Positions 1-64,000 of a stretch of DNA of 64,000 nucleotides are shown here, one piece after another. This DNA comes from Vibrio taketomensis (lineage in GTDB: Bacteria > Pseudomonadota > Gammaproteobacteria > Enterobacterales > Vibrionaceae). Below the pieces are notes generated by a model that searched no databases, was not told the origin of the DNA, and worked only from the letters and a program-made list of their open reading frames with translations. A program made the position numbers and the translations under genes. Numbering within the stretch: position 1 is the first letter of the stretch; the number at the start of each line of letters is the position of its first letter. Location: NCBI RefSeq assembly GCF_009938165.1, contig NZ_AP019650.1, positions 868,001 to 932,000 of the forward strand, written 5' to 3'.

Positions 1-385
1 CTTCTGGCAAATTGAAACTAAACCGATCGAAAGTATTAATATCCCCAATCTGAATCATCGTGTCCTTGTATTGGCTAAAGTTAGCCTCTGTCTCGACAAA
101 TACCGGAGAAAGGTAAAGTTTATAGTCAGGTCCAGGAGCAATTTCACCTGAGAAGACGATTTGTTTATCGCTGATAGACACTGTCCCTTCTCCCCAGTGA
201 AGAAAATCACTATCGATACGCTCTTTATCAAAAGTCGCGCTATACAAAGCATGCTCAGAAATCGCTTTGATGTCTTCCATTGGAGGTGACTCAGGTTGAG
301 TCAAAATAGGCAGGGTGTAAATACCAAGCGCAAAGCCTGCTACCGCAAAAACAAGATGGGAAACAACCAGTAAAAGGATTCTCAT
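1..385 (-). CDS. DM13 domain protein, partial (3' end outside window)
   Basis: The minus strand opens at 385 with ATG after AGGAGC and stays open to the window edge, giving about 128 residues. Residues 1-25 form a single hydrophobic signal-anchor segment (MRILLLVVSHLVFAVAGFAL). From about residue 60 the sequence (HWGEGTVSI, then SGEIAPGPDYKLYLSP) matches the DM13 domain, a beta-sandwich found in extracytoplasmic proteins and proposed to act in redox or electron transfer. It is probably anchored on the periplasmic face of the inner membrane. The family assignment comes from the motif order. The physiological role is unknown. Confidence 0.75.
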   Translation of the reverse strand, partial: MRILLLVVSHLVFAVAGFALGIYTLPILTQPESPPMEDIKAISEHALYSATFDKERIDSDFLHWGEGTVSISDKQIVFSGEIAPGPDYKLYLSPVFVETEANFSQYKDTMIQIGDINTFDRFSFNLPE

Positions 386-495
386 TTAATGCTCCTAGGA
401 TTGAGTCTACCTCTCAATCCTAGTGCATAGACCCGAGTAACATCAAGCATCTACCCCGGTTTGAGTGAGCTTATCGTGACTCAGGCAACATGATC

Positions 496-1725
496 TTATC
501 GATACGCTTTTACTGTATTTTCTGCCAGTTTTACAATCACATTCACCGCTTGTTGCATACCTTGTACGGTAATGAACTCATGAATACCGTGGAAGTTATA
601 GCCACCAGTAAAAATGTTCGGACACGGCAGCCCCATAAACGACAATCTCGCCCCGTCTGTGCCTCCACGAATCGGCTTGATCATTGGCTCGACATCACAA
701 TCCATCATTGCCTGTTTCGCTAACTCGATCACATGAGGATGAGGCTCAACCATCTCACGCATATTCTGATAGCTATCAGTAATGACGAGCTCAACTCGAC
801 CACGGGTTAACTCCGCGTTAAGCTGGTCAGTAATGCTTTGCATAAACGCTTTTCTTTGCGCCAATCCTTCGCTATCAAAGTCACGAATAATGTAACCAAG
901 CTCACTTTTCGCCACAGACATAGACGCTGATTTCAAGTGATAGAAGCCTTCATAGCCCTCAGTGCACTCCGGCGTCTCTTCTGCTGGCATCATAGTTTGA
1001 AAGCGAGCTGCGATAGACATCGAGTTCACCATTTTATCTTTAGCAGTACCTGGATGGACGTTTGTGCCATAGACTATGACGTCTGCACTTGATGCGTTAA
1101 AGTTTTCGTACTCCAATTCGCCAACCGGACCACCATCAATCGTATAAGCCCATTTAGCGCCAAATTTCTCTACATCAAATAAATCGGCACCGCGCCCTAT
1201 TTCTTCATCTGGGGTAAACCCAATACAGATATCACCATGCGGCAACGACGGGTTAGCGATCAGCATTTCGATAGCAGTAATGATTTCAGCAATACCTGCT
1301 TTATTATCTGCGCCTAAGAGTGTCGTTCCGTCCGTTACAATCAAATCGTGACCGCGTAACAAATTCAAATCCGGATATTGATCAGGAGAAAGCTGTTCAC
1401 CACTCGTTCCCAGCGTAATCACGCCACCTTGATAGTTTTCAACCACACGCGGGGTGACGTTTTCCCCAGAAGCATCTGGAGCCGTATCCATATGTGCAAT
1501 AAAACCAATTGGTGGAACATGAGTTTCCACGTTACTCGGCAAGCGGGCCATTAGGTAACCATGTTCATCTAATGACACATCACTCAAACCTAGCTGCTCA
1601 AGCTCTTTTTTTAGATACAGGGCAAATGTCATTTGCCCTTCACTACTCGGGCATTGCTGATTACTTGGATTTGATTGTGTATCGAAAGCGACATAACGCA
1701 AAAAGCGGGAAACTAGATTATCCAT
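496..1725 (-). CDS. pepT: Peptidase T (tripeptide aminopeptidase)
   Basis: Cytosolic M20B zinc metallopeptidase that releases the N-terminal residue of tripeptides. The 409-residue product matches the usual 408-410. The di-zinc signature is present in order: IAHMDTAPD (His, Asp), GADNKAG (bridging Asp), PDEEIGRG (catalytic and metal Glu), IDGGP, and the late [11 protein letters not shown]is. The reading frame extends 13 codons upstream to 1764. The start at 1725 (MDNLVSRF) is preferred because AGAGAAG sits just upstream and it fits family length. It is monocistronic; the next gene ends about 180 bp away. Confidence 0.95.
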
Positions 1726-1861
1726 AACTATAACTTCTCTAAAAACTGCGCACTGTTGCGCCAAGACAGTTAATACTAGGGCGATAATGGCGAATTACTT
1801 TGATTTAGGTAAGTAAATTACCCAGTTTCAGTTTATTTTTGTCTGCGTGTTTTCTTGAGAT

Positions 1862-1890
1862 GAAAAAAAACGCCGTACAAGACGACGTTT
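1862..1890 (-). terminator. Rho-independent terminator after nupC
   Basis: Read on minus, AAACGTCGTC pairs with GGCGTTT across a short loop and runs into eight T residues. It lies about 20 bp after the nupC stop codon, in the correct orientation. Confidence 0.75.
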
Positions 1891-1907
1891 CAAAAAACGT
1901 AAGCGAT

Positions 1908-3116
1908 TTACAGTAGGAAGAAGATCCCCGCCAAGCATGCACTCATTAGGTTCGCAAGCGTACCAGCTGCTACTGCTTTTAAACCAAGATTTGCAACTTC
2001 AGAGCGACGGTCTGGTGCGATAACACCGATTGAACCAAGCTGAATCGCAATTGAGCCAATATTAGCAAAACCACAAAGCGCGAAAGTCACGATAACTTGT
2101 GTTAGCTCAGAAAGCTGTTGCTTGTGCTGAACAAAGTCAATGAAGGCAACGAATTCATTCATTACAATCTTCTGACCAATGTACGAACCCGCCATCAGCA
2201 CTTCGTTTGTTGGTACACCAATAATCCAAGCAAGTGGTGCAAATAGGTAACCAAAGATACCTTGCAACGTAATGCCAGAGAAACCCGCTAATTCGCCAAG
2301 GTTCTCAAGACCAGTGTTAACCATTGCGATTACTGACACAAACGCAATCAACATGGTACCGACAGCAACCGCAACTTTCATGCCGTTCATCGCACCGCTT
2401 GCTAGCGCGTCAATCACGTTACTATCTTGCGCTTTATCCATCTCGATCTCAGTTTGATCAACTGGAACACCTGTCTCAGGAACAATGATTTTTGCCATCA
2501 TTAAGCTACCTGGCGCAGCCATAAAACTTGCTGCGATTAGATATTTTAGATCAACGCCAAGACCCGCGTAACCACCTAGAACACTGCCTGCTACCGATGC
2601 CATACCTGCTGACATAACCACAAACAATTCAGAGCGAGTCATACGTGAAAGGAAAGGACGGACTAAAAGAGGAGATTCACCTTGAGATAGGAAGATGTTG
2701 CCTGTTGCCACTAATGACTCAGCTTTACTGGTACCAAGGAAACGCTGAATACCACCACCGATAAACTCGATGACCTTTTGCATAATGCCAAGATAGTAGA
2801 GAGCAGAAATTAGAGCACTGAAGAAGATGATAATAGGAAGGACGCGAACTGCGAAAATGAAACCAGAATTGGCGAGATCGCCGAAAAGGAATTTGATGCC
2901 TTCATCAGCAAAAGAAAGAAGACCCGCAACACCATTACTTAAACTGCCCAGAGCAGCTTGCCCCCACGGGAAATAAAGTACTAAGGCTGCAAAGCCTACT
3001 TGCAAGAGCAACGCCCTTGAAACTGTTTTCCAATTGATCGCCTTACGACTCTCAGATAACAGCACTGCACATCCGATTAGGACTAATACACCGATCAAAC
3101 CAAAAATTACGTTCAC
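1908..3116 (-). CDS. nupC: NupC-type concentrative nucleoside transporter
   Basis: Inner-membrane cation-coupled nucleoside importer of the CNT family, 402 residues with many hydrophobic segments. Recognisable family blocks are FAVRVLPIIIFFSALISALYYLGIMQ, SLVATGNIF, LLVRPFL, AAPGSLMMAKI, FAPLAWIIGVP and TFALCGFANIGSIAIQLG. The substrate-site loop reads SQGESPL, whereas the structurally characterised V. cholerae CNT, from memory, reads GQTEAPL. The Gln and Glu that contact the nucleoside are kept while the small residues between them differ. Family is certain; exact substrate range is not. Two LacI-family-like operator repeats lie upstream at 3268-3310. Confidence 0.93.
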   Translation of the reverse strand: MNVIFGLIGVLVLIGCAVLLSESRKAINWKTVSRALLLQVGFAALVLYFPWGQAALGSLSNGVAGLLSFADEGIKFLFGDLANSGFIFAVRVLPIIIFFSALISALYYLGIMQKVIEFIGGGIQRFLGTSKAESLVATGNIFLSQGESPLLVRPFLSRMTRSELFVVMSAGMASVAGSVLGGYAGLGVDLKYLIAASFMAAPGSLMMAKIIVPETGVPVDQTEIEMDKAQDSNVIDALASGAMNGMKVAVAVGTMLIAFVSVIAMVNTGLENLGELAGFSGITLQGIFGYLFAPLAWIIGVPTNEVLMAGSYIGQKIVMNEFVAFIDFVQHKQQLSELTQVIVTFALCGFANIGSIAIQLGSIGVIAPDRRSEVANLGLKAVAAGTLANLMSACLAGIFFLL

Positions 3117-3267
3117 TTATGATTACCTTTACAAGCATTGAATTAACAGCTGGTCCTGTCCTTGGGGTCATTCACTCGTCCATGTGACGGCTTGTAATTG
3201 GTAGGATAACACCCATAACCGGGCGGCAAGTATAGCGATAGTTTCGAGATAATCATCACATTTTTTC

Positions 3268-3310
3268 ACGCAAACGTTCAGCCGAATAAAAAAATCACGC
3301 AAACGTTTTA
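3268..3310. promoter_or_regulatory. Tandem PurR/CytR-like operator repeats upstream of nupC
   Basis: ACGCAAACGTTCAG (3268-3281) and ACGCAAACGTTTTA (3297-3310) are near-identical direct copies with starts 29 bp apart. Each contains the GCAAACGTT core typical of LacI-family operators such as PurR. They lie 150-190 bp upstream of nupC. Control of nucleoside uptake by a purine or cytidine repressor would be logical, but which regulator binds is an inference. Confidence 0.5.
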
Positions 3311-3379
3311 CATCATAATCCACCACCTAATTTGTTGAATCGAGATCACATTTCACTATAAGAATTGGTTAAAAATGAT

Positions 3380-3521
3380 ATTCATACTGGCGAATATTCA
3401 ACTTCATTTCTAAGGTTAAACAAGTTAATGAGCATCTCCTTGCGTTCACAACAAACGTCAGTAATACATTAAGATACAACTACAACAACCTTCTTGCCCC
3501 GTATGTCTCGGGGCTCTTTTT
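3380..3521 (+). ncRNA. Candidate small RNA or leader ending in a strong terminator
   Basis: A GC-rich hairpin (GCCCCG / CGGGGC, 3496-3514) followed by TCTTTTT is a clear intrinsic terminator on plus. No plus-strand gene ends near it: the upstream gene is the minus-strand nupC. The segment before it contains only short stops and no ribosome-binding site. A small transcript is the simplest explanation. The 5' end at about 3380 is a guess, and I do not recognise a known sRNA family. Confidence 0.4.
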
Positions 3522-3624
3522 GGTTCAAAATTTAAGTTCATCAACTAAACATCAATAGCTTATCTAAAAAGTTGATGATATATTCAGCACAATACGGTTA
3601 AAGCAGCCGATCGCTGGTGAATTT

Positions 3625-3846
3625 ATGAGAATCGACAACGCCATATACAAGCCATACATACAGCATAATTTGAAAGCTGCGACTGCATTCATTGATCAAA
3701 GCTTAAAAAATCAGAGTGATAACCTTCACGCGTCACTCAATCAACATAATCAAATTCAAATCCGCAATGAAGACGGTGTCGTGGTAAAAACTTACCAAGG
3801 CGAAAATGTGGTCAAAAAAATGCACCACATCGATGAATATGTTTAG
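3625..3846 (+). CDS. Small hypothetical protein, 73 aa
   Basis: Opens with ATG at 3625 (MRIDNAIYKPYIQHNLKAAT) and encodes a polar, soluble protein with no signal peptide or membrane segment. The middle is Asn/Gln-rich and the C-terminus reads VVVKTYQGENVVKKMHHIDE. A well-formed terminator 20 bp after the stop and normal Vibrio-like codon use argue that it is real. The ribosome-binding site is weak. I recognise no domain. Confidence 0.55.
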   Translation: MRIDNAIYKPYIQHNLKAATAFIDQSLKNQSDNLHASLNQHNQIQIRNEDGVVVKTYQGENVVKKMHHIDEYV

Positions 3847-3865
3847 CCAGAATTCCATTGAAAAC

Positions 3866-3890
3866 GAGCGTCCAATGGACGCTCTTTTTT
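3866..3890 (+). terminator. Rho-independent terminator
   Basis: GAGCGTCCA and TGGACGCTC form a 9-bp stem with a one-base centre, followed by six T. It follows the 73-aa gene on plus and faces the converging gene that ends at 3909. Confidence 0.85.
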
Positions 3891-3908
3891 ATTCACGGCA
3901 AATAACTG

Positions 3909-4437
3909 TTATTCAGTAATCACTTTATGTTCGCTTGGCGGCACAACGACATCTGTCGGAAGGTCTGGCACTAAAAACCACATTTGTAGTGGGTCTTGCT
4001 TGAAAGCCGAACCATCAATGTAGTGCCACTCACCTGCTCTATTCTTCAACGCCAGCAAATATGACGTACTTTGAATCTTTTGCTGCTGAATTTCCATGAG
4101 TGTCTGAGTCGGTACGAATATCGCAATTTCATCGCCGGCTTGATATGCCTGACCGAATTCACCAATTTGGTAATCATGAACCTTTACTTGCAATTGCTCA
4201 AACTTGCCATATGTTTCAACGAGTACGGCTTGCATTGTTTCTCTGCTTGCCATTTTTTGGAAAATCGAATCATGAGTTAGGTTGAGAACACTTTCTACAT
4301 CGTGAGTCTCAATCGCTGATTGCAGTGTATGAATATCTTGTTTTATCTGCTGAACGTCTTGTTGCGAGAGTGTGAGCGCAAAAACCGATAACGGAAGTAA
4401 ACTGATACAAAAAATGAATGATCTAAAGCTTTTTCAC
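3909..4437 (-). pseudogene. Secreted hypothetical protein with a frame break at the start
   Basis: An intact reading frame from ATG 4253 gives 114 residues, but the same frame stays open upstream with a signal-peptide-like stretch (FIFCISLLPLSVFA) and no start codon. A GTG at 4437 sits ideally behind AAGGAAAG but is one base out of frame. Removing one T from the run at 4430-4434 (A5 on the coding strand) joins GTG to the signal peptide and yields a periplasmic protein of about 175 residues. The mature part has no domain I recognise (motifs YQAGDEIAIFVPTQ and GEWHYIDGS). A homopolymer sequencing error or a real inactivating indel would look the same. The alternative, translation from 4253, would give a protein lacking its export signal. 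Confidence 0.6.
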
Positions 4438-4782
4438 TGCACTACTTTCCTTTGATGCAAATGGTGTTTCAAGATAAATGTGAGAAAATTGAGTATAGCG
4501 ATCAATAGGCTCACTAAAGGCGGCATAACTTACCACTCATCTCTACCTGCTTGCTATGTATAAAACTCAATGCATTACTGTATCGAGACCTCACTCACAA
4601 GCTGCAGCAAAAATATAGATATCAAAGTCGATGAAAGGCGTATCCACATACCTTGAGGAAAATCACAATATAGCAATTTTAATGGCATTAAATTGCCAAT
4701 ATCGCTCATTTACACATACGCAAAATTATTCCCCCAATACAATAACATTATATGTTTGCTATCGCGTCAGGGAGATTAGACA
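4438..4782. other. Intergenic region upstream of the chemoreceptor
   Basis: About 345 bp of AT-rich sequence without a credible gene on either strand. It should hold the promoters of the NIT chemoreceptor (plus) and the secreted protein (minus). A ribosome-binding site (AGGGAGATTAGACA) lies directly before 4783. Confidence 0.5.
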
Positions 4783-6780
4783 ATGCAGACCATAATACGT
4801 CGCTTTCCACTCTATATCATCGTGTCTCTTGTTGTAGGTATACCACTGATTATCAGCATTATTTTAGCCATACAGGATATTGTTGAGTTAAACCACAAGT
4901 CACGAACTGCATTACAAGATGAACAACTCGTCAAACTGGTTATCCATTATGACGACCTTGCACATAATCTGGCCGTAGAAAGAGGACTGACCGCTGGTGT
5001 TCTCGGTAGTAGAGGCGACCCGCAAATCGTCAAAAACTTGCAAAACCAACGCAATAAAGTCGATAACGCTGTTAACGATTTACAAAATTTCTCTTCAGAG
5101 CTTTTGGATAGCCAACTAACCCAACGTCTAGCGAAAGATGTGTTTTCTCAGTTAACGCAACTCAATCGTGTAAGATCTGGCGTAGACAAATTAGCCCCCG
5201 AAATTCCGCCATTTAACTATTACTCTAACCTTAACCAATTAATCATCGACAATGTCGGTATCCTAATCAGTAGAAGTGAGAATTCAGATCTGAGTACTTT
5301 AGGCCAATCGCTGACGGCCGTTATTGTGATGAAAGAGCGTGCAGGACAAGTTCGAGGCGCGCTCAACGGAGTGTTTGCTCGCGGCAGCACAACCCCTGAA
5401 ACATTTGCCAGCATCAAAGGCTATATCCAGTCTGGAGACGAAGCAAAGCGTGCGGCTGAAATCATTATGCCCCAAAACTTTATTCAACAACTGACTCAAT
5501 TGCAGCAGCAGAGTGCGTGGCAAAGCGTGGAATCGATACAAGCTCAATTTCTATCACAGAGTGATGACTTAACGAGCATCGAAGGCCCTAAAGCCACGGA
5601 GTGGTTCCCAATGGCAACAGCGCGCATTGGCTTACTTAACCAATTAAGAAATGCGATTCAAGCTGACATGCTTTCTTATTCTACTGCAGTTTCAACACAA
5701 GCCCTACTCAATCGCAATATTCTATTTGTCTCTACGATAGTTAGTGCATTAATCATTATTGTATTGCTATTTTCAATCGTCTATAACTTGCGCCATCGAG
5801 TCGGTCATATTAAAGATGATCTCAACACCATATCTGAAAACAAAGACTTAAGATTAACAGTTAACAGCGAAGGCCGAGACGAAATCGCGTCTATCGCTCA
5901 CAATCTAAACAAGCTGATTGGCAACTTAAAACAGTTACTTCTCGAAGTAACAAAGACCAATGACCATAACACTGAGCGTCTCGTTCGTATCGTCAGTTCT
6001 TCCGAAGAACTTGAAAAAAGCAGCCTAGCAACGATAGCCAAATGTGACAATATCGCCACAGCAATGACTCAACTCGCGCAATCAAGCATTGGCATTGCAG
6101 AATCCGCAGAGCGCGCTATGCAAGATACGTCAGCGATGAATCTTCGAGTAGAAGATTGTCAAACCCAAAGCAAACGCTCGTTTGATTCAGTACAGAGCCT
6201 GACAACACAAATAGCCGCTACGGAACAATGCCTGACAGAGTTAGCGGCTGACACCCAGAGCATCAGCCAGATTGTTGAGACAATAAATGGCGTCTCTGAA
6301 CAGACCAATCTACTAGCATTAAACGCTGCAATTGAAGCTGCTCGAGCTGGCGAACATGGTCGTGGCTTTGCAGTGGTCTCATCGGAAGTACGTGACCTTG
6401 CACAACGTAGCCAACAAGCAACGGAAAATATTGAAAAGCTACTGGCTAAAATTAGTGAGAAAACACAATTTTCTGTCGACAGCATGACGAAAAGTAAAGC
6501 GGCCAGCGACGCGACATTTGAGGCAGTCAAACACGTAACAGACAGTGTCGCGATGCTTGAAACCAGCATCGAACAGGTCAATAGTCACATTAACTCTATC
6601 GCTCAATCCACCACCGAACAATCTAAAGCGTGTGAAGCAATCGACCAAGATGTAGATATTCTTAACGAAATTGCCCATCAAACCAGCAGCCAAGCGGACG
6701 CGTTAAATCATGTGGTCAACGGCTACCAAGCAGAAGCCGACGCGCTAAAAACGCAGTTAGACGAGTTCAAACTAAGTTAA
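4783..6780 (+). CDS. Methyl-accepting chemotaxis protein with NIT-type sensor domain
   Basis: 665-residue transmembrane chemoreceptor. Order: TM1 (about 10-30), a large helical periplasmic domain (45-300) with the nitrate/nitrite-sensing-like signature ([19 protein letters not shown]), TM2 (about 312-332), HAMP, then the MCP signalling hairpin with the conserved tip [20 protein letters not shown] and [18 protein letters not shown]. It would relay a periplasmic ligand signal to CheA/CheW. NIT domains bind nitrate or nitrite in some proteins, but the ligand here is inferred only from family resemblance. It stands alone, with no che genes adjacent. Confidence 0.9.
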
Positions 6781-6810
6781 CTGTAGCCATACAGAAAAAC
6801 CATGTAAAAC

Positions 6811-6843
6811 ATGACAGACCAACCCATTGAGTTGGCCTGTCAT
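6811..6843. terminator. Hairpin after the chemoreceptor gene
   Basis: ATGACAGACCAAC and GTTGGCCTGTCAT form a long stem with a short loop between the converging receptor and yjbR-like genes. There is no clear T tract on either side, so termination is likely but not certain. Confidence 0.5.
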
Positions 6844-6863
6844 ACTCAATTAACCTCAAGGTG
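6841..6863. repeat. Solo copy of the MITE terminal repeat
   Basis: CATACTCAATTAACCTCAAG followed by GTGC matches the outer ends of the element at 7284-7550 (TATACTCAAG... and ...CTTGAGTATA). Only one end is present, so it is a fragment of that element or a solo end. Confidence 0.5.
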
Positions 6864-6875
6864 CTTGGGTATAAT

Positions 6876-7247
6876 TCATTGAGCCTTTGGTGCGATTCCT
6901 AACTCTGCCTGCACACGCTTTGGCAAGCTTTGCGACACCATGCGATAAGATTCAGACAAGTAGTATTTTAGTTCTTCATCTAAATCACCCGCCGTATTAA
7001 CCTGCTGTATCCATTTCATACCACGACTCGCAAAGTAAGGTGCCGGAATATAGCCTTCATGTTCACGAAGAAAATCGAAATTCATATCAGATGTTTTAAA
7101 CGTGAAAGCTGGCTTTTTGTTTTTACCCCAGCCTCCTATCGCAAATACCTTACCGCCAATTTTCCACACGTGAGAATCGCCCCATTGCATCACGTACGTT
7201 GTTGAAGGAAGTGTTCGACAAAACTGATTAAACTCATCGTAAGTCAT
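6876..7247 (-). CDS. MmcQ/YjbR family protein
   Basis: About 123 residues. The CyaY-like YjbR fold is indicated by YVMQWGDSHVWKIGGKVFAI, the aromatic basic stretch KPAFTFKTS, and the C-terminal EELKYYLSESYRMVSQSLPKR. These small proteins are cytoplasmic and sometimes called DNA-binding; no reaction is established. The frame extends to 7292, but ATG 7247 (MTYDEFNQF) matches the usual N-terminus. The upstream 15 codons fall close to the MITE-like element. Confidence 0.8.
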   Translation of the reverse strand: MTYDEFNQFCRTLPSTTYVMQWGDSHVWKIGGKVFAIGGWGKNKKPAFTFKTSDMNFDFLREHEGYIPAPYFASRGMKWIQQVNTAGDLDEELKYYLSESYRMVSQSLPKRVQAELGIAPKAQ

Positions 7248-7283
7248 ACTTATTACTCTAACTGCCTTGCTTATATATTCATG

Positions 7284-7550
7284 TATACTCAAGTGATTTC
7301 AAGATGCAGAATTCAGAGCATTGTTACTGCTTTGAGTTTAAGGAAAACTACGAAGTGAAATAGCCATCTATTTTCGAGTAGTTTGACGCAAAAATCGAGG
7401 CAGTAACTTGCTCCCAAAGGGCGAGTTGACTTGGCTCGCATACATCGTTAACGATTTTTGATTTAGAACAACTAGATCTTCAAATCATTGCCTTGTCTGC
7501 AATCCAAGTCATTCTCGCTGAACCTCGCACCTTGAGGTTACTTGAGTATA
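7284..7550. mobile_element. MITE-like element with 24-bp terminal inverted repeats
   Basis: The left end (TATACTCAAG, then T-rich, then TCAAGATGC) and the right end read in reverse (TATACTCAAG, then TAACC, then TCAAGGTGC) are imperfect inverted repeats of about 24 bp enclosing 267 bp without a gene. The right half (about 7408-7550) is also similar, in opposite orientation, to 35297-35441, sharing CCCAAAGGGCGAGTT and TTTAGAAC...AGATCTT.AAATCATTGCC. A solo end lies at 6841. Together these show a dispersed, non-coding repeat family of this genome. No transposase is visible. Confidence 0.65.
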
Positions 7551-7570
7551 TTCTCAGATACTTGGTTATG

Positions 7571-8200
7571 CTAAGAAACCATAACCTTAACGCCAAAAAC
7601 GGTAAACAAACCACCGGTTATATAATCTATCGCGCCCGATAACCTTGCGTATACACGCTTCGCTGCATGATGTGAAAATGCAACTGAGAGGAACACATGC
7701 CAACAGAGCGTAATACAAGCCATGGTGATCATGATGGCTGCGATCATTTCTAAGTCCATCTGCTTTGGCATGGAAACGCTAAATAAACTCACCACAAAGA
7801 AACCTGTTTTAGGATTTAAGATACTGGTAATAAATGCGAGTATAAATACTTTTTTACGCGTTATGACGGGCAAGGGATGAGCGTCGCCCAATGCATTTAA
7901 CCGGTTATATTTGCGAGTTAAATAAATCTGTCGTATTCCTAAATACAGCAAGTAACAACCGCCTATTACCTTCATACCCGTTAGCAATTGAGGAAAATAG
8001 GTAAACAGTATAACGAGACCGGAACCGCCAAAGAATGCCCAAAAAAGAGTTGCCGTACTCACACCAAACGCTGAATACATGGCTAACTTGCGATCATAAT
8101 GCAAAGCGGTATTGATGGTTAAGAGAACGTTAGCGCCAGGTGTAACCGCCGCCAACATCCAGATCAGCGCAACATGCAGTAGAACAAATAAAACATCCAT
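7571..8200 (-). CDS. LysE/RhtB family amino-acid exporter
   Basis: 209-residue inner-membrane protein with about six hydrophobic segments. The N-terminal LysE signature is present (MLAAVTPGANVLLTINTAL), followed by KVIGGCYLLYLGIRQIY and the central AFITSILNPKTGFFVVSLF. The family exports amino acids or small metabolites; the substrate cannot be told. Start 8200 (MDVLFVLLH) is preferred over 8248 because it matches the usual N-terminus. It is the last core gene before the cassette array. Confidence 0.88.
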   Translation of the reverse strand: MDVLFVLLHVALIWMLAAVTPGANVLLTINTALHYDRKLAMYSAFGVSTATLFWAFFGGSGLVILFTYFPQLLTGMKVIGGCYLLYLGIRQIYLTRKYNRLNALGDAHPLPVITRKKVFILAFITSILNPKTGFFVVSLFSVSMPKQMDLEMIAAIMITMACITLCWHVFLSVAFSHHAAKRVYARLSGAIDYITGGLFTVFGVKVMVS

Positions 8201-8304
8201 ATTTATGTACTTACAGAACCCGAATATTGGGTAAACACACGATAGCAAACCAATGCAAACGAAACAATTGGTTCACCGCCGCCTCAATCACAGATATATA
8301 CCAA

Positions 8305-8338
8305 TAGCGGATGTTTGAAAACCGGGGAATCCGTGTAA
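8305..8338. mobile_element. 34-bp relic of an IS1111-type right end
   Basis: TAGCGGATGTTTGA.AACCGGGGAATCC.TGTA is almost identical to the right end of the insertion sequence at 12127-12160 and, as there, abuts attC sequence directly. Nothing else of the element remains. To its left (8201-8304) I see no gene or IS similarity. Confidence 0.7.
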
Positions 8339-8409
8339 CCGCATAAAGTGGTGAACAACGTGACCGCCCAACCCTAAACCTTGCCATTTGCACTGAAGCG
8401 TTTTTAGGC
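8338..8409 (-). repeat. attC site 6, truncated by IS relic
   Basis: Ends in the R'' half (CCTAAAAACGC on minus) and retains the GTGGTGAACAACG arm of VCR-like attC sites. Its simple-site half (GGGCGTTA) is missing, replaced by the IS end at 8305-8338. The stop codon of the GIY-YIG-like gene lies in its R'' end, as is usual for cassettes. It marks the distal limit of the recognisable array. Confidence 0.65.
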
Positions 8410-8881
8410 TAATTTCCCACCGAAAACTTGGTATGTTGGAAAGTGTTCATTGTCATCATACAGATAACGCAATGCCGAAACTTCAGGTAACAAATTTCTA
8501 CGATTTCCCCAATTGTAAACATGACTATCAATAGGGACATCACCACCAACATTGTTAATATTTGAGGAATTCAATGCTGGTGAATGTGTATAAATTAGCA
8601 GCTTTTCAGCAATTGAGATTTGCCTACTCCATTCATCATTTGAAATTTGTTCATTCCCGGCAAATCGACCAACATAAACTTTCAAACATTCCCGAATGCC
8701 AAATGCTTTGTTTGTAAGACGCCTTACCGATATAAAGCAAGATATTGGAACCATATACAACGTGCGTTCCGTAAACCTGATATAACCCATAATCGCTTTG
8801 TTGGTGCATTTGCTTAATCTCTTCGAGCGAAAATGGACCATCCCATTGAACATGTATTTGTTGAGTAATCATCTTTTTCAC
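8404..8881 (-). pseudogene. GIY-YIG-like nuclease cassette gene, one frame break
   Basis: The first frame (from 8881) encodes YGLYQVYGTH then LLYIGKASYKQ, the two halves of a GIY-YIG-type catalytic core. It then runs out at 8651. The homologous continuation AFGIRECLKVYVGRFAGNE is in the next frame and runs to the stop at 8404. Removing one A near 8713 gives a single protein of about 158 residues. GIY-YIG proteins are single-domain endonucleases; the biological target is unknown. It forms the most distal cassette, with attC6 on its left and attC5 on its right. A single indel in a short A run could be an error or a real mutation. Confidence 0.65.
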
Positions 8882-8924
8882 ATCTTAATTTCACAAAATA
8901 TTCGTAATATGCAACCGAGTAGCC

Positions 8925-9047
8925 TAACGCCCAACAAAGGTGTGAGGCACGCAATACCGTAGCTACCGCATACCACCTTAAACACTCAACGCAACGCATA
9001 GCAAAAGTGCCAAGCGTTGCGAATCAATCTTAAACGCTTTGTTATGC
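8925..9047 (-). repeat. attC site 5 (VCR-like)
   Basis: Runs from TAACGCCCAACAAAGG to ACGCTTTGTTATGCC with the interior CGTTGCG boxes and the ACCACCTTAAACACTCAACGC arm shared with the other sites. About 123 bp. It ends the cassette carrying the 82-aa protein. Confidence 0.85.
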
Positions 9048-9078
9048 CGAATCTCGCGACTGTACGATTACTCTGCCG

Positions 9079-9327
9079 CTATTCAACTACTTCGGCTTCA
9101 GTGGACTCTGAAGCTGATTCTTCATTGCCTTTCTCAGCATGAAGCTCTACGCCCATAAAGCTACCCAACTCTCTTTTAATTCGATGCAATTCATTTACTG
9201 GTACGAATATCTCGCCGTATGCGTCCGAGCCTTCCTGAGCAATCTGATAAAACGCAAGCTCAGGGTGAGCATTTGTAGTTAGCCTCATTGATTTTTCATC
9301 TACGAGAAACTCTACTACCGTATCCAT
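9079..9327 (-). CDS. Small acidic cassette protein B, 82 aa
   Basis: Intact gene (MDTVVEFLVDEKSMRLTT) with a central block GEIFVPVNELHRIKREL..FMGVEL and a Glu/Ser-rich tail. It has no signal peptide and no membrane segment. The block is clearly related to the neighbouring cassette protein A (VIEVSVNEYHRIQREL..YFGVEI), so two adjacent cassettes carry members of one family. I do not know the family. No obvious partner gene shares the cassette, which speaks against a toxin-antitoxin pair. It is one of few unbroken genes in the array. Confidence 0.7.
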   Translation of the reverse strand: MDTVVEFLVDEKSMRLTTNAHPELAFYQIAQEGSDAYGEIFVPVNELHRIKRELGSFMGVELHAEKGNEESASESTEAEVVE

Positions 9328-9396
9328 ATTGACGTATAAGTTTTCTATTATTTTAATGCTTTAATCAAAATTTACTCCATATTTTCCGTATCGGAA

Positions 9397-9518
9397 TAAC
9401 GCCCGCTTAAGTGGTGAGCAACGCAATACCAAAGCCGCCGCACACCACCTTAAACACGAAAACCAACGCATAGTAAAAATGCCACGCGTTGCGAATCACT
9501 CTTGAACCGATTGTTATG
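9397..9518 (-). repeat. attC site 4 (VCR-like)
   Basis: From TAACGCCCGCTTAAGTGG to CCGATTGTTATGC, about 122 bp, with the GCCACGCGTTGCG box. The stop codon of the 100-aa gene lies within the R'' end (TTATGC). Confidence 0.88.
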
Positions 9519-9816
9519 CTGTAGGTTCGGGTTGATCTTGCTCCTGAGTTTCATTGCTAGAAACATCCTGGATCTCAACCCCAAAATACTCAGTTAACTC
9601 TCTCTGAATACGATGATATTCGTTAACTGAAACTTCTATCACGCAGCCGTTGAACTCACGTGCATAGTAATAAGAGTTGTCTTTATCGTCTTTAGAAATA
9701 ACCAAATGGTCATTATTCGTAAGAGCCAAATGGAACTCATTTTCAAATGTAGTTACCTGAACAATATTGTGTTTAGAAATAGTAAATTGTTCGTTTAATT
9801 TCAAACCAACTTTCAT
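9514..9816 (-). CDS. Small acidic cassette protein A, 100 aa
   Basis: Intact gene starting MKVGLKLNEQFTISKHN after AAGGATAA. The N-terminal half looks like beta strands (VTTFENEFHLALTNNDHLVIS). It is followed by VIEVSVNEYHRIQREL and YFGVEIQ, then a tail rich in Glu, Gln, Asp and Pro. It shares its central motif with the 82-aa protein of the next cassette. Soluble and cytoplasmic by appearance; function unknown. Confidence 0.7.
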   Translation of the reverse strand: MKVGLKLNEQFTISKHNIVQVTTFENEFHLALTNNDHLVISKDDKDNSYYYAREFNGCVIEVSVNEYHRIQRELTEYFGVEIQDVSSNETQEQDQPEPTA

Positions 9817-9853
9817 TATTTATCCTTATTATTGAATACTTTAATTTGCAGCA

Positions 9854-9974
9854 TAACGCCCGCTTAAGTGGTGAGCAACGCAATGCGATGTTGCCGCACA
9901 CCACCGTAATCACAACAATGAACGCACGACAAGAATGCCACGCGTTGCGAATCCGCCTTAAAGCGTTTGTTAGG
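9854..9974 (-). repeat. attC site 3 (VCR-like)
   Basis: From TAACGCCCGCTTAAGTGG to AAGCGTTTGTTAGG, about 121 bp, with GCCACGCGTTGCG near the R'' side. It ends the DUF4393 cassette. Confidence 0.88.
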
Positions 9975-10056
9975 TTTATTATCCACACTGAACCGCATTA
10001 TTCACGGGCTTAACATCCGCCAAAACACTCATGAAAAGATTTATCGAAGATATCAT

Positions 10057-10789
10057 TTAAACGACATTTTCCTTTCCCAAAACCCCAAAGGAATAATTCA
10101 GTTCCTGCAATAGTAGGCTCACACTAAAACCAATTATATCGTCTTGTAGCTTTAACTGCCTATTGTTGAAGTATTGCTTCACATGAGCTGGGTGGCCAAA
10201 ACCCCAGGAATCTGTAATAAGGCCATCTGCACTCAAACCTTGAAAAATATGGCTTAGAAGCTGAGGGTTATCCCATTCTTGTTGAGTGAACTCCATTGCT
10301 TCAGCATATTCTTGAAGTGGCATCCAGATCTGGCACTTTCGACGACCAGCACTGGTATCAAGTGCTTCATCAGCAATATCACAAGCCTTAGCCATAGCTG
10401 AGTAGACAATGTAATGAGTTCTCAGTTGATACGATGACAGGTTATCCAACTGGCGAGCAATTCTAGCACCACGATCATCTCGTCCGATATCAGTTCTTGA
10501 TGAAGCGAGTACGCCACCAAAATATTCAATCGCCAAATTTTCGGATGAGTAGGCCCTCATTAATTATTGTTTTGAGGACCTTGGGGAACTGAACCATTTT
10601 CAGAAATTTCAGACCCTAACTTATCTTCTGCACTTTTGAAAATCCTGCCTACATTTTCAATTCGTTTCTCAGTGAAACTTTAAGTTCACCACCAAGATAA
10701 TCAGCCGTAGGACCTAATAGCAGAAAGCCCATCTTTACCTAGGTAGGCGGCGATTGCACCAATACCTATAGTTGTAACTGGTTCTGCAT
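10057..10789 (-). pseudogene. Abi-alpha (DUF4393) cassette gene with several frame breaks
   Basis: Pieces in three frames read as one protein: EPVTTIGIGAIAAYLGKDG, then GPTADYLGGELKV, then TEKRIENVGRIFKSAEDKLG, then VLKTIINEG, then the intact C-terminal frame YSSENLAIEYFGGVLASSRT ... SSYQLRTHYIVYS ... EYAEAMEFTQQEWDNPQ. This order matches the DUF4393/Abi-alpha family, some members of which are linked to abortive infection of phage-infected cells. Start ATG 10789 lies behind AAGGAG, but the frame is lost at codon 2. At least four single-base disruptions are needed to restore it. It was presumably an anti-phage cassette, now probably inactive unless the breaks are sequencing errors. Confidence 0.7.
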
Positions 10790-10812
10790 AATTTCTCCTT
10801 AAAAACCTAACG

Positions 10813-12160
10813 AATGACATGGATTCCCCCGAGGAACTGCCACAATTAAGTGGTACACATTTGCACTGGAGGCACCATGTCTGACTATTCTTATTTTGCG
10901 GGATTGATTTAGCTAAAAACCACTTCAGCATTCATGCTGTTGACCAGCATGGCAAAGTTTTACTTCATAAATCAGTCACTCGCTCTAAACTGCTGACTAC
11001 AATAGCAAATATGCCACCTATGCGAATAGGTGTCGAAGCGTGGTGGTGCACATTATTGGGCGAGAACACTACGAAAACTCGGTCACGATGCTCGTATCAT
11101 GGCGGTGAAATATGTCACACCATATCGAACCAAAGGAAAAATGACCTCAATGATGCAGTCGCTATATGCGAAGCCGTGCAAAGGCCCACTACTCGCTTTG
11201 TTCCTATCAAATCCCCGAGCAACAAGCTATCTTATCGGTTCATCGAATGAGAGCATTGGGTGCGAACGGACCGCATTGATGAATCGTATTCGTGCACTAC
11301 TTTCTGAATTCGGCCTCATCATCCCCGTTGGTCGCGCTTCGTTGATGAGGCTAGTACCTGACATGCTTGAAAACCCTGAGAACGAGCTTCCTAACTTAGC
11401 ACGTGCAACGTTAGCTGATGCATTCGAGCACCTTAAGTCTCTCAACCAGAATATCGATAACACAGAAATCACTTTCGACGCGTTCGCTAAAGTCAGCACA
11501 AACGTCCAAAGAATAATGAAAGTACGCGGCATCGGTCCTCAAACCGCAACAGCTCTCCTCGCCTCCATCGGCAATGGCGCTCAATTTGATAAAAGCCTAG
11601 ATTTCTCTGCTTGGTTAGGGTTTGGTTCCTAAACAGTACTCAACTGGCGGAAAACCGAAATTAGGACGCATCACAAAACATGGCGATAAATATCTGCGGA
11701 CACTGCTTGTCCATGGTGCTCGAACAGTCATCGCTAACTTAGGTGATAAACAAGACCGGTTTAACCAGTGGTGCCGACGCGTTTTAGAGCGAAGAGGATG
11801 AATCGTGCGGTGGTCGCGTTGGCAGCGAAAACGCACGAATAATTTGGTCACTGATACACAACCAGACGGAGTATGAGAATTGCGCTGCTTAAGCTTTCGT
11901 TAACTCAAGCAGCGTAAGCGTTTTACCTACCGGGTCATAGCAGACGCAATGGATGGAGATAGGTTAAGACCACGAGCGGAGAGCCTGTTAATGCGGCGGA
12001 CATATTGAATGTCATCTAACGAATAAGGCACCGCAGTCGCGCAAAGTCATCAGGGTCACGATGCATGCGAATCATCGGTAGTAGACCGAATGTAGAGCGG
12101 CAGTCCAAAACCCATCACTTGAAGTTTAGCGGATGTTTGACAACCGGGGAATCCATGTAG
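10813..12160 (+). mobile_element. IS110-family (IS1111-attC-like) insertion sequence in attC2
   Basis: About 1.35 kb. Perfect 13-bp sub-terminal inverted repeats lie at 10817-10829 (ACATGGATTCCCC) and 12146-12158 (its reverse). The left flank is TAACG and the right flank CCCTGTTAAGGGTGAGCAACGC; joined, they rebuild a normal attC simple site (compare TAACGCCCGCTTAAGTGGTGAGC at 9397). The element therefore inserted within attC, the known target of the IS1111-attC group. The transposase inside is broken (10877-11892). Confidence 0.8.
10877..11892 (+). pseudogene. IS110/IS1111-type transposase, multiply frameshifted
   Basis: ATG 10877 follows GGAGG. Across frames the protein reads MSDYSYFAGIDLAKNHF, RIGVEA.GGAHYWAR, YRTKGK NDLNDAVAICEAVQRP, then MRALG and RIRALLSEFGL, then RGIGPQTATALLASIG, GGKPKLGRITKHGDKYLRT and RVLERRG. 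This is the DEDD-type N-terminus (Asp of GIDLAK, Glu of GVEA, Asp-Asp of NDLNDA) plus the C-terminal transposase-20 domain of IS110 elements. At least five one-base shifts occur (near 10905, 11040, 11140, 11630 and 11840), so this copy should be inactive. Confidence 0.85.
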
Positions 12161-12161
12161 C

Positions 12162-12273
12162 CCTGTTAAGGGTGAGCAACGCAACACAAAGCTACCGCAT
12201 ACCACCTTAAACACTAAACGCAACGCATAGTAAAATGCCACGCGTTGCGAATCCCTCTTAAATGCTTTGTTAG
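12162..12273 (-). repeat. attC site 2, split by the insertion sequence
   Basis: The larger part of a VCR-like attC, ending at CTTTGTTAG, with ACCACCTTAAACACTAAACGC and GCCACGCGTTGCG. Its first five bases (TAACG) are at 10808-10812 on the other side of the insertion sequence. It ends the OLD-type nuclease cassette. Confidence 0.82.
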
Positions 12274-12274
12274 T

Positions 12275-13921
12275 TTAATTTTCTTTTTGTTGCTCAAGGG
12301 CTTCATCAATTAGACCAAAAGTTTATTAAACGTACTGGCCCAACGGTAATTGTTTTCACCCTCAGCGCGTTTCTTCAAGTGTTCCCGTAATTTAGCCTTA
12401 TTTTCATTACTACTATAACCAAATGGTAATAGTGAACCATTCATGTCTGTACAGAAGTTCTTAAACCATTTTGGATTTTCTTTATGGGCATCAGTAATCC
12501 ATTTTGAGGGAATAAACACTCTACGGCAAGCCCTTGAGGCAACATGGTAAATTGTTTGTTTGGTTCAAATGGTATTTTCTTACTATTAAAGAAGTTTTGT
12601 AGTGCTTTGCGAGTTTTATCTCCAGCTTCATCACCATCAAGAACCACTACAATCGGTCTTTCACTGTAGACATGCTGGTAGGTAGCTTTCATAAAGCCCT
12701 CAATTGCTCCCGTACCACCAAAATCTAAAAACTCTGCAGCTCTAACATTTTCCCACTGAAAGCTCTTGCCTGCTTGAGGTTTCACCGTATCTAAAACCCA
12801 TTTAAACAGCTCTCGATCTGTTTTACCTTCAACGAAAATGTTAAGTAACCCTAGATTAAAGAAATCACTTAATTTGACACCTAAGGAATTACGGATGGTT
12901 GACGTTGCATCTGTATAGGTAGCAAACGTTTTGCACTTTGTATAACCATCTATAATCTCTGTACCGATTATTTTTCGTGGCTCTTGTGGTACGAATGTAA
13001 GGCTATGTGTCGTCGTCACTAAATGGGCTACTTCATTTAAAGACTTCAAAATATGTGTACATGAATTAGCCAGCTCAGGGTGCAAATATGATTCAGGTTC
13101 TTCAATTAACCATATAGACGTCTTATTTAGTGTTTTTCCTGTCCGGTAATCCATGCAAATGAAGATAGAATTGCCGCTGATTGAATACCCATACCTTTAC
13201 GCTGAATTTCTGTTTCAACAGGGTCGGCAAGATGGTATTCAAAAGAGCTAAGTAAATGCTCAATGGAATTATTCGGTAATTTAAAACTTGATGTAATGCC
13301 TTCAAGGTTCGCACTTTGAGCTGTGCGTCAATAAAGTCGACACTTCACCCAAGCTTTCTTCGATTTCAGAAATTTTTCCTGCAACCTACTCGACACGTGC
13401 TTCTTAACAAATGGAAGTAGCAATTCGTTATATAGACTATCTGTACTTTTGCTGACGGAACGTAGTGGCATTCGAAAGAGTGCAAAATTAAAGAACAAGG
13501 TCTCTTTGGATTCGATTGTAATCGTTTTGTGACTTTCTTTTGGCGACTACCATGAAAAGGCGATAGGAAGGTTGCCTGATTTCGAAAATGTTAAATAAAC
13601 GGTAATTGTATCGTTGAGCTCTCGAGGCTCAGCTATACATGAGTTCAATTCATGGTATAGATTTTAATTGAAGTATCTTCGGGCTCTAATTTAAAGACCC
13701 TATAAGCGATGTCTGATTACTCTCAAGCTTTTCGGTAGGTCCCTACTTAAACAATAATGATATTTATTGTCAAAACCAGTAAAGAACATCTGAACTGCTT
13801 TGAGAATATTAGTTTTACCACTACTGTTTGGGCCAACAATCGTAACGCCGCCATCAAAACTTACAGTTACTTCCTCTTCTAAGGTTCGGAAGTTTTTCAC
13901 CTTGATACTATCTAACTTCAT
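12275..13921 (-). pseudogene. OLD-type ATPase/TOPRIM nuclease cassette gene, frameshifted
   Basis: The N-terminal frame (MKLDSIKVKNFRTLEEEVT) has Walker A GPNSSGKTN. A downstream frame (12441-13154) has the ABC-type Walker B region IWLIEEPESYLHPELANS followed by a TOPRIM domain (IFVEGKTDRELF, then VVVLDGDEAGD). The C-terminus continues in two more frames (WITDAHKENPKWFKNF, then GLIDEALEQQKEN to TAA at 12275). The intact protein would be about 549 residues. OLD-family nucleases are DNA-cleaving ATPases with anti-phage roles in several systems. Frame breaks lie near 12310, 12520, 13150 and through 13320-13700. It fills cassette 2. No gajB/UvrD-like helicase is next to it. Confidence 0.75.
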
Positions 13922-13985
13922 AACTACAAAACAGAATACTATAAAGCTATATTGTCGCAATGTTCAGATGCATATGCAATTAAAC

Positions 13986-14083
13986 TAACGCCCGCATAAT
14001 TGGCGGGATAAGGTTGGTTAAAATACGCGAGGCACGAGCGGAACCAACCTTTGACCGTCCGTGTTGATGCGTTTGTTATATGG
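13986..14083 (-). repeat. attC site 1 (non-VCR type)
   Basis: From TAACGCCCGCATAATTGGCG to GATGCGTTTGTTATATGG. The outer simple sites match the others, but the inner arms are different (AAGGTTGGTTAAAATACGC pairing with GCGGAACCAACCTT), so this cassette came from a different attC lineage. The end GTTATATGG is complementary to the cassette start at 14839. Confidence 0.75.
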
Positions 14084-14815
14084 CTAAACACCATCCCGTT
14101 GCTTTATGTGCTCTTGGGTGTCTTCGGGTATTAAATCGGAGTACAAGCTTTCTAACTCTTTGGTTTGGTTATCAACTCTTCGGCTATGAAGTTCAATATG
14201 CTAAAAGTTTATAAGCGACCTCTGCGTTGTCATCGATGTTGATTTGACCAGGATGAACAGCATTGTTTCCAACGACCCTCAATGAATCTAGAGCTTGTTG
14301 AATTTTGGGGCTTAAACCTTCTGACACCAGCTCTTTAATATCGTTATTGATATTTTGCCACTCTTCCCTACTTGCTTAAGAAGCTTCTGAAGTGCAAGCC
14401 TAAGTAGAGCTGTTGAGCCTTTAGGCGAATCAACAATAATTGATGCAGCTTCTAAGTAAAGATCCTTGATGTCGTGAGCCAAGTCCTCATTTGGGGATGG
14501 TAGTGATGTTGTTTTGGATATTTCATTTGTTGTTCAACCCATAGGCTAAACCCATCACAAGCAGAGCATGAAGCAATAGCAAAGCCACTCGGAACAAAGG
14601 ATGAGAAGCTACTTTTGAAATCATGTTCAATATGATCCAAAAGACTTGAACTGCATTCTGCTGGTAGTCTTTGACATGCTTGCGGTAATCCAAATATATA
14701 TGATGCAATATATTAATTGCGATTTCGCTTGCGCTACCAACTCAAACCAATTTTGAACTGCAACTATTTGGCAGTGAGGACATTTGAATTTTTCGCTTCC
14801 GTACTCAGGTATCAT
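14084..14815 (-). pseudogene. DUF4145 protein cassette gene, frameshifted
   Basis: ATG 14815 lies behind GGAG. Pieces across frames read MIPEYGSEKFKCPHCQIVAV QNWF, then SKVAS..., SACDGFSLWVEQQMKYP, LYLEAASIIVDSPKGSTALL, RLALQKLLK, IQQALDSLRVVGNNAVHPGQ, NFIAEELITKPK and KELESLYSDLIPEDTQEHIK, ending at TAG 14084. This is the DUF4145 arrangement: a zinc-ribbon-like CPHC/SACD pair, then a helical domain with the VVGNNAVHPG motif. DUF4145 domains recur in or beside restriction and other defence genes; their activity is unclear. At least four frame breaks. It is the first cassette after attI, normally the best-expressed position. Confidence 0.72.
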
Positions 14816-14838
14816 TTTAACTCCTATGCTTCATGGCC

Positions 14839-14900
14839 ATATAACAGTGTATTAGGCTGAACTCTCACTAAGATCCCGCAGCCATAGCGCTATTTTTCAT
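14839..14900 (-). other. attI recombination site (approximate)
   Basis: The first cassette begins at the core GTTATAT (14839-14845 on minus), which matches the R'' end of attC1. The sequence to its right is the non-mobile side and must contain attI. The right limit is arbitrary because I cannot place the integrase-binding direct repeats. The array promoter Pc should lie between here and intI; I could not identify it with confidence. Confidence 0.55.
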
Positions 14901-15140
14901 TACTTTACTAAGAACATGCTATTCTAATCAACAAGTTGCACCATTTAACACTGCCACCCATCTCACATTGTCTAGAAGTAAAACGAGAATTCGAATTTGG
15001 CAAGACTTCATAAGCATCCTAACAAGTGCTCTAACTCACGTTTTATCATCATCTTACGAACAAAGGTTCGGGGGAAAAAGAGAACGCTAGTCTCGTTAAT
15101 GTCGTTTACATTTGGCAATTTTTGCAGGTCTCAGTTATAA

Positions 15141-15156
15141 CTGTATATAAAAACAG
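15141..15156 (+). promoter_or_regulatory. LexA (SOS) box upstream of intI
   Basis: CTGTATATAAAAACAG is a perfect match to the LexA consensus CTGT-N8-ACAG. It lies 20 bp before the preferred intI start. SOS control of integron integrases is established in Vibrio and mobile integrons, so damage-induced cassette shuffling is expected here. Confidence 0.88.
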
Positions 15157-15176
15157 CATCATCAATGAGAGTAAAA

Positions 15177-16139
15177 ATGCCAAAGTCAGCTTTTATGGAA
15201 CAAGTTCGTACCGAGATTCGCACGAGACAGTACAGCATGCGAACCGAAAAAACGTATATGTATTGGATTCGCTATTTCATTCGGTTCAATGATTTGAAGC
15301 ATCCTGAGGTGATGGGGAATCGCGAAATTGAGCGTTTTCTAAACCACCTCGCTGTGAATTGCCACGTCAGTGCTGCAACACAAAACTTGGCTTTGTGCGC
15401 AATTATATTTATGTATCGGCATATTATTAAGCGCGATATTCAAGATCTTCAATATAAAAACACCAACACACCAAAGCGAATACCAACGGTTCTCTCCGAT
15501 CAAGAAATCAAATTAGTGTTAAAGCAAATGGAGGGTAAATACTGGCTCATCGCAACGATTTTGTATGGCTGTGGCCTACGTATTCAAGAAGCGTTATCAC
15601 TAAGAATTAAAGATATCGATTTTGAATCTAGGTCAATATTAGTTTTCAAGGGCAAAGGAAACAAAGACCGCTACACCTTATTACCAACGACATTGATTGA
15701 GCCTATAAATAAACAAATTGAAACGGTAAGGCGCGTACATTCACAAGACTTATCTGACGGTGGCGGAATGACTTCCGTGCCACCAGCTCTTTACAAAAAG
15801 TATCGCACTGCTCTTAAGCATTACGGTTGGCAATACTTGTTTCCGTCTAATGTTCGGAGCGTTAACCCTTATGATGGCTATGTATGCCGACATCACTTAC
15901 ACGCTTCTGCTTTCGCCAAACAGCTCCGCAAGGCTGTTCATGCTTCTGGCATTGCAAAAAGAGTAACAGCCCATACTTTTAGGCATTCATTCGCGACCAG
16001 ATTGTTAGAAAACGGTACGGATATACGCACTGTTCAAGAATTACTCGGCCACTCTGATTTAAAAACGACACAAATCTACACGCATGTTGTTGGCCAACGT
16101 CGAGCCGGCACACGCAGCCCTTTAGATTGTATCGTCTAA
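15177..16139 (+). CDS. intI: Integron integrase (tyrosine recombinase)
   Basis: 320-residue tyrosine recombinase that joins cassettes at attI x attC and excises them at attC x attC. The catalytic set is complete: Arg in YGCGLRIQEALSLR, Lys near FKGKGNKDR, His-x-x-Arg in HTFRHSFATRL, His in LLGHSDLKTTQ and nucleophile Tyr in IYTHV. The IntI-specific insertion follows YLFPSNVRS (RHHLHASAFAKQLRKA). An ATG also exists at 15165, but 15177 has TGAGAG at proper distance and gives the usual 320 aa. The gene diverges from the cassettes and is intact although surrounded by broken genes. From memory it is noticeably different from V. cholerae IntIA in its N-terminal half. Confidence 0.95.
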   Translation: MPKSAFMEQVRTEIRTRQYSMRTEKTYMYWIRYFIRFNDLKHPEVMGNREIERFLNHLAVNCHVSAATQNLALCAIIFMYRHIIKRDIQDLQYKNTNTPKRIPTVLSDQEIKLVLKQMEGKYWLIATILYGCGLRIQEALSLRIKDIDFESRSILVFKGKGNKDRYTLLPTTLIEPINKQIETVRRVHSQDLSDGGGMTSVPPALYKKYRTALKHYGWQYLFPSNVRSVNPYDGYVCRHHLHASAFAKQLRKAVHASGIAKRVTAHTFRHSFATRLLENGTDIRTVQELLGHSDLKTTQIYTHVVGQRRAGTRSPLDCIV

Positions 16140-16156
16140 GCTTTTATTCAGACATA

Positions 16157-16180
16157 AAGGGATACCACGTGGTATCCCTT
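16157..16180. terminator. Palindromic terminator between intI and dsdA
   Basis: A perfect 24-bp palindrome (AAGGGATACCAC and its reverse complement) lies between the converging intI and dsdA genes, 17 bp after the intI stop. It could terminate both; T tracts are weak. Confidence 0.7.
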
Positions 16181-16191
16181 AGTTTATAGAT

Positions 16192-17522
16192 TTAGCGACC
16201 TGATTTCGCTAAGTAAGCGGCCATTTCTGCTTCTGGCACCATACCACCACCCGTTGCCCATACTAGGTGAGTCGCGCTAGCAAGCTTCTCTTCAGTCAAA
16301 TCTAAACGCGTTTGATACTCAACGTTGTTCGAAACATGTACCGCCCCAACATACCTGCCAGCGCCGATGGTTCAAGACGAATACCTTCCACTTCGCTAAG
16401 CTCACCCAAGTGGTGGTACATACGCTCATCGGTCATGGTGTAATAACCATCTAACAAACGCTCCATCGCTCGACCAACAAAGCCTGACGCGCGACCCACC
16501 GCTAAACCATCCGCCGCGGTGATGTTATCAATACCCAAATCTTGTACTGCAATCTCATCATGCAGACCAGTATGAACACCGAGTAGCATGCATGGTGAAT
16601 GTGTTGGTTCTGCAAAGATACAGTGTACATGGTCACCAAATGCCATTTTCAAACCAAATGCCACGCCGCCAGGACCACCACCAACGCCACATGGCAAGTA
16701 AACAAACAGTGGGTGCTCAGCATCGACTTGGATACCTTGCTCTGTAAACTGCTGCTTCAAACGCTCACCCGCGACTGAATAGCCTAAGAAAAGAGTCTGC
16801 GAGTTTTCGTCATCAATAAAGAAGCAGTTTGGATCTTTCTCCGCCTCTTTACGACCCTGCTCCACTGCCACGCCGTAGTCTTGCTCGTATTCCACCACGT
16901 TTACGCCATGCGAACGTAGCTTATTCTTCTTCCACTCACGCGCATCGGCTGACATATGCACTGATACTGAGAAACCAAGCTTAGCGCTCATGATACCAAT
17001 CGACATACCAAGGTTACCGGTTGAGCCAACGGCAATGCTGTATTGTTTGAAGAAGTCACGAAACTCTTCGCTAAACAGTTTGCTGTAATCCTCTTCTTTG
17101 CTCAGCAATCCAGCTTCCATTGCCAATTTTTCTGCGTGTGTCAGTACTTCATAAATACCTCCACGTGCTTTGATTGAACCAGAAATAGGCAGGTGGCTGT
17201 CTTTTTTTAGCATCAAACGACCCGCGATCTTAGTGTTGTATTGCGCTTCCAGCTGCACCTTCATCTTCTTAATATCAACCACTTGAGATTCAATAATCCC
17301 TTGCGATGGTACTGTTTCTGGGAATGCTTTTACCAAATAAGGAGCAAAGCGTTGTAGCCTCTTACTGGCGTCTTGGATGTTATCAGCGCCTAAGCCAACA
17401 TAAGGTAGACCTTCTTCTAGTGACGTGATATTTGGGTTAAACCACACCACCTCTTCTAAACCAATCAGCTGCTTTACTAATGGAAACTCTTCAACAAGTG
17501 CGGTTACGTTATGTGTAGTCAT
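16192..17522 (-). pseudogene. dsdA: D-serine dehydratase, one frameshift near the C-terminus
   Basis: PLP enzyme converting D-serine to pyruvate and ammonia. The intact part shows the PLP lysine (SGSIKARGG), [13 protein letters not shown] and the phosphate-binding [13 protein letters not shown]. At GGGG near 16346-16349 the frame changes: ALAGMLG is followed by RYMF instead of the family [13 protein letters not shown]. The missing end is present in the next frame ([29 protein letters not shown]) to TAA at 16192. Adding one G gives 443 residues, the usual length. The remnant of dsdX follows upstream and no dsdC is present, so the pathway is probably lost even if this indel is an error. Confidence 0.88.
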
Positions 17523-17538
17523 TATTCTCGACCTTTGT

Positions 17539-17786
17539 TTAAATCATGTACGACAGAAGGAATGTGCCGGCAGGGCAACAAATGACGCGATAAAAGTCGC
17601 CGTCGTGTAGTACTTAAAGATTTCAGACATCGTGGCGCCGCAGTATTGCTTAACCAACCAAAACAGCGAATCGGTTACAATGGTACAACCAATTGCGCCT
17701 GAACCTATTGCCAGCGTAATGATTTCTGGACTTACATTTGGATATAGCGGCAGTAGTGGAGCAACAATTACCGTTGCGCCCATCAA
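17539..17786 (-). pseudogene. dsdX: D-serine permease, C-terminal fragment
   Basis: About 80 residues of a GntP-family transporter matching the extreme C-terminus of DsdX: PLYPNVSPEIITLAIGSGAI, GCTIVTDSLFWLVKQYCGAT, then FKYYTTATFIAS. The first ~360 residues are absent; upstream of 17786 the sequence is unrelated. A further one-base loss near 17568 displaces the last residues (GTFLLSYMI in the next frame, ending TAA at 17539). It is a deletion remnant upstream of dsdA in the former dsdXA operon. Confidence 0.88.
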
Positions 17787-17927
17787 AAGCCCTCACAGAA
17801 ACTGCAGCTGTTTATCAATTGATTATTTGAACAAGTTAAGCAAGACTGAGTTTGACGAGTTTGAGTAATAACATTCACTATCCTTCTGGTATCGTTACTC
17901 TATGAACCGGCATTACAGGTATATCAT

Positions 17928-18587
17928 ATGGGATCTGATTTATCGCCAATACTCTATTCTCTTCACAACTGCCCTTATGCAATTCGAGCAAGGCTTGCTT
18001 TGTTAAAAGCGAAGCAGCGCGTCGCAATACGTTCAATCAAGCTTAGTAACAAACCCTCTGAGCTGTTGGCTGCTTCACCAAAAGGCACTGTACCTGTACT
18101 AATCATTCAGCAAAACTCATCGGTGATCGACCAAAGCATTAAAATTATGATTTGGGCTCTCATTCAGAGCGATCCAGATAATTTATTGCAAGCCGAAGAT
18201 GGCAATGCATTACCCGCAATGATCTCATTCATACAGGAATTTGAACGCATCTTTATCCCTGCACTCAATGCATTTGGATGTGCCAAAAGATACCACGAAG
18301 ATGATACGCATAAACGACGTAACACATGCCAAATCGAACTTCTCAAACTTGAAGAATGCTTAACTCAGCATGCATTTCTATTCTCGAACACAGAGAGCCT
18401 CGTCGATATCGCCCTACTGCCATTTATACGTAAGTATGCGCGTATCGATAAGCAATACTTTCGTTATGCACCCTACCCTAAGTTGCGCGCTTGGCTAAAT
18501 CGTTATCTACAGAGTCCGCTATTTTCAAAGGTGATGAAAAACTATGATTTGTGGCAAGAGAATCAACGCGAGCAATTTCTTGGCTAG
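17928..18587 (+). CDS. Glutathione S-transferase family protein
   Basis: 219 residues. Thioredoxin-fold N-terminal domain (about 7-80) with PILYSLHNCPYAIRARLAL (Cys-Pro-Tyr-Ala) and the cis-Pro/glutathione-binding stretch SPKGTVPVLI followed by VIDQSIKIM. An all-helical C-terminal domain follows. Likely cytosolic, using glutathione to conjugate or reduce an unknown substrate. The gene is intact between broken dsdX and a decayed duplication. Confidence 0.85.
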   Translation: MGSDLSPILYSLHNCPYAIRARLALLKAKQRVAIRSIKLSNKPSELLAASPKGTVPVLIIQQNSSVIDQSIKIMIWALIQSDPDNLLQAEDGNALPAMISFIQEFERIFIPALNAFGCAKRYHEDDTHKRRNTCQIELLKLEECLTQHAFLFSNTESLVDIALLPFIRKYARIDKQYFRYAPYPKLRAWLNRYLQSPLFSKVMKNYDLWQENQREQFLG

Positions 18588-18702
18588 TTCTCCTTAATTC
18601 CGGCATTCAAGTGCTGTATGGCTCATCAAGCGCAAGAAGCCACATCAACAAGATGGCAAGTGTTTCAATCAAAATATTTAGAGAGGGTTAATGGATTACT
18701 CT

Positions 18703-18918
18703 CACAAAATGTGACCTATCTTTATGATTCCCGCGCTAGATGCAAAATGTTATTATTCTCTAATATTACGTATTGTAGTGACGGGGCATGATACAGTTAA
18801 AGCTCAACGCTTAACATTTTTCTAGAATTATCGACCCCATTTGAAATGCCACGATAAAGAACGACAAATTATAACTAATTTTTCAAATGGTTAATAACTC
18901 AATCCAATAATTTCCAAA
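18703..18918 (+). repeat. Decayed duplicate of the ylqF promoter and first codons
   Basis: About 215 bp, roughly 90% or more identical to 20276-20489. It includes the promoter region, the ATTATCGACCCCATTTGAAAT stretch and the first seven ylqF codons (ATGGTTAATAACTC.ATCCAA), then a TAA where ylqF has TGG. The two copies are direct repeats flanking 18919-20275. Confidence 0.9.
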
Positions 18919-19065
18919 GTTAACATAACTATATTCTAAGGACCCAGAAACATTCCACTTAATAAATATTTCAATATAATTAATGTTCAGTCACGACTGG
19001 GTTTCACTAACTAAGAAACGAACTCGGATTCTCTGACCCACACTGCCCTATTTATTTTGAGAAAG

Positions 19066-19095
19066 AGCCAGTCATCTGTTTGAGACTGGCTTTTC
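19066..19095 (+). terminator. Intrinsic terminator
   Basis: AGCCAGTC and GACTGGCT form an 8-bp stem with TTTTC after it. It lies inside the inserted segment 18919-20275 with no clear plus-strand gene before it. Confidence 0.7.
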
Positions 19096-19114
19096 TATCG
19101 AAGAGTTAGCACAA

Positions 19115-19255
19115 ATGACTGGCCAGCGTTCTTTAAATACACTTTTGTATGCCCTGAGCTGCATTCTAATCGTCTTCAGCGAAAAAGTTCAAAGTGCAGA
19201 ACAAGCACGACGACTTAACAAACCACAAAACTCAATTCACATCGGAACAAACTAA
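19115..19255 (+). CDS. Possible 46-aa secreted peptide
   Basis: MTGQRSLNTLLYALSCILIV begins a hydrophobic signal-like stretch that ends around EKVQSAEQA, followed by a short polar tail. GAAGAG lies 8 bp upstream. It may be a real small gene or the N-terminal fragment of a truncated one; no family recognised. Confidence 0.25.
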   Translation: MTGQRSLNTLLYALSCILIVFSEKVQSAEQARRLNKPQNSIHIGTN

Positions 19256-19286
19256 GGGCCAACAAATTAAGCAACAACATTTTCTG

Positions 19287-19997
19287 TTAAATCATTGCCA
19301 TCCTAAACACAAAATTACAGCTAAATAGATGAGATAGCCGTAAGAGTTTTGGTTTGTTTGTAACCTTTTCAGGCAATGCTGCCGTTGATTGAACTAATGA
19401 ACCCGAGCCCTTAGTACGCCATTCAACTATTTCTACAACATTCAATTTACCGCCATCTGAGCCACTCATTTGAACCGACGTTTCTGTAATCTTCGTTTAC
19501 AAGTCGTAAAGTACCTGCAGGTGTCGTTATATCCTCTGTACCCAAATACTCAATAATTTTAGACTTCGTCTCGTCAAGTATTGTTTGCCCGCCATAAATG
19601 ATTTCACTCACGCTAACATATGTTTTCGGCTCTCCTGCTATCAGCGTTGCATCTAAAATCACTTCATTACCAAAATTTCTTCCAACAAATGAGCTTTTAA
19701 GTGCTACTTTTTCAAAAGCTTTGAGTTAGGTGAAACTCAAAGTAAGTAGAAGAACCGTCGTCGTCAGCACCTTCGGAAATCCTATCCATTCGCGTTTCGT
19801 TCCCTTCATGGAACACATGATATGTACTGTGATCAACCTTACCTACATTCTTACCTTCTACCACTTTATATTCATATGTAGCTTTTGGTTATCAAAATAT
19901 TGGCACCAAAACAATCTTCAGAAGTTTCAGTCTTACATCCTGACAAAAACATACCAAAGGAAACCATTAAAGAAACTGTTATATATTTTCTATTCAT
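19287..19997 (-). pseudogene. Lipoprotein gene with several frame breaks
   Basis: ATG 19997 lies behind GGGATGG. The start encodes a lipoprotein signal (MNRKYITVSLMVSFGMFLSG then Cys). The frame then breaks and continues in pieces: YEYKVVEGKNVGKVDHSTYH, VFHEGNETRMDRISEGADDD, EVILDATLIAGEPKTYVSV, YLGTEDITTPAGTLRLVNE, then SGSDGGKLNVVEIVEWRTKG and the end at 19287. About 235 residues when joined. I do not recognise the family; the GTEDITTPAGTL segment resembles beta-rich outer-envelope lipoproteins. It sits wholly inside the segment bracketed by the ylqF duplication. Confidence 0.65.
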
Positions 19998-20275
19998 ACC
20001 GACACCATCCCTAATACGCCTTATGTTACGTATTGGAAATATACACGGCTTTCAATTCTTACTTTATGCATTTGCTTACTTTTAAACAATGTGGATGTAT
20101 ATAACGAAGTCCTCATTTATATTTCATGAATACTTCAACGATTTAAATTCAGAATCAAAGTTAGAGTAACTAGAAACGGGAACCCGCCTCTCTAACGCAC
20201 AAAGTTCGCCTGCTTATTGCAAACACCCCAGATTGTTACATGCTTTAATGACATTGATTTACTAAGGACGTATGC

Positions 20276-20489
20276 CACAAAAATGTGACCTATCTTTATG
20301 ATTCCGCGCCAGATGCAAAATGTTATTATTCACTTAATATTACGTATTGTGGTGACGGGGCCTGATACAGTTAAAGCGAAACGCTTAACATTTTTCTAGA
20401 ATTATCGACCCCATTTGAAATACCACAATAATGAACGACAAATTATAACTAAGGTTTTCAAATGGTTAATAACTCTATCCAATGGTTTC
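20276..20489 (+). repeat. Functional copy of the duplicated ylqF 5' region
   Basis: Partner of 18703-18918. This copy leads into the intact ylqF gene. The nearly identical 215 bp includes the presumed promoter (TTATTATTCACTTAATATTA). Confidence 0.9.
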
Positions 20490-21406
20490 CGGGCCACATG
20501 CACAAAGCGCAAAAGGAGATTGCTGAAGCAATTCCTCAAATTGACGTGATTATTGAAGTGCTTGATGCGCGTATTCCATTTAGTAGTGAAAACCCAATGA
20601 TCTCTGAGCTACGTGGCGATAAGCCGGTAGTGAAAGTGCTAAACAAACGCGATCTAGCCGATCCTGAAATGACTCAGCTATGGATTGATCATCTAGAGAA
20701 AGAGAAAAATGTAAAAGCGATGGCAATCACCACTTCACAACCACAAGAAGTGCATAAGATTCTTGAGCTATGCCGTAAACTGGCACCCCATCGTGAAGAG
20801 ATTGGTAAGAACATTCGCACTATGATCATGGGGATTCCAAACGTTGGTAAATCGACCATCATCAATACACTTGCAGGCCGCACTATTGCGGTAACGGGTA
20901 ACCAACCTGCGGTAACTCGCCGCCAGCAACGTATTAACCTGCAAAATGGCATTGTTCTATCTGATACTCCTGGGATTCTATGGCCTAAAGTAGAAAACCC
21001 TCACAGTGGTTTCCGTTTAGCAGCAACGGGTGCCGTTAAAGACACAGCGATGGAATACGATGAAGTTGCTTTCTACACCGTTGAATACCTAGCACAAGCG
21101 TACCCAGAGAAGCTAAAAGAACGTTACCAAATTGAAGAACTTCCTGAGTCTGATATCGAAATTATGGAAGAGATTGGCCGCACCCGTGGAGCACTGCGCT
21201 CTGGCGGCCGTGTCGATCTACACAAAGTTTCAGAGATTTTGCTGCATGAACTACGTGCTGGCACACTTGGTCAAATCACGCTAGAGCGCCCTGAGATGAT
21301 CACTGAAGAATTAGTACAAGTAGAAATTGAAGCGACACGTAAAGCAGAAGAAAAAGCGAAACGTAAAGAAGAGCGCCGCAAGCGTTACCTACGCAACAAG
21401 CGCTAA
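20462..21406 (+). CDS. ylqF: YlqF/RbgA-type ribosome biogenesis GTPase
   Basis: 314-residue circularly permuted GTPase assisting large-subunit ribosome assembly. The motif order is permuted as expected: G4 (LNKRDLAD) comes before G1 (GIPNVGKST) and G3 (DTPG). The N-terminus IQWFPGHMHKAQKEI and the ARIPFSSENP stretch are typical. The C-terminus is a charged Lys/Arg/Glu helix. Its 5' region has been duplicated 1.6 kb upstream. Confidence 0.93.
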   Translation: MVNNSIQWFPGHMHKAQKEIAEAIPQIDVIIEVLDARIPFSSENPMISELRGDKPVVKVLNKRDLADPEMTQLWIDHLEKEKNVKAMAITTSQPQEVHKILELCRKLAPHREEIGKNIRTMIMGIPNVGKSTIINTLAGRTIAVTGNQPAVTRRQQRINLQNGIVLSDTPGILWPKVENPHSGFRLAATGAVKDTAMEYDEVAFYTVEYLAQAYPEKLKERYQIEELPESDIEIMEEIGRTRGALRSGGRVDLHKVSEILLHELRAGTLGQITLERPEMITEELVQVEIEATRKAEEKAKRKEERRKRYLRNKR

Positions 21407-21421
21407 TCGAATCGATATATT

Positions 21422-21446
21422 AAAGGGGACCATAGTCCCCTTTTTG
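21422..21446 (+). terminator. Rho-independent terminator after ylqF
   Basis: AAAGGGGAC and GTCCCCTTT form the stem with loop CATA and a T run. It lies between ylqF and the converging COG0523 gene. Confidence 0.88.
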
Positions 21447-21470
21447 TTGCTCGCTATATAGCGGTTATGA

Positions 21471-22457
21471 TTACTGACTAATTCCAGCAAGTGTCAGTAA
21501 AATGCTTTCCAGCTCATCCCATGGCATTAATTGCGAATCAATAACCTCAAGTCTTGATTCAAAACCGGTTAAGCTCATTTGATTGACTGAAACCACGCCG
21601 TTTGCAACGTTAAACGCGTAACAACCTTGGTCTGTATTAACAACGGCTTTGACTCGCTCTGCACGTAATGCTGATAGCATTGAAAAGAGCTGGTCAAAAT
21701 TGAACTCGTATTCTGCACCGACTAGCCATCCACAGCTAAAATAACCTTGGCCTTTATTTTCACGGCGGATAAATGCCTCGCCCGGTGGCAATTCAAATTG
21801 CGGCTCCTGGCTTGCATGATGGTGGTGGTGATGTTCGATATTGCTTGATGCACTACCTAGTACACGTTCAATATCTAACACTTCAAGTGGTAGTTCACCG
21901 TTCTTGACTAGTTTGCTAAATACTTTTGCTGGCTGCTGATCAGTCACCCAACTATTAAACACGTCGATATCTGAAGATTCGCATAAGTCGATCTTGTTGC
22001 CGATGACCACGTCCGCGCTGTCTAATTGATCGCTGAAATTTTGATTAGATAAGTATTTATCATCGCTCAGATTACGAGGATCAACTAAAGCGATCGTCGC
22101 TTTTAAATCTACATAATCTTGATATTGCTCCGAAGTGAGCGTCGCAATCACCTGTTTTGGATGACCGAGCCCAGTAGGTTCGATAATTAATCGATCGGGC
22201 TTTTGACGCAATAATGCAGTAATCCCAACCGACATTGGTACACCTGCGGTACAACACATACAACCACCGGGGATCTCCTTAATCCACGCACCTTGATCTG
22301 TCATTAGCGCGCCATCAATACCAATCTCACCAAACTCATTTACAAGCACAGCCCAATTTTCGTTCTCTGGTTTGTCTTTCAGCAGGTTTAGAATTGTGGT
22401 GGTTTTACCTACACCTAAAAATCCGGTAATGATGTTGGTTGGTACTCTTGCGGTCAT
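21471..22457 (-). CDS. yeiR: COG0523 GTPase of the YeiR type (zinc metallochaperone)
   Basis: 328 residues, the same length as E. coli YeiR. Walker A GFLGVGKTT, the metal-binding GGCMCC (CxCC) motif, PTGLGHPKQV, Walker B-like ALVDPRNL and NKID are all present. A linker at about 210-216 carries six consecutive His residues (EHHHHHHAS), probably a zinc reservoir. The CobW C-terminal domain follows (YFSCGWLVGAEYEF). COG0523 GTPases deliver Zn or other metals to client proteins. I saw no clear Zur box upstream. Confidence 0.88.
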   Translation of the reverse strand: MTARVPTNIITGFLGVGKTTTILNLLKDKPENENWAVLVNEFGEIGIDGALMTDQGAWIKEIPGGCMCCTAGVPMSVGITALLRQKPDRLIIEPTGLGHPKQVIATLTSEQYQDYVDLKATIALVDPRNLSDDKYLSNQNFSDQLDSADVVIGNKIDLCESSDIDVFNSWVTDQQPAKVFSKLVKNGELPLEVLDIERVLGSASSNIEHHHHHHASQEPQFELPPGEAFIRRENKGQGYFSCGWLVGAEYEFNFDQLFSMLSALRAERVKAVVNTDQGCYAFNVANGVVSVNQMSLTGFESRLEVIDSQLMPWDELESILLTLAGISQ

Positions 22458-22586
22458 TGCTGCTCTCCTAACGATTTATGTCAGGAGTATATCGTCAATT
22501 TTGTCAGCGAGCAGCATGCTTTGAACTATGTGACAATAAATTGAGTCGTGGTGGCAGACATGCGCTATATACGACATAAGACAAAA

Positions 22587-22612
22587 GGCGCACTTTTAAG
22601 CGCGCCTTCTTC
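22587..22612 (-). terminator. Hairpin, possible terminator
   Basis: AAGGCGC and GCGCCTT arms with a T-rich tail on minus (CCTTTTG). No recognisable minus-strand gene ends here, so its role is unclear. Confidence 0.35.
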
Positions 22613-22686
22613 CCTCGTGACTCAATCGTGAGTTTGCGAATCAGAATGTCTATAGATGCATTCCGATATATAACGAGGATTTCGAA

Positions 22687-22824
22687 ATGACTTTTGTTGA
22701 ATCCATCCAAATTGTAGGTAAGGCCCTGTCCTCCGTGCGAGTTAATTTAGATTTGCCTTACACTCTAAATATGGCCCAATTCAGACAAAGTGCAAGTTAT
22801 TTTTTATCACAAGCAGTGAATTAA
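22687..22824 (+). CDS. Possible 45-aa small protein
   Basis: ATG 22687 (MTFVESIQIVGKALSSVRVN) follows ACGAGGATTTCGAA, a good ribosome-binding site. The product is short, neutral and without a clear membrane helix. It lies alone between yeiR and clcA. No family recognised. Confidence 0.4.
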   Translation: MTFVESIQIVGKALSSVRVNLDLPYTLNMAQFRQSASYFLSQAVN

Positions 22825-22991
22825 ACTCGCTACAAAAATTTACATCACATTAATAACTGCTAGAGAATTTAACCAATATTGCAATTCAATATTTCATTCT
22901 TATCGCTATAGTTATATCTATAGAGGGTATAATTTTATGCCTTCCCTAAATTACTGGCTAAACAGCCATATTCTCACTGGTGGAGCAGCGA

Positions 22992-24386
22992 ATGACAAAG
23001 AGAGAAAAAATTACGCGTTCTTTGATATCCAAACTACCCAAAGACGCGATTAACCAATTTCTCTCTAAAGATAAGACCCCTATTTCTGTGCTGCTGCTGG
23101 CGTTGCTGGTTGGTGTCTTGGCCGGTTTTGTGGGTACTTATTTCGAACATGCGGTCGCATTCGTCTCTGATACACGCACTCAATGGTTAAAATCTGAAAT
23201 TGGTAATGTGGTCCCTCTTTGGCTTGCTTCCATCGTTATCAGTGCCAGTTTAGCGTTTATCGGCTATTACCTTGTACATCGCTTTGCCCCAGAAGCCGCA
23301 GGCTCAGGTATTCCTGAAATTGAAGGCGCAATGGACGGTATTCGACCTGTTCGTTGGTGGCGCGTGATCCCAGTTAAATTTTTTGGTGGTATGGGTGCTT
23401 TGGGTTCAGGCATGGTACTTGGCCGAGAAGGCCCAACTGTGCAAATGGGCGGTGCCATTGGCCGAATGATCACCGATATATTTCGCGTAAAGAATAGTGA
23501 TACTAAACACACTCTGCTCGCTTCTGGTGCCGCGGGTGGTCTTGCTGCTGCGTTTAACGCTCCCCTAGCCGGTATTATGTTTGTAGTCGAGGAAATGCGA
23601 CCTCAATTTCGCTACTCACTAATCTCGATCAAAGCCGTCATCATTTCTGCCGTCGCAGCGAACATTGTTTTCCGCTCAATCAGTGGTCAAAGCGCGGTGA
23701 TCACAATGCCGCAATACCAGCCTCCTGAGTTAAGCGCACTTTGGTTGTTTTTGCTGCTTGGTGCATTATTTGGCATGTTTGGCGTCGTGTTCAACCGCCT
23801 TATCACCCTTGCTCAAGATTTGTTTATTCGCCTACACAAAAACGATCGTAAACGTTACTTAATCGTTGGGTCGGTGATTGGTGGCTGTTTTGGCTTAATG
23901 CTGCTTTACTTGCCAGAACTTACCGGCGGTGGTATTTGGCTAATTCCAAACATAACCGAAGGGGACTATGGTGCGGCTTTCTTGCTACTACTGTTTCTAG
24001 GACGCATCTTTACTACCCTACTCTGTTTTGCCTCTGGTGCGCCTGGCGGTATTTTTGCACCCATGCTCGCGCTCGGTACATTGTTTGGTTACGCTTTTGG
24101 TTTGATTGCTCAGTCACTTTTTCCAGAAATGGACATCACTCCCGGCATGTTCGCGATTGCAGGGATGGGCGCATTATTCGCCGCAACCGTTCGCGCTCCG
24201 ATCACTGGTATCTTGTTGGTGATTGAAATGACCAATAACTATTACTTGATATTACCGCTCATCATTACCAGTTTAGGTGCGGTTATTTTTGCGCAAATGC
24301 TGGGCGGCCAGCCAATATATAGCCAACTACTGCATCGCACGATTAAAAAAGAAAAACTACAACAAGAAGATCTGCCGAGAGACTAA
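22992..24386 (+). CDS. clcA: H+/Cl- exchange transporter
   Basis: 464-residue CLC protein of the inner membrane. Selectivity-filter motifs are all present: GSGIPEIEGA (central Ser), GREGPTVQMGG (gating Glu), and GAPGGIFAPMLALG. It exchanges two chloride for one proton and supports acid resistance in enterics. The frame opens at GTG 22980, but ATG 22992 is preferred because GGAG lies six bases upstream of it. The tehA-like gene follows on the same strand after about 100 bp. Confidence 0.93.
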   Translation: MTKREKITRSLISKLPKDAINQFLSKDKTPISVLLLALLVGVLAGFVGTYFEHAVAFVSDTRTQWLKSEIGNVVPLWLASIVISASLAFIGYYLVHRFAPEAAGSGIPEIEGAMDGIRPVRWWRVIPVKFFGGMGALGSGMVLGREGPTVQMGGAIGRMITDIFRVKNSDTKHTLLASGAAGGLAAAFNAPLAGIMFVVEEMRPQFRYSLISIKAVIISAVAANIVFRSISGQSAVITMPQYQPPELSALWLFLLLGALFGMFGVVFNRLITLAQDLFIRLHKNDRKRYLIVGSVIGGCFGLMLLYLPELTGGGIWLIPNITEGDYGAAFLLLLFLGRIFTTLLCFASGAPGGIFAPMLALGTLFGYAFGLIAQSLFPEMDITPGMFAIAGMGALFAATVRAPITGILLVIEMTNNYYLILPLIITSLGAVIFAQMLGGQPIYSQLLHRTIKKEKLQQEDLPRD

Positions 24387-24483
24387 TTGGTAATTGTAAT
24401 AACCACATAAACATTGATATTATTCGCGCCGCTGTTCGGGCCTAGGGAAAGGCTCATTATTAATTGGTAGTTAGGAGTTCGGC

Positions 24484-25455
24484 TTGAACTGGAAAAAGCT
24501 GACGCAATTTCAAGGCGTCCCGCCTTCGCAAGCGGCATTGGCACTCGGTATTATTGGTCTTGGCCAAGCATGGGCTCTATACGTCCCTGAAATTGGTGAA
24601 GTTATCCGCCCGTATATGGCTGGTATCGGCGCCCTGATGCTCATTCCCGTACTACTAAAATATTTCACCCAGCCCAGCGTTTTTATCGCCGATTTACGTC
24701 ATCCATTAAGCGGTAGTTTAATGGCGCCAATGAGTATGGCGCTGCTTATCTTGTGTGATTATTTAGCGGTGATCTCCCCGATCATCGCTTATCCAATTTG
24801 GTTTGCGGCCGTGTGGCTGCACATCACTATGATGGTGCTGTTTTTCTATTTCCAACTGACTAATTTTAAGATGTCACATATCGTGCCAAGCTGGTTTTTA
24901 TACCCAGTTGGTTTGATTAGTAGCTCGTTGGCAGGCACGCAATTTGGTCACAACGTATTCTCAGAAACACTAGTCAACACCTGTATCACTATCTACTTCT
25001 TTATGTTGCCGCTAGTGCTATACCGCTTGGTATTTGAAGGCATGTTACCAAGACGCGCTCGCCCGACACTGGCGATCATGGCCGCGCCAATCAACTTAAC
25101 GCTCGCCACCTATTTGGTGAACTTTAAACAGCCAGATCCTATTTTGACTGGCGCGTTAGCTGGTATTGCCATCACAATGACGTTGATGATCTATTTGTGC
25201 TACTTCCGCCTAATGCGACTCAAGTTTCAGCCATCGATTGCTGCCGTCACCTTTCCTTCGGTGATCAGCGCTATTGCGATGCATCGACTTACGTCGTTCT
25301 TTGAGCAATATCATCCGCGTTGGCATTGGCTGCATGATTTCGGTTTGTTTGAGCTCTCAATCGCGACCATCTTGGTTATTTGGGTTTCATTTGGCTATGT
25401 CAAAATGTACTGGCCACAAGCGTTTAACCGCGTCAGTAATCAAAGCGAAGGGTGA
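24484..25455 (+). CDS. tehA: TehA/SLAC1-type (TDT family) transporter
   Basis: 323 residues with about ten hydrophobic segments. Starts at TTG behind TAGGAG. Family features: PPSQAALALGIIGLGQAW, HPLSGSLMAPMSMALL, LHITMMVLFFYF, MAAPINLTLATYLVNF and AAVTFPSVISAIAM. TehA relatives are anion channels or exporters; tellurite resistance is an overexpression phenotype, and tehB is not adjacent. It converges on cqsS. Confidence 0.8.
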   Translation: MNWKKLTQFQGVPPSQAALALGIIGLGQAWALYVPEIGEVIRPYMAGIGALMLIPVLLKYFTQPSVFIADLRHPLSGSLMAPMSMALLILCDYLAVISPIIAYPIWFAAVWLHITMMVLFFYFQLTNFKMSHIVPSWFLYPVGLISSSLAGTQFGHNVFSETLVNTCITIYFFMLPLVLYRLVFEGMLPRRARPTLAIMAAPINLTLATYLVNFKQPDPILTGALAGIAITMTLMIYLCYFRLMRLKFQPSIAAVTFPSVISAIAMHRLTSFFEQYHPRWHWLHDFGLFELSIATILVIWVSFGYVKMYWPQAFNRVSNQSEG

Positions 25456-25575
25456 TGACTAGACTTTAAGGACGACGTTGAGAAACTCGCCGCAACGAGC
25501 ATTCGCTGGAAAAATACAAGTGAATAGTTATCTTCCTCAGCAATCCACCCCCACTTTTTTATGGCTTTAAATCAC

Positions 25576-27627
25576 TTAAAGCCATTGACCCACTTTCAGT
25601 ATTAAAGCCTCAGTATCTGCTGGTTTGACGAGGTAGTCATTAATCCCCGACTCATAGATTTTATACGCCATTTCATCCGATGAATCGCCTGTATAGCCGA
25701 TAATAGGCAGTGAGTCCGTTGCTGAGTAAAGGTTTCGAATCTGTTTGGCGGCCGTTAAACCATCCATAACAGGCATTTCAATATCCATCACAATCAGATC
25801 CACGTTGGTGTGTTGCAGAATATCTAAAGCGTCTTGCCCATTGTGAGCTTCAATGACCGAAAATCCGTGCTTTTTCATCAGTACCGCCGTGTATGCACGA
25901 ATAGAGTGATTATCGTCAGCGATCAGCAGTGTTTTACCTTGATAATGATTGCGCTTCAATTCGAATTGTCTCGTCATTTGGGGCGAATCAAAGCATAACT
26001 CATCGATAATAACGGAACATTGAATTCTAAAGCGTGATTTCTCGATTGGATAAAATTCAAAGTTTGAATCTAAACTGTAGCTGTAAATGGATTGTTTATC
26101 ATAGAGATACACAATTCGTGCTTGCGTAAAGCTCAACTTCGCCTCTAACTCAGCTAGCACTCGCTGATCCAACAACTCTTTGTCCAGATCGACAAAAATC
26201 ACGTCATATTCAAACTCAAACTCTTCTTTTTCGAGCGCTTTTACTACCGTAATGTTTTTCGCCTTAAAGCCGAGATAAAAAGCACTATCCGCCAGAACAC
26301 TGGTTAAAAGCGTCGATGAGCCGATATAAAGCGTACTCTTGTTCTTGAGCATATCTTGCTTAATTCGCTGGACCACAACGGAATTGTAAATCGGGAATGC
26401 TAACGCAAACTCAGTAAATTGATTGAGCTCGGAACGACAACGAATATTCCCACCCATCGCACGCATCACTCTTAAACAAAACGGTAAGCCAATACCATAG
26501 CCACTCGCCTTACCTTGAGTGTAGAAATCATCAAATATTTGCTTACTCACTTGAGCACTCATCCCGACGCCATTATCGGTTAACACCAATTGGTTGAAGC
26601 CATTGTAACGCTGCAATTCTATGGTGATTGAGAACTGATCACATCGAGCATGATAGAAGGCGTTTTTTAGTAAGTTATACAAGGTGTATTTTACTAAGGT
26701 GTCGCTTCCCAAAAAGTAGAAGTCCTGCTGCAAATTGACATGGACTGCATCCCTATCGGTGGGATGTGGATAAGGAAAACTCGCAATGGCTTGCTCAGTA
26801 ACGGCGCGCATCGAGTGTTTGCGATAAGTGGCATTGGTAATTCGATTTTGATCAATCGACGTTAACAGTAAGTCGATCGTTTCGGTTCCGCTACGAATCG
26901 CTTCATTGGCTTGCACAATCACATCATGGGCTAACGCCAATGAGTCCGCATCTATTTCCAGTTTTTTATGGTTTGACGAGTCTGATGGTTGAGGAGGCAG
27001 CAACACTTCCAACACATCAAGAGACGCTTTCAGTGCACTCAGTGGATTACGCATCTCATGCGCAATACCCGCACCAAAAGATTTCGCCAGAGAAACACGA
27101 GACTCGTGTTCACTTTGACTACGCAGATAGAAGAGGTTACCAAACACATAGGTAAAAGCAAAAATGGCCATATAGGGCCAAGCTATTCCTTGCTGGATAG
27201 CAGACCAACTGCCCCCATACACCAAAAATGTAGAGGCGATGAACGCAATACTGGTTTGCCACAACAGTAAACCCGTCCGAAACACCACCAGCACATGGAT
27301 AATGATTGATGCCATAAATGACATTACCCATATTTCTGACCAATCATTCTTAAACATCATGTATGAGAAGAAGAAAGGCAGACAAATTGGAATGCATATG
27401 GCGAAATACATCGGCAAATACCGCTGTAAATACACGGGAATGCGATGTCTAAAGGCTAGGACGGCAAACAGCAACGAACAAAATATTCGAAGTGGTAACG
27501 ATTCGTATGGCTGTGGGAACAAATATTCCCAAACATAATAGTATGCAGGGAAACCCAAAAAGCCCATCCAACCAATCACAGTGAGATTGGGCTCTGCATA
27601 CTGATATACCTTACGAACCGATTCCAT
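25576..27627 (-). CDS. cqsS: CqsS-type quorum-sensing hybrid histidine kinase (CAI-1 receptor)
   Basis: 683 residues: six N-terminal membrane helices (1-170) with the CqsS hallmarks YQYAEPNL, GFPAYYYVWEYLFPQPYE and NDWSEIW.MSFMASI; then HisKA (GAGIAHEMRNPLSALK, phospho-His about 190), HATPase (NLLKNAFYHA, DNGVGMS, YGIGLPFCLRVM), and a C-terminal receiver with phospho-Asp in VMDIEMPVMDG. At low cell density it should phosphorylate LuxU; bound alpha-hydroxyketone autoinducer switches it off. At the position of V. cholerae Cys170 (GNLC) this protein has Phe166 (GNLF), as I recall for V. harveyi, where it narrows ligand choice. The synthase gene cqsA, normally adjacent, is absent on both sides. 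Confidence 0.92.
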   Translation of the reverse strand: MESVRKVYQYAEPNLTVIGWMGFLGFPAYYYVWEYLFPQPYESLPLRIFCSLLFAVLAFRHRIPVYLQRYLPMYFAICIPICLPFFFSYMMFKNDWSEIWVMSFMASIIIHVLVVFRTGLLLWQTSIAFIASTFLVYGGSWSAIQQGIAWPYMAIFAFTYVFGNLFYLRSQSEHESRVSLAKSFGAGIAHEMRNPLSALKASLDVLEVLLPPQPSDSSNHKKLEIDADSLALAHDVIVQANEAIRSGTETIDLLLTSIDQNRITNATYRKHSMRAVTEQAIASFPYPHPTDRDAVHVNLQQDFYFLGSDTLVKYTLYNLLKNAFYHARCDQFSITIELQRYNGFNQLVLTDNGVGMSAQVSKQIFDDFYTQGKASGYGIGLPFCLRVMRAMGGNIRCRSELNQFTEFALAFPIYNSVVVQRIKQDMLKNKSTLYIGSSTLLTSVLADSAFYLGFKAKNITVVKALEKEEFEFEYDVIFVDLDKELLDQRVLAELEAKLSFTQARIVYLYDKQSIYSYSLDSNFEFYPIEKSRFRIQCSVIIDELCFDSPQMTRQFELKRNHYQGKTLLIADDNHSIRAYTAVLMKKHGFSVIEAHNGQDALDILQHTNVDLIVMDIEMPVMDGLTAAKQIRNLYSATDSLPIIGYTGDSSDEMAYKIYESGINDYLVKPADTEALILKVGQWL

Positions 27628-27734
27628 CTAACGTCTCATCACAGCAAGGCGCAACACTTTGCTGAGCCATCAAGTAAAAATAGTTGCAATATACTCGCCA
27701 GAAATCGTGACCTCTGGCGAAAAAAACGGACTAA

Positions 27735-30700
27735 TTATAATGCGATACCTCGCAATTGGATATGACTCCCTGCGCGATCACTTTTTACGTCAATACGCAG
27801 TGACATCTGTTCTTTTAGTTCGCTGACGTGTGATATCAAACCAATGGTACGTCCACCTTGTTGCAAATCAATTAATGTCTGAATAGCCAAGTCTAACGAC
27901 TCAGGGTCAAGACTGCCGAAGCCTTCATCGATAAACAAAGTATCAAGGCGAATACCACCACTATAAGATTGCACCACATCCGATAGACCCAGAGCCAGCG
28001 CCAACGCTGCCATAAACGATTCGCCACCAGATAGCGTCGCCACATCGCGCAGCTTACTCGAATAACTATCTTCAACCATCAGATCAAGACCTGAGCCTGC
28101 ATTGCCTTTCGCTCGCTCTTCTTTACGTCGTAATTCATAGCGACCTTTGCTCATGACACGTAAACGTTGTGACGCCTGAATAAGAACATCATCAAGCAAC
28201 ACACCAAGAACAAAACGATGCAGACTCACCTTCGCACCAGTACGACCGTTGGCAATGTCGCTCAACGTACCAACAACTTGATATTGAGCTTCTAACGCTT
28301 CATTTTGCTTATACAACTCAGCCAAACGTGCTTTCACTTTATTAAAGTTATCCAACTGGGATTGCAATGCACTTTGGCTCTGCGCTGCCATTTGGTAACC
28401 AGACTGAGCTGCAGCTAAAGCTTCCGCTAGCGCGTCAACTTGCGGCTTTTGTTGCTCGGCAAGATCTGATGCTAACGTATCGATAGCGCCATTAAGGGTG
28501 GAAGTACGCTCTGTGTACGCCGATACTGTCTGCTCAATTTTGTCTCGTTCAACAAGTGGCAAGCTCGCTTGTAAAAAGGCTTGTTCGTCTTCAAAGATAC
28601 TACCACCTAAAGCCTTATCCCATGCGTTCTGCGTAGCTTCCAATTGATTTAACGCATCGCTAAGCTGCTTTTGGTATTCTTGTTGCTGAGTTTGCGTGGT
28701 AACCAATAGAGTACGCGAATTATCAAGTTGCTGTTTAGCACTTTGCTCAGCTTGCTGAAGTGTATTAACTTGCTTATCTGTCTCTGAAATTTCGTTAATT
28801 ACGTTTGCACTTGTTTGCTCATTGGAACTCAACCCTTGCGCTACACTCGCTAAACTACCTTCAAGCTTCGCGCTTTGCTGTTGAGCTTCGGTTAACTGAC
28901 GCTCTAACTCTTGAGCATTTAGCTTCGCTTGCGCCAATGCCTGTTCAGTTTGAGCCAGCTGTTGGCTAGCCTGCTCTGCCACACTAGGGTTAAGCTGAGC
29001 TATCTCTTGCTCTAATTGTAAAGCTTGCTGGCTAAGTACCTCTGCTGGTTGAATATTGTCACCAATGTGATTTCGCCAACCTGCGACAGCATGTTCAACT
29101 TTCGCGACTTCTGCTTGTGCTTGCTGCAGCGCTTGATACGCCGTTTCTTGCCGTTTTAGTGTTTGAGCCTGATGTCCTCGAGCTTGCTCTACTTGCTCTT
29201 TGGTGACCTCTTGTTGGGTAAAGCTGGCAGGCTGTGGGTGATCTTTACTGCCACAAACCGGGCATGGCTCCCCGATTCGCAGAGTTTTCGCAAGCTGCGC
29301 TGCCTGCGAGCTATGCCATAGGTATTCTTGTTGATCAGCAAGCTGCTTAGCTTGTTCGTAAACGCTCTGCGCTTGTTGATACTCACTTTGTCTGGTTTGG
29401 AAAATTGCTCGAAACTGCTCAGCGGCTTGCTCGGTTTTCACTAGTTCTTGCTGATAATGGATCAGGCTCTGAATTTGTTTAAGCTGTGCTTGCTTAGCAG
29501 GTAACCCTGCTAACGCTTCCTTAATTTGCTGCAGTTGTGTTTGCTGTGTGCGATAGCCTTCTTCAAGCGCAGTCAGTTCCTGTATGGCATGCTGATGGGT
29601 ATACGCGATTTGCTGCTGATGTTGTCTCGCGTTAACCAACTCCGCTTGCATCTGATCGCGCTGAATTAAGCGCTTGGCAATTTCATTCAGTTCAAACAGC
29701 TTTTTATTGAGTTCAGGAATAATCTGAGCTGACTGATTGGCCTCTAAATAAGCTTGCTCATTTTGCTGGAACTGTGCACTTACTTGCTCAACCTGGGTCA
29801 GGTTATCCGCGACAACGGTTTGCAATTGCTGATGCTTTTGCTTCGCCGTGTTCCATTGAGTATGCGCATTACGAATACCATCGGCCAATTGCGCACGCTT
29901 TTTCTTGGTAACCAACGCATCCATCTCAGCCTGCTGAGCAACATGAACCGTGCGCTCGGCAACTAGCTGGTCGTGACGAGCAAATTTAGCCACCAATTCA
30001 GTGGCGGATTTATGCTGCGTTTGCGCGACTTCCAACGCTTGTTGTGCGTTTTGCAACTGCACTTGGCTCGCCGAAAGTTCAGGCGTTAATTGATCAATCG
30101 CCGCGTTCAGCTGTTCTTCACTTTCAACGCCGGCAACATCCAACGCCCCTTTAATTTGATTATCAAACTCATCTTTAGCTCGGCGAATATGCGCCGCTTT
30201 ATCAAACAGTGCTCGTTCAATCGCGACATAAATATGTGTCTGAAACAACTGGCCAAAAATCTGTTCACGCTCTTTCGAATTGGCGATCAGCAGTTCTCTG
30301 AACTTACCTTGTGGTAGCACCATCACCTGACGAAACTGTTTGACATCTAAACCAATCAGCTCACTGATTGCTTTTGCCACAGGCTGTGGCTTGTTTGCTA
30401 GCAGCTGCTCTTGTCCTTCTTCCATCGCAAACAACACGGCGCTATGTTCTTTTTTGGTTAAACCATCACCGCGCTTTTTCGGTAACATTTGCGTTGGTGA
30501 ACGCTCTATTCGGTAATGTTTGCTGCCAAGGCTAAATTCAAATACCACCTCAGTCGGCAGATCAGCAGGTGCGTGATCGCAGCGCATTTGCTCACCCGTG
30601 CGCTCACTGCCTGTAGTTTCGCCGTATAGGGCAAAACAGATCGCATCGAGAATCGAACTTTTACCAGAGCCCGTCGGGCCATTAATTAAAAACAGGGGGG

Positions 30701-30782
30701 ATTGGCCAAGCTCGGTAAAATCAATGACCTGCTGATTAGCAAAAGGACCAAACGCTTGAATTGTGAGTTTTAATGGCGTCAT
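27735..30782 (-). CDS. sbcC: SbcC, ATPase subunit of the SbcCD nuclease
   Basis: 1015-residue SMC-like protein. Walker A (INGPTGSGKSSILDAI) near residue 40, very long Gln/Ala-rich coiled coils, the zinc hook CPVC near 505 (GEPCPVCGSKDHP), and a C-terminal ABC signature (LSGGESFMAALALALG) with Walker B (LFIDEGFGSLD) near 950. With SbcD it cleaves DNA hairpins and protein-blocked ends. It starts 4 bp after the sbcD stop, so the two are translationally linked. Confidence 0.96.
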   Translation of the reverse strand: MTPLKLTIQAFGPFANQQVIDFTELGQSPLFLINGPTGSGKSSILDAICFALYGETTGSERTGEQMRCDHAPADLPTEVVFEFSLGSKHYRIERSPTQMLPKKRGDGLTKKEHSAVLFAMEEGQEQLLANKPQPVAKAISELIGLDVKQFRQVMVLPQGKFRELLIANSKEREQIFGQLFQTHIYVAIERALFDKAAHIRRAKDEFDNQIKGALDVAGVESEEQLNAAIDQLTPELSASQVQLQNAQQALEVAQTQHKSATELVAKFARHDQLVAERTVHVAQQAEMDALVTKKKRAQLADGIRNAHTQWNTAKQKHQQLQTVVADNLTQVEQVSAQFQQNEQAYLEANQSAQIIPELNKKLFELNEIAKRLIQRDQMQAELVNARQHQQQIAYTHQHAIQELTALEEGYRTQQTQLQQIKEALAGLPAKQAQLKQIQSLIHYQQELVKTEQAAEQFRAIFQTRQSEYQQAQSVYEQAKQLADQQEYLWHSSQAAQLAKTLRIGEPCPVCGSKDHPQPASFTQQEVTKEQVEQARGHQAQTLKRQETAYQALQQAQAEVAKVEHAVAGWRNHIGDNIQPAEVLSQQALQLEQEIAQLNPSVAEQASQQLAQTEQALAQAKLNAQELERQLTEAQQQSAKLEGSLASVAQGLSSNEQTSANVINEISETDKQVNTLQQAEQSAKQQLDNSRTLLVTTQTQQQEYQKQLSDALNQLEATQNAWDKALGGSIFEDEQAFLQASLPLVERDKIEQTVSAYTERTSTLNGAIDTLASDLAEQQKPQVDALAEALAAAQSGYQMAAQSQSALQSQLDNFNKVKARLAELYKQNEALEAQYQVVGTLSDIANGRTGAKVSLHRFVLGVLLDDVLIQASQRLRVMSKGRYELRRKEERAKGNAGSGLDLMVEDSYSSKLRDVATLSGGESFMAALALALGLSDVVQSYSGGIRLDTLFIDEGFGSLDPESLDLAIQTLIDLQQGGRTIGLISHVSELKEQMSLRIDVKSDRAGSHIQLRGIAL

Positions 30783-30785
30783 TGA

Positions 30786-31925
30786 TTAAGCCTCTTGCTG
30801 ACGGGTCAATTGAGTGATGATGTCACTAATCGCGGATTCCTGATCCGCAGTGAGTGGCTCCTGCTTAGCTTCAAGGAAAAAGTCCTTAAACATATCCAAC
30901 TCGCCACGAGCCAAACGCGCTTTACCCATTTGTTGATCAACACCAATCAACATACCCGGCTTTTCTAAGTGCAACACATTCGGATAAACCTTACGTAGCT
31001 TTTCCATCGGGTCGAGAATCGCGTGCTTGTCGGTTAGGCGGGCCAAAATATAGTCGTGGCTATTAGGATCGGTTTTACCTTGCTCAATCAGGTCGAGCAA
31101 CTCACCTTCGATAATGCGCATTTGATGTGGCGCAGTCAGTGGAATATGTGTGGCGGATAAAAATCCATTTTCACCCAACTCAACCAATGTCATGCCTTTG
31201 GCTTGATGCTGTTCAGAAAAGCTGTATTTCATTAACGAGCCGGAGTAGCGAATGTACTCTTCTCCTTTTTTCTGCGGCTGATGCAAATGACCTAAAGCGA
31301 CATAGTCAAACTTCATAAAATGTTCATGACTGACGCGATCTGAACCACCAATCGATAATGGACGTTCTGATTCAGACTCTATTGCACCATCAACAAAACA
31401 GTGGCTAAGCAGCACATTTTTCTGCTGCGGCTGAAACTGCTGACAAATAAGATCCACCAACAGTTGATGAGCTTGATCGTGATCTTTTGCTGGCTGCTGA
31501 GTGTAATGACGCACAAGCTCTGGGTCGTTATATGGCATGCCGTAAAATGCGACAGGCCCAATATCGCTCTCAATCACCACCGGAGTCTGCATATCGTCAA
31601 AGTTGGCAATAATATGCAAACCTGATGACTTCATTTGCTTAGCGGCAAAACCTAGGCGCTGCGCACCATCGTGGTTACCTGGGATCATAATCACGGGTAA
31701 TTTAAGCTCGCCACATACTCTTGCAATAAACTGATCGAGGAGTTCAATGGCAGCAGTTGGGGGGACGCTGCGATCGTAAATATCACCGGCCACCACTAGG
31801 GCATCGACTGGATTTGCTATTACATAGCTGATGATTTGTTCAAGTACCGCTTGTTGATCAGATAACAATGATACATTGTGAAATTGTCGGCCTAAGTGCC
31901 AATCGGAGGTGTGAAGAAACTTCAT
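30786..31925 (-). CDS. sbcD: SbcD, nuclease subunit of SbcCD
   Basis: 379 residues. Calcineurin-like metallophosphoesterase motifs in order: TSDWHLG, VAGDIYDR, IPGNHDG, LLSHCF and LGHLHQPQ. Mn-dependent exo/endonuclease paired with SbcC, the next gene. First gene of the sbcDC operon. Confidence 0.96.
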   Translation of the reverse strand: MKFLHTSDWHLGRQFHNVSLLSDQQAVLEQIISYVIANPVDALVVAGDIYDRSVPPTAAIELLDQFIARVCGELKLPVIMIPGNHDGAQRLGFAAKQMKSSGLHIIANFDDMQTPVVIESDIGPVAFYGMPYNDPELVRHYTQQPAKDHDQAHQLLVDLICQQFQPQQKNVLLSHCFVDGAIESESERPLSIGGSDRVSHEHFMKFDYVALGHLHQPQKKGEEYIRYSGSLMKYSFSEQHQAKGMTLVELGENGFLSATHIPLTAPHQMRIIEGELLDLIEQGKTDPNSHDYILARLTDKHAILDPMEKLRKVYPNVLHLEKPGMLIGVDQQMGKARLARGELDMFKDFFLEAKQEPLTADQESAISDIITQLTRQQEA

Positions 31926-32000
31926 TTGCGCCCTAGCTTTACTGACTTAATTTATGTCTTCTAAGGCGCAATATTATCACTCAATACGATAGGTAACTAT

Positions 32001-33086
32001 CTAAGCGGGTTTGTTTTTACAATTGGCAATCGCATTTTCCAACAACGCCAATGCGCTTTGCTTGCATTCAGTCAGTGCTGCGTCACTGGTTTCGATAGGC
32101 GTAACTCGTTCACCCCAACGAACATGCCCCGCCCCCCAAGTTAAGCCTGCTCCAAATGCAGCCAGCAGCATGTTGTCACCGGGTTTGACTCGCCCTTGCT
32201 CTAAGGCTTCACATAGTGCGATAGGCACAGTGGCAGCAGACGTATTACCGTAATTCTGAATGTTAACAAACGCTTTATCTTGTTCAATTCCGGCGAGATC
32301 ACATAGGGTCTGAATAATGCGAATATTCGCCTGATGTGGAATCATGACATCAATTTGGTCAGTTGATAGCTGGCTGCGTTTCAGTACATTATTAGCCGCA
32401 GCACCCATGCCTTTCACCGCACGTTTAAAGATTTCTTTGCCAACAAATTCAAATTCCCAATAACCATTATCGGCAGCAAAACGATCCATTGATGTGCCAA
32501 ATTTAGGCACGGACAAAATATCTCTTCCACGCGAATCACAACCTAACTGCGCATGTTGCAAGCCGACGGCTTTATCCGTTTTACTCAGCACAACCGCTCC
32601 AGCGCCATCACCAAACAGCACTGCGGTATCACGCTGGGTCCAATCAATGAAAAAAGAAAGGCGCTCAGCACCAATAACCAATGCGTGTTGGTAGTTTCCG
32701 GCTTGAATCAGGCGCGTTGCAGTTTCAAGGCCATAAATAAATCCTGTACATGCTGCATTTAAATCGAACGCAGCCGCCGCGCGAGATCCAATATTTTGCG
32801 AAACTTTGGAGGCAATGTTTGGAATTAAGGAGTCTGGAGAACAAGTCGCGACAATTATCACGTCGATATCTTTCGCTGTCACACCGGCACATGCCATTGC
32901 ATGCTGAGCAGCGACCGTCGCCATATCAGATGTTTCTACATGACTGATACGGCGGTGCTCAATACCAGTGCGGGTTCGAATCCACTCATCTGAAGTATCT
33001 AGAAATGTACTTAAATCGTTATTGGATAATTTTGCTGGCGGTAGACACTTACCCCAACCGCTAATCTCTGCGTAAAAGTTGCTCAT
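32001..33086 (-). CDS. fabH: 3-oxoacyl-ACP synthase III (FabH2-like)
   Basis: 361-residue thiolase-fold enzyme. Catalytic triad: Cys in NAACTGF (about 115), His in IPHQAN, Asn in QNYGNTSAA. It condenses an acyl-CoA with malonyl-ACP to start fatty acid synthesis. It stands alone, away from any fab operon, and is somewhat longer than housekeeping FabH (about 317 aa) with an extra C-terminal helix. I read it as the second, chromosome II FabH of vibrios, which accepts longer primers in V. cholerae. Confidence 0.85.
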
Positions 33087-33711
33087 TGAAAAGCCTTTAA
33101 TATTTGTTGTTTGTTTTTGATAGTATAACTATAGCTAGCCCGCCTCAAGTTAGGCTAAATCGTTGTTTTTGATTAGTGGGATTGCGCAAATAAAAATGTA
33201 ACTGCATTGCAGACATTACGCTTGAGTAAGTACGTTTTGTACTATTTGGCAAGCAAGGGATTCATACCCTTTAACACGTACGATTTAACGAGCACGTATC
33301 GCCTCGCCAACACGGTGACTTTCAGAAATTGTTGTATGTTGAAATCGAGCATCACATGATAAATCTTGATGCGAAACCTTAATAAAATTTATCTCGGCTT
33401 TGTTAACGTTTATATCGCCTTTACAAGCGATAAGGCACAAATAACTTAAAGGATACCTTTCCCTGAATATACCCTTTCTAATTCACTGTTTTAAAGAGAA
33501 ATAAGTCAATATTACGCTCATTCAATTTTCGCACTCTTACTGATAAAAACGTATGAATTTCGCTGCTTTTTGCATAGAATTATAGCAGCATTTTTACGAT
33601 AACAAACTTTTGTCGTGACGGTAATATAATTTCATTTTACCCTTGTTCAAAAATCCCCATAGTCGCGCCCATAGACACCCCATTTTTCTCTATTTTCTCG
33701 AGGCTACGACA
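33087..33711. other. Intergenic region between fabH2 and MFS gene
   Basis: About 620 bp. No credible gene on either strand; it holds two divergent promoter regions. An AT-rich stretch precedes the MFS gene. I see no riboswitch-like fold or repeated element. Confidence 0.5.
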
Positions 33712-34872
33712 TTGGAAAACACTCTCGCAACTGCGCCAAAAGCTCGCATTTCAGTCCCTGTGATTGCGCTTGCTCTTTATGCGGTCGCTTCTGGCTACTT
33801 AATGAGCATCATCCCGCTTATGCTTCCACATTATGGGTTGGAAGGTTCTTTAGCGAGTTGGTTAGCCAGTGTGTTTTATGCCGGTCTGCTTGCGGGTGCC
33901 ATGGTATTTGAACCAATCGTAAATAAATTCGGTCACCGTAAATCCTTCATCTGGTGTTTGATCGCTTTTATCGCCACGATTTTAGTTCTGCCAACCATCA
34001 TTAACTCATGGGCTTGGCTCGCGTCTCGCTTTGTTGCTGGCGTAGCTGTCGCTGGTGTGTTCGTCATCGTAGAATCATGGTTACTGCATGGTGATGAGAG
34101 CGATCGCGCAAAACGTCTTGGCCTTTACATGGGCTCACTATACGGTGGTAGCTCACTTGGCCAACTTGGTATCGGTTTCCTTGGTATTACTGGCAGTCTG
34201 CCATTTGTTGCTATTTTGGTATTGCTTATCCTAGCAGTATTGGTACTGATGTTTGGTCGTACTGACCAACCTGAAGAAGGCCAAAGCAGCGCACTATCAC
34301 TAAAACAGATCAGTAAGCTTAACCATGCTGCCATTATTGGTTGTGTTGTATCTGGTTTAACTCTCGGTGCGATCTATGGCCTAATGCCAGTAGAACTGTT
34401 CAACCGTGGTATTGCAAATGACAACATTGGTAGCTTGATGGCACTGGTTATCCTTGGTGGTATGGCTGTACAACCGCTTGTGCCTTGGATGTCTAAATTC
34501 CTAGGTCGTACTCTATTAATGGCGCTATTCTGCTTACTGGGCGTTGCTGCGATTGGTTTTGTTACCATCAATGAGTCAATTTACGCACTGGCGGCAAGCC
34601 TGTTCGTGTTGGGTATGGCCGTGTTTGCCCTTTACCCAGTAGCGATCAATCTAGGCTGTGACAAGATGGATCCGGCGTATATTGTCTCTATCACTCAAGT
34701 TATGCTGTTTAGCTACAGCGTTGGCTCTGTTGTGGGCCCAGTATTGGCAGACAGCTTCATGGGGCTTGAGCAAGGCTTGTTGGGTTACTTGTTTGCATCA
34801 CTACTTGCAACTTGCATCTACATGCTACTCGCAAGTATCAAAACCAAACGCCAAGCGATGGCTGGTGAATAA
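33712..34872 (+). CDS. MFS transporter, YcaD-like
   Basis: 386 residues with 12 hydrophobic segments. It resembles YcaD-type permeases (SWAWLASRFVAGVAVAGVFV then VESWLL). The frame opens at TTG 33643, but TTG 33712 (MENTLATAPKAR) is preferred because GAGG lies eight bases upstream and the length fits YcaD (382). Substrate unknown. Confidence 0.82.
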   Translation: MENTLATAPKARISVPVIALALYAVASGYLMSIIPLMLPHYGLEGSLASWLASVFYAGLLAGAMVFEPIVNKFGHRKSFIWCLIAFIATILVLPTIINSWAWLASRFVAGVAVAGVFVIVESWLLHGDESDRAKRLGLYMGSLYGGSSLGQLGIGFLGITGSLPFVAILVLLILAVLVLMFGRTDQPEEGQSSALSLKQISKLNHAAIIGCVVSGLTLGAIYGLMPVELFNRGIANDNIGSLMALVILGGMAVQPLVPWMSKFLGRTLLMALFCLLGVAAIGFVTINESIYALAASLFVLGMAVFALYPVAINLGCDKMDPAYIVSITQVMLFSYSVGSVVGPVLADSFMGLEQGLLGYLFASLLATCIYMLLASIKTKRQAMAGE

Positions 34873-34890
34873 ACCGCAATGATTTGAGAT

Positions 34891-34919
34891 AAGGGAGCTT
34901 AAGCTCCCTTATTTTTTTT
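34891..34919. terminator. Bidirectional terminator
   Basis: A perfect 20-bp palindrome (AAGGGAGCTT and its reverse complement) followed by a long T tract on plus. The last codons and stop of the minus-strand ygbA-like gene lie inside it. Confidence 0.88.
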
Positions 34920-35297
34920 GCGAACATGCCGATTGGATTGATTAGCCGCTGGTTTACCAGTTGGTACATTCCTGCGTTCATGGAGCAAATGACGAATCGC
35001 CAGCCACGGATGAGGCAACAACATTCTTGGCCCAGAAAATCGCATTACGGTCTTCATTTCCGCCTTTGGCTCAGGCTTGTAGCAATGTATTGGGCATTTA
35101 TTACAGGTAGGTTTGTTTTGGCCATATGGGCAACGGTCTAATCGTATTTCGGCGTAATCCAGCAAAGATTGGCATTCTGGGCACAATCTTCCCTGAGACT
35201 GGTGGTGTTGCTTGCAGTAAATTTCCATCATATAGGCGACGGTTTGATACTCTTTCAGCAACTCACCGGACAAAATTTTCGAGCTAGGTGTTGGCAT
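34899..35297 (-). CDS. YgbA-like nitrous oxide-stimulated promoter family protein
   Basis: 132 residues, Cys-rich. LCPECQSLLDYAEIRLDRCP then KPTCNKCPIHCYKP is the YgbA signature with six or more Cys that could bind a metal. In E. coli ygbA is induced by nitric oxide through NsrR. I did not find an NsrR box here; the upstream DNA is instead occupied by a dispersed repeat fragment. Function unresolved. Confidence 0.8.
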   Translation of the reverse strand: MPTPSSKILSGELLKEYQTVAYMMEIYCKQHHQSQGRLCPECQSLLDYAEIRLDRCPYGQNKPTCNKCPIHCYKPEPKAEMKTVMRFSGPRMLLPHPWLAIRHLLHERRNVPTGKPAANQSNRHVRKKNKGA

Positions 35298-35441
35298 ATA
35301 TACTCAAATAACCTCGGATTCTTGGTTCAGCGGGAATAACTTAGTTTATAGAAGAGGCAATGATTTAAAGATCTTGTGGTTCTAAATCAAACATCGTCAG
35401 AAAGGATACGAACTAAGTAAACTCGCCCTTTGGGAGTCACT
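35297..35441. repeat. Partial copy of the MITE-like repeat
   Basis: In reverse orientation it matches about 7408-7550: CCCAAAGGGCGAGTTTACTT, TTTGATTTAGAAC, AGATCTTTAAATCATTGCC and the end CGAGGTTATTTGAGTATA. Only one terminal repeat is present. It separates the ygbA-like gene from the DUF4174 gene. Confidence 0.65.
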
Positions 35442-35669
35442 CATATGAGTATCAAACTCCCAATCAAAACAGCCACTATCATAGCACTTTCGTCATCAAT
35501 CCCCCAATTCTCCCTCTCGCTTTCACCAACAAGGCGCTCGCCTTCACAGAGTAAGAAATGAGCTTTGCCACTATAATTAGCGTAAGAAAGAAACAAGCTC
35601 GTCTGTTCGAGCAAGGTTATCTGACTGGTTTCGTTGTTTTTATCGCACTGGCGATATAAGTAGGTATGT

Positions 35670-36107
35670 ATGAAGCGCTTATTAATTGGCTTGCTATCGC
35701 TGCTTTATTTTCCATTCGCTATGGGATACCCTGCCTATGCAGAAGCTTGGCCACATCGCAGCGTCATTTATTTTGCGCCTTCACAAGACGAACACGTGAA
35801 ACAGTTTGAACTGGAAGCGCTCTTACATGATTGCTCGCTCACCCACCGTGACGTTGTCACCATTGTCGTAACACAAGATGGTTATTCCCAACCGGATTGG
35901 ATAAAGCAGCACTTTGACCTCGGGGCTTTGTTTAATATCTATCGTGTCAATCCAGATCAACACACAACCATTTTGATTGGTAAAGATGGCGGAGAGAAGC
36001 TTCGTTGGGGCAAGTCAACGAATTGGCGAGAAGTAAAACAAGAGATTGACAGCATGCCAATGCGAAAGCGCGAGATGCTAAATAAAACCGATCCTTGTTC
36101 TATTTAG
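35670..36107 (+). CDS. DUF4174 domain protein, exported
   Basis: 145 residues. Signal peptide at 1-24 (LIGLLSLLYFPFAMGYPAYA), then a thioredoxin-like DUF4174 fold (SVIYFAPSQDEHVKQFELEA, RDVVTIVVTQDG, TTILIGKDGGEKLRW). The family has unknown function, possibly redox related without the CxxC pair. The last codons form half of a long hairpin (36066-36120). Confidence 0.8.
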   Translation: MKRLLIGLLSLLYFPFAMGYPAYAEAWPHRSVIYFAPSQDEHVKQFELEALLHDCSLTHRDVVTIVVTQDGYSQPDWIKQHFDLGALFNIYRVNPDQHTTILIGKDGGEKLRWGKSTNWREVKQEIDSMPMRKREMLNKTDPCSI

Positions 36108-36120
36108 CCATCTCGCGCTT
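36066..36120. terminator. Long inverted repeat at the convergent end
   Basis: AAGCGCGAGATG and CATCTCGCGCTT are exact 12-bp arms about 31 bp apart; inner AAATA/TATTT extends the stem. It overlaps the last ten codons of the DUF4174 gene and may end transcription from both sides. Confidence 0.55.
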
Positions 36121-36143
36121 AACAACGTTGAGATCAAACGAGC

Positions 36144-36701
36144 TTAAAAAGATGCAGATATTTCATCTGTCACCATTTGTAAACCTTCGCTCATTGCTTT
36201 TACTAACGCAGCATACCCTTCATTATCTAAAGGAACAGCATAATTGAACGTTTGAACTTGGTGAATTTTTCCCTCTGGAGAGATCAACATCCATTCTCCG
36301 CTCACTTGAGCATCACCAGTATAGCTACCATTAAATCGCTCAATATTTACCACCAAACTATCGCTGTCTTGCGTCTTCAACGCATTATTTAGCTGCACGG
36401 GCCAATATTGAGTTTGTTTAGCTTTCAATTGGGCAACGATTTGATTTTGCAATTGACGACGCAAATCCATCGCCCATTGATTTTGTTTTGCTTCGATAAC
36501 TTCTGAATCAGAAACGCGGTAAACAATGCCATCCACATCTAAGTATTGCGCCAATTCAACGTCAATAACCAAAAGCGGTGCTTTAGACGAAGCGACGATC
36601 GCTTGTTCCGAATCCGGTAACAGGTATTGCTGATTGTTTGATGTTGGTTGCGATGAGCATGCGACCAAAGCCAAACAACACACCATTAAAATGTATCTCA
36701 T
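36144..36701 (-). CDS. pqiC: PqiC lipoprotein
   Basis: 185 residues with a lipoprotein signal (MRYILMVCCLALVAC, Cys at 15). PqiC-type domain (VIDVELAQYLDVDGIVYR, NQWAMDLRRQLQNQI, LVVNIERFNGSYTGDAQVSG). It caps the MCE tunnel of PqiB at the outer membrane for phospholipid traffic. Its ATG overlaps the pqiB stop codon. Confidence 0.9.
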   Translation of the reverse strand: MRYILMVCCLALVACSSQPTSNNQQYLLPDSEQAIVASSKAPLLVIDVELAQYLDVDGIVYRVSDSEVIEAKQNQWAMDLRRQLQNQIVAQLKAKQTQYWPVQLNNALKTQDSDSLVVNIERFNGSYTGDAQVSGEWMLISPEGKIHQVQTFNYAVPLDNEGYAALVKAMSEGLQMVTDEISASF

Positions 36702-38352
36702 TTACTCGTTCCTTTTACTGGTTGCGGATCATCACTTACCTCATCACCAAAGATCAGCGCGTTTGGTTTATCCTCAATTTGCTTCAACACAGGCTGTAGC
36801 GCTTTCATGGTTTTCTCAAGCTCTAGCAACGACTGATCAAGGTTTTGATACACACTAGATTGCGAGCTGAAGCTATCAAGTGTTGTTTGAAGCTGCTGTA
36901 AACTTTGTTTGAGTTCCGTTGGTAAAGATTGCGTATCGTCTTGCTCAACCATAGTGCGAATACTGTTCATGGTTTGCTCTGCCGAACTCAACGTTTTTTC
37001 TAGTTGCGCTAGAGAACCATTCAATGAAGAAACACTGTCATTCAACGGCAGATTCGCCACATTATTCAGGATTTCCATCATCTTGGTTTGAACTTCCGCT
37101 ATTTCGCTTTGCATTGAAGGGAAAACCGGATTGCCATCTATCGTCTCGGCCACGTATTTTTCTTTCTCTTCGGTGTAATCAAGCTCGACGTATAGTGCAC
37201 CTGTTAGCAGGCTACCAGTATTAAGCTTCGCACGCAGACCGTTTTCAAATTCGCGTTGAATTAATGCCATCAACTGTTTATTGGTATACGTTTCACCTTG
37301 ATCGAAGGTGAAGATTCGACGCGGTTCTAGTTTGATTTGCACTCCGAGTTTAGGAATGTCAAAACCATCCTCTAGCTTAGCTCGGCGCCAAGGTACACGG
37401 GTGACACTACCAATTTTCAAACCACGAAATTCAACTGGAGCCCTACTTTTAACCCTCGTAACGAATCTTTGAATAACACGACATATTTTACGGACTGGCG
37501 ATAAATCCCCTCTTCCGCGTCTACTTTCGAATTGTGCAGTGCGAATTCACGGTAATCTTTCGTCACTAATTGACCCGGATTATCATTTTCCACCTCACCA
37601 AAACTGACACCGCCGCTGAGCATAGATTCAATTGAATCAATTCTTACTTTGAACCCTTCGGCGTTAAGCTGAAGGTCAACGCCTGAACTTAGCCAAAACT
37701 GGCTCGACGTTCGCACCAAGCTATCAAACGGTTTGAAGATGAACAGTTGATACTGAGCAATACGGTTGGCCGTATCGATCGTCACTTTTTCAACACGACC
37801 CGCAGTAAAGCCCTGATAGATTACCGGATCGCCAACAGAAAGCTGACCCGCGAGGTCGTGATTCAATACGACACGCAAACCCTCAGCATTAGGTGGAGCG
37901 ACTGGCGGAGTATCTAACACATCAAAACGAGTTCGACTCTCCGTCGCTTTACCTGGTTGAAGCTGAATATAAGCGCCTGAAAGCAAAGTCTCTAAGCCCG
38001 ATACGCCTTCTTTACCCACGCGAGGCTCAACGATCCAAAACAAGCTATCTTTGCGTAACATGCGTGCGGCATCTTTAGTCATCTGCGCTTTGACGATGAT
38101 GTGGTCGTAGTCTTTACTCAAAGTCACGTCTGTGACCACGCCCACCTTCACGTTGAGCGATTTAATTTGCGTTTTTCCGACCTCGATACCAGATGCATCC
38201 GACATGATCAGTGTCACCTCAGGACCGGTGCTATTGACATATTGATACAGCATCCAAATGCCAATTCCGAGCGCAACTAGCGGGATCAACCAAATCGCGG
38301 ACAGATTCGAGTGCTGACTAATATTCGCTTGAATATCGTTTTGTTCACTCAT
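36698..38352 (-). pseudogene. pqiB: PqiB MCE-domain protein with one frameshift
   Basis: Intermembrane lipid-transport protein: TM near residues 20-40 (LSAIWLIPLVALGIGIWMLY), then three MCE domains. The frame ends after LRGLKVG at GGG (37441-37443). Inserting one G restores VGAPVEFRGLKIGSVTR and joins the second frame (from about 37436) through a C-terminal coiled coil to the stop at 36698, giving 551 residues, as expected (546 in E. coli). Overlaps pqiA by 8 bp and pqiC by 4 bp. The rest of the operon is intact and the break is in a G run, so a sequencing error is quite likely. Confidence 0.9.
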
Positions 38353-39646
38353 TTAAGTGCAACTCCTTCAAAGGACGACTACCACTCCAAATGACGCGAG
38401 AATCAAATGAAATTGCAGACAACATAGTGAGGATCACTACAGCAGCAAACGATAAGGATGCCGGACCTGGAGTGATCGCCATAAGATTGTGTAACTGGAT
38501 CAGTGCGACCAAAATCGCAACCACAAAGATATCAATCATCGACCAACGACCAATAAACTCAGTCACTCGATACAATTTTTGACGTTTTATTGCCTGACCA
38601 AACATAAGAGGCTCAGGTTTTCTAGCGTTCCAGTAAATCCAAGCCAATGCGAGCATTTTTGCCATGGGGATAAAAACACTCGCAATAAAAATAACAGCGG
38701 CAATAGGATATGAACCTAACTGCCAAAGTAACACAACGCCCCCCAAAATAGTCGATGGAGTTTCACTGCCTAGGCTAACGGTATACATGATGGGATACAG
38801 GTTGGCTGGAAAATAAAAAATGATTGCTGCCAATAAATAAGCCCAAGAACGTTGCAAACTCAACTTGGGGTTGTAGGCATGTAAGGTGCTTACGCAGCGG
38901 ATACATTTACTATGAGCATTTTCAACGTGCGGATTAATCTGATGGCAATGGTGGCACACCGTGTAAGTACCAGAGAGGTGATCATCACCTGCATTGACCG
39001 TTTCAACCGGCATGCTTGGTTTGATTTGCTGCCAAACCCAAACAGGGTCAACTAATGAAAGCGTTTTTACAATCAACACGGTGTAAACGCAAAACGCCCA
39101 AAACGAATAGCCTAAACCAATATCGGCCATGGCTGCGATTTTAACCAAACTCACCAGCACCCCAATAAGGAATACATCAGCCATGATCCAAGGCTCGATT
39201 TTCGCCAGTATTTTACAAACTCGCATCCACTTAGTCGAAAGGCGTTTGGCATAACGTTGGCTACGCCAAATACGCCAATGCATCCACCCCATCAATGAGA
39301 CATAAACGGCAGGGAGAACTAATACGCTCAGAAGAAGCAGCAATGCCAAAGCACTTTGTTCAAAGGCATCGAGCATAGCAACGGTATTGATCAGAAAAAT
39401 TTCGTGGGTGATGCCTTTTACACTAAAAGACATAAACGGAAAAAGCAGACTCATTGCAAGCATGAGTAAACTGGCGACAGCAAACGCCATCAGTGTTTGA
39501 CAAGGTTGTTTCGCTAAACTGGATAGCGTATGTGCGCAGCGAGGACATTTGGCGACTTGCCCTTCTGTCATTGCTGGAAGTTGGCTTACTAAGCCGCACT
39601 CTTCACAAGCTGCTAACTGCGAATGCTGATAACTCACGCTCGACAC
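38345..39646 (-). CDS. pqiA: PqiA inner-membrane protein
   Basis: About 433 residues: two tandem halves, each beginning with a zinc-ribbon pair (CEECGLVSQLP then CPRCAHTL; CHHCHQINPH then CIRCVSTL) followed by four membrane helices. Works with PqiB and PqiC in lipid movement across the envelope; paraquat-inducible in enterics. The frame starts at 39670, but GTG 39646 is preferred because GGTGGAG stands just before it. First gene of pqiABC. Confidence 0.88.
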   Translation of the reverse strand: MSSVSYQHSQLAACEECGLVSQLPAMTEGQVAKCPRCAHTLSSLAKQPCQTLMAFAVASLLMLAMSLLFPFMSFSVKGITHEIFLINTVAMLDAFEQSALALLLLLSVLVLPAVYVSLMGWMHWRIWRSQRYAKRLSTKWMRVCKILAKIEPWIMADVFLIGVLVSLVKIAAMADIGLGYSFWAFCVYTVLIVKTLSLVDPVWVWQQIKPSMPVETVNAGDDHLSGTYTVCHHCHQINPHVENAHSKCIRCVSTLHAYNPKLSLQRSWAYLLAAIIFYFPANLYPIMYTVSLGSETPSTILGGVVLLWQLGSYPIAAVIFIASVFIPMAKMLALAWIYWNARKPEPLMFGQAIKRQKLYRVTEFIGRWSMIDIFVVAILVALIQLHNLMAITPGPASLSFAAVVILTMLSAISFDSRVIWSGSRPLKELHLNE

Positions 39647-39821
39647 AAAAACTCCACCTTTGGCGTACATTGTTGTTAATTTTAGTCGACGGGCACTGTA
39701 ATCGTCATAAACGATGAAAGTGTCAACCCAACGTAAATAAAAACGTTAACTAGAGAGATTTTAGCTATACGAGATAGAAATGATAAATTTATGTTTTATA
39801 AGGAATTTTGAAGCAATCGAA

Positions 39822-39895
39822 TGGAGGCGCCTCCCGGAGTCGAACCGAGGTCCACGGATTTGCAATCCGCTGCATAGCCACTCTGCCAAGGCGCC
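39822..39895 (-). tRNA. tRNA-Cys (GCA)
   Basis: 74-nt cloverleaf on minus, GGCGCCTTGGC...GGAGGCGCC with encoded TCCA end. Anticodon loop ATTGCAAAT. Identical sequence at 45336-45409 and 45722-45795. Confidence 0.96.
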
Positions 39896-39926
39896 TTTTT
39901 GTATTCTGAAAGGAATTTCAGTTAGA

Positions 39927-40013
39927 TGGTGCCCCGGGCCGGACTTGAACCGGCACGACGCGAACGTCGAGGGATTTTAAATCCCTTGTGTCTACCAATT
40001 TCACCACCAGGGC
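39927..40013 (-). tRNA. tRNA-Leu (TAA)
   Basis: 87-nt class II tRNA on minus with a long variable arm (CGACGTTCGCGTCG), anticodon loop TTTAAAA, T arm GCCGGTTCAAGTCCGGC and encoded ACCA. It precedes tRNA-Cys on minus by about 30 bp. Confidence 0.96.
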
Positions 40014-40436
40014 AACGCAATCAAGCGATGGAAACACCATCTGTTCTAACGAGCTTTGCCGTGAGAACGAGGCGTACTTTACCGGATTATTCTTTTCCGT
40101 CAACACTATTTTCTTAAATATCAATCGTATGGCTATTTTACGCTCATTACGTTTGGTTTTTAGGCTCAAACGCTGAATTATTACACCAACAAAATCGAAC
40201 CTTCTTGTGAGCATGATAAATGAATTGCCACATTGGTCACATCTGATTGATAAAATAACTTTTTATCAAAAGAATTGCCCATTAAATCAGCATTTTGATT
40301 TAAGTCATGTTATATAAATTTCAACTTTCTATGATGTCTGATGCAAGACTAACGTTGCAAAATTAAGTCGCGCGCTTCGCGACAAATGGGTTGGATACCA
40401 GTTATCACCTATTTGATAACAATATATGGATGTAAT

Positions 40437-42023
40437 ATGACTAAAAACAGCGCCAACAATAACCAAAAAGATGCTCATCTAAACAAAGATTTCAGCCCAG
40501 CAAGTAATCTCATCTCTACGACTGATCCTTCAAGCTACGTTACCTATGCCAACCGAGAATTTTGCGACATTGCAGGATACAGTGAGCAAGAACTACTGGG
40601 CAAACCACACAATATTGTCCGTCACAAAGACATGCCTAAAGCAGCCTTTGCCCAAATGTGGAGCTATCTGCAATCTGGACAAAGTTGGATGGGTTTGGTC
40701 AAAAACCAATGTACCGATGATAAACACTATTGGGTCTCTGCTTTTGTCACACCAATCAAAGACAGTGAAGGCAATATTGTTGAATACCAATCAGTGCGCT
40801 CCAAGCCGAGTAACGGTCAGATTAATCGCGCGGCAGCAGCGTATGAAAAACTGCGTGAAGGTAAAAAAGTGAATACCAAACGCTTTGACTTTCATTTGAG
40901 CGCACTCTTGTTGGTTGGCCTACTCTTTACCGCTTTACTGATCCAATCCATCATGACACCGCAATGGATTTCATTTGTCGCCCTTGGTCTTTGTGGACTT
41001 TTGTTTGGAGTGAGTTGCTATCAATACAAACGCTTTAGCAACCTCAAAACAATTGCGAAAGAAGCCTATGACAACCCACTCATGGAAACTGTCTATGCCG
41101 ATAAATTTGACAGTTATTCTCAAGTGGAATTAGCGCTTATCATGCGAAAAGCTGAACTGCGCGCAATTACCGGACGAGCGACAGAAACGTCGGGCCATAT
41201 TTTAATCAGTGCGGAAGATGAATTTGGTACTATTCAAACCATTGGTCAAAGCCTAGCGCAGCAATGCGCCGAAACCGAGCAAGTCGCAACTGCAGTTGAA
41301 GAACTCACCCACTCTATTACCGAAGTCGCTAACGCAGCTTCTGCAGCCTCAACCATGGCGGAAGAAGCCAACGAGCATTCATCTAATGGCTTAGCATCGA
41401 TTGAATCGACGATCCAAGAAGTGGATATGTTAGTGACAGAGCTTAACCATGCTCAAAGCGTAATTAACCAACTGGCACAAGATACGCAAAAAATTGATGG
41501 CATTTTGGATGTAATCACAGCCATTTCAGAACAAACTAACCTGTTAGCGCTCAATGCAGCGATCGAAGCCGCGCGCGCTGGTGAAGCGGGTCGAGGTTTT
41601 GCAGTGGTGGCGGATGAAGTACGGAATTTAGCGTCAAAAACTGGCGATTCTGCGAATGAAATTCACGCGATGATTCGCCAGCTTCAAGACACCTCAGGCA
41701 GCGCGGTAAACGCGATGGAAAAAGGACTCGAGCTCTCGGAGCGTTGTAAAGCGCGCGCAGATGAAACGGGTGGAATGCTACGTCATATTTCTAATCAGCT
41801 TGATAGTGTCAATGACAGTAGCCACCAAATCGCCGCTGCCGTTGAAGAACAGGCGTCAGTCACACAAGAGATCAACCGTAATATCGTGAACATCAAAGAA
41901 TTGGCTGAGGAAACTTCCCTTACCTCAAACACTTCCATTGAACGTACTCGCCAGTTGGTTGACAACATTGAAGCATTGCAGCGTTTGATGGAACAATTCC
42001 AAATAAAAGAAGTGGTTCAATAG
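40437..42023 (+). CDS. Aer-like PAS chemoreceptor
   Basis: 528 residues. N-terminal PAS domain (about 20-110: [52 protein letters not shown]) of the redox/FAD-binding Aer type, then two short hydrophobic segments (about 158-200), HAMP-like linker and the MCP hairpin ([35 protein letters not shown]). Likely energy taxis receptor. The start at 40437 (MTKNSANNN) is preferred to 40386. A strong hairpin follows. Confidence 0.88.
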
Positions 42024-42038
42024 AACGCTCGGGCGCAC

Positions 42039-42072
42039 GTTAGCCAACATTCATGCTCTCTTGTTGGCTAAC
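42039..42072 (+). terminator. Hairpin after the Aer-like gene
   Basis: GTTAGCCAACA and TGTTGGCTAAC are exact 11-bp arms around a 12-nt loop, 16 bp after the stop codon. The T tract is missing. Confidence 0.6.
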
Positions 42073-42203
42073 GATCAGCAAATTACCCTATGCTGCTCGC
42101 GGCAAAGCAAATTTTCTAAACATTGATACATAAATATCTAGACGCTAACACAGCACTGTCGTAAGGTATTAAAAAATAGACACTTTAAGAACAAGGGATG
42201 TTC

Positions 42204-43211
42204 ATGAAACTGCAAATTCCTCAAAGTTACGAACCACTTCTTGACCTTCGTGATACTGAAGTCGCAATCAAAAAACTCAAAGATTATTTCGAAACTGCAT
42301 TGGCATATGAGCTTTACCTCACTCGTGTGTCCGCACCGCTGTTTGTTAAACCTGAAACGGGACTTAACGACAACCTAAACGGAACAGAACGCCCAGTTAG
42401 CTTCGATTTGCTTGATGATAATGGCGCGAATGTAGAAGTTGTTCACTCATTAGCAAAATGGAAACGTATGGCGCTTGGCCGCTACGGTTTTCTTGAAGAT
42501 GAAGGCCTATATACCGATATGAACGCGATTCGTCGCGATGAAGAGTTAGATAACATTCACTCTATTTATGTCGACCAATGGGACTGGGAAAAAGTTCTCG
42601 ATAAATCAATGCGCACTGACGCGTATTTAAAAACTACGGTAGAAAAAATCTACAACGCGTTTTTAAAAACGGAAAACTTCATCTACCAAGAGTACCCGGT
42701 TCTGAAAAAACGCCTGCCAGCGAAAGTTACTTTTATTACTTCACAAGAGCTGTTAGATAAATACCCTACGCTCACCGCTAAAGAGCGTGAAAACGCGATT
42801 TGTAAAGAATTTGGGGCGGTATTTATTCAAAACATCGGCCATACCCTTTCTCATGGTGAACGCCATGATGGCCGTGCTCCAGACTATGATGATTGGAACC
42901 TAAACGGTGACCTACTGTTCTGGAACCCAGTATTGGATAGCGCGCTAGAGCTCTCTTCGATGGGTATTCGTGTCAGTGAAGATAGCCTAAAAGAGCAACT
43001 TGCTATTGCAGGTTGTGAAGACCGCGCATCTTTACCTTTCCATAGCATGGTTTTAGATAAGTCTTTACCATACACGATTGGTGGCGGTATCGGTCAATCA
43101 CGCATCTGCATGTTCTTCTTACAAAAAGCGCATATTGGTGAAGTGCAATCTTCCATTTGGCCGGACGCAATGATCGCCGAGTGTGAAGCTCATAAGATCA
43201 CCTTACTGTAA
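42204..43211 (+). CDS. asnA: Aspartate-ammonia ligase (asparagine synthetase A)
   Basis: 335 residues; class II aminoacyl-tRNA-synthetase fold. Typical blocks: [78 protein letters not shown] and [11 protein letters not shown]. Makes Asn from Asp, ammonia and ATP. ATG 42204 is preferred to 42198 for its spacing to AAGGG. Confidence 0.95.
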
Positions 43212-43226
43212 TTGATCCCTCCATCG

Positions 43227-43256
43227 AAAACGCCCCTTCACATGTTGGGGCGTTTT
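43227..43256. terminator. Bidirectional terminator
   Basis: AAAACGCCCC and GGGGCGTTTT, exact 10-bp arms with a 10-nt loop, between convergent asnA and the GGDEF gene. Confidence 0.85.
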
Positions 43257-43260
43257 GATA

Positions 43261-45168
43261 TTAGTCGGTGACGATTCGATTTCGGCCTTGCAACTTCGCG
43301 CTGTATAACCGTTCATCTGCTTCTAAAAAATGGCTTTCATCTGCAAGTAATTGCGCAGGAGTGACTTTACCACTCACACCTATTGAGCTGGTAACAATAA
43401 GTCCACCAGCAGAGGTATTAAAGGGCATGATAGCTAACGTTTTTAGCACTCTTTCTAAACGCTCGATTGATTGAGAATCAGCTTTAATTAACAACAAAAA
43501 CTCTTCCCCACCCCAACGCACAAATAATTCTTGGGGTAATAACCAAGGCTGGATGCGTTCAGCAAGCTGTTTCAGTACTTCATCACCGACAAGGTGGCCG
43601 TAACTATCATTAATCCCTTTGAAATGGTCAATATCAAGCAGTGCCAAGTGATAGTGTTGATCAAGTGAAATCGCTTCGCCTTTTACTAGTTGCTGATAGT
43701 AGTAGTGACGATTGTGTAAACCTGTTAGCTGATCAACACTCGAGCGCACGACTAATCGAGCATTTTCGCGTTTAATCATGTAAGTACGCGCGTACATCAT
43801 GAAAATCATAACGATAGATAAAAAACCCAACCATTTGGCGTAATCAAGATATTGATTGGTTCGATCGAGTTTATTGCTGTTCAGGATGACTTCAAGGCTG
43901 AGCTCATCAACTTGTCTCGCTAGATCAAACGTTTCCTGGGCATGAGTTAAATCTCGAACCTTGAGCAACAATTGCTCTTTCTCCGTCGCGTAGATCTGCT
44001 TTGCGAGATCGTATGCTGACTCAAAATTTCCCTGAGATTCATAAATACGTGCTTTGAGCTTCATCGCGCTTAGGATGGCGCTTGCGCTGTCAAATTTTTC
44101 ATAGCTTTTCAAACTGGCATCAACCGCACTCAATGCCTGTTGATAACGTTTGTTGGTCAACTCCAGCTTGGCTTGTTTGTGATAGCAACGCCCTAAACTG
44201 TAGGGCAAATCAAACAACGTTGCTGTGGATATGCACTTTTGTACCAAAGCATTAGTGCGCTCATAATCATCCTCCATCAAAGAAATAGCAATTTGAGTTC
44301 TCAGATCAAGCACATAATATCGATCGGATTTTTTTCCGTTTTGAAAATACTCGCTTGCTTTTAAGTACGCCAATTTAGCTTTGTCATATTGATGTAAGTG
44401 ATTATAGGTAACCGCTTCGTTATACCAATAAATTTGCAGGATATCGTTGTTAATTGATGGAAGTTCTTCCTTTAAACGTCTAGCCGCTTGAATATGGTTA
44501 AGCGCCTCTTCCCATTGTCCGAGTTTGTAATACATCTTGTATAGATTGTAATTGCTTAGACTCAGAGAAAATTCGTCACTGCGTAGCTTTGACAAATATT
44601 CAGCTTTCAGTAGATATTTTTGGGCATGAAGGATGTCATTTTCAGACAGAGCCATATTGCCAGCCCAATTGAGCAAGCGGGGTAACAGGAACCAAAACTC
44701 TTGTTTTTCGATTTCAGCGACCGCAGCTTCCATTGCCATTAGGGCCACTCTTTTATCACCAGAGTACCAAGTGTGAAGCGCATTCTCTGCAGAAAGCAGT
44801 GTCGGAATCCAATCCAACTGATAGATTTTAGGCGGAATTTTGCTTAAAGAGGTGTCAATCCAAGGATCGTCGCTATGATTAGCGATATTGTTGAGGATCA
44901 GATATTGATAGACCCAATCTCTAGCTGATGGTTGTGCGCTAGAGGATAGAATCTTTTGCATTTCACACAGTGTTCTTTCGGGTTCGACATGCGACTGCTC
45001 TAACAATTCATGCCACATGTACTTTGGTAGCTGCTGACTCTTACCCAAACCACTGCTGTGTGTTGCTGGCTGAATTTTAGGTGTCTTTAGATATTCGAAA
45101 GAGAAGATACAAACTACAAACAGAAGTATAAAAACACAAACAATACGGATCGTCTTAAACAAAAACAC
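43261..45168 (-). CDS. TPR-GGDEF diguanylate cyclase
   Basis: About 635 residues. N-terminal membrane segment (VCVFILLFVVCIFSF), a long periplasmic tetratricopeptide region (repeats such as ALNHIQAARRLKEELPS and AKLAYLKASEYFQ), a second membrane helix (WLGFLSIVMIFMMYA), then GGDEF with active site RWGGEEF. It should make c-di-GMP in response to an extracytoplasmic signal; no RxxD inhibitory site precedes the motif. The frame opens at TTG 45234 without ribosome-binding site; GTG 45168 after AAGAG is preferred but uncertain. Confidence 0.85.
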   Translation of the reverse strand: MFLFKTIRIVCVFILLFVVCIFSFEYLKTPKIQPATHSSGLGKSQQLPKYMWHELLEQSHVEPERTLCEMQKILSSSAQPSARDWVYQYLILNNIANHSDDPWIDTSLSKIPPKIYQLDWIPTLLSAENALHTWYSGDKRVALMAMEAAVAEIEKQEFWFLLPRLLNWAGNMALSENDILHAQKYLLKAEYLSKLRSDEFSLSLSNYNLYKMYYKLGQWEEALNHIQAARRLKEELPSINNDILQIYWYNEAVTYNHLHQYDKAKLAYLKASEYFQNGKKSDRYYVLDLRTQIAISLMEDDYERTNALVQKCISTATLFDLPYSLGRCYHKQAKLELTNKRYQQALSAVDASLKSYEKFDSASAILSAMKLKARIYESQGNFESAYDLAKQIYATEKEQLLLKVRDLTHAQETFDLARQVDELSLEVILNSNKLDRTNQYLDYAKWLGFLSIVMIFMMYARTYMIKRENARLVVRSSVDQLTGLHNRHYYYQQLVKGEAISLDQHYHLALLDIDHFKGINDSYGHLVGDEVLKQLAERIQPWLLPQELFVRWGGEEFLLLIKADSQSIERLERVLKTLAIMPFNTSAGGLIVTSSIGVSGKVTPAQLLADESHFLEADERLYSAKLQGRNRIVTD

Positions 45169-45335
45169 AACGCTCTTAAAAAAAGGGGCGCAATGATACC
45201 CTGCAAACAGGCGAAAGGTAAACAATTCGAGCAAACGTTTAAATTTGTTTGATGAAAATTTAGACAGAACAATATATCAAATTAACGACAATTCTTTTTG
45301 ATTGAGTCAGTGAGGGATTATTTTAGAGAAATGAA

Positions 45336-45409
45336 TGGAGGCGCCTCCCGGAGTCGAACCGAGGTCCACGGATTTGCAATCCGCTGCATAGCCACTCTGC
45401 CAAGGCGCC
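45336..45409 (-). tRNA. tRNA-Cys (GCA), second copy
   Basis: Identical to 39822-39895, including the encoded CCA. Followed on its right by the same spacer (CTGAAAGGAATT..AGTTAGATGGTG) that precedes tRNA-Leu in the first cluster. Confidence 0.96.
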
Positions 45410-45440
45410 TTTTTATATCCTGAAAGGAATTGGAGTTAGA

Positions 45441-45510
45441 TGGTGTCTCTGGCTGAACTTGATGCTCCGACATTTCGGCCGGCCAGCGAACAGAGGATTA
45501 TCAATCCACA
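45441..45510 (-). pseudogene. Degenerate tRNA-Leu-like relic
   Basis: On minus it keeps an anticodon-arm-like GGATTGATAATCC, a remnant long variable arm, a T-loop-like ATCAAGTTCAGCC and an acceptor end GAGACACCA with CCA. The 5' acceptor strand and D arm are missing. It occupies the place of tRNA-Leu in the repeated unit (same 5' spacer), so it is probably a decayed copy. It should not fold as a working tRNA. Confidence 0.6.
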
Positions 45511-45526
45511 TCTTTATTTGGTTAGA

Positions 45527-45613
45527 TGGTGCCCCGGGCCGGACTTGAACCGGCACGACGCGAACGTCGAGGGATTTTAAATCCCTTGTGTCTACCAATT
45601 TCACCACCAGGGC
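45527..45613 (-). tRNA. tRNA-Leu (TAA), second copy
   Basis: Identical to 39927-40013; class II with anticodon loop TTTAAAA and encoded CCA. Confidence 0.96.
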
Positions 45614-45721
45614 ACACAAATCTAAATTTGTGATGCCTTTACTGAAGTAAGTAAAACACCATCTACAGAATCAGTTTGGTCACTCATTCTGCTAAAATCT
45701 TATACTCTACAAAGAAGAGTA

Positions 45722-45795
45722 TGGAGGCGCCTCCCGGAGTCGAACCGAGGTCCACGGATTTGCAATCCGCTGCATAGCCACTCTGCCAAGGCGCC
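45722..45795 (-). tRNA. tRNA-Cys (GCA), third copy
   Basis: Identical to the two other tRNA-Cys genes. It is the promoter-proximal gene of the second cluster on minus. Confidence 0.96.
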
Positions 45796-46065
45796 TTATT
45801 GAAACGCTTAAGTTACCCACCGCTGCGTTCGCTGCACACTTTACGGATTCTGGGGTGGGAGTCAAACAAATTTCTAAAATTTCGATTCGTTTGCTGATAA
45901 TTAACGCAGATGGATGATCTATTGATCTAATTGGTTAAAATTTCTCTGCCCAACAACCGGTGGCATTTGCGCTCGTGGAGATTGTTCTTTCGAAAAATCC
46001 TCTTCAACTGCTTTTTTGCATTCATAGAACGAAGGGAGTAAATTTGCGGTTTCTGTTCTGGTTTG

Positions 46066-46956
46066 ATGTTTTTTATGGCCATTCTTTTAGCAATGATACC
46101 TGCCTTCTTTTGGGGCACGACTTACGCAGTCACACAGTTTTCCGTTCCAGATTGGCCTCCACTGATGCTGGGAGCATTGCGTGCCTTACCTGCTGGGTTA
46201 CTCTTGTTGCTATTAAAACCAACATGGCCACAAGGCAAACAGTGGCGCCAGTTACTGCTGCTTGGCAGTGTTAACATCAGTGCCTTTTTTGCTTTAATCT
46301 TCGTTGTAGCATTAACCCTTCCCTCTGCGATTTCAGGAATTGGTATGATGTCGGTCCCTGTTTTTGCTATGTTATTCCAAATCGTGGTCTACCGTCATAA
46401 ACCCCAAATGACACAATTAATTTGCGGTTTAATTCTGATTGCACTGGCATGCCTACTGTTTAACCCAAGCCAGATCGAACTGAATCCAATCGGATTGCTC
46501 GCACTATTTTCTGCCATTTTTTGCATTATTCTCGGCAGTGATGCAACCAAGCGTTTAGGCGTGTCTATGCATTGGTGGCAGGTATTAACTTGGCAGTTGA
46601 TTATTGGCGGTGCTTTGTTAGCCATCATTGCGATGGTTCATGCCGCGTTTGAACCACAACAATACATCACGGCAATCAACCAACTGAACCTACGTAATAT
46701 TAGCGGACTACTCTGGATTGCCGTGCTTAACACCGCACTGGGTTATGGTATGTACGTCTGGCTATTACAACGCATGAGCGTGGTCGATTTTACTTTTGGT
46801 GGGATTGCTAACCCCATCGCAGGCATCTTGCTCGGCGTTTTGCTCGTGGGTGAGAGCTATAGTTTATGGCAATATTCACTCATGGCGGGAATGATCTTAA
46901 TGTCGTTGCTACCGCAAATTATAATTTCAATCAACAAGCAACGACAGATCAACTAA
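46066..46956 (+). CDS. EamA/DMT family transporter
   Basis: About 296 residues, ten membrane helices in two EamA halves (AMIPAFFWGTTYAVTQFSVP ... LRALPAGLLLLLL; then LLWIAVLNTALGYGMYVWLL and ANPIAGILLGVLLVGE). A metabolite exporter by family; the substrate is not evident. Three possible starts (46063 TTG, 46066, 46075) lack a clear ribosome-binding site. It converges on viaA with 3 bp between stops. Confidence 0.82.
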   Translation: MFFMAILLAMIPAFFWGTTYAVTQFSVPDWPPLMLGALRALPAGLLLLLLKPTWPQGKQWRQLLLLGSVNISAFFALIFVVALTLPSAISGIGMMSVPVFAMLFQIVVYRHKPQMTQLICGLILIALACLLFNPSQIELNPIGLLALFSAIFCIILGSDATKRLGVSMHWWQVLTWQLIIGGALLAIIAMVHAAFEPQQYITAINQLNLRNISGLLWIAVLNTALGYGMYVWLLQRMSVVDFTFGGIANPIAGILLGVLLVGESYSLWQYSLMAGMILMSLLPQIIISINKQRQIN

Positions 46957-46959
46957 GAG

Positions 46960-48408
46960 TTACCATTTACGCATTAACCGCCCAACGATGTTTGGGTGGT
47001 AAGCCCAAAAATGATCAAGCATCCCAATCAAATCGGGATTACCATATTTTGACAGCGATATCGCATGAAAACGATTATGACGCTGCTTTAACGCGGCGAC
47101 TTGCTGTTGAAGCTCTTCCATTGGCGCAGGGGCGATAAAGTCTGAGATCACCACCATATCGGCATTTCTGTATCGGTCACCAAGCATTAACTCTATGGTT
47201 TTTGTCAATACAGGTTGAAGGTCTGTTCCCCCATGAAAACTGTAGCTTAGAAAATCACTCGCCTCGCGAAGACCATCTTGTCTGGTTAACTGATATGTAA
47301 TGACCTGAGTCGAAAATAACATCACATAGCAATCTCGGTTTTCTGCTAACGCAATCTGCATTAATGCGTACGCCATGGCTTTCGCACATTGCTCAGGGAA
47401 ACCATTCATCGAACCAGAAGCATCAATACAAACAACAAATGGACCTTTCTCGATTTCCGCTTTTGCATTATCTGGAGTATGAGCTCGAACTTTACGTAAA
47501 CTGCGTGATTTGCCCTGTGTTCGATAATTCAACAAACGCTTATCAGCAAAGTGTTTGTAGAACACCACTTCCAACTCGGGGTAAGCCAAAAACATCGTCT
47601 CGTTAGGCAACAACTTATTGAGATCGTCACCCTGCTTGATGCCGATAATGTCATCTGTAGCTTCATCTGAAAGCTCATCCACAACACGTAACTCTTCATT
47701 TGGCGTTTGATTGAGCTCTGGGTCGTTCACTTCGTTTGCCATTCGCCCTAGTTGTTCAGCGATTTCCTGTAAGGTTTTATTCTTTTTCAAAAACTCAGCA
47801 TGGCGCTTCATAACAGACAAATCGGTTTTTGTCAGTTTGGCGGCCGCCATATCCCATAAGCGACCAACACTGTTTTCGTCCCCTTCCTGCGTCACTTGCT
47901 CCATGTTTTTCATGGTTTCCATACGCTGATAAAGGTCTTGAAGCACTTTCTCTTTGTTCGCTTTGAGCTCACTTACTTGAGCTTGTTTAATCGCATCGGA
48001 AAGGCTCTGATACCATTGGTCGCAAAAATAATGTGCAAACATGGGATTACTTAAGCCTTTGTTTTGCTCTAGCAACTTTCTCGCTTCAATATAAAAAGCG
48101 CTATGCCATTCCAGTTTCTTGACCACATCTGGAATACGCACAAAAAAGGTCGCTTCATCCCAATGTATCACTTCTTGATATAATGCCAGTTCCTGCTGAA
48201 AACGTTCGGTTTCACACACTCGAGTAATGCGCTTTTTTACATTTCCCCGCCATTTTAAAAGGTGATTTTTCACCGATGATTTCATGCCACGATTTTCAGC
48301 CATCGCCATCACTTGGCTACGAGCCATCAAATCATTCACGGCGCTATCTACAATACCTGAATCTGCAATCATCAAAGCTAAATTGAGGCTATCAGCACCT
48401 AACATCAT
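46960..48408 (-). CDS. viaA: ViaA, VWA-domain partner of RavA
   Basis: 482 residues. C-terminal von Willebrand A domain with MIDAS motif DASGSMNG, then FHGGTDLQP and ISDFIAP. The N-terminal helical part matches ViaA (MMLGADSLNLALMIADSG). It works with RavA on membrane-associated respiratory targets in E. coli. Two adjacent ATGs follow GGAGG (48408 and 48405). It starts 6 bp after ravA. Confidence 0.92.
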   Translation of the reverse strand: MMLGADSLNLALMIADSGIVDSAVNDLMARSQVMAMAENRGMKSSVKNHLLKWRGNVKKRITRVCETERFQQELALYQEVIHWDEATFFVRIPDVVKKLEWHSAFYIEARKLLEQNKGLSNPMFAHYFCDQWYQSLSDAIKQAQVSELKANKEKVLQDLYQRMETMKNMEQVTQEGDENSVGRLWDMAAAKLTKTDLSVMKRHAEFLKKNKTLQEIAEQLGRMANEVNDPELNQTPNEELRVVDELSDEATDDIIGIKQGDDLNKLLPNETMFLAYPELEVVFYKHFADKRLLNYRTQGKSRSLRKVRAHTPDNAKAEIEKGPFVVCIDASGSMNGFPEQCAKAMAYALMQIALAENRDCYVMLFSTQVITYQLTRQDGLREASDFLSYSFHGGTDLQPVLTKTIELMLGDRYRNADMVVISDFIAPAPMEELQQQVAALKQRHNRFHAISLSKYGNPDLIGMLDHFWAYHPNIVGRLMRKW

Positions 48409-48414
48409 TACCTC

Positions 48415-50076
48415 CTAAGCAAAGAACTGATCAAGGTTTTTGAAGCGGAACACAAGGCGTTCACTCTCTGCTTTGTTGGTTTCCAACTGTTTTTGCAGCG
48501 TTTGTAAACCAGACTCCATAACGCGAGGTAATTCTGGGTTAATAAAGCTATGCGGCAGTGCACCATGGAAGTGGGATTTAGCGAGGCGTAGATTATGTTC
48601 CGCTTCTTCGAGTTTGCGCAGCGCGGTTTCTGCCTTGTTTAGCCATGTGTTATGGATCTCTGAATCCAAACCTTGATGCGTAACCAAGCTCACCAATACC
48701 GCTCGATTGGCAATATCTTTAATGACAAGGTTATTTGCAGCATCAATTTCAAAGCGTAGGCGACACATTTTGCTATTTTGATTAACGTAACCGTAAACTT
48801 CCCCACCCGCATCTTTCACGACTCGCTCTAGGTCGGATTTGGGTACATAAATCCAACGGCTGTCCCCTTTTTCTCCCTCAGATACCGACATGTTGCTTTG
48901 CAATAGCACGAGTTTAACCAAATCTCGGGCATTACCAACTTGATAGCTCTTTGCTGAACTGAGGTCATAATGATGGACACTTTTCTTAATTAGACCTGTC
49001 GTGGTTTCACTCGAAAGTTGCATTGCGAACTGATTTTCCAGCTCCTCTTGAACCTCTGTTAGCTCTTCTTGGCAATGGCTCATTTGCAAGGCGACAGCCT
49101 GTTGGTCAAAGGCATAATTTAAAGCAAACTCTTTCATCACTTGCCACACGAGCTCTCGCGATTCGGCGCTGTTCCACAAGCAATCTTGAAGCAACATTAA
49201 GTCGAGTGGGTTAATGCTGTCTCGTCCATTAAAGTACGCACTGGCTTTAAGCAATTTGACGGACTTCTTCCAACGACGGTCAGAGACATACATATCAGAT
49301 TCGGCAAACTGCACGCCTGAATTTAACGCTTTTTGTTCAAGTAGTGATTTCAATTGATAGAGTTTTTCAAATACTTCATCGGTCAGAGCAAGCTGATCAA
49401 GCTCTTGTTGCCATTGATGGTATTCTTGATCGGTAATCACAAGCTCCGGAGGAATGACCGCCTCTTGCGGCGTTCCGACTGTCAGCATCGACTTAAAATT
49501 CTGTTTATCTTGAATGCGATTGACAAAGATACGCACCAACATGCGATCGTAAAGAGCTTCAAGACCGCTATCTTCATCAGGTAACTCATTCGATGCGGAA
49601 ACCAAAAGACGCATTGGCACTTTTTCTATTTCGTTGCCGTTTTTAAACGTTTTCTCGTTTACTACTGTTAGTAGCGTATTAAGAATGGCGGGGCCTGCTT
49701 TCCAAATTTCATCCAGAAAGACAACTTGAGCCGTAGGTAAGTAGCCTTCAGTCAACCTTACATAACGTCCATTGTCTTTGAGCTCTTGAATACTCAGCGG
49801 ACCAAAGACTTCTTCCGGAGTTGAGAAGCGAGTCATTAGATATTCAAAATAAGACGAATGGTCAAAAGCTTGAATAAGTCGCTTTGCGATCAGACTCTTA
49901 GCTATACCAGGAGGACCGAGCAAGAAAACACTTTCACCAGCAAGTGCTGCAAGCAGACACATTTTAATGGTGTCTTCACGTTCATAGACACCATCAGATA
50001 GGGCCTTAGCTAATTTATTGATTCGTTCTGATAACAGCGCTTTGTTTGCGTAGCTCATGTGAGAAAGTACCGGCAA
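48415..50076 (-). CDS. ravA: RavA, MoxR-family AAA+ ATPase
   Basis: 553 residues. MoxR AAA+ motifs: Walker A LLGPPGIAKSLIAKRL, RFSTPEEVFGPLS, Walker B VVFLDEIWKAGPAILNTLL, and the arginine-bearing SDRRWKKSVKLLKASA; then the RavA C-terminal LARA and triple-helical parts. Forms a chaperone-like complex with ViaA and, in enterics, with LdcI. TTG start at 50076 is supported by AAGGAG seven bases upstream. Confidence 0.92.
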   Translation of the reverse strand: MPVLSHMSYANKALLSERINKLAKALSDGVYEREDTIKMCLLAALAGESVFLLGPPGIAKSLIAKRLIQAFDHSSYFEYLMTRFSTPEEVFGPLSIQELKDNGRYVRLTEGYLPTAQVVFLDEIWKAGPAILNTLLTVVNEKTFKNGNEIEKVPMRLLVSASNELPDEDSGLEALYDRMLVRIFVNRIQDKQNFKSMLTVGTPQEAVIPPELVITDQEYHQWQQELDQLALTDEVFEKLYQLKSLLEQKALNSGVQFAESDMYVSDRRWKKSVKLLKASAYFNGRDSINPLDLMLLQDCLWNSAESRELVWQVMKEFALNYAFDQQAVALQMSHCQEELTEVQEELENQFAMQLSSETTTGLIKKSVHHYDLSSAKSYQVGNARDLVKLVLLQSNMSVSEGEKGDSRWIYVPKSDLERVVKDAGGEVYGYVNQNSKMCRLRFEIDAANNLVIKDIANRAVLVSLVTHQGLDSEIHNTWLNKAETALRKLEEAEHNLRLAKSHFHGALPHSFINPELPRVMESGLQTLQKQLETNKAESERLVFRFKNLDQFFA

Positions 50077-50357
50077 AAGATTGCTCCTTGTGAAAACAAT
50101 TCGGCCTAGACAAAGTTAATCATTTGTTACACATATGTTATATGTGAATTTATTTCGGAGAGCAAATCTTTATAGCAGATACTGTTTTGTTGTAACGATA
50201 TGAAATCTTTGTTTTCAGTTTACGACATCCATCACGATCAATTCACAATCGCTCGTGAGCGCTTATATTGACTGACTTTCAATCCAAACCATATGGAGGT
50301 AATGTATATTCCTGTTATACACAATATTTTTAACTTACTGATGGCGCTTAGATTCCA
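50077..50357. other. Divergent promoter region ravA / Nudix gene
   Basis: 281 bp without a gene. Contains an AT-rich inverted repeat (CACATATG then ATATGTG, around 50132-50148) that could be a regulator site, otherwise nothing distinctive. Confidence 0.4.
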
Positions 50358-50879
50358 GTGACAGATAAAACCGTGATCCACACATGGAAACGCATTTCTC
50401 TAATTGAAGAACGCGTTGAGCTTCCTAATGGACAAAACATCACTCACACCACAATTGCTCATCCCGGTGCCGCAGTCATTTTGCCCATCGACCAAAATGG
50501 CAACATTGTCGTAATCAAACAATACCGCCCATCACTCAAGAAGTGGTTGTTGGAATTGCCTGCTGGTACGCTTGAGCAAGATGAACCCATTGCACAATGC
50601 GCTGCACGCGAACTTGAAGAAGAAACAGGGTTTAGTGCCGAAGAAATCTATCCTCTCGGTCAGGTCACCCCACTTGCTGGGTTCTGTGACGAGATCCAAT
50701 ACCTGTTTGTGGCTAAACAATTAAATAAAACCGCTCGCTACCAATGCGACGATGACGAAGTGATTGAGGTTTTGCACTTACCACTCCACGACATTGAGAA
50801 AATGATCATTGATGGTAGCATTACCGATGCGAAAAGCATCGCCTGCCTCAGCAAAGCAAAACTCTGTGGCTACCTCTAA
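50358..50879 (+). CDS. Nudix hydrolase (ADP-ribose pyrophosphatase-like)
   Basis: 173 residues from a GTG start. Complete Nudix box GTLEQDEPIAQCAA then RELEEETGF, preceded by KWLLELPAG, and the C-terminal EVIEVLHLPL. Family members hydrolyse nucleoside diphosphate sugars such as ADP-ribose. It is followed 28 bp later by ltaE, probably co-transcribed. Confidence 0.88.
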   Translation: MTDKTVIHTWKRISLIEERVELPNGQNITHTTIAHPGAAVILPIDQNGNIVVIKQYRPSLKKWLLELPAGTLEQDEPIAQCAARELEEETGFSAEEIYPLGQVTPLAGFCDEIQYLFVAKQLNKTARYQCDDDEVIEVLHLPLHDIEKMIIDGSITDAKSIACLSKAKLCGYL

Positions 50880-50907
50880 CCCCAAAGCAATTTAATTAGG
50901 AATAACA

Positions 50908-51918
50908 ATGGATTTTCGTTCTGATACGGTCACAAAACCGACCCCTGCCATGCGTAAAGCGATGGCTGAAGCTCTTGTTGGTGATGATGTTTATGGTGAT
51001 GACCCAACCATCAACGAACTCGAGCAATGGGCAGCAGAGAGACATGGTTTTGAAGCTGCGTTGTTCACCTCTTCAGGCACTCAAGCCAACCTACTCGGTT
51101 TGATGTCGCATTGCGGTCGTGGTGATGAGTATTTGTGCGGCCAACAAGCGCACAACTATAAATACGAAGCCGGCGGCGCTGCTGTTCTTGGTTCTATTCA
51201 ACCACAACCAATTGAAAATAATCCCGATGGTACTTTACCACTCGATAAACTTGCGGCTGCGGTTAAACCTGATGACAACCACTTTGCTCGCACTCGACTT
51301 CTAAGCCTTGAGAACACCATTAACGGTAAAGTACTTCCGATGAGCTACCTTGCTGAAGCTCGTGAGTTTGTAAACCAACATGGTCTTGCCATGCATCTAG
51401 ATGGTGCTCGTGTGTATAATGCTGCTGTTGCACTTGATATTGATGTCAAAGAAATTGCTCAATACTTTGATTCAATGACCGTGTGCCTATCTAAAGGTTT
51501 AGGTGCGCCAGTTGGCTCGCTACTTCTTGGTAGCAAAGAGTACATTGCCAAAGCTCGTCGCTTACGAAAAATGGTGGGTGGCGGCATGCGCCAAGCGGGT
51601 ATTTTAGCCGCGGCAGGTAAGCTTGCTTTAACGGAGCAAATTGCACAGCTTAAACAAGACCATATTAATGCCAAACGTCTTGCTGAAGGCTTGAATATCA
51701 TTCCTGGCTTTTCGGTCAATGTGGAATTTGTTCAAACCAACATCGTGTTTGCCAAAATCGATGAAACCATTGATGTTCAAGCATTAGTGGCGACACTCGC
51801 TGAGCAAGGCATTACGGCATCAGCTGCCAACCCAATGCGTTTTGTGACTCACAAAGATGTTAGTGCGCAGGATATTGAAACACTTCTGTCCGCCATTCGC
51901 CAATACGTTAAAGCATAA
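50908..51918 (+). CDS. ltaE: Low-specificity L-threonine aldolase
   Basis: 336 residues; fold-type I PLP enzyme splitting threonine or allo-threonine to glycine and acetaldehyde. Landmarks: MDFRSDTVTKPTPAMRKAM, GDDVYGDDPT, LFTSSGTQANL, MHLDGARVYNAAVAL, and PLP-Lys in CLSKGLGAPVGS. Good ribosome-binding site TTAGGAATAAC. Confidence 0.95.
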   Translation: MDFRSDTVTKPTPAMRKAMAEALVGDDVYGDDPTINELEQWAAERHGFEAALFTSSGTQANLLGLMSHCGRGDEYLCGQQAHNYKYEAGGAAVLGSIQPQPIENNPDGTLPLDKLAAAVKPDDNHFARTRLLSLENTINGKVLPMSYLAEAREFVNQHGLAMHLDGARVYNAAVALDIDVKEIAQYFDSMTVCLSKGLGAPVGSLLLGSKEYIAKARRLRKMVGGGMRQAGILAAAGKLALTEQIAQLKQDHINAKRLAEGLNIIPGFSVNVEFVQTNIVFAKIDETIDVQALVATLAEQGITASAANPMRFVTHKDVSAQDIETLLSAIRQYVKA

Positions 51919-52028
51919 TAGCTTTAATTTGGCTACATATCAGTCAGTTGAACATACTCTCTATTGAGCTTCCCCTTAGGGGAAGCTTTAATATTGCAAG
52001 CAATTCACATCTATTCGATACAAACCTT

Positions 52029-52340
52029 ATGCGTAAATTATTGGTTCTTACTCTTTTTCTACTTAGTCCAATGGCTAGCCATGCCGAATCATTTGGGAAT
52101 GCGGAATTAGGTAAAGCGAAAACTCCAAGCTGTGGCTTTTGCCATGGCGCAACAGGACAAGCAAGTAATCCTGCTTATCCAAACTTAAAAGGCCAACACG
52201 CCCAATATCTGTACCAATCAATGCGTGATTATCAAGAAGGTAAGCGTACAACATCAATGGGCCAGATGATGGCGGCACAACTTAGTCGCCTCAACGATCA
52301 AGACTTACGCGATATTGCAGCGTTTTACGCCGCGCAATAA
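52029..52340 (+). CDS. Small periplasmic cytochrome c
   Basis: 103 residues. Signal peptide (MRKLLVLTLFLLSPMASHA), then class I c-type heme motif CGFCH with YPNLKGQHAQYL and a distal Met in TTSMGQMM. Single-heme electron carrier of the c553/c4-half type. The start at 52029 is chosen because it begins the signal peptide; the frame is open to 51948. Confidence 0.9.
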   Translation: MRKLLVLTLFLLSPMASHAESFGNAELGKAKTPSCGFCHGATGQASNPAYPNLKGQHAQYLYQSMRDYQEGKRTTSMGQMMAAQLSRLNDQDLRDIAAFYAAQ

Positions 52341-52360
52341 CGAGTGCCAAAGCAGAATTA

Positions 52361-52392
52361 AAAAAGCTAAGCGATGATTGCTTAGCTTTTTT
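52361..52392. terminator. Bidirectional terminator
   Basis: AAAAAGCTAAGC and GCTTAGCTTTTTT arms with a 7-nt loop between the cytochrome and BRCT genes. Confidence 0.88.
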
Positions 52393-52395
52393 GCA

Positions 52396-53301
52396 TTATG
52401 AGCAAATAATATTCCATTGCTCTTCATTGATTATTTGAACATTGCCGCCTTTCGCGCGAACTTTAAGGGCTGACTCAATTTTGCGGCCGTAATTACTGCT
52501 ACGCCAATCTTTATTGGCTACTGAGCCAAGCACGAGAATATCCAAGCATTTCGTGACTCGAGACTGGATCTCCGCCCCTAAACGCAATGCTTTTTCCTGT
52601 TGTGCGGCACTTGAGCCACTTAAGAACTGACCAGCAAAACAGATTGACTTGCCTTCAACGCTAATATCGGTCTCTTGGCTCGTAGAGAAGTCGGCTGAGA
52701 CGCCATGCAATAATCGATTATCATCAAGTGACTGCCCTGAGATAGACTTAATCAGCTTCAGAAAATCATCCTGCTCATTAATGTCCCATTCGCTGTTGTC
52801 CGCGATATTGCGTAATCGATAGAGCAGCGCAGAGACAGGCCAAACGGCTGTCATTGCCGGATTTTGGTTAAGTAACGTTGCCAGTTGAGCCAATTCTTCA
52901 TCGCAAAGCTTATCGTCAGCAGAAATACCGCTTAAAAAGCCAAGAATATGATTCACATTGGTTTCAAATTGACTATCAGCAAACCCCGTATCTTCTGTCA
53001 GCTGTTGTAACTTAACTTCTAGCATCGCCTTCTCATACTGGGACAAGCGTCCAGCTTGAAGCACAATCAGTATTTGTCCATAAATATCAGCAAACAGGTC
53101 ATGATTTTTCATCCCCTCTGCATTACTCATCCAAGCGTTTAAAAACAAAATGTCGCTCTCTTCGAGACTCTTATCTGCTTGGATATTTTCAAGAGTGCCT
53201 TTTAAGGTAAAAATCGCCTTTGCTGCGTTGCGTTTATAATTATATGTGCTTTTGACTGGCTGAATATCGCCGTCAACTAGGTGCTCTTGACTGTAGGTCA
53301 T
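52396..53301 (-). CDS. BRCT-domain protein
   Basis: 301 residues. The C-terminal ~75 residues form a BRCT domain like that of NAD-dependent DNA ligase (KSICFAGQFLSGSSAAQQEK, LDILVLGSVANKDW, GRKIESALKVRAKGGNVQII). The N-terminal 210 residues are helical with DDKLCDEELAQLATLL, reminiscent of TerB-like regions, but no ligase or exonuclease domain is present. Possibly a DNA-metabolism adaptor. ATG 53301 follows GGAAG; the frame opens at 53337. Confidence 0.75.
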   Translation of the reverse strand: MTYSQEHLVDGDIQPVKSTYNYKRNAAKAIFTLKGTLENIQADKSLEESDILFLNAWMSNAEGMKNHDLFADIYGQILIVLQAGRLSQYEKAMLEVKLQQLTEDTGFADSQFETNVNHILGFLSGISADDKLCDEELAQLATLLNQNPAMTAVWPVSALLYRLRNIADNSEWDINEQDDFLKLIKSISGQSLDDNRLLHGVSADFSTSQETDISVEGKSICFAGQFLSGSSAAQQEKALRLGAEIQSRVTKCLDILVLGSVANKDWRSSNYGRKIESALKVRAKGGNVQIINEEQWNIICS

Positions 53302-53505
53302 GTGTCGCTTCCGAATACTAAACAGATCACACAACAATTAGCTCAGAAGACTACTTTTTTCAATCTCGCAATCTCAAATTTGCTGCTTCTACAACAGAGT
53401 TTTTTTAGCCTTTTAGACACTCAAATTTTGCGTGACATAAAGGTTAAAAAACGCAGAAAAACCAGCGATAATTCATTAAATTTAAACTAAGCTTCGGCAG
53501 TCATT

Positions 53506-54120
53506 TCAAAGATGCGCATTCATCGTAACATCACTGATTTGAGTTTGTTTATCTCTAACGCGCACATGCTCTAACCCCAAACAATAAAGCGCCAGCGGCC
53601 CATCCAACATATCAAACTCCAGCGGGCTCTCACCGTTATTGCACCTCATTGCTAACGCAAATCCGTGCAAATAATCCACCAATAAATCAAGGGCATTTTG
53701 TTCAGCGATTTTATTAAGCTTGAGGGGTTCAATGATGAGACTAAAACGCTGCATAAACACGTTTGCTGGGCTTTCCGCGCTCATATTCAATAACGTTTCT
53801 AACAAACCAGAATAGTTAGAGAGCAAAGTTAAGTAACTCGTACAAAGTAGCCTAAGCTCCAGTTTCCAATCTTGTTCGCCATTAGGTTGATAAACCTCTT
53901 CGATTAGCGAAGTCGTCATCGCTTCCAACAAGCAGCTTTTGTTTTCAAAGTAATAATAAATCGCCATCGCATCGACATCTAAATTTGACGCTAGCTTACG
54001 GATACTGGGTACTTTTCCTTCTTCTCTCATCATGGCTTTAGCCATCTCCATGATATTTTTCGCGCTGAGTTGCCCCTCATGTGTGCGGGGGCGGCCTCGC
54101 TTTTTCTGCTTGACAGTCAT
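53506..54120 (-). CDS. TetR-family transcriptional regulator
   Basis: 204 residues. N-terminal HTH: AKNIMEMAKAMMREEG, SIRKLASNLDVDAMAIYYYF, ENKSCLLEAM. The C-terminal ligand domain is not diagnostic. Divergent from the RibD-like gene, with a perfect 15-bp palindrome between them that is the likely operator. Confidence 0.9.
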   Translation of the reverse strand: MTVKQKKRGRPRTHEGQLSAKNIMEMAKAMMREEGKVPSIRKLASNLDVDAMAIYYYFENKSCLLEAMTTSLIEEVYQPNGEQDWKLELRLLCTSYLTLLSNYSGLLETLLNMSAESPANVFMQRFSLIIEPLKLNKIAEQNALDLLVDYLHGFALAMRCNNGESPLEFDMLDGPLALYCLGLEHVRVRDKQTQISDVTMNAHL

Positions 54121-54149
54121 TTCATGGCCTCGCTAGACTTATTAATAAT

Positions 54150-54164
54150 TTCTACAGTGTAGAA
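54150..54164. promoter_or_regulatory. Palindromic operator between tetR-like and RibD-like genes
   Basis: TTCTACAGTGTAGAA is a perfect 7+1+7 palindrome, 30 bp upstream of the tetR-like start and 72 bp upstream of the RibD-like start. TetR regulators usually bind such a site in the divergent promoter. Confidence 0.7.
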
Positions 54165-54235
54165 TTATTATAACTTATACTCAAATGATAAGCCAAACAC
54201 ATGCGATGTCTGGCGTACAACGAAGAGATAAAACG

Positions 54236-54799
54236 ATGAAATGTACCGTATATATCGCCACCAGCGTAGATGGCTTTATCGCAAAAACCGACGGCAGTGT
54301 CGATTGGCTTCATACCGCAGGAAAGACTGACGTGGATATGGGTGAACACGCTGATATGGGATGGTCTAGCTTTATCGCCTCTCAAGATTGCTTGATCATG
54401 GGCAGAAAATGTATGGAGGTAATCTCCAACATGAACCTAACTCCTGAACAATGGCCTTATGGAGATATGCGCATCATCGTTTTGAGCAACACTTTAAAAC
54501 ATGCACCAGACAATATGAAAGATAAAGTCGAGCTTTATTCCGGTGATTTGCACTCACTCATGGCAACGCTCGAAAGCCAAGGGCACAAGCATGCTTACAT
54601 TGATGGAGGCAAAACCATTCAAGCCTTTATTAACCTGCAACTGATTAATGAAATGCTCATTACCAAAGCCCCAATCCTTCTAGGAGAAGGCGTACCACTC
54701 TTTGGTAAAACTGCTCGAGATATCAAACTTGAACAAGCCAAAGCAACCGCATTTGCTAATGATTTTATTCAAGTTCATTACACGGTTAACTATAACTAA
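54236..54799 (+). CDS. RibD C-terminal/dihydrofolate-reductase-like protein
   Basis: 187 residues. DHFR-fold reductase: MKCTVYIATSVDGFIAKTDG, DCLIMGRKCMEVI, HAYIDGGKTIQAFI and ITKAPILLGEGVPLFG. Such proteins use NADPH; substrate unknown. ATG 54236 follows GAAGAG; the frame is open from 54185. Probably repressed by the divergent TetR protein. Confidence 0.85.
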   Translation: MKCTVYIATSVDGFIAKTDGSVDWLHTAGKTDVDMGEHADMGWSSFIASQDCLIMGRKCMEVISNMNLTPEQWPYGDMRIIVLSNTLKHAPDNMKDKVELYSGDLHSLMATLESQGHKHAYIDGGKTIQAFINLQLINEMLITKAPILLGEGVPLFGKTARDIKLEQAKATAFANDFIQVHYTVNYN

Positions 54800-54854
54800 C
54801 TCATAACGTATTGCTCAACACGTCTCTCTAGGCCATGTATAAATCACACATATA

Positions 54855-55076
54855 GTGCTTGAAGAATACTTTAGAACACCTGCAGAACATCGCCTTGGTA
54901 TGAAAATTCTAAAAGACGCCAACTGTTTACCACCTGTTGTAGAAATTATGAAACAAATCAGCGCAAAAAAAGAAGCCCTCGAAAAATTAGAAGATCCCTT
55001 GGCATATGAGGAACTGCGTAAAGAAATCATGGCACTCGAACTTAAACGAAACTTACTACTCGAGGAAAACCGCTGA
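54855..55076 (+). CDS. Small hypothetical protein, 73 aa
   Basis: GTG start, MLEEYFRTPAEHRLGMKILK, then mainly charged helix (KEALEKLEDPLAYEELRKEI) that may form a coiled coil. No membrane segment. No family recognised; the start and even coding status are uncertain. Confidence 0.4.
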   Translation: MLEEYFRTPAEHRLGMKILKDANCLPPVVEIMKQISAKKEALEKLEDPLAYEELRKEIMALELKRNLLLEENR

Positions 55077-55154
55077 TCATTGCCATTTTAGCGGCGTATA
55101 CAAATCGAGGGTCTACAGCCCTCTCGTTACGTCGCATTAATGGAGAAATGCAAT

Positions 55155-55673
55155 ATGATCACCCCTCCCAATACTAACCATACTTATCCTCGTTCTTTCA
55201 GCCATATTGGCCTATCCGTTCCAGATTTAGACGCTGCGGTGAAATTCTACACTGAAGTCATGGGCTGGTATCTGATTATGGCACCGACTGAAATTACCGA
55301 AGACGACTCAGCCATTGGAGAAATGTGCACTGATGTATTCGGTGCTGGCTGGGAGCGATTTAAAATCGCGCATCTTTCGACCGGAGACCGCATCGGCGTT
55401 GAAATATTTGAGTTTAAGAACCAGCAAAATCCAGAAGACAATTTTGAATACTGGAAAACGGGCGTCTTCCACTTTTGCGTACAAGATCCAGATGTAGAGG
55501 GATTGGCGGAGAAAATTGTCGCTGCGGGAGGGAAGAAACGAATGAAAGCCCCTCGTTATTATTACCCTGGGGAAAAGCCATATCGCATGATTTATATGGA
55601 AGACCCGTTTGGTAACATCATCGAAATATACAGCCATAGCTACGAGCTACATTATTCCGCTGGAGCATACTAA
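55155..55673 (+). CDS. VOC-family (glyoxalase/dioxygenase fold) protein
   Basis: 172 residues with two VOC half-modules: FSHIGLSVPDLDAAVKFYTE and GVFHFCVQDPDVEGLAEKI. Putative metal ligands: His of FSHIG, His of VFHFC, Glu of NIIEIYS. Reaction unknown. ATG 55155 has GGAG nine bases upstream and is preferred to 55140. Confidence 0.88.
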   Translation: MITPPNTNHTYPRSFSHIGLSVPDLDAAVKFYTEVMGWYLIMAPTEITEDDSAIGEMCTDVFGAGWERFKIAHLSTGDRIGVEIFEFKNQQNPEDNFEYWKTGVFHFCVQDPDVEGLAEKIVAAGGKKRMKAPRYYYPGEKPYRMIYMEDPFGNIIEIYSHSYELHYSAGAY

Positions 55674-55893
55674 CACATACTCTCTTCTACCAGAGCAGCT
55701 TCTCCGTCAAATTCTGGTACGCTGCTCTTGCTCGCTCTGCACAGATACACCATTGCAAAACAATCGCTTAATGCATATGTGTACCGCAATAACAATTAAT
55801 AACACGCATTATTTGCGCTGCAACGAATTATTCGTTTGTTGTTCTCCCCACTTCCATATAGACTGCAGCACCTTTGACATATTAATTTAACAA

Positions 55894-56820
55894 ATGACAC
55901 GAACCACTCCGGTTTTTAAATGGCAATTTCTCCTTCCAAACTATTGGGGAACCTTGCTACTCATCGCACTGATGTATGCACTTAGCTTACTGCCATTTAA
56001 ACTTCAGCTTGCCCTTGGTAAGCGGATTGGCCGTTTGGTTTTGGGGCGAATGAAAAACGAACTAATACCATCCGCCGCAATTTAGATTTGTGTTTCCCTA
56101 ATGGATTCGCAAGAAAAAGATCGTTTGATCGCTGATAACATCGACAATACTGGTATCGCATTATTTGAAACCGCCATGGCTTGGTTTTGGTCTGACCGCC
56201 GAGTAAATAAACACGTAACCATCGTTGGTATGGAACAACTAGACGAGTTAGAAAAGCAAGGTAAAGGCGCAATGATGCTTGCCGTGCATTCTATGAACCT
56301 TGAACTAGGTGCCCGCGCGTTTGGTATTCATAAGTCAGGCATGGGAGTGTATCGTCCAAACAACAACCCATGTTTTGATTATTTTCAATATAAAGGTCGC
56401 TCACGTTCAAACCGAACGCTCATCGATCGTAAAGACGTAAAGAAAATGATTCATGCCTTGAGTACTGGTGAACGCGTTTGGTATGCGCCTGATCATGATT
56501 ATGGACGTCGTCGCTCTACCTTCGCACCTCTGTTTGCGGTAGAAAACGCCTGCACGACAACAGGAACGAGCCTACTGGTTAACGCTTCCGATTGTGCCGT
56601 CGTACCCTTTACGATGGTTCGCGATAGCAACGATCACTACACTTTAACGATTCATCCATCCCTTGATGAATACCCAAAAGAGTGTGATACACACGCAGCT
56701 GCATATATAAACAAAGCCATCGAACACTCGATTATGGCTGCGCCTAGCCAATATATGTGGCTTCATCGCCGCTTTAAAACACGCCCAGAAGGCGAAGCTT
56801 GTTTATACTCATCTCAATAA
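55894..56820 (+). pseudogene. lpxM: Lipid A acyltransferase (LpxL/LpxM family), frameshifted
   Basis: The first frame (MTRTTPVFKWQFLLPNYWGT) carries the membrane anchor, then breaks at A4 near 56052: GRMK should continue KRTNTIRRNLDLCFPN, which is in the next frame. A second break near 56100 returns to SQEKDRLIADNIDNTG. The rest is intact: ETAMAWFW, MLAVHSMNLELGARAF (catalytic His with SMNLE in place of the usual D/E spacing), GVYRPNN, YAPDHDYGR. Enzymes of this family add the secondary acyl chain to lipid A in the inner membrane. Total about 309 residues when joined, a normal length. Two indels within 50 bp may be real or errors. Confidence 0.82.
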
Positions 56821-56838
56821 GTTAGTTTATCCATATAC

Positions 56839-56869
56839 AAAGGTCAGACCGAGTCTGGCCTTTATTTTA
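56839..56869 (+). terminator. Rho-independent terminator after lpxM
   Basis: AAAGGTCAGAC and GTCTGGCCTTT with a 3-nt loop and a T-rich tail. Confidence 0.85.
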
Positions 56870-57162
56870 TATACGATTTGGCTTCAGCTTAACCCACAAC
56901 GATACAAGCTAAGATCCACTTTAACGTCCAGCTTCTTGTACTCATTTAGAAATAGATTTATCCCAAGATTCACAAACTGTCTTTCCTCGCACTAAAGACA
57001 CGCGATATCAAACATTACATAGCGAAAGTGCCATGTGATTCCCCTCTCTATATTTACTAGTTTAGAAACCATACTAACTACGAACTCAGTCCATTAGCAT
57101 CTACCACCAATAGTTCATAAGATTAACTAACTGCCGTTTACCAACTAAAATAGTTCGACCAA

Positions 57163-57180
57163 TGACTCATTTTTGAGTCA
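57163..57180. promoter_or_regulatory. Short inverted repeat in the ROK operon promoter
   Basis: TGACTCA and TGAGTCA with TTTT between them. A weak CRP-like sequence (TGTGATGTCCTGCACG) follows at 57205-57220. Both lie in the 470-bp gap before the ROK gene; roles are inferred. Confidence 0.35.
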
Positions 57181-57225
57181 ATTGCGTCATTTACTTCATC
57201 TACATGTGATGTCCTGCACGTTATT

Positions 57226-57337
57226 AGTTCACCTTAAAAACTATATTCCGTAAAAATCAGACAAAAACAAAGCAATTTGCACACTAAAGCAGCGAATAGC
57301 GTTCAAAAAAATGCAACTTTAGTTTTTAAGGTAAACT
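57226..57337. promoter_or_regulatory. Long-range inverted repeat, likely ROK operator
   Basis: Arm 1 (57226-57243) AGTTCACCTTAAAAACTA and arm 2 (57320-57337), reverse complement AGTTTACCTTAAAAACTA, match at 17 of 18 bases. The inner gap is 76 bp. Arm 2 ends 1 bp before the ROK start and contains its ribosome-binding site (AAGG). Paired sites this far apart suggest repression by looping, as with NagC-type ROK proteins. Confidence 0.65.
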
Positions 57338-57338
57338 T

Positions 57339-58538
57339 ATGCTAAATAACCTTGCTGGGAAAGGCTCTACAGCCCTGAGAGTACAAAATAAAGTCACTGT
57401 GCTTAATGTGATTAAAGAGCACAATTTATCCACTCGCGCAGAAATCGCGGCTATTACTCACATTACCAAAGCAACCATTTCTGAGATCGTTGCAGAGCTA
57501 ATACAAGAAGGTTTTGTCGTTGAAAGCTCGTTGATCAACGAAGAAACCCGAATGGGTCGAAAAGGAACGCCACTCAAATTTAATCATGATTGTGCTTATA
57601 CATTGTCCATCGATCTGGGTGGTACAAAAATTAAGTTGGCCTTATTTAATGCTGGTTTAGAGCTAATCGATGAGAAGGTTATCTCTACTTTCAAGACCAA
57701 AACTCGTCATGATTTTATGGCTCACTTTAATCAAACGATATTGAGTTTCATTGCAGACTTAAAGGTAGATAGAACCAAAATTGCTGCTATCGGTATAGCG
57801 ACCGCCGGGATCGTGAATCATGAAACAGGGTTTATCTTAGAGGGTTCACCTAATTTACCTGAATGGGAAGGATTTAATTTAGTTGACGAAGTGCACACTG
57901 CCACAGGAATTCCGGTTGTTATTGAAAATGATGTACGAGCAGCATTAATTGGTGAAATTTGCGCAGGTTCGTGCAAAAACGTCAGCAGTGCAATGCTAAT
58001 TGGCATTGGTACAGGACTAGGTTCTGCTTTAGTCATCGATGGCAAATTGATGCGAGGTAATCGTAACGCTGCCGGTGAAATCGGCTACATGATCCTCTCT
58101 CGCGAACAACTCAATAACAACTGGCATAATAAGGGGGCTCTTGAAACATATTGTTCAGGCTCAGGCATTGAACAACGCTACGCCTCAATCACGGGTAACG
58201 CATTATCCTGTTCAGAGATTTTTGCCCGTATTGAAAGTGATCATTTAGCTCAGGCTCTCATCGAAGAACTCTCAGATTCATTAGCTATCGGCGTAATCAA
58301 CTCAATTACTATTGCAAACCCTGAAAAAATCATTCTTTATGGTGGCGTATGTACCAATAGCCAACATTTCCTCGAACGCACACAAGCCATCATCAATCGT
58401 CACACACTTACTAACACATCTGTGCAGTTAGAACTTTCAGAAATGGGATCAAATGCGCCTATTTTTGGTATGGCGGTTATGGCTATGTCTTGTGCGCATC
58501 CAACCATCAATTTTCTCAAAAACATTCAGTTGAAATGA
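57339..58538 (+). CDS. ROK-family transcriptional regulator
   Basis: 399 residues. N-terminal winged HTH (LSTRAEIAAITHITKATISE, IVAELIQEGFV), then ROK/sugar-kinase fold with SIDLGGTKIKLALFN, IGIATAGIV, ENDVRAALIGE and GIGTGLGSALVIDG. The usual zinc motif CxCGxxGC after GEIGY is absent (the region reads QLNNNWHNKGALETYCSGSG), which is atypical. It probably senses a sugar and controls the two genes behind it. Their starts are 8 bp and 3 bp after the preceding stops. Confidence 0.9.
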   Translation: MLNNLAGKGSTALRVQNKVTVLNVIKEHNLSTRAEIAAITHITKATISEIVAELIQEGFVVESSLINEETRMGRKGTPLKFNHDCAYTLSIDLGGTKIKLALFNAGLELIDEKVISTFKTKTRHDFMAHFNQTILSFIADLKVDRTKIAAIGIATAGIVNHETGFILEGSPNLPEWEGFNLVDEVHTATGIPVVIENDVRAALIGEICAGSCKNVSSAMLIGIGTGLGSALVIDGKLMRGNRNAAGEIGYMILSREQLNNNWHNKGALETYCSGSGIEQRYASITGNALSCSEIFARIESDHLAQALIEELSDSLAIGVINSITIANPEKIILYGGVCTNSQHFLERTQAIINRHTLTNTSVQLELSEMGSNAPIFGMAVMAMSCAHPTINFLKNIQLK

Positions 58539-58546
58539 GGTCTGTC

Positions 58547-59833
58547 ATGATCACGAGTAGTAACGGAATTCATATCCACCCACACGACATTTCCGATGAA
58601 GGCGTTGATGCTATTAAGTCACGCCTGAGAAAAATGGACGACATCAAGTATGTATTTGCGGAAGTAAATACAATCTTTGAACGTAATCCTGTTCCTGTCG
58701 GTATTCTGCCACATAATCCGGTTCACGAAGTTGTGATGGGAAATGCAACCTTACATGTCGATATCGACTTTACAGGTTGTAATCTTCAACAGAAAAAAGA
58801 CTCTTCTGTACTCAATGGCGAAGATGTATTTGGCACATTAAAAGCCGAGATCGATCCAAATGAATTTACGATCATACCGTGGGTAAATGTACTTAATGGT
58901 GATTTTACAGGCGATCTGGACAACAACCATGTCGTAGATTTCAAGGGTAAAGTCCAAAAGCATTGGATATGTCCAAATGGTAGTGATGTAGTCGAGTTTT
59001 GGAAAACCATATTTACGCAAATAAACGCCAAGTACGGTTACAACACATTCTTAATCGATCGAATTCGTTATCCAGACTGGGCTGGTGAAGAAATCAACCC
59101 GAATCAACTATTTAGTTGTTTTTGTGAAAAATGTTGTTTAAAAATGAAACAACAAGGCATCAATGTAGAGGCACTGATCACTCGACTAACAGAAGTGACC
59201 GCCCTACTGGACGCAGGTAACTATCAAGAATTTGTAAACCAATTCAAAAGCAGTGAAATCATCAAATGTTGGACTGACTTTAAACAACAATCTGTATCCA
59301 GTTTTGTTGAAAAACTAACGGCTGAGATTACACAAGTGAACCCAAATATCAATTTATGGCTTGATTTGTGGTCACCTAAATATTCATGGTTGATGGGACA
59401 AAACTATACTGAGCTAACTAAGCATTCAAAAGCATTGAAACATTTTCCTTACCATAAATTAGGTGGGGGGGCCGATGTTCAAGGCTTAATTGAGTATTAC
59501 GCAAAAACTGAATCGGACCAAGAGCGCATGTTCCAAGCTTTCCTGAGTTGGTTCGATATGCCATATCAATTGAGCTACCAAAACTTCAAACAATCAGGTT
59601 ATCCGATCGCCTTCGTGAAAGATATGAACGATCACGTTCGCCAATTATCACAACCTGGTACGCATATTTTTAGCGGAATTCAAATGTGGAACTTACCTCC
59701 TAACGAGTTGCTTGAAGCCATTAAAGCTGCGAATAGCAGTCAATGTAATGCCCTACTTTATTACTGCTATGGCTGGGCGGGTGATGACTTATTTGACGCC
59801 GTCAGTCAATTCAACACAAACGTTGAGGTTTAA
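58547..59833 (+). CDS. Putative glycoside-hydrolase-like TIM-barrel protein
   Basis: 428 residues, no signal peptide, so cytoplasmic. The sequence has TIM-barrel-like strand ends: IIPWVNVLNGDFTG, TFLIDRIRYPDWAG, INLWLDLWSPKYSW, HIFSGIQMWNLPPNE and ALLYYCYGWAG. A Cys pair CFCEKCC follows the DRIRYP segment. The DRIRYP and SPKYSW patterns resemble uncharacterised glycosyl-hydrolase-like families (GHL10/DUF-type), but I cannot name the family or substrate. It is between a ROK regulator and a sugar-type MFS carrier, consistent with breaking down an imported glycoside. ATG 58547 follows GAGG. Confidence 0.65.
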   Translation: MITSSNGIHIHPHDISDEGVDAIKSRLRKMDDIKYVFAEVNTIFERNPVPVGILPHNPVHEVVMGNATLHVDIDFTGCNLQQKKDSSVLNGEDVFGTLKAEIDPNEFTIIPWVNVLNGDFTGDLDNNHVVDFKGKVQKHWICPNGSDVVEFWKTIFTQINAKYGYNTFLIDRIRYPDWAGEEINPNQLFSCFCEKCCLKMKQQGINVEALITRLTEVTALLDAGNYQEFVNQFKSSEIIKCWTDFKQQSVSSFVEKLTAEITQVNPNINLWLDLWSPKYSWLMGQNYTELTKHSKALKHFPYHKLGGGADVQGLIEYYAKTESDQERMFQAFLSWFDMPYQLSYQNFKQSGYPIAFVKDMNDHVRQLSQPGTHIFSGIQMWNLPPNELLEAIKAANSSQCNALLYYCYGWAGDDLFDAVSQFNTNVEV

Positions 59834-59836
59834 ATC

Positions 59837-61033
59837 ATGACTACACAAACAATCGCTACTGCACCAGTAACATCCTCAGAAAGAGCCAAAGTCTTCTTCC
59901 TATTGTTTATGACAATGTTCCTATTGGGCTCGATTCAAACGACCAAGGGACTTGTGCTTGAACAAGTACAACATGACATTGATATCTCATTGACCTTACT
60001 GGGCACAGTGATGTCATTCTTCCAATGGGGATTCACCTTAGCTGCCCTATTTACTGGCTATCTAGCTGATAAAAAAGGCGTCAAATACATGATGTTAGTC
60101 GGCTCGGCATTAATGGCCGGAGGTCTCGTTGCGACAGGTCTAGCCAGTACTGCCGCCTTTTTCCTCGGCTTTTACATGGTTGTGGGTCTAGGTATTGGCT
60201 CAATGATGACCGCGATCTGTACCGTAATACCTAAAATGTTCAGCCAACAAGCAAGTATGTTATTTAACGTTGGTAACGCGTTCTTCGGCGTTGGCCTTAT
60301 CGTTGCACCTCTTGCACTAAATGCACTATTTACTAACGATGTATCATGGCGTTACTTCTACTACGGCATTGCAGCGATCGTCGGTTGCATGATGCTTGTG
60401 ATGACAGGGTTATCAATCAAGCACTCTGCAGATGCTGAAAAGCTAACATTTGCTGATGCTATGTTGGTACTGAAAAACAAACAAGTCGCTATCCTGTTTG
60501 CTTTCTTCATTTTCTATGTGGCAATGGAGGCTGCATTCTTTAACTTCTTCCCAATGTTCATTTCTGGCCTAGACTTTGATGGCTTAACTGCTGCCGAAAA
60601 AACAGCAAAAGCAGCAGGCATGCTTGGGATGTTCGGTTTCATGTTTACCGCATTCCGCTTCGCCGGCGGCTTCATTACACAATACCTTGGCGAAACGAAA
60701 ACCTTAGTGTGCTTCTCAACACTAGCATTAGTCTCACTAGTACTAGGTATTATGTTTGCAGAACAAATGATCTACATATTTATGGCTTTCGGAGTTGGTC
60801 TGTCTTTACTCTGGACAACGGCACAAACCATCATCACTCGTGGCACGGATAAAGAAGGTACAGTCATCGGATTAACATATGTCGGTGCAGGTATTGGTGG
60901 TGCATTAGGTGGTCAGTTAGTTGGTTCACTGTCTGACGCATTTGGTACCTCAGTCGGTTTCTCTACGCTAATTGCATTCGGGGTTATTGCTCTTATTTTA
61001 GCTATATTAGTTGAAGAACCTAAAGTGAAATAA
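59837..61033 (+). CDS. MFS transporter (probable sugar or oligosaccharide carrier)
   Basis: 398 residues, 12 membrane helices. MFS signature GYLADKKGVKYMMLVGSALM after helix 2; later GGFITQYLGETKTLV and ITRGTDKEGTVIGLTYVGAG. Starts 3 bp after the glycosidase-like gene, so it belongs to the ROK operon. Its N-terminal MFLLGSIQTTKGLVLEQVQH resembles FucP/BglT-type transporters. Substrate unknown. Confidence 0.85.
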   Translation: MTTQTIATAPVTSSERAKVFFLLFMTMFLLGSIQTTKGLVLEQVQHDIDISLTLLGTVMSFFQWGFTLAALFTGYLADKKGVKYMMLVGSALMAGGLVATGLASTAAFFLGFYMVVGLGIGSMMTAICTVIPKMFSQQASMLFNVGNAFFGVGLIVAPLALNALFTNDVSWRYFYYGIAAIVGCMMLVMTGLSIKHSADAEKLTFADAMLVLKNKQVAILFAFFIFYVAMEAAFFNFFPMFISGLDFDGLTAAEKTAKAAGMLGMFGFMFTAFRFAGGFITQYLGETKTLVCFSTLALVSLVLGIMFAEQMIYIFMAFGVGLSLLWTTAQTIITRGTDKEGTVIGLTYVGAGIGGALGGQLVGSLSDAFGTSVGFSTLIAFGVIALILAILVEEPKVK

Positions 61034-61062
61034 CGACAGGCTTCGATTAAATCTCCAATGAG

Positions 61063-61090
61063 GTGTCACCATAAGGAATTATGGTGACAC
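61063..61090 (+). terminator. Hairpin after the MFS gene
   Basis: GTGTCACCATAA and TTATGGTGACAC, exact 12-bp arms with a 4-nt loop, then TTTG. Likely first terminator of the ROK operon. Confidence 0.7.
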
Positions 61091-61150
61091 TTTGATTTAT
61101 GGGGTTATTTTTCATTTTCTCGAACACACTTAGTCTGCTCTCGAGCTACC

Positions 61151-61193
61151 CATAAACAAAAAGGTCAAGCAATGCTTGACCTTTTTGTTTATG
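61151..61193. terminator. 43-bp near-perfect palindrome, bidirectional terminator
   Basis: Two exact 21-bp arms (one begins CATAAACAAAAAGGTCAAGC) around a single A. T tracts lie on both sides. It separates the ROK operon from ppiC. Confidence 0.88.
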
Positions 61194-61214
61194 ACACTTG
61201 GGCTAGTCGCCAGC

Positions 61215-61493
61215 CTACGTACGGTACAATACCTTCACAACGTGCCAACCAAATTTAGTTTTCACTAAATGCGGAGTTAATACTTCACCGCTAAAACACA
61301 CTTTATCAAACTGTGGCACCATTTGACCGCGACGGAATTCACCCAGATCGCCACCACGCTTGCCTGAAGGACACGTTGAGTATTTCTTCGCTAACGTTTG
61401 AAACTTCGCACCCTTCTTCAATTGCTGAATGATGTCTTCTGCTTGTTCTTTGTGCTTTACCAAAATATGCAGAGCTGCTGCTGTATTTGCCAT
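61215..61493 (-). CDS. ppiC: Parvulin-type peptidyl-prolyl isomerase
   Basis: 92-residue single-domain cytoplasmic parvulin. [61 protein letters not shown], including the two active-site His and the central Cys. Same size as E. coli PpiC (93). Confidence 0.95.
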
Positions 61494-61677
61494 AATGTTT
61501 GCAATTACCTAATTTACTGTAATAGCGATTGTAACTAAGATTTTGAGATCTTCATCATACCTTTTCATCATTGTTAGACTGATAAGTGATTCAATTATCA
61601 AAGTCGGATCTAATTCAACGAAAAATCAATCATTTGCACTACCATGACTGTATTTCGTATCAAATTTTGGATAGGTA

Positions 61678-62598
61678 ATGGCTATTGTGAGTAAAGCGAA
61701 CCAATCGCAAGGCATGTTGATGTTTACCCTAACAACCAATCAACAGTTGTTTGCAATTGGCACTTTAAAAGTAAGAGAAATCGTTCCCTTCTTACCTACG
61801 ACGCAAATCCCGTACTCACATCACCACGTAATTGGCACGGTAACAATTCGCGACCTTAACGTCCCAGTCATCGATATGCCCGCTGCAATAGGGTTTCGCC
61901 CTATTGCCCCTGAAGAATACAACTCTTGCTTTCTGATTGTGACGGATTGCTTGCGCACAGTCGTTGCATTTATGGTACGCAGTATCAAGAAGATCATGGA
62001 GTGTGACTGGCGTGCCATCGAACCCGCACCGTCAACCGCGGGCCACAACGTCTTTGTTACCGGGATTACCAATTTTGAAAATAACATCGTGCAGATGTTA
62101 GATGTAGAATTATTGCTCTCTAAAATCTATCCCCTTTCAGAATCGGCACGCATCCCCATCTTGACGGATGTACAACGTGAACGACTCAAAGCACTCAATA
62201 TTTTACTGGTTGATGACTCGAGCATTGCGCGTAAACAACTCGCAACAGCATTAGATAGCATCAATATCCCCTATAAAATTTGCACCCATGGGGCAGAAGC
62301 ACTTGCGTGCATGCGGCAAGCAGCCGATAACGGCCAACCCATTGATTTATTGGTCAGCGACATTGAAATGCCTGGACTCGATGGCTACGAACTTGCTTTT
62401 GAAACTCAAAATAGTCCGCAACTTCGCCACACGTATATTATTTTGCATACCTCCTTATCCAGTGAGATTTGCCTTGAACGAGCCAATCAAGTTGGTGCAC
62501 ATGAAGCACTAGAAAAATTTAATGCGGGTGATTTGATTAAAGCTATGCTGCGAGGAGCCGATCAAATAGCAAAAGAACGGGAGAACATTGCTGATTAG
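61678..62598 (+). CDS. cheV: CheV-type chemotaxis coupling protein
   Basis: 306 residues: CheW-like domain (about 10-155; FAIGTLKVREIVPFLPTTQI, GTVTIRDLNVPVIDM) fused to a receiver domain (about 172-295; ILLVDDSSIARKQLA, phospho-Asp in LLVSDIEMPGLDG). Couples receptors to CheA and tunes gain. Vibrios carry several paralogs; which one cannot be told. Confidence 0.92.
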   Translation: MAIVSKANQSQGMLMFTLTTNQQLFAIGTLKVREIVPFLPTTQIPYSHHHVIGTVTIRDLNVPVIDMPAAIGFRPIAPEEYNSCFLIVTDCLRTVVAFMVRSIKKIMECDWRAIEPAPSTAGHNVFVTGITNFENNIVQMLDVELLLSKIYPLSESARIPILTDVQRERLKALNILLVDDSSIARKQLATALDSINIPYKICTHGAEALACMRQAADNGQPIDLLVSDIEMPGLDGYELAFETQNSPQLRHTYIILHTSLSSEICLERANQVGAHEALEKFNAGDLIKAMLRGADQIAKERENIAD

Positions 62599-62794
62599 CT
62601 TATTACTCATTGTATCAGCAACTAATGAGTTAAATCGCAATTCTTGCTCGGCTTTGTAATGCACACTGTACCAAGGTTGGTAGTTTGTTTACTGTTAAAC
62701 AGAGTGAGAGCAATACGCGTCGAGCGTTACATTACTTAACATGGAAAACGGTACCGTATTACCCCAGTGACCTTATATCAATTTGGCAAACGAA

Positions 62795-63811
62795 ATGACT
62801 GAAGATGTGTTTAAAAAGTCGACCGCGAACTTAAAAAAAGCGGTTCCACTAATGATGAAGAATCATGTTGCGGCAACCCCAGCAAACTACGCTTTGTGGT
62901 ATACCTACGTAGACAACAGCATTCCTCGTCTTAATCATGAGCTTGAAAGCGTCATTGAAAGTTATGGTATTTGCCCACCAGCTGCTGGTGATCAACTTTA
63001 TCAGCGCCATGTCGCATCACAAGTCGAGACAAAGCTCAGTGACTTGCGTGCCAATATTGAAATTCTTGTTGGTGAAATCGCCAGTTCGATGAGTGATACC
63101 CTCAGTGATACTTCGCAGTTTTCAGACATGATTGATAAAAGCTTTAAAAACCTTGAACGAGTTGAAAATGAAAACATGTCTATCGACGATGTCATGGGTG
63201 TGATACGTCAACTCGTTGCTGAATCACGAGATATTCGTCATTCAACCAGTTTCCTTTCGAGCCAACTCACCACTGCCAGCAGCGAAATCACCAAGCTTAA
63301 AAACCAACTAGCTGAGGTTCAGCGTGAAGCCCTATTCGATAGTTTATCTGGACTTTATAACCGTCGCTCGTTTGATAATGACATTCGAACTCTTTGCCAA
63401 AGTGGGCAAAGTTTCTGTTTGATTCTTGCCGATATCGATCACTTTAAAACATACAATGATAACTACGGTCATTTGTTTGGTGATTCGGTCATTCGTGGAT
63501 TATCTCGTCGTCTTCAAAGTAGCTGTCGTGATGGTATTATCGCGTATCGCTTTGGTGGTGAGGAGTTTGCGCTAATTGTCCCAAATCGCGCGATGCGCGT
63601 TGCCCGGCAGTTTGCAGAAAGTCTGCGTCGTGCGGTTGAAAAACTCTCGATTAAAGATCGCAGAAGCGGTAAACAAGTGGGTAACATTACGGCCTCATTT
63701 GGCGTAAGCGAGCGCATTGAAAATGAAAGCGCCGAGCAACTCATCGAACGTACTGACCATCTGTTGTATGAAGCGAAACAATTAGGTCGAAACCGCGTAA
63801 TGCCGATCTAA
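62795..63811 (+). CDS. GGDEF diguanylate cyclase
   Basis: 338 residues. N-terminal helical domain (KKSTANLKKAVPLMMKNHVA, ATPANYALWYTYVDNSIPRL) typical of a Vibrio DGC class like V. cholerae VCA0697, then GGDEF with ADIDHFKTYNDNYGH and RFGGEEFALIV, so the cyclase site is intact. Cytoplasmic. The frame opens at TTG 62783; ATG 62795 fits relatives better. No RxxD inhibitory site directly precedes the motif. Confidence 0.88.
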   Translation: MTEDVFKKSTANLKKAVPLMMKNHVAATPANYALWYTYVDNSIPRLNHELESVIESYGICPPAAGDQLYQRHVASQVETKLSDLRANIEILVGEIASSMSDTLSDTSQFSDMIDKSFKNLERVENENMSIDDVMGVIRQLVAESRDIRHSTSFLSSQLTTASSEITKLKNQLAEVQREALFDSLSGLYNRRSFDNDIRTLCQSGQSFCLILADIDHFKTYNDNYGHLFGDSVIRGLSRRLQSSCRDGIIAYRFGGEEFALIVPNRAMRVARQFAESLRRAVEKLSIKDRRSGKQVGNITASFGVSERIENESAEQLIERTDHLLYEAKQLGRNRVMPI

Positions 63812-63875
63812 CTGCTACGCAATTATATGAAATCTCGTCTATTCTTTAGCCGTAAAGGATAGAAGGAGAAATAGG

Positions 63876-64000
63876 ATGACAAGATTACCTCTTACGCTAG
63901 TCGGGCTAGTTTCACTGGGCGGCTTAACCGCATGCAGTATGGATGACTCACCATATAAGAAAACCGAATATAGCATGGCATCCAATCCTGCGGCTGTGTA
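63876..64000 (+). CDS. Lipoprotein, partial (continues past window end)
   Basis: ATG 63876 follows AGAAGGAGAAATAGG. MTRLPLTLVGLVSLGGLTAC is a lipoprotein signal with Cys at 20, then SMDDSPYKKTEYSMASNPAA. It runs off the window and follows the diguanylate cyclase on the same strand. Product unknown. Confidence 0.7.
   Translation, partial: MTRLPLTLVGLVSLGGLTACSMDDSPYKKTEYSMASNPAAV

What the first reader, a model, noticed from the sequence alone, without database searches (positions are those of the whole stretch)
8338..14845. Short chromosomal integron whose large cassettes all resemble defence genes
Three of six cassettes carry families linked to phage defence or found near it: OLD-type ATPase/TOPRIM nuclease, Abi-alpha (DUF4393) and DUF4145. 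A fourth is GIY-YIG-like. The remaining two are unknown small acidic proteins. This looks like a compact, mobile defence array under an SOS-controlled integrase, and the two unknown proteins are candidate new defence or anti-defence components. Families were recognised by motif; the link to defence is inference.
Basis: partly seen in the sequence, partly recalled or inferred. Interest (0 to 1): 0.75.

Follow-up and report, generated by a model that had tools for sequence, protein, structure and literature searches.

The report
Small damaged integron with defence-type genes
A Vibrio carries a short gene-capture array with two recognisable anti-phage defence genes, but as sequenced those genes have broken reading frames and a jumping element has cut into the array; arrays that store defence genes are already known in vibrios.

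Summary
The integron is real: an open integrase (15165-16139 +), a LexA-type box in front of it, and six cassettes on the minus strand (8404-14815). Cassette 1 is better named PD-T7-4 than DUF4145 (PADLOC E 6.8e-23). Cassette 2 is an OLD-like ATPase/TOPRIM protein. Cassette 3 is only remotely like Abi-alpha/DUF4393. Cassette 6 is GIY-YIG-like by motif. Cassettes 4 and 5 are related to each other and have no family; nothing ties them to defence.

Cassettes 1, 2, 3 and 6 are frame-broken as sequenced. Two copies of the IS differ by 9 gaps and 3 mismatches, which suggests local consensus error or very recent indels rather than old decay; undecided without reads. Integrons as stores of defence genes in Vibrio are in print (2025). 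Two of six cassettes match defence models against 0 of 34 ORFs in five other arrays: suggestive only.

The parts
15165..16139 (+). integron integrase gene intI, open frame of 324 aa
   Evidence: TIGR02249 E 4.8e-122; one full-length match in own genome
15141..15156 (+). LexA-type box CTGT-N8-ACAG before intI
   Evidence: only match in the window, 0.85 expected by chance; same place in V. rhodolitus L006:3816
14843..15140 (.). attI and cassette promoter region (inferred from position)
   Evidence: lies between intI and cassette 1; the promoter scan of 14750-15250 found none
14084..14815 (-). cassette 1: PD-T7-4-type gene (DUF4145), frame-broken
   Evidence: PADLOC PDLC04109 on three pieces; Pfam DUF4145 E 6.3e-9; three frames
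13986..14078 (-). attC of cassette 1, 93 nt, closest to Pseudoalteromonas sites
   Evidence: R1 34.1 bits; 77-78% to two Pseudoalteromonas sites
12310..13963 (-). cassette 2: OLD-like ATPase/TOPRIM gene, frame-broken
   Evidence: two frames against a 34% relative
12158..12272 (-). attC of cassette 2, VCR type, split by the IS; its outer end lies at about 10815-10825
   Evidence: R1 89.3 bits; sequence
10826..12157 (+). IS110/IS1111-type element inside the attC of cassette 2, transposase frame-broken; ends approximate
   Evidence: DEDD_Tnp_IS110 E 5.2e-8 and Transposase_20 E 2e-6; further copies
9982..10787 (-). cassette 3: family of about 274 aa, remotely like DUF4393, frame-broken
9854..9972 (-). 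attC of cassette 3, VCR type
   Evidence: R1 116 bits, a training site
9514..9816 (-). cassette 4: open gene, 100 aa, no family
   Evidence: 22 homologues
9397..9516 (-). attC of cassette 4, VCR type
   Evidence: R1 125.2 bits, a training site
9079..9327 (-). cassette 5: open gene, 82 aa, relative of cassette 4
   Evidence: 34% identity over 74 columns, E 5e-9 for the pair
8925..9044 (-). attC of cassette 5, VCR type, weak pairing of the outer arms
   Evidence: R1 101.8 bits, a training site; arm score 10 against 12-16 in 25 other sites
8404..8884 (-). cassette 6: GIY-YIG-like gene, frame-broken
   Evidence: two frames
8305..8410 (-). far edge: 36-base IS end (8305-8340) next to what looks like a degenerate attC of cassette 6
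   Evidence: 92% to the end of the full IS; attC by eye

Best explanation
A small chromosomal integron remnant in a Vibrio. An Alteromonadales-type integrase, probably switched on by the SOS response, has gathered cassettes with both Vibrio-type and Pseudoalteromonas-like attC; two of them encode known kinds of anti-phage protein (PD-T7-4 in first place, OLD-like second). Shown: integrase, LexA-type box, attC sites, two defence-model matches, IS inside an attC, IS end at the far edge, frame breaks as sequenced. Inferred: DNA damage relieves LexA, IntI excises cassettes and puts them first, where they are best expressed; an attC-seeking IS1111-type element and a later deletion cut the far end and help explain the short array; the frame breaks are local consensus error or very recent indels.
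For: Integrase and single copy; LexA-type box, same place in V. rhodolitus, in 62 of 109 intI loci; attC model hits; PD-T7-4 and OLD matches; PD-T7-4 relatives beside attC in 7 of 8 strong loci of the genus; IS in attC here and at C2:497 kb; IS end at the edge; IS copies 9 gap openings against 3 mismatches, relatives 5 indels against 226 substitutions; integrase clade.
Against: Neither defence nor integrase activity is tested. The frame breaks are not general: 21 of 22 neighbouring genes compared are in one frame, and intI and cassettes 4 and 5 are open, which plain local error would leave so with P 0.08. A MAFFT alignment of the two IS copies, with untrimmed ends, gives 9 substitutions and 10 indels, less one-sided than BLAST. 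No sigma-70-like promoter was found at the array start. The tree is a quick one with a midpoint root.
Confidence: 0.7

Rival explanations
1. Old decay: the array lost function long ago and its large genes are pseudogenes under no selection.
For: Several frame breaks per gene; IS insertion and edge piece; one attC with weak arms; attC scattered over both chromosomes.
Against: Most conserved residues are kept where the frame is right; cassette 6 pieces are 97-98% identical to an unbroken homologue; gap excess between IS copies.
Confidence: 0.15
2. A working compact defence array: the breaks are sequence errors and the large cassettes, perhaps the small ones too, act against phages.
For: Two matches to defence models; 2 of 6 cassettes against 0 of 34 ORFs in five other arrays, Fisher 0.019; signs of consensus error.
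Against: No link of cassettes 3-6 to defence; no close relative of cassettes 4 and 5 in viral contigs and none of cassette 2; the element looks cut back.
Confidence: 0.25
3. An ordinary sample of Vibrio cassettes in which two defence genes are present by chance.
For: With published rates of defence cassettes (16 of 179; 9 of 57, section 16 of PMC12409362) two or more of six has P 0.09 to 0.24.
Against: 0 of 34 ORFs in five other arrays match PADLOC at the same threshold, though those are from other genera and rates by assay are not rates by model match.
Confidence: 0.35

Closest known systems
Sedentary chromosomal integrons of Vibrio as stores of anti-phage genes (Darracq 2025; Getz 2025; both known here through PMC12409362, of which section 16 was read)
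   Same: Integrase, VCR-type attC, single-gene cassettes, some of them defence genes
   Different: Six cassettes instead of well over 20; integrase of another lineage; attC also in three clusters elsewhere; main genes frame-broken as sequenced
PD-T7-4 (PMC9519451, one passage seen)
   Same: Model match over about residues 6-171 of 211 in pieces
   Different: Here an integron cassette and frame-broken; [quoted passage not shown]
OLD family nucleases (PADLOC Old, GajA, AriA)
   Same: AAA_15 start, Walker A, Walker B and TOPRIM-like motifs by eye, PADLOC matches
   Different: Single gene in a cassette, no partner gene; TOPRIM model under its cut-off
IS1111 elements that target attC (passages of PMC11187229; Tetu and Holmes 2008 is cited there and was not read)
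   Same: IS110/IS1111-type transposase; insertion at one end of an attC, twice in this genome
   Different: Transposase frame broken in both full copies as sequenced; subterminal repeats and seekRNA not examined

Membership tests
integron | integron integrase | tested here: met
   TIGR02249 407.2 bits against 265
integron | attC sites between cassettes | tested here: met
   five model hits in the array, three of them training sites
integron | attI site and cassette promoter | tested here: inconclusive
   junction seen by eye; promoter scan found none
integron | recombination activity | not testable with these tools
   needs an assay
PD-T7-4 | match to the PADLOC model | tested here: met
   E 6.8e-23, 9e-17, 9.8e-6 on three pieces
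PD-T7-4 | open gene that lowers phage plating | tested here: not met
   gene in at least three frames as sequenced; plating not testable
OLD | ABC-type ATPase domain | tested here: met
   AAA_15 E 1.3e-13; PADLOC Old E 7e-11
OLD | TOPRIM domain | tested here: inconclusive
   PF20469 E 0.012, under the cut-off; PADLOC Old match of the same piece runs into it, E 4.6e-10
Abi-alpha / DUF4393 | PF14337 over its cut-off | tested here: not met
   0 of 5 homologues, own genome 0; 7 of 108 at E<=1, best 1.9e-5; profile probability 81%
GIY-YIG | PF01541 or PF20815 over the cut-off | tested here: not met
   best E 0.015 and 0.068 in 2 and 3 of 15 members; motif visible
IS1111 elements that target attC | IS110/IS1111-type transposase inserted in attC | tested here: met
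IS1111 elements that target attC | subterminal inverted repeats and seekRNA region | not tested
   not examined

The most novel reading that the evidence does not exclude
In a small Vibrio branch (this host and V. rhodolitus) the usual Vibrio integrase has been replaced by an Alteromonadales-lineage one that nevertheless works on VCR-type cassettes, so that a defence library is traded between Vibrio and Pseudoalteromonas, and cassettes 4 and 5 are a new small defence family.
Probability: 0.1. Interest if true: 0.5.

Novelty: new member of a known kind. Interest (0 to 1): 0.3.

Why it matters
PD-T7-4, found by selection in E. coli, turns out to be a recurrent integron cassette in Vibrio (7 of 8 strong loci beside an attC), and the array gives an example of an integron cut by an attC-seeking IS. 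If the integrase replacement is real, one can ask how strictly an integrase is tied to its host's attC type.

Tried and rejected
DUF4393 as the name of cassette 3: not met at the cut-off, kept as a remote likeness. MutT likeness of cassette 4 (PADLOC PDC-S07 E 0.0021; NCBIfam E 0.011): judged chance, since one relative scores worse and one not at all. Viral relatives: none found for the cassette 2 piece or the cassette 4 family; 4 viral contigs carry relatives of cassette 3. DNA searches of plasmids and phages gave IS and what I take for attC pieces. Two home-made attC finders gave nothing or were unspecific and were replaced by the covariance model. A pattern with gaps of 40-70 missed the VCR sites; a wider one found some among chance matches, 76 against 92 for its reversed control. 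Weak attC arms as proof of array shrinkage: dropped, only one array site is clearly off, the split site cannot be judged, and one site had shifted coordinates in that script. No close DNA relative of cassette 3 in 222 other genomes of the genus, only short matches in 2. An early note said 24 genes and about 11 indels; the counts used are 22 and 9 gap openings. A hand-typed 9 frame changes was too high; at least 6 is used. Rfam found nothing at 6500-18000. No structure prediction finished, so no fold search was made.
Full report
What is there. The window lies on the smaller contig (1.34 Mb) of a two-contig genome of 4.3 Mb. The closest integrase is that of Vibrio rhodolitus, 75% identical; the same sequence turns up in a genome labelled same genus (G065), so the host is a Vibrio of unknown species. 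The same GTPase gene follows the integrase in both, 4.3 kb downstream here and about 0.2 kb downstream in V. rhodolitus. The array runs on the minus strand from 14815 to 8404, with the integrase divergent at 15165-16139.

Integrase and control. The integrase passes TIGR02249 (407.2 bits) and is the only full-length match in the genome. CTGT-N8-ACAG occurs once in the window, at 15141-15156, with 0.85 expected by chance, at the same place in V. rhodolitus, and within 200 bases upstream of the match in 62 of 109 intI loci. SOS control is likely, not shown. No sigma-70-like promoter was found at 14750-15250.

attC sites. A model of 20 Vibrio sites finds 14 sites in the genome at E<=0.1, 150 of 1795 candidates having been scored: five here, three at C2:495825-497459, four at C1:1290811-1295343 and two at C1:1057203-1057464. 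A direct search of the C2 cluster shows one more, L161:3777-3870. So 9 of 14, or 10 of 15, lie in clusters without an integrase. Three of the five array sites were training sites. The attC of cassette 1 is 93 nt long and closest to two Pseudoalteromonas sites (78% and 77%), but a site of another Vibrio genome reaches 74%; the other four are of the VCR type.

Cassettes. Cassette 1: three pieces match PD-T7-4, a fourth does not. In the genus 16 of 227 genomes match at E<=0.001, the own included; of the 8 others with E under 1e-40, 7 have an attC beside the gene and 5 have one on both sides, 1 has none; of the 7 weaker ones 1 has attC on both sides and 6 none. Several of those attC are training sites; the two beside the gene in L128 are not. 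Cassette 2: OLD-like; 1 of 295 other genomes of the family has a relative at E<=1e-10, 34% identical; the closest solved chains are GajA, E 0.02. Cassette 3: 124 database proteins including the window's own piece; remotely like DUF4393 but not over its cut-off. In the order 3 of 294 other genomes have a relative. A true DUF4393 gene does sit between two attC in one Vibrionaceae locus (L117). Cassettes 4 and 5: related; cassette 4 has 22 database relatives, of which 13 bear names, 12 Vibrio and 1 Salinimonas; 6 of 295 other genomes of the family have one, and 3 of the 6 loci show attC. Cassette 6: 17 database proteins including the window's own; two are named GIY-YIG there; best Pfam E 0.015.

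Damage. Against unbroken homologues cassettes 1, 2, 3 and 6 fall into at least 3, 2, 3 and 2 frames, at least 6 changes in about 4.26 kb. Of 37 V. rhodolitus ORFs, 22 match the window, all from intI rightwards; 21 align in one frame and 1 in two, over 28.3 kb. The left flank was not compared. At that rate 0.15 changes are expected in the array (P 1.4e-8). Cassettes 4, 5 and intI are open; at the array's rate this has P 0.08. Is the damage real? Two full IS copies differ by 9 gap openings and 3 mismatches in 1328 columns by BLAST; MAFFT with untrimmed ends gives 10 indels and 9 substitutions. Two relatives of the IS differ by 5 indels and 226 substitutions (Fisher 6e-11 on the BLAST counts). 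Of conserved columns covered by pieces, cassette 3 keeps 54 of 64 and cassette 6 keeps 47 of 65; the lost ones lie mostly in runs at piece ends, where I take the frame to be wrong. This fits consensus error or very recent indels better than old decay. The clean right flank speaks against a general error rate.

The IS. An IS110/IS1111-type element sits near the end of the attC of cassette 2; a second full copy, 99% identical, sits in a VCR-type attC at C2:497 kb, with two partial copies near it, and 36 bases of its end, 92% identical, lie at the far edge of the array. IS1111 elements that target attC are known (passages of PMC11187229). That an insertion and a later deletion cut the array short is inference.

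Origin of the integrase. In a quick likelihood tree of 103 rows it stands with V. rhodolitus (two identical rows) and 11 rows of Pseudoalteromonas, Psychrosphaera, Paraglaciecola, Thalassotalea and Shewanella (14 rows, SH-aLRT 99), apart from the other 27 Vibrio rows. The careful tree did not finish, and the Vibrio rows are the best matches out of 119 genomes with one.

More than chance? PADLOC at E<=1e-5 finds 2 of 6 cassettes here (tested as pieces) and 0 of 34 ORFs of five other arrays (38 were found, 4 dropped), Fisher 0.019. Those arrays are from other genera. One of the 34 has a weak DUF4145 and one a DUF4062 domain. With published rates of defence cassettes, 16 of 179 and 9 of 57 (section 16 of PMC12409362), two or more of six has P 0.09 to 0.24, three or more 0.01 to 0.05. 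Three ORFs of the V. rhodolitus array and four around the C1 cluster have no PADLOC match at E<=0.01.

What is in print. Section 16 of PMC12409362, read in full, describes chromosomal integrons of V. cholerae and V. parahaemolyticus as stores of anti-phage genes. PD-T7-4 comes from PMC9519451 (one passage). No paper of the library holds both 'PD-T7-4' and 'integron', or 'Vibrio rhodolitus' and 'integron'; most subscription papers are not in it. Other searches gave listings only.

Verdict. A genuine integron with two defence-type cassettes, damaged as sequenced, of a kind already described. The integrase lineage and the scattered attC are the less usual points.

Noticed in passing
39822-40013 and 45336-45795: Five tRNA genes (3 Cys, 2 Leu) in two clusters about 5.3 kb apart.
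   Followed up: no
36698-38352: The one neighbouring gene of 22 that falls into two frames against its V. rhodolitus counterpart.
   Followed up: partly
16302-17522: A pyridoxal-phosphate enzyme gene right beside the integrase (PALP E 1.7e-40); its end looks cut by a frame change, judged by eye.
   Followed up: no
L006:2107-3093 -: A cassette-position gene next to the V. rhodolitus integrase has DUF4062 (E 9e-32) and a weaker TIR match, but no PADLOC match.
   Followed up: partly
L115, G070:C1:503876-505423: In another Vibrio a split PD-T7-4 gene stands right before a DUF4393/Abi-alpha gene, with no attC found in the fetched stretches.
   Followed up: partly
L183:5798-6373 -: Another IS110-type transposase piece (E 3.8e-13) near the attC cluster on the larger contig.
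   Followed up: no
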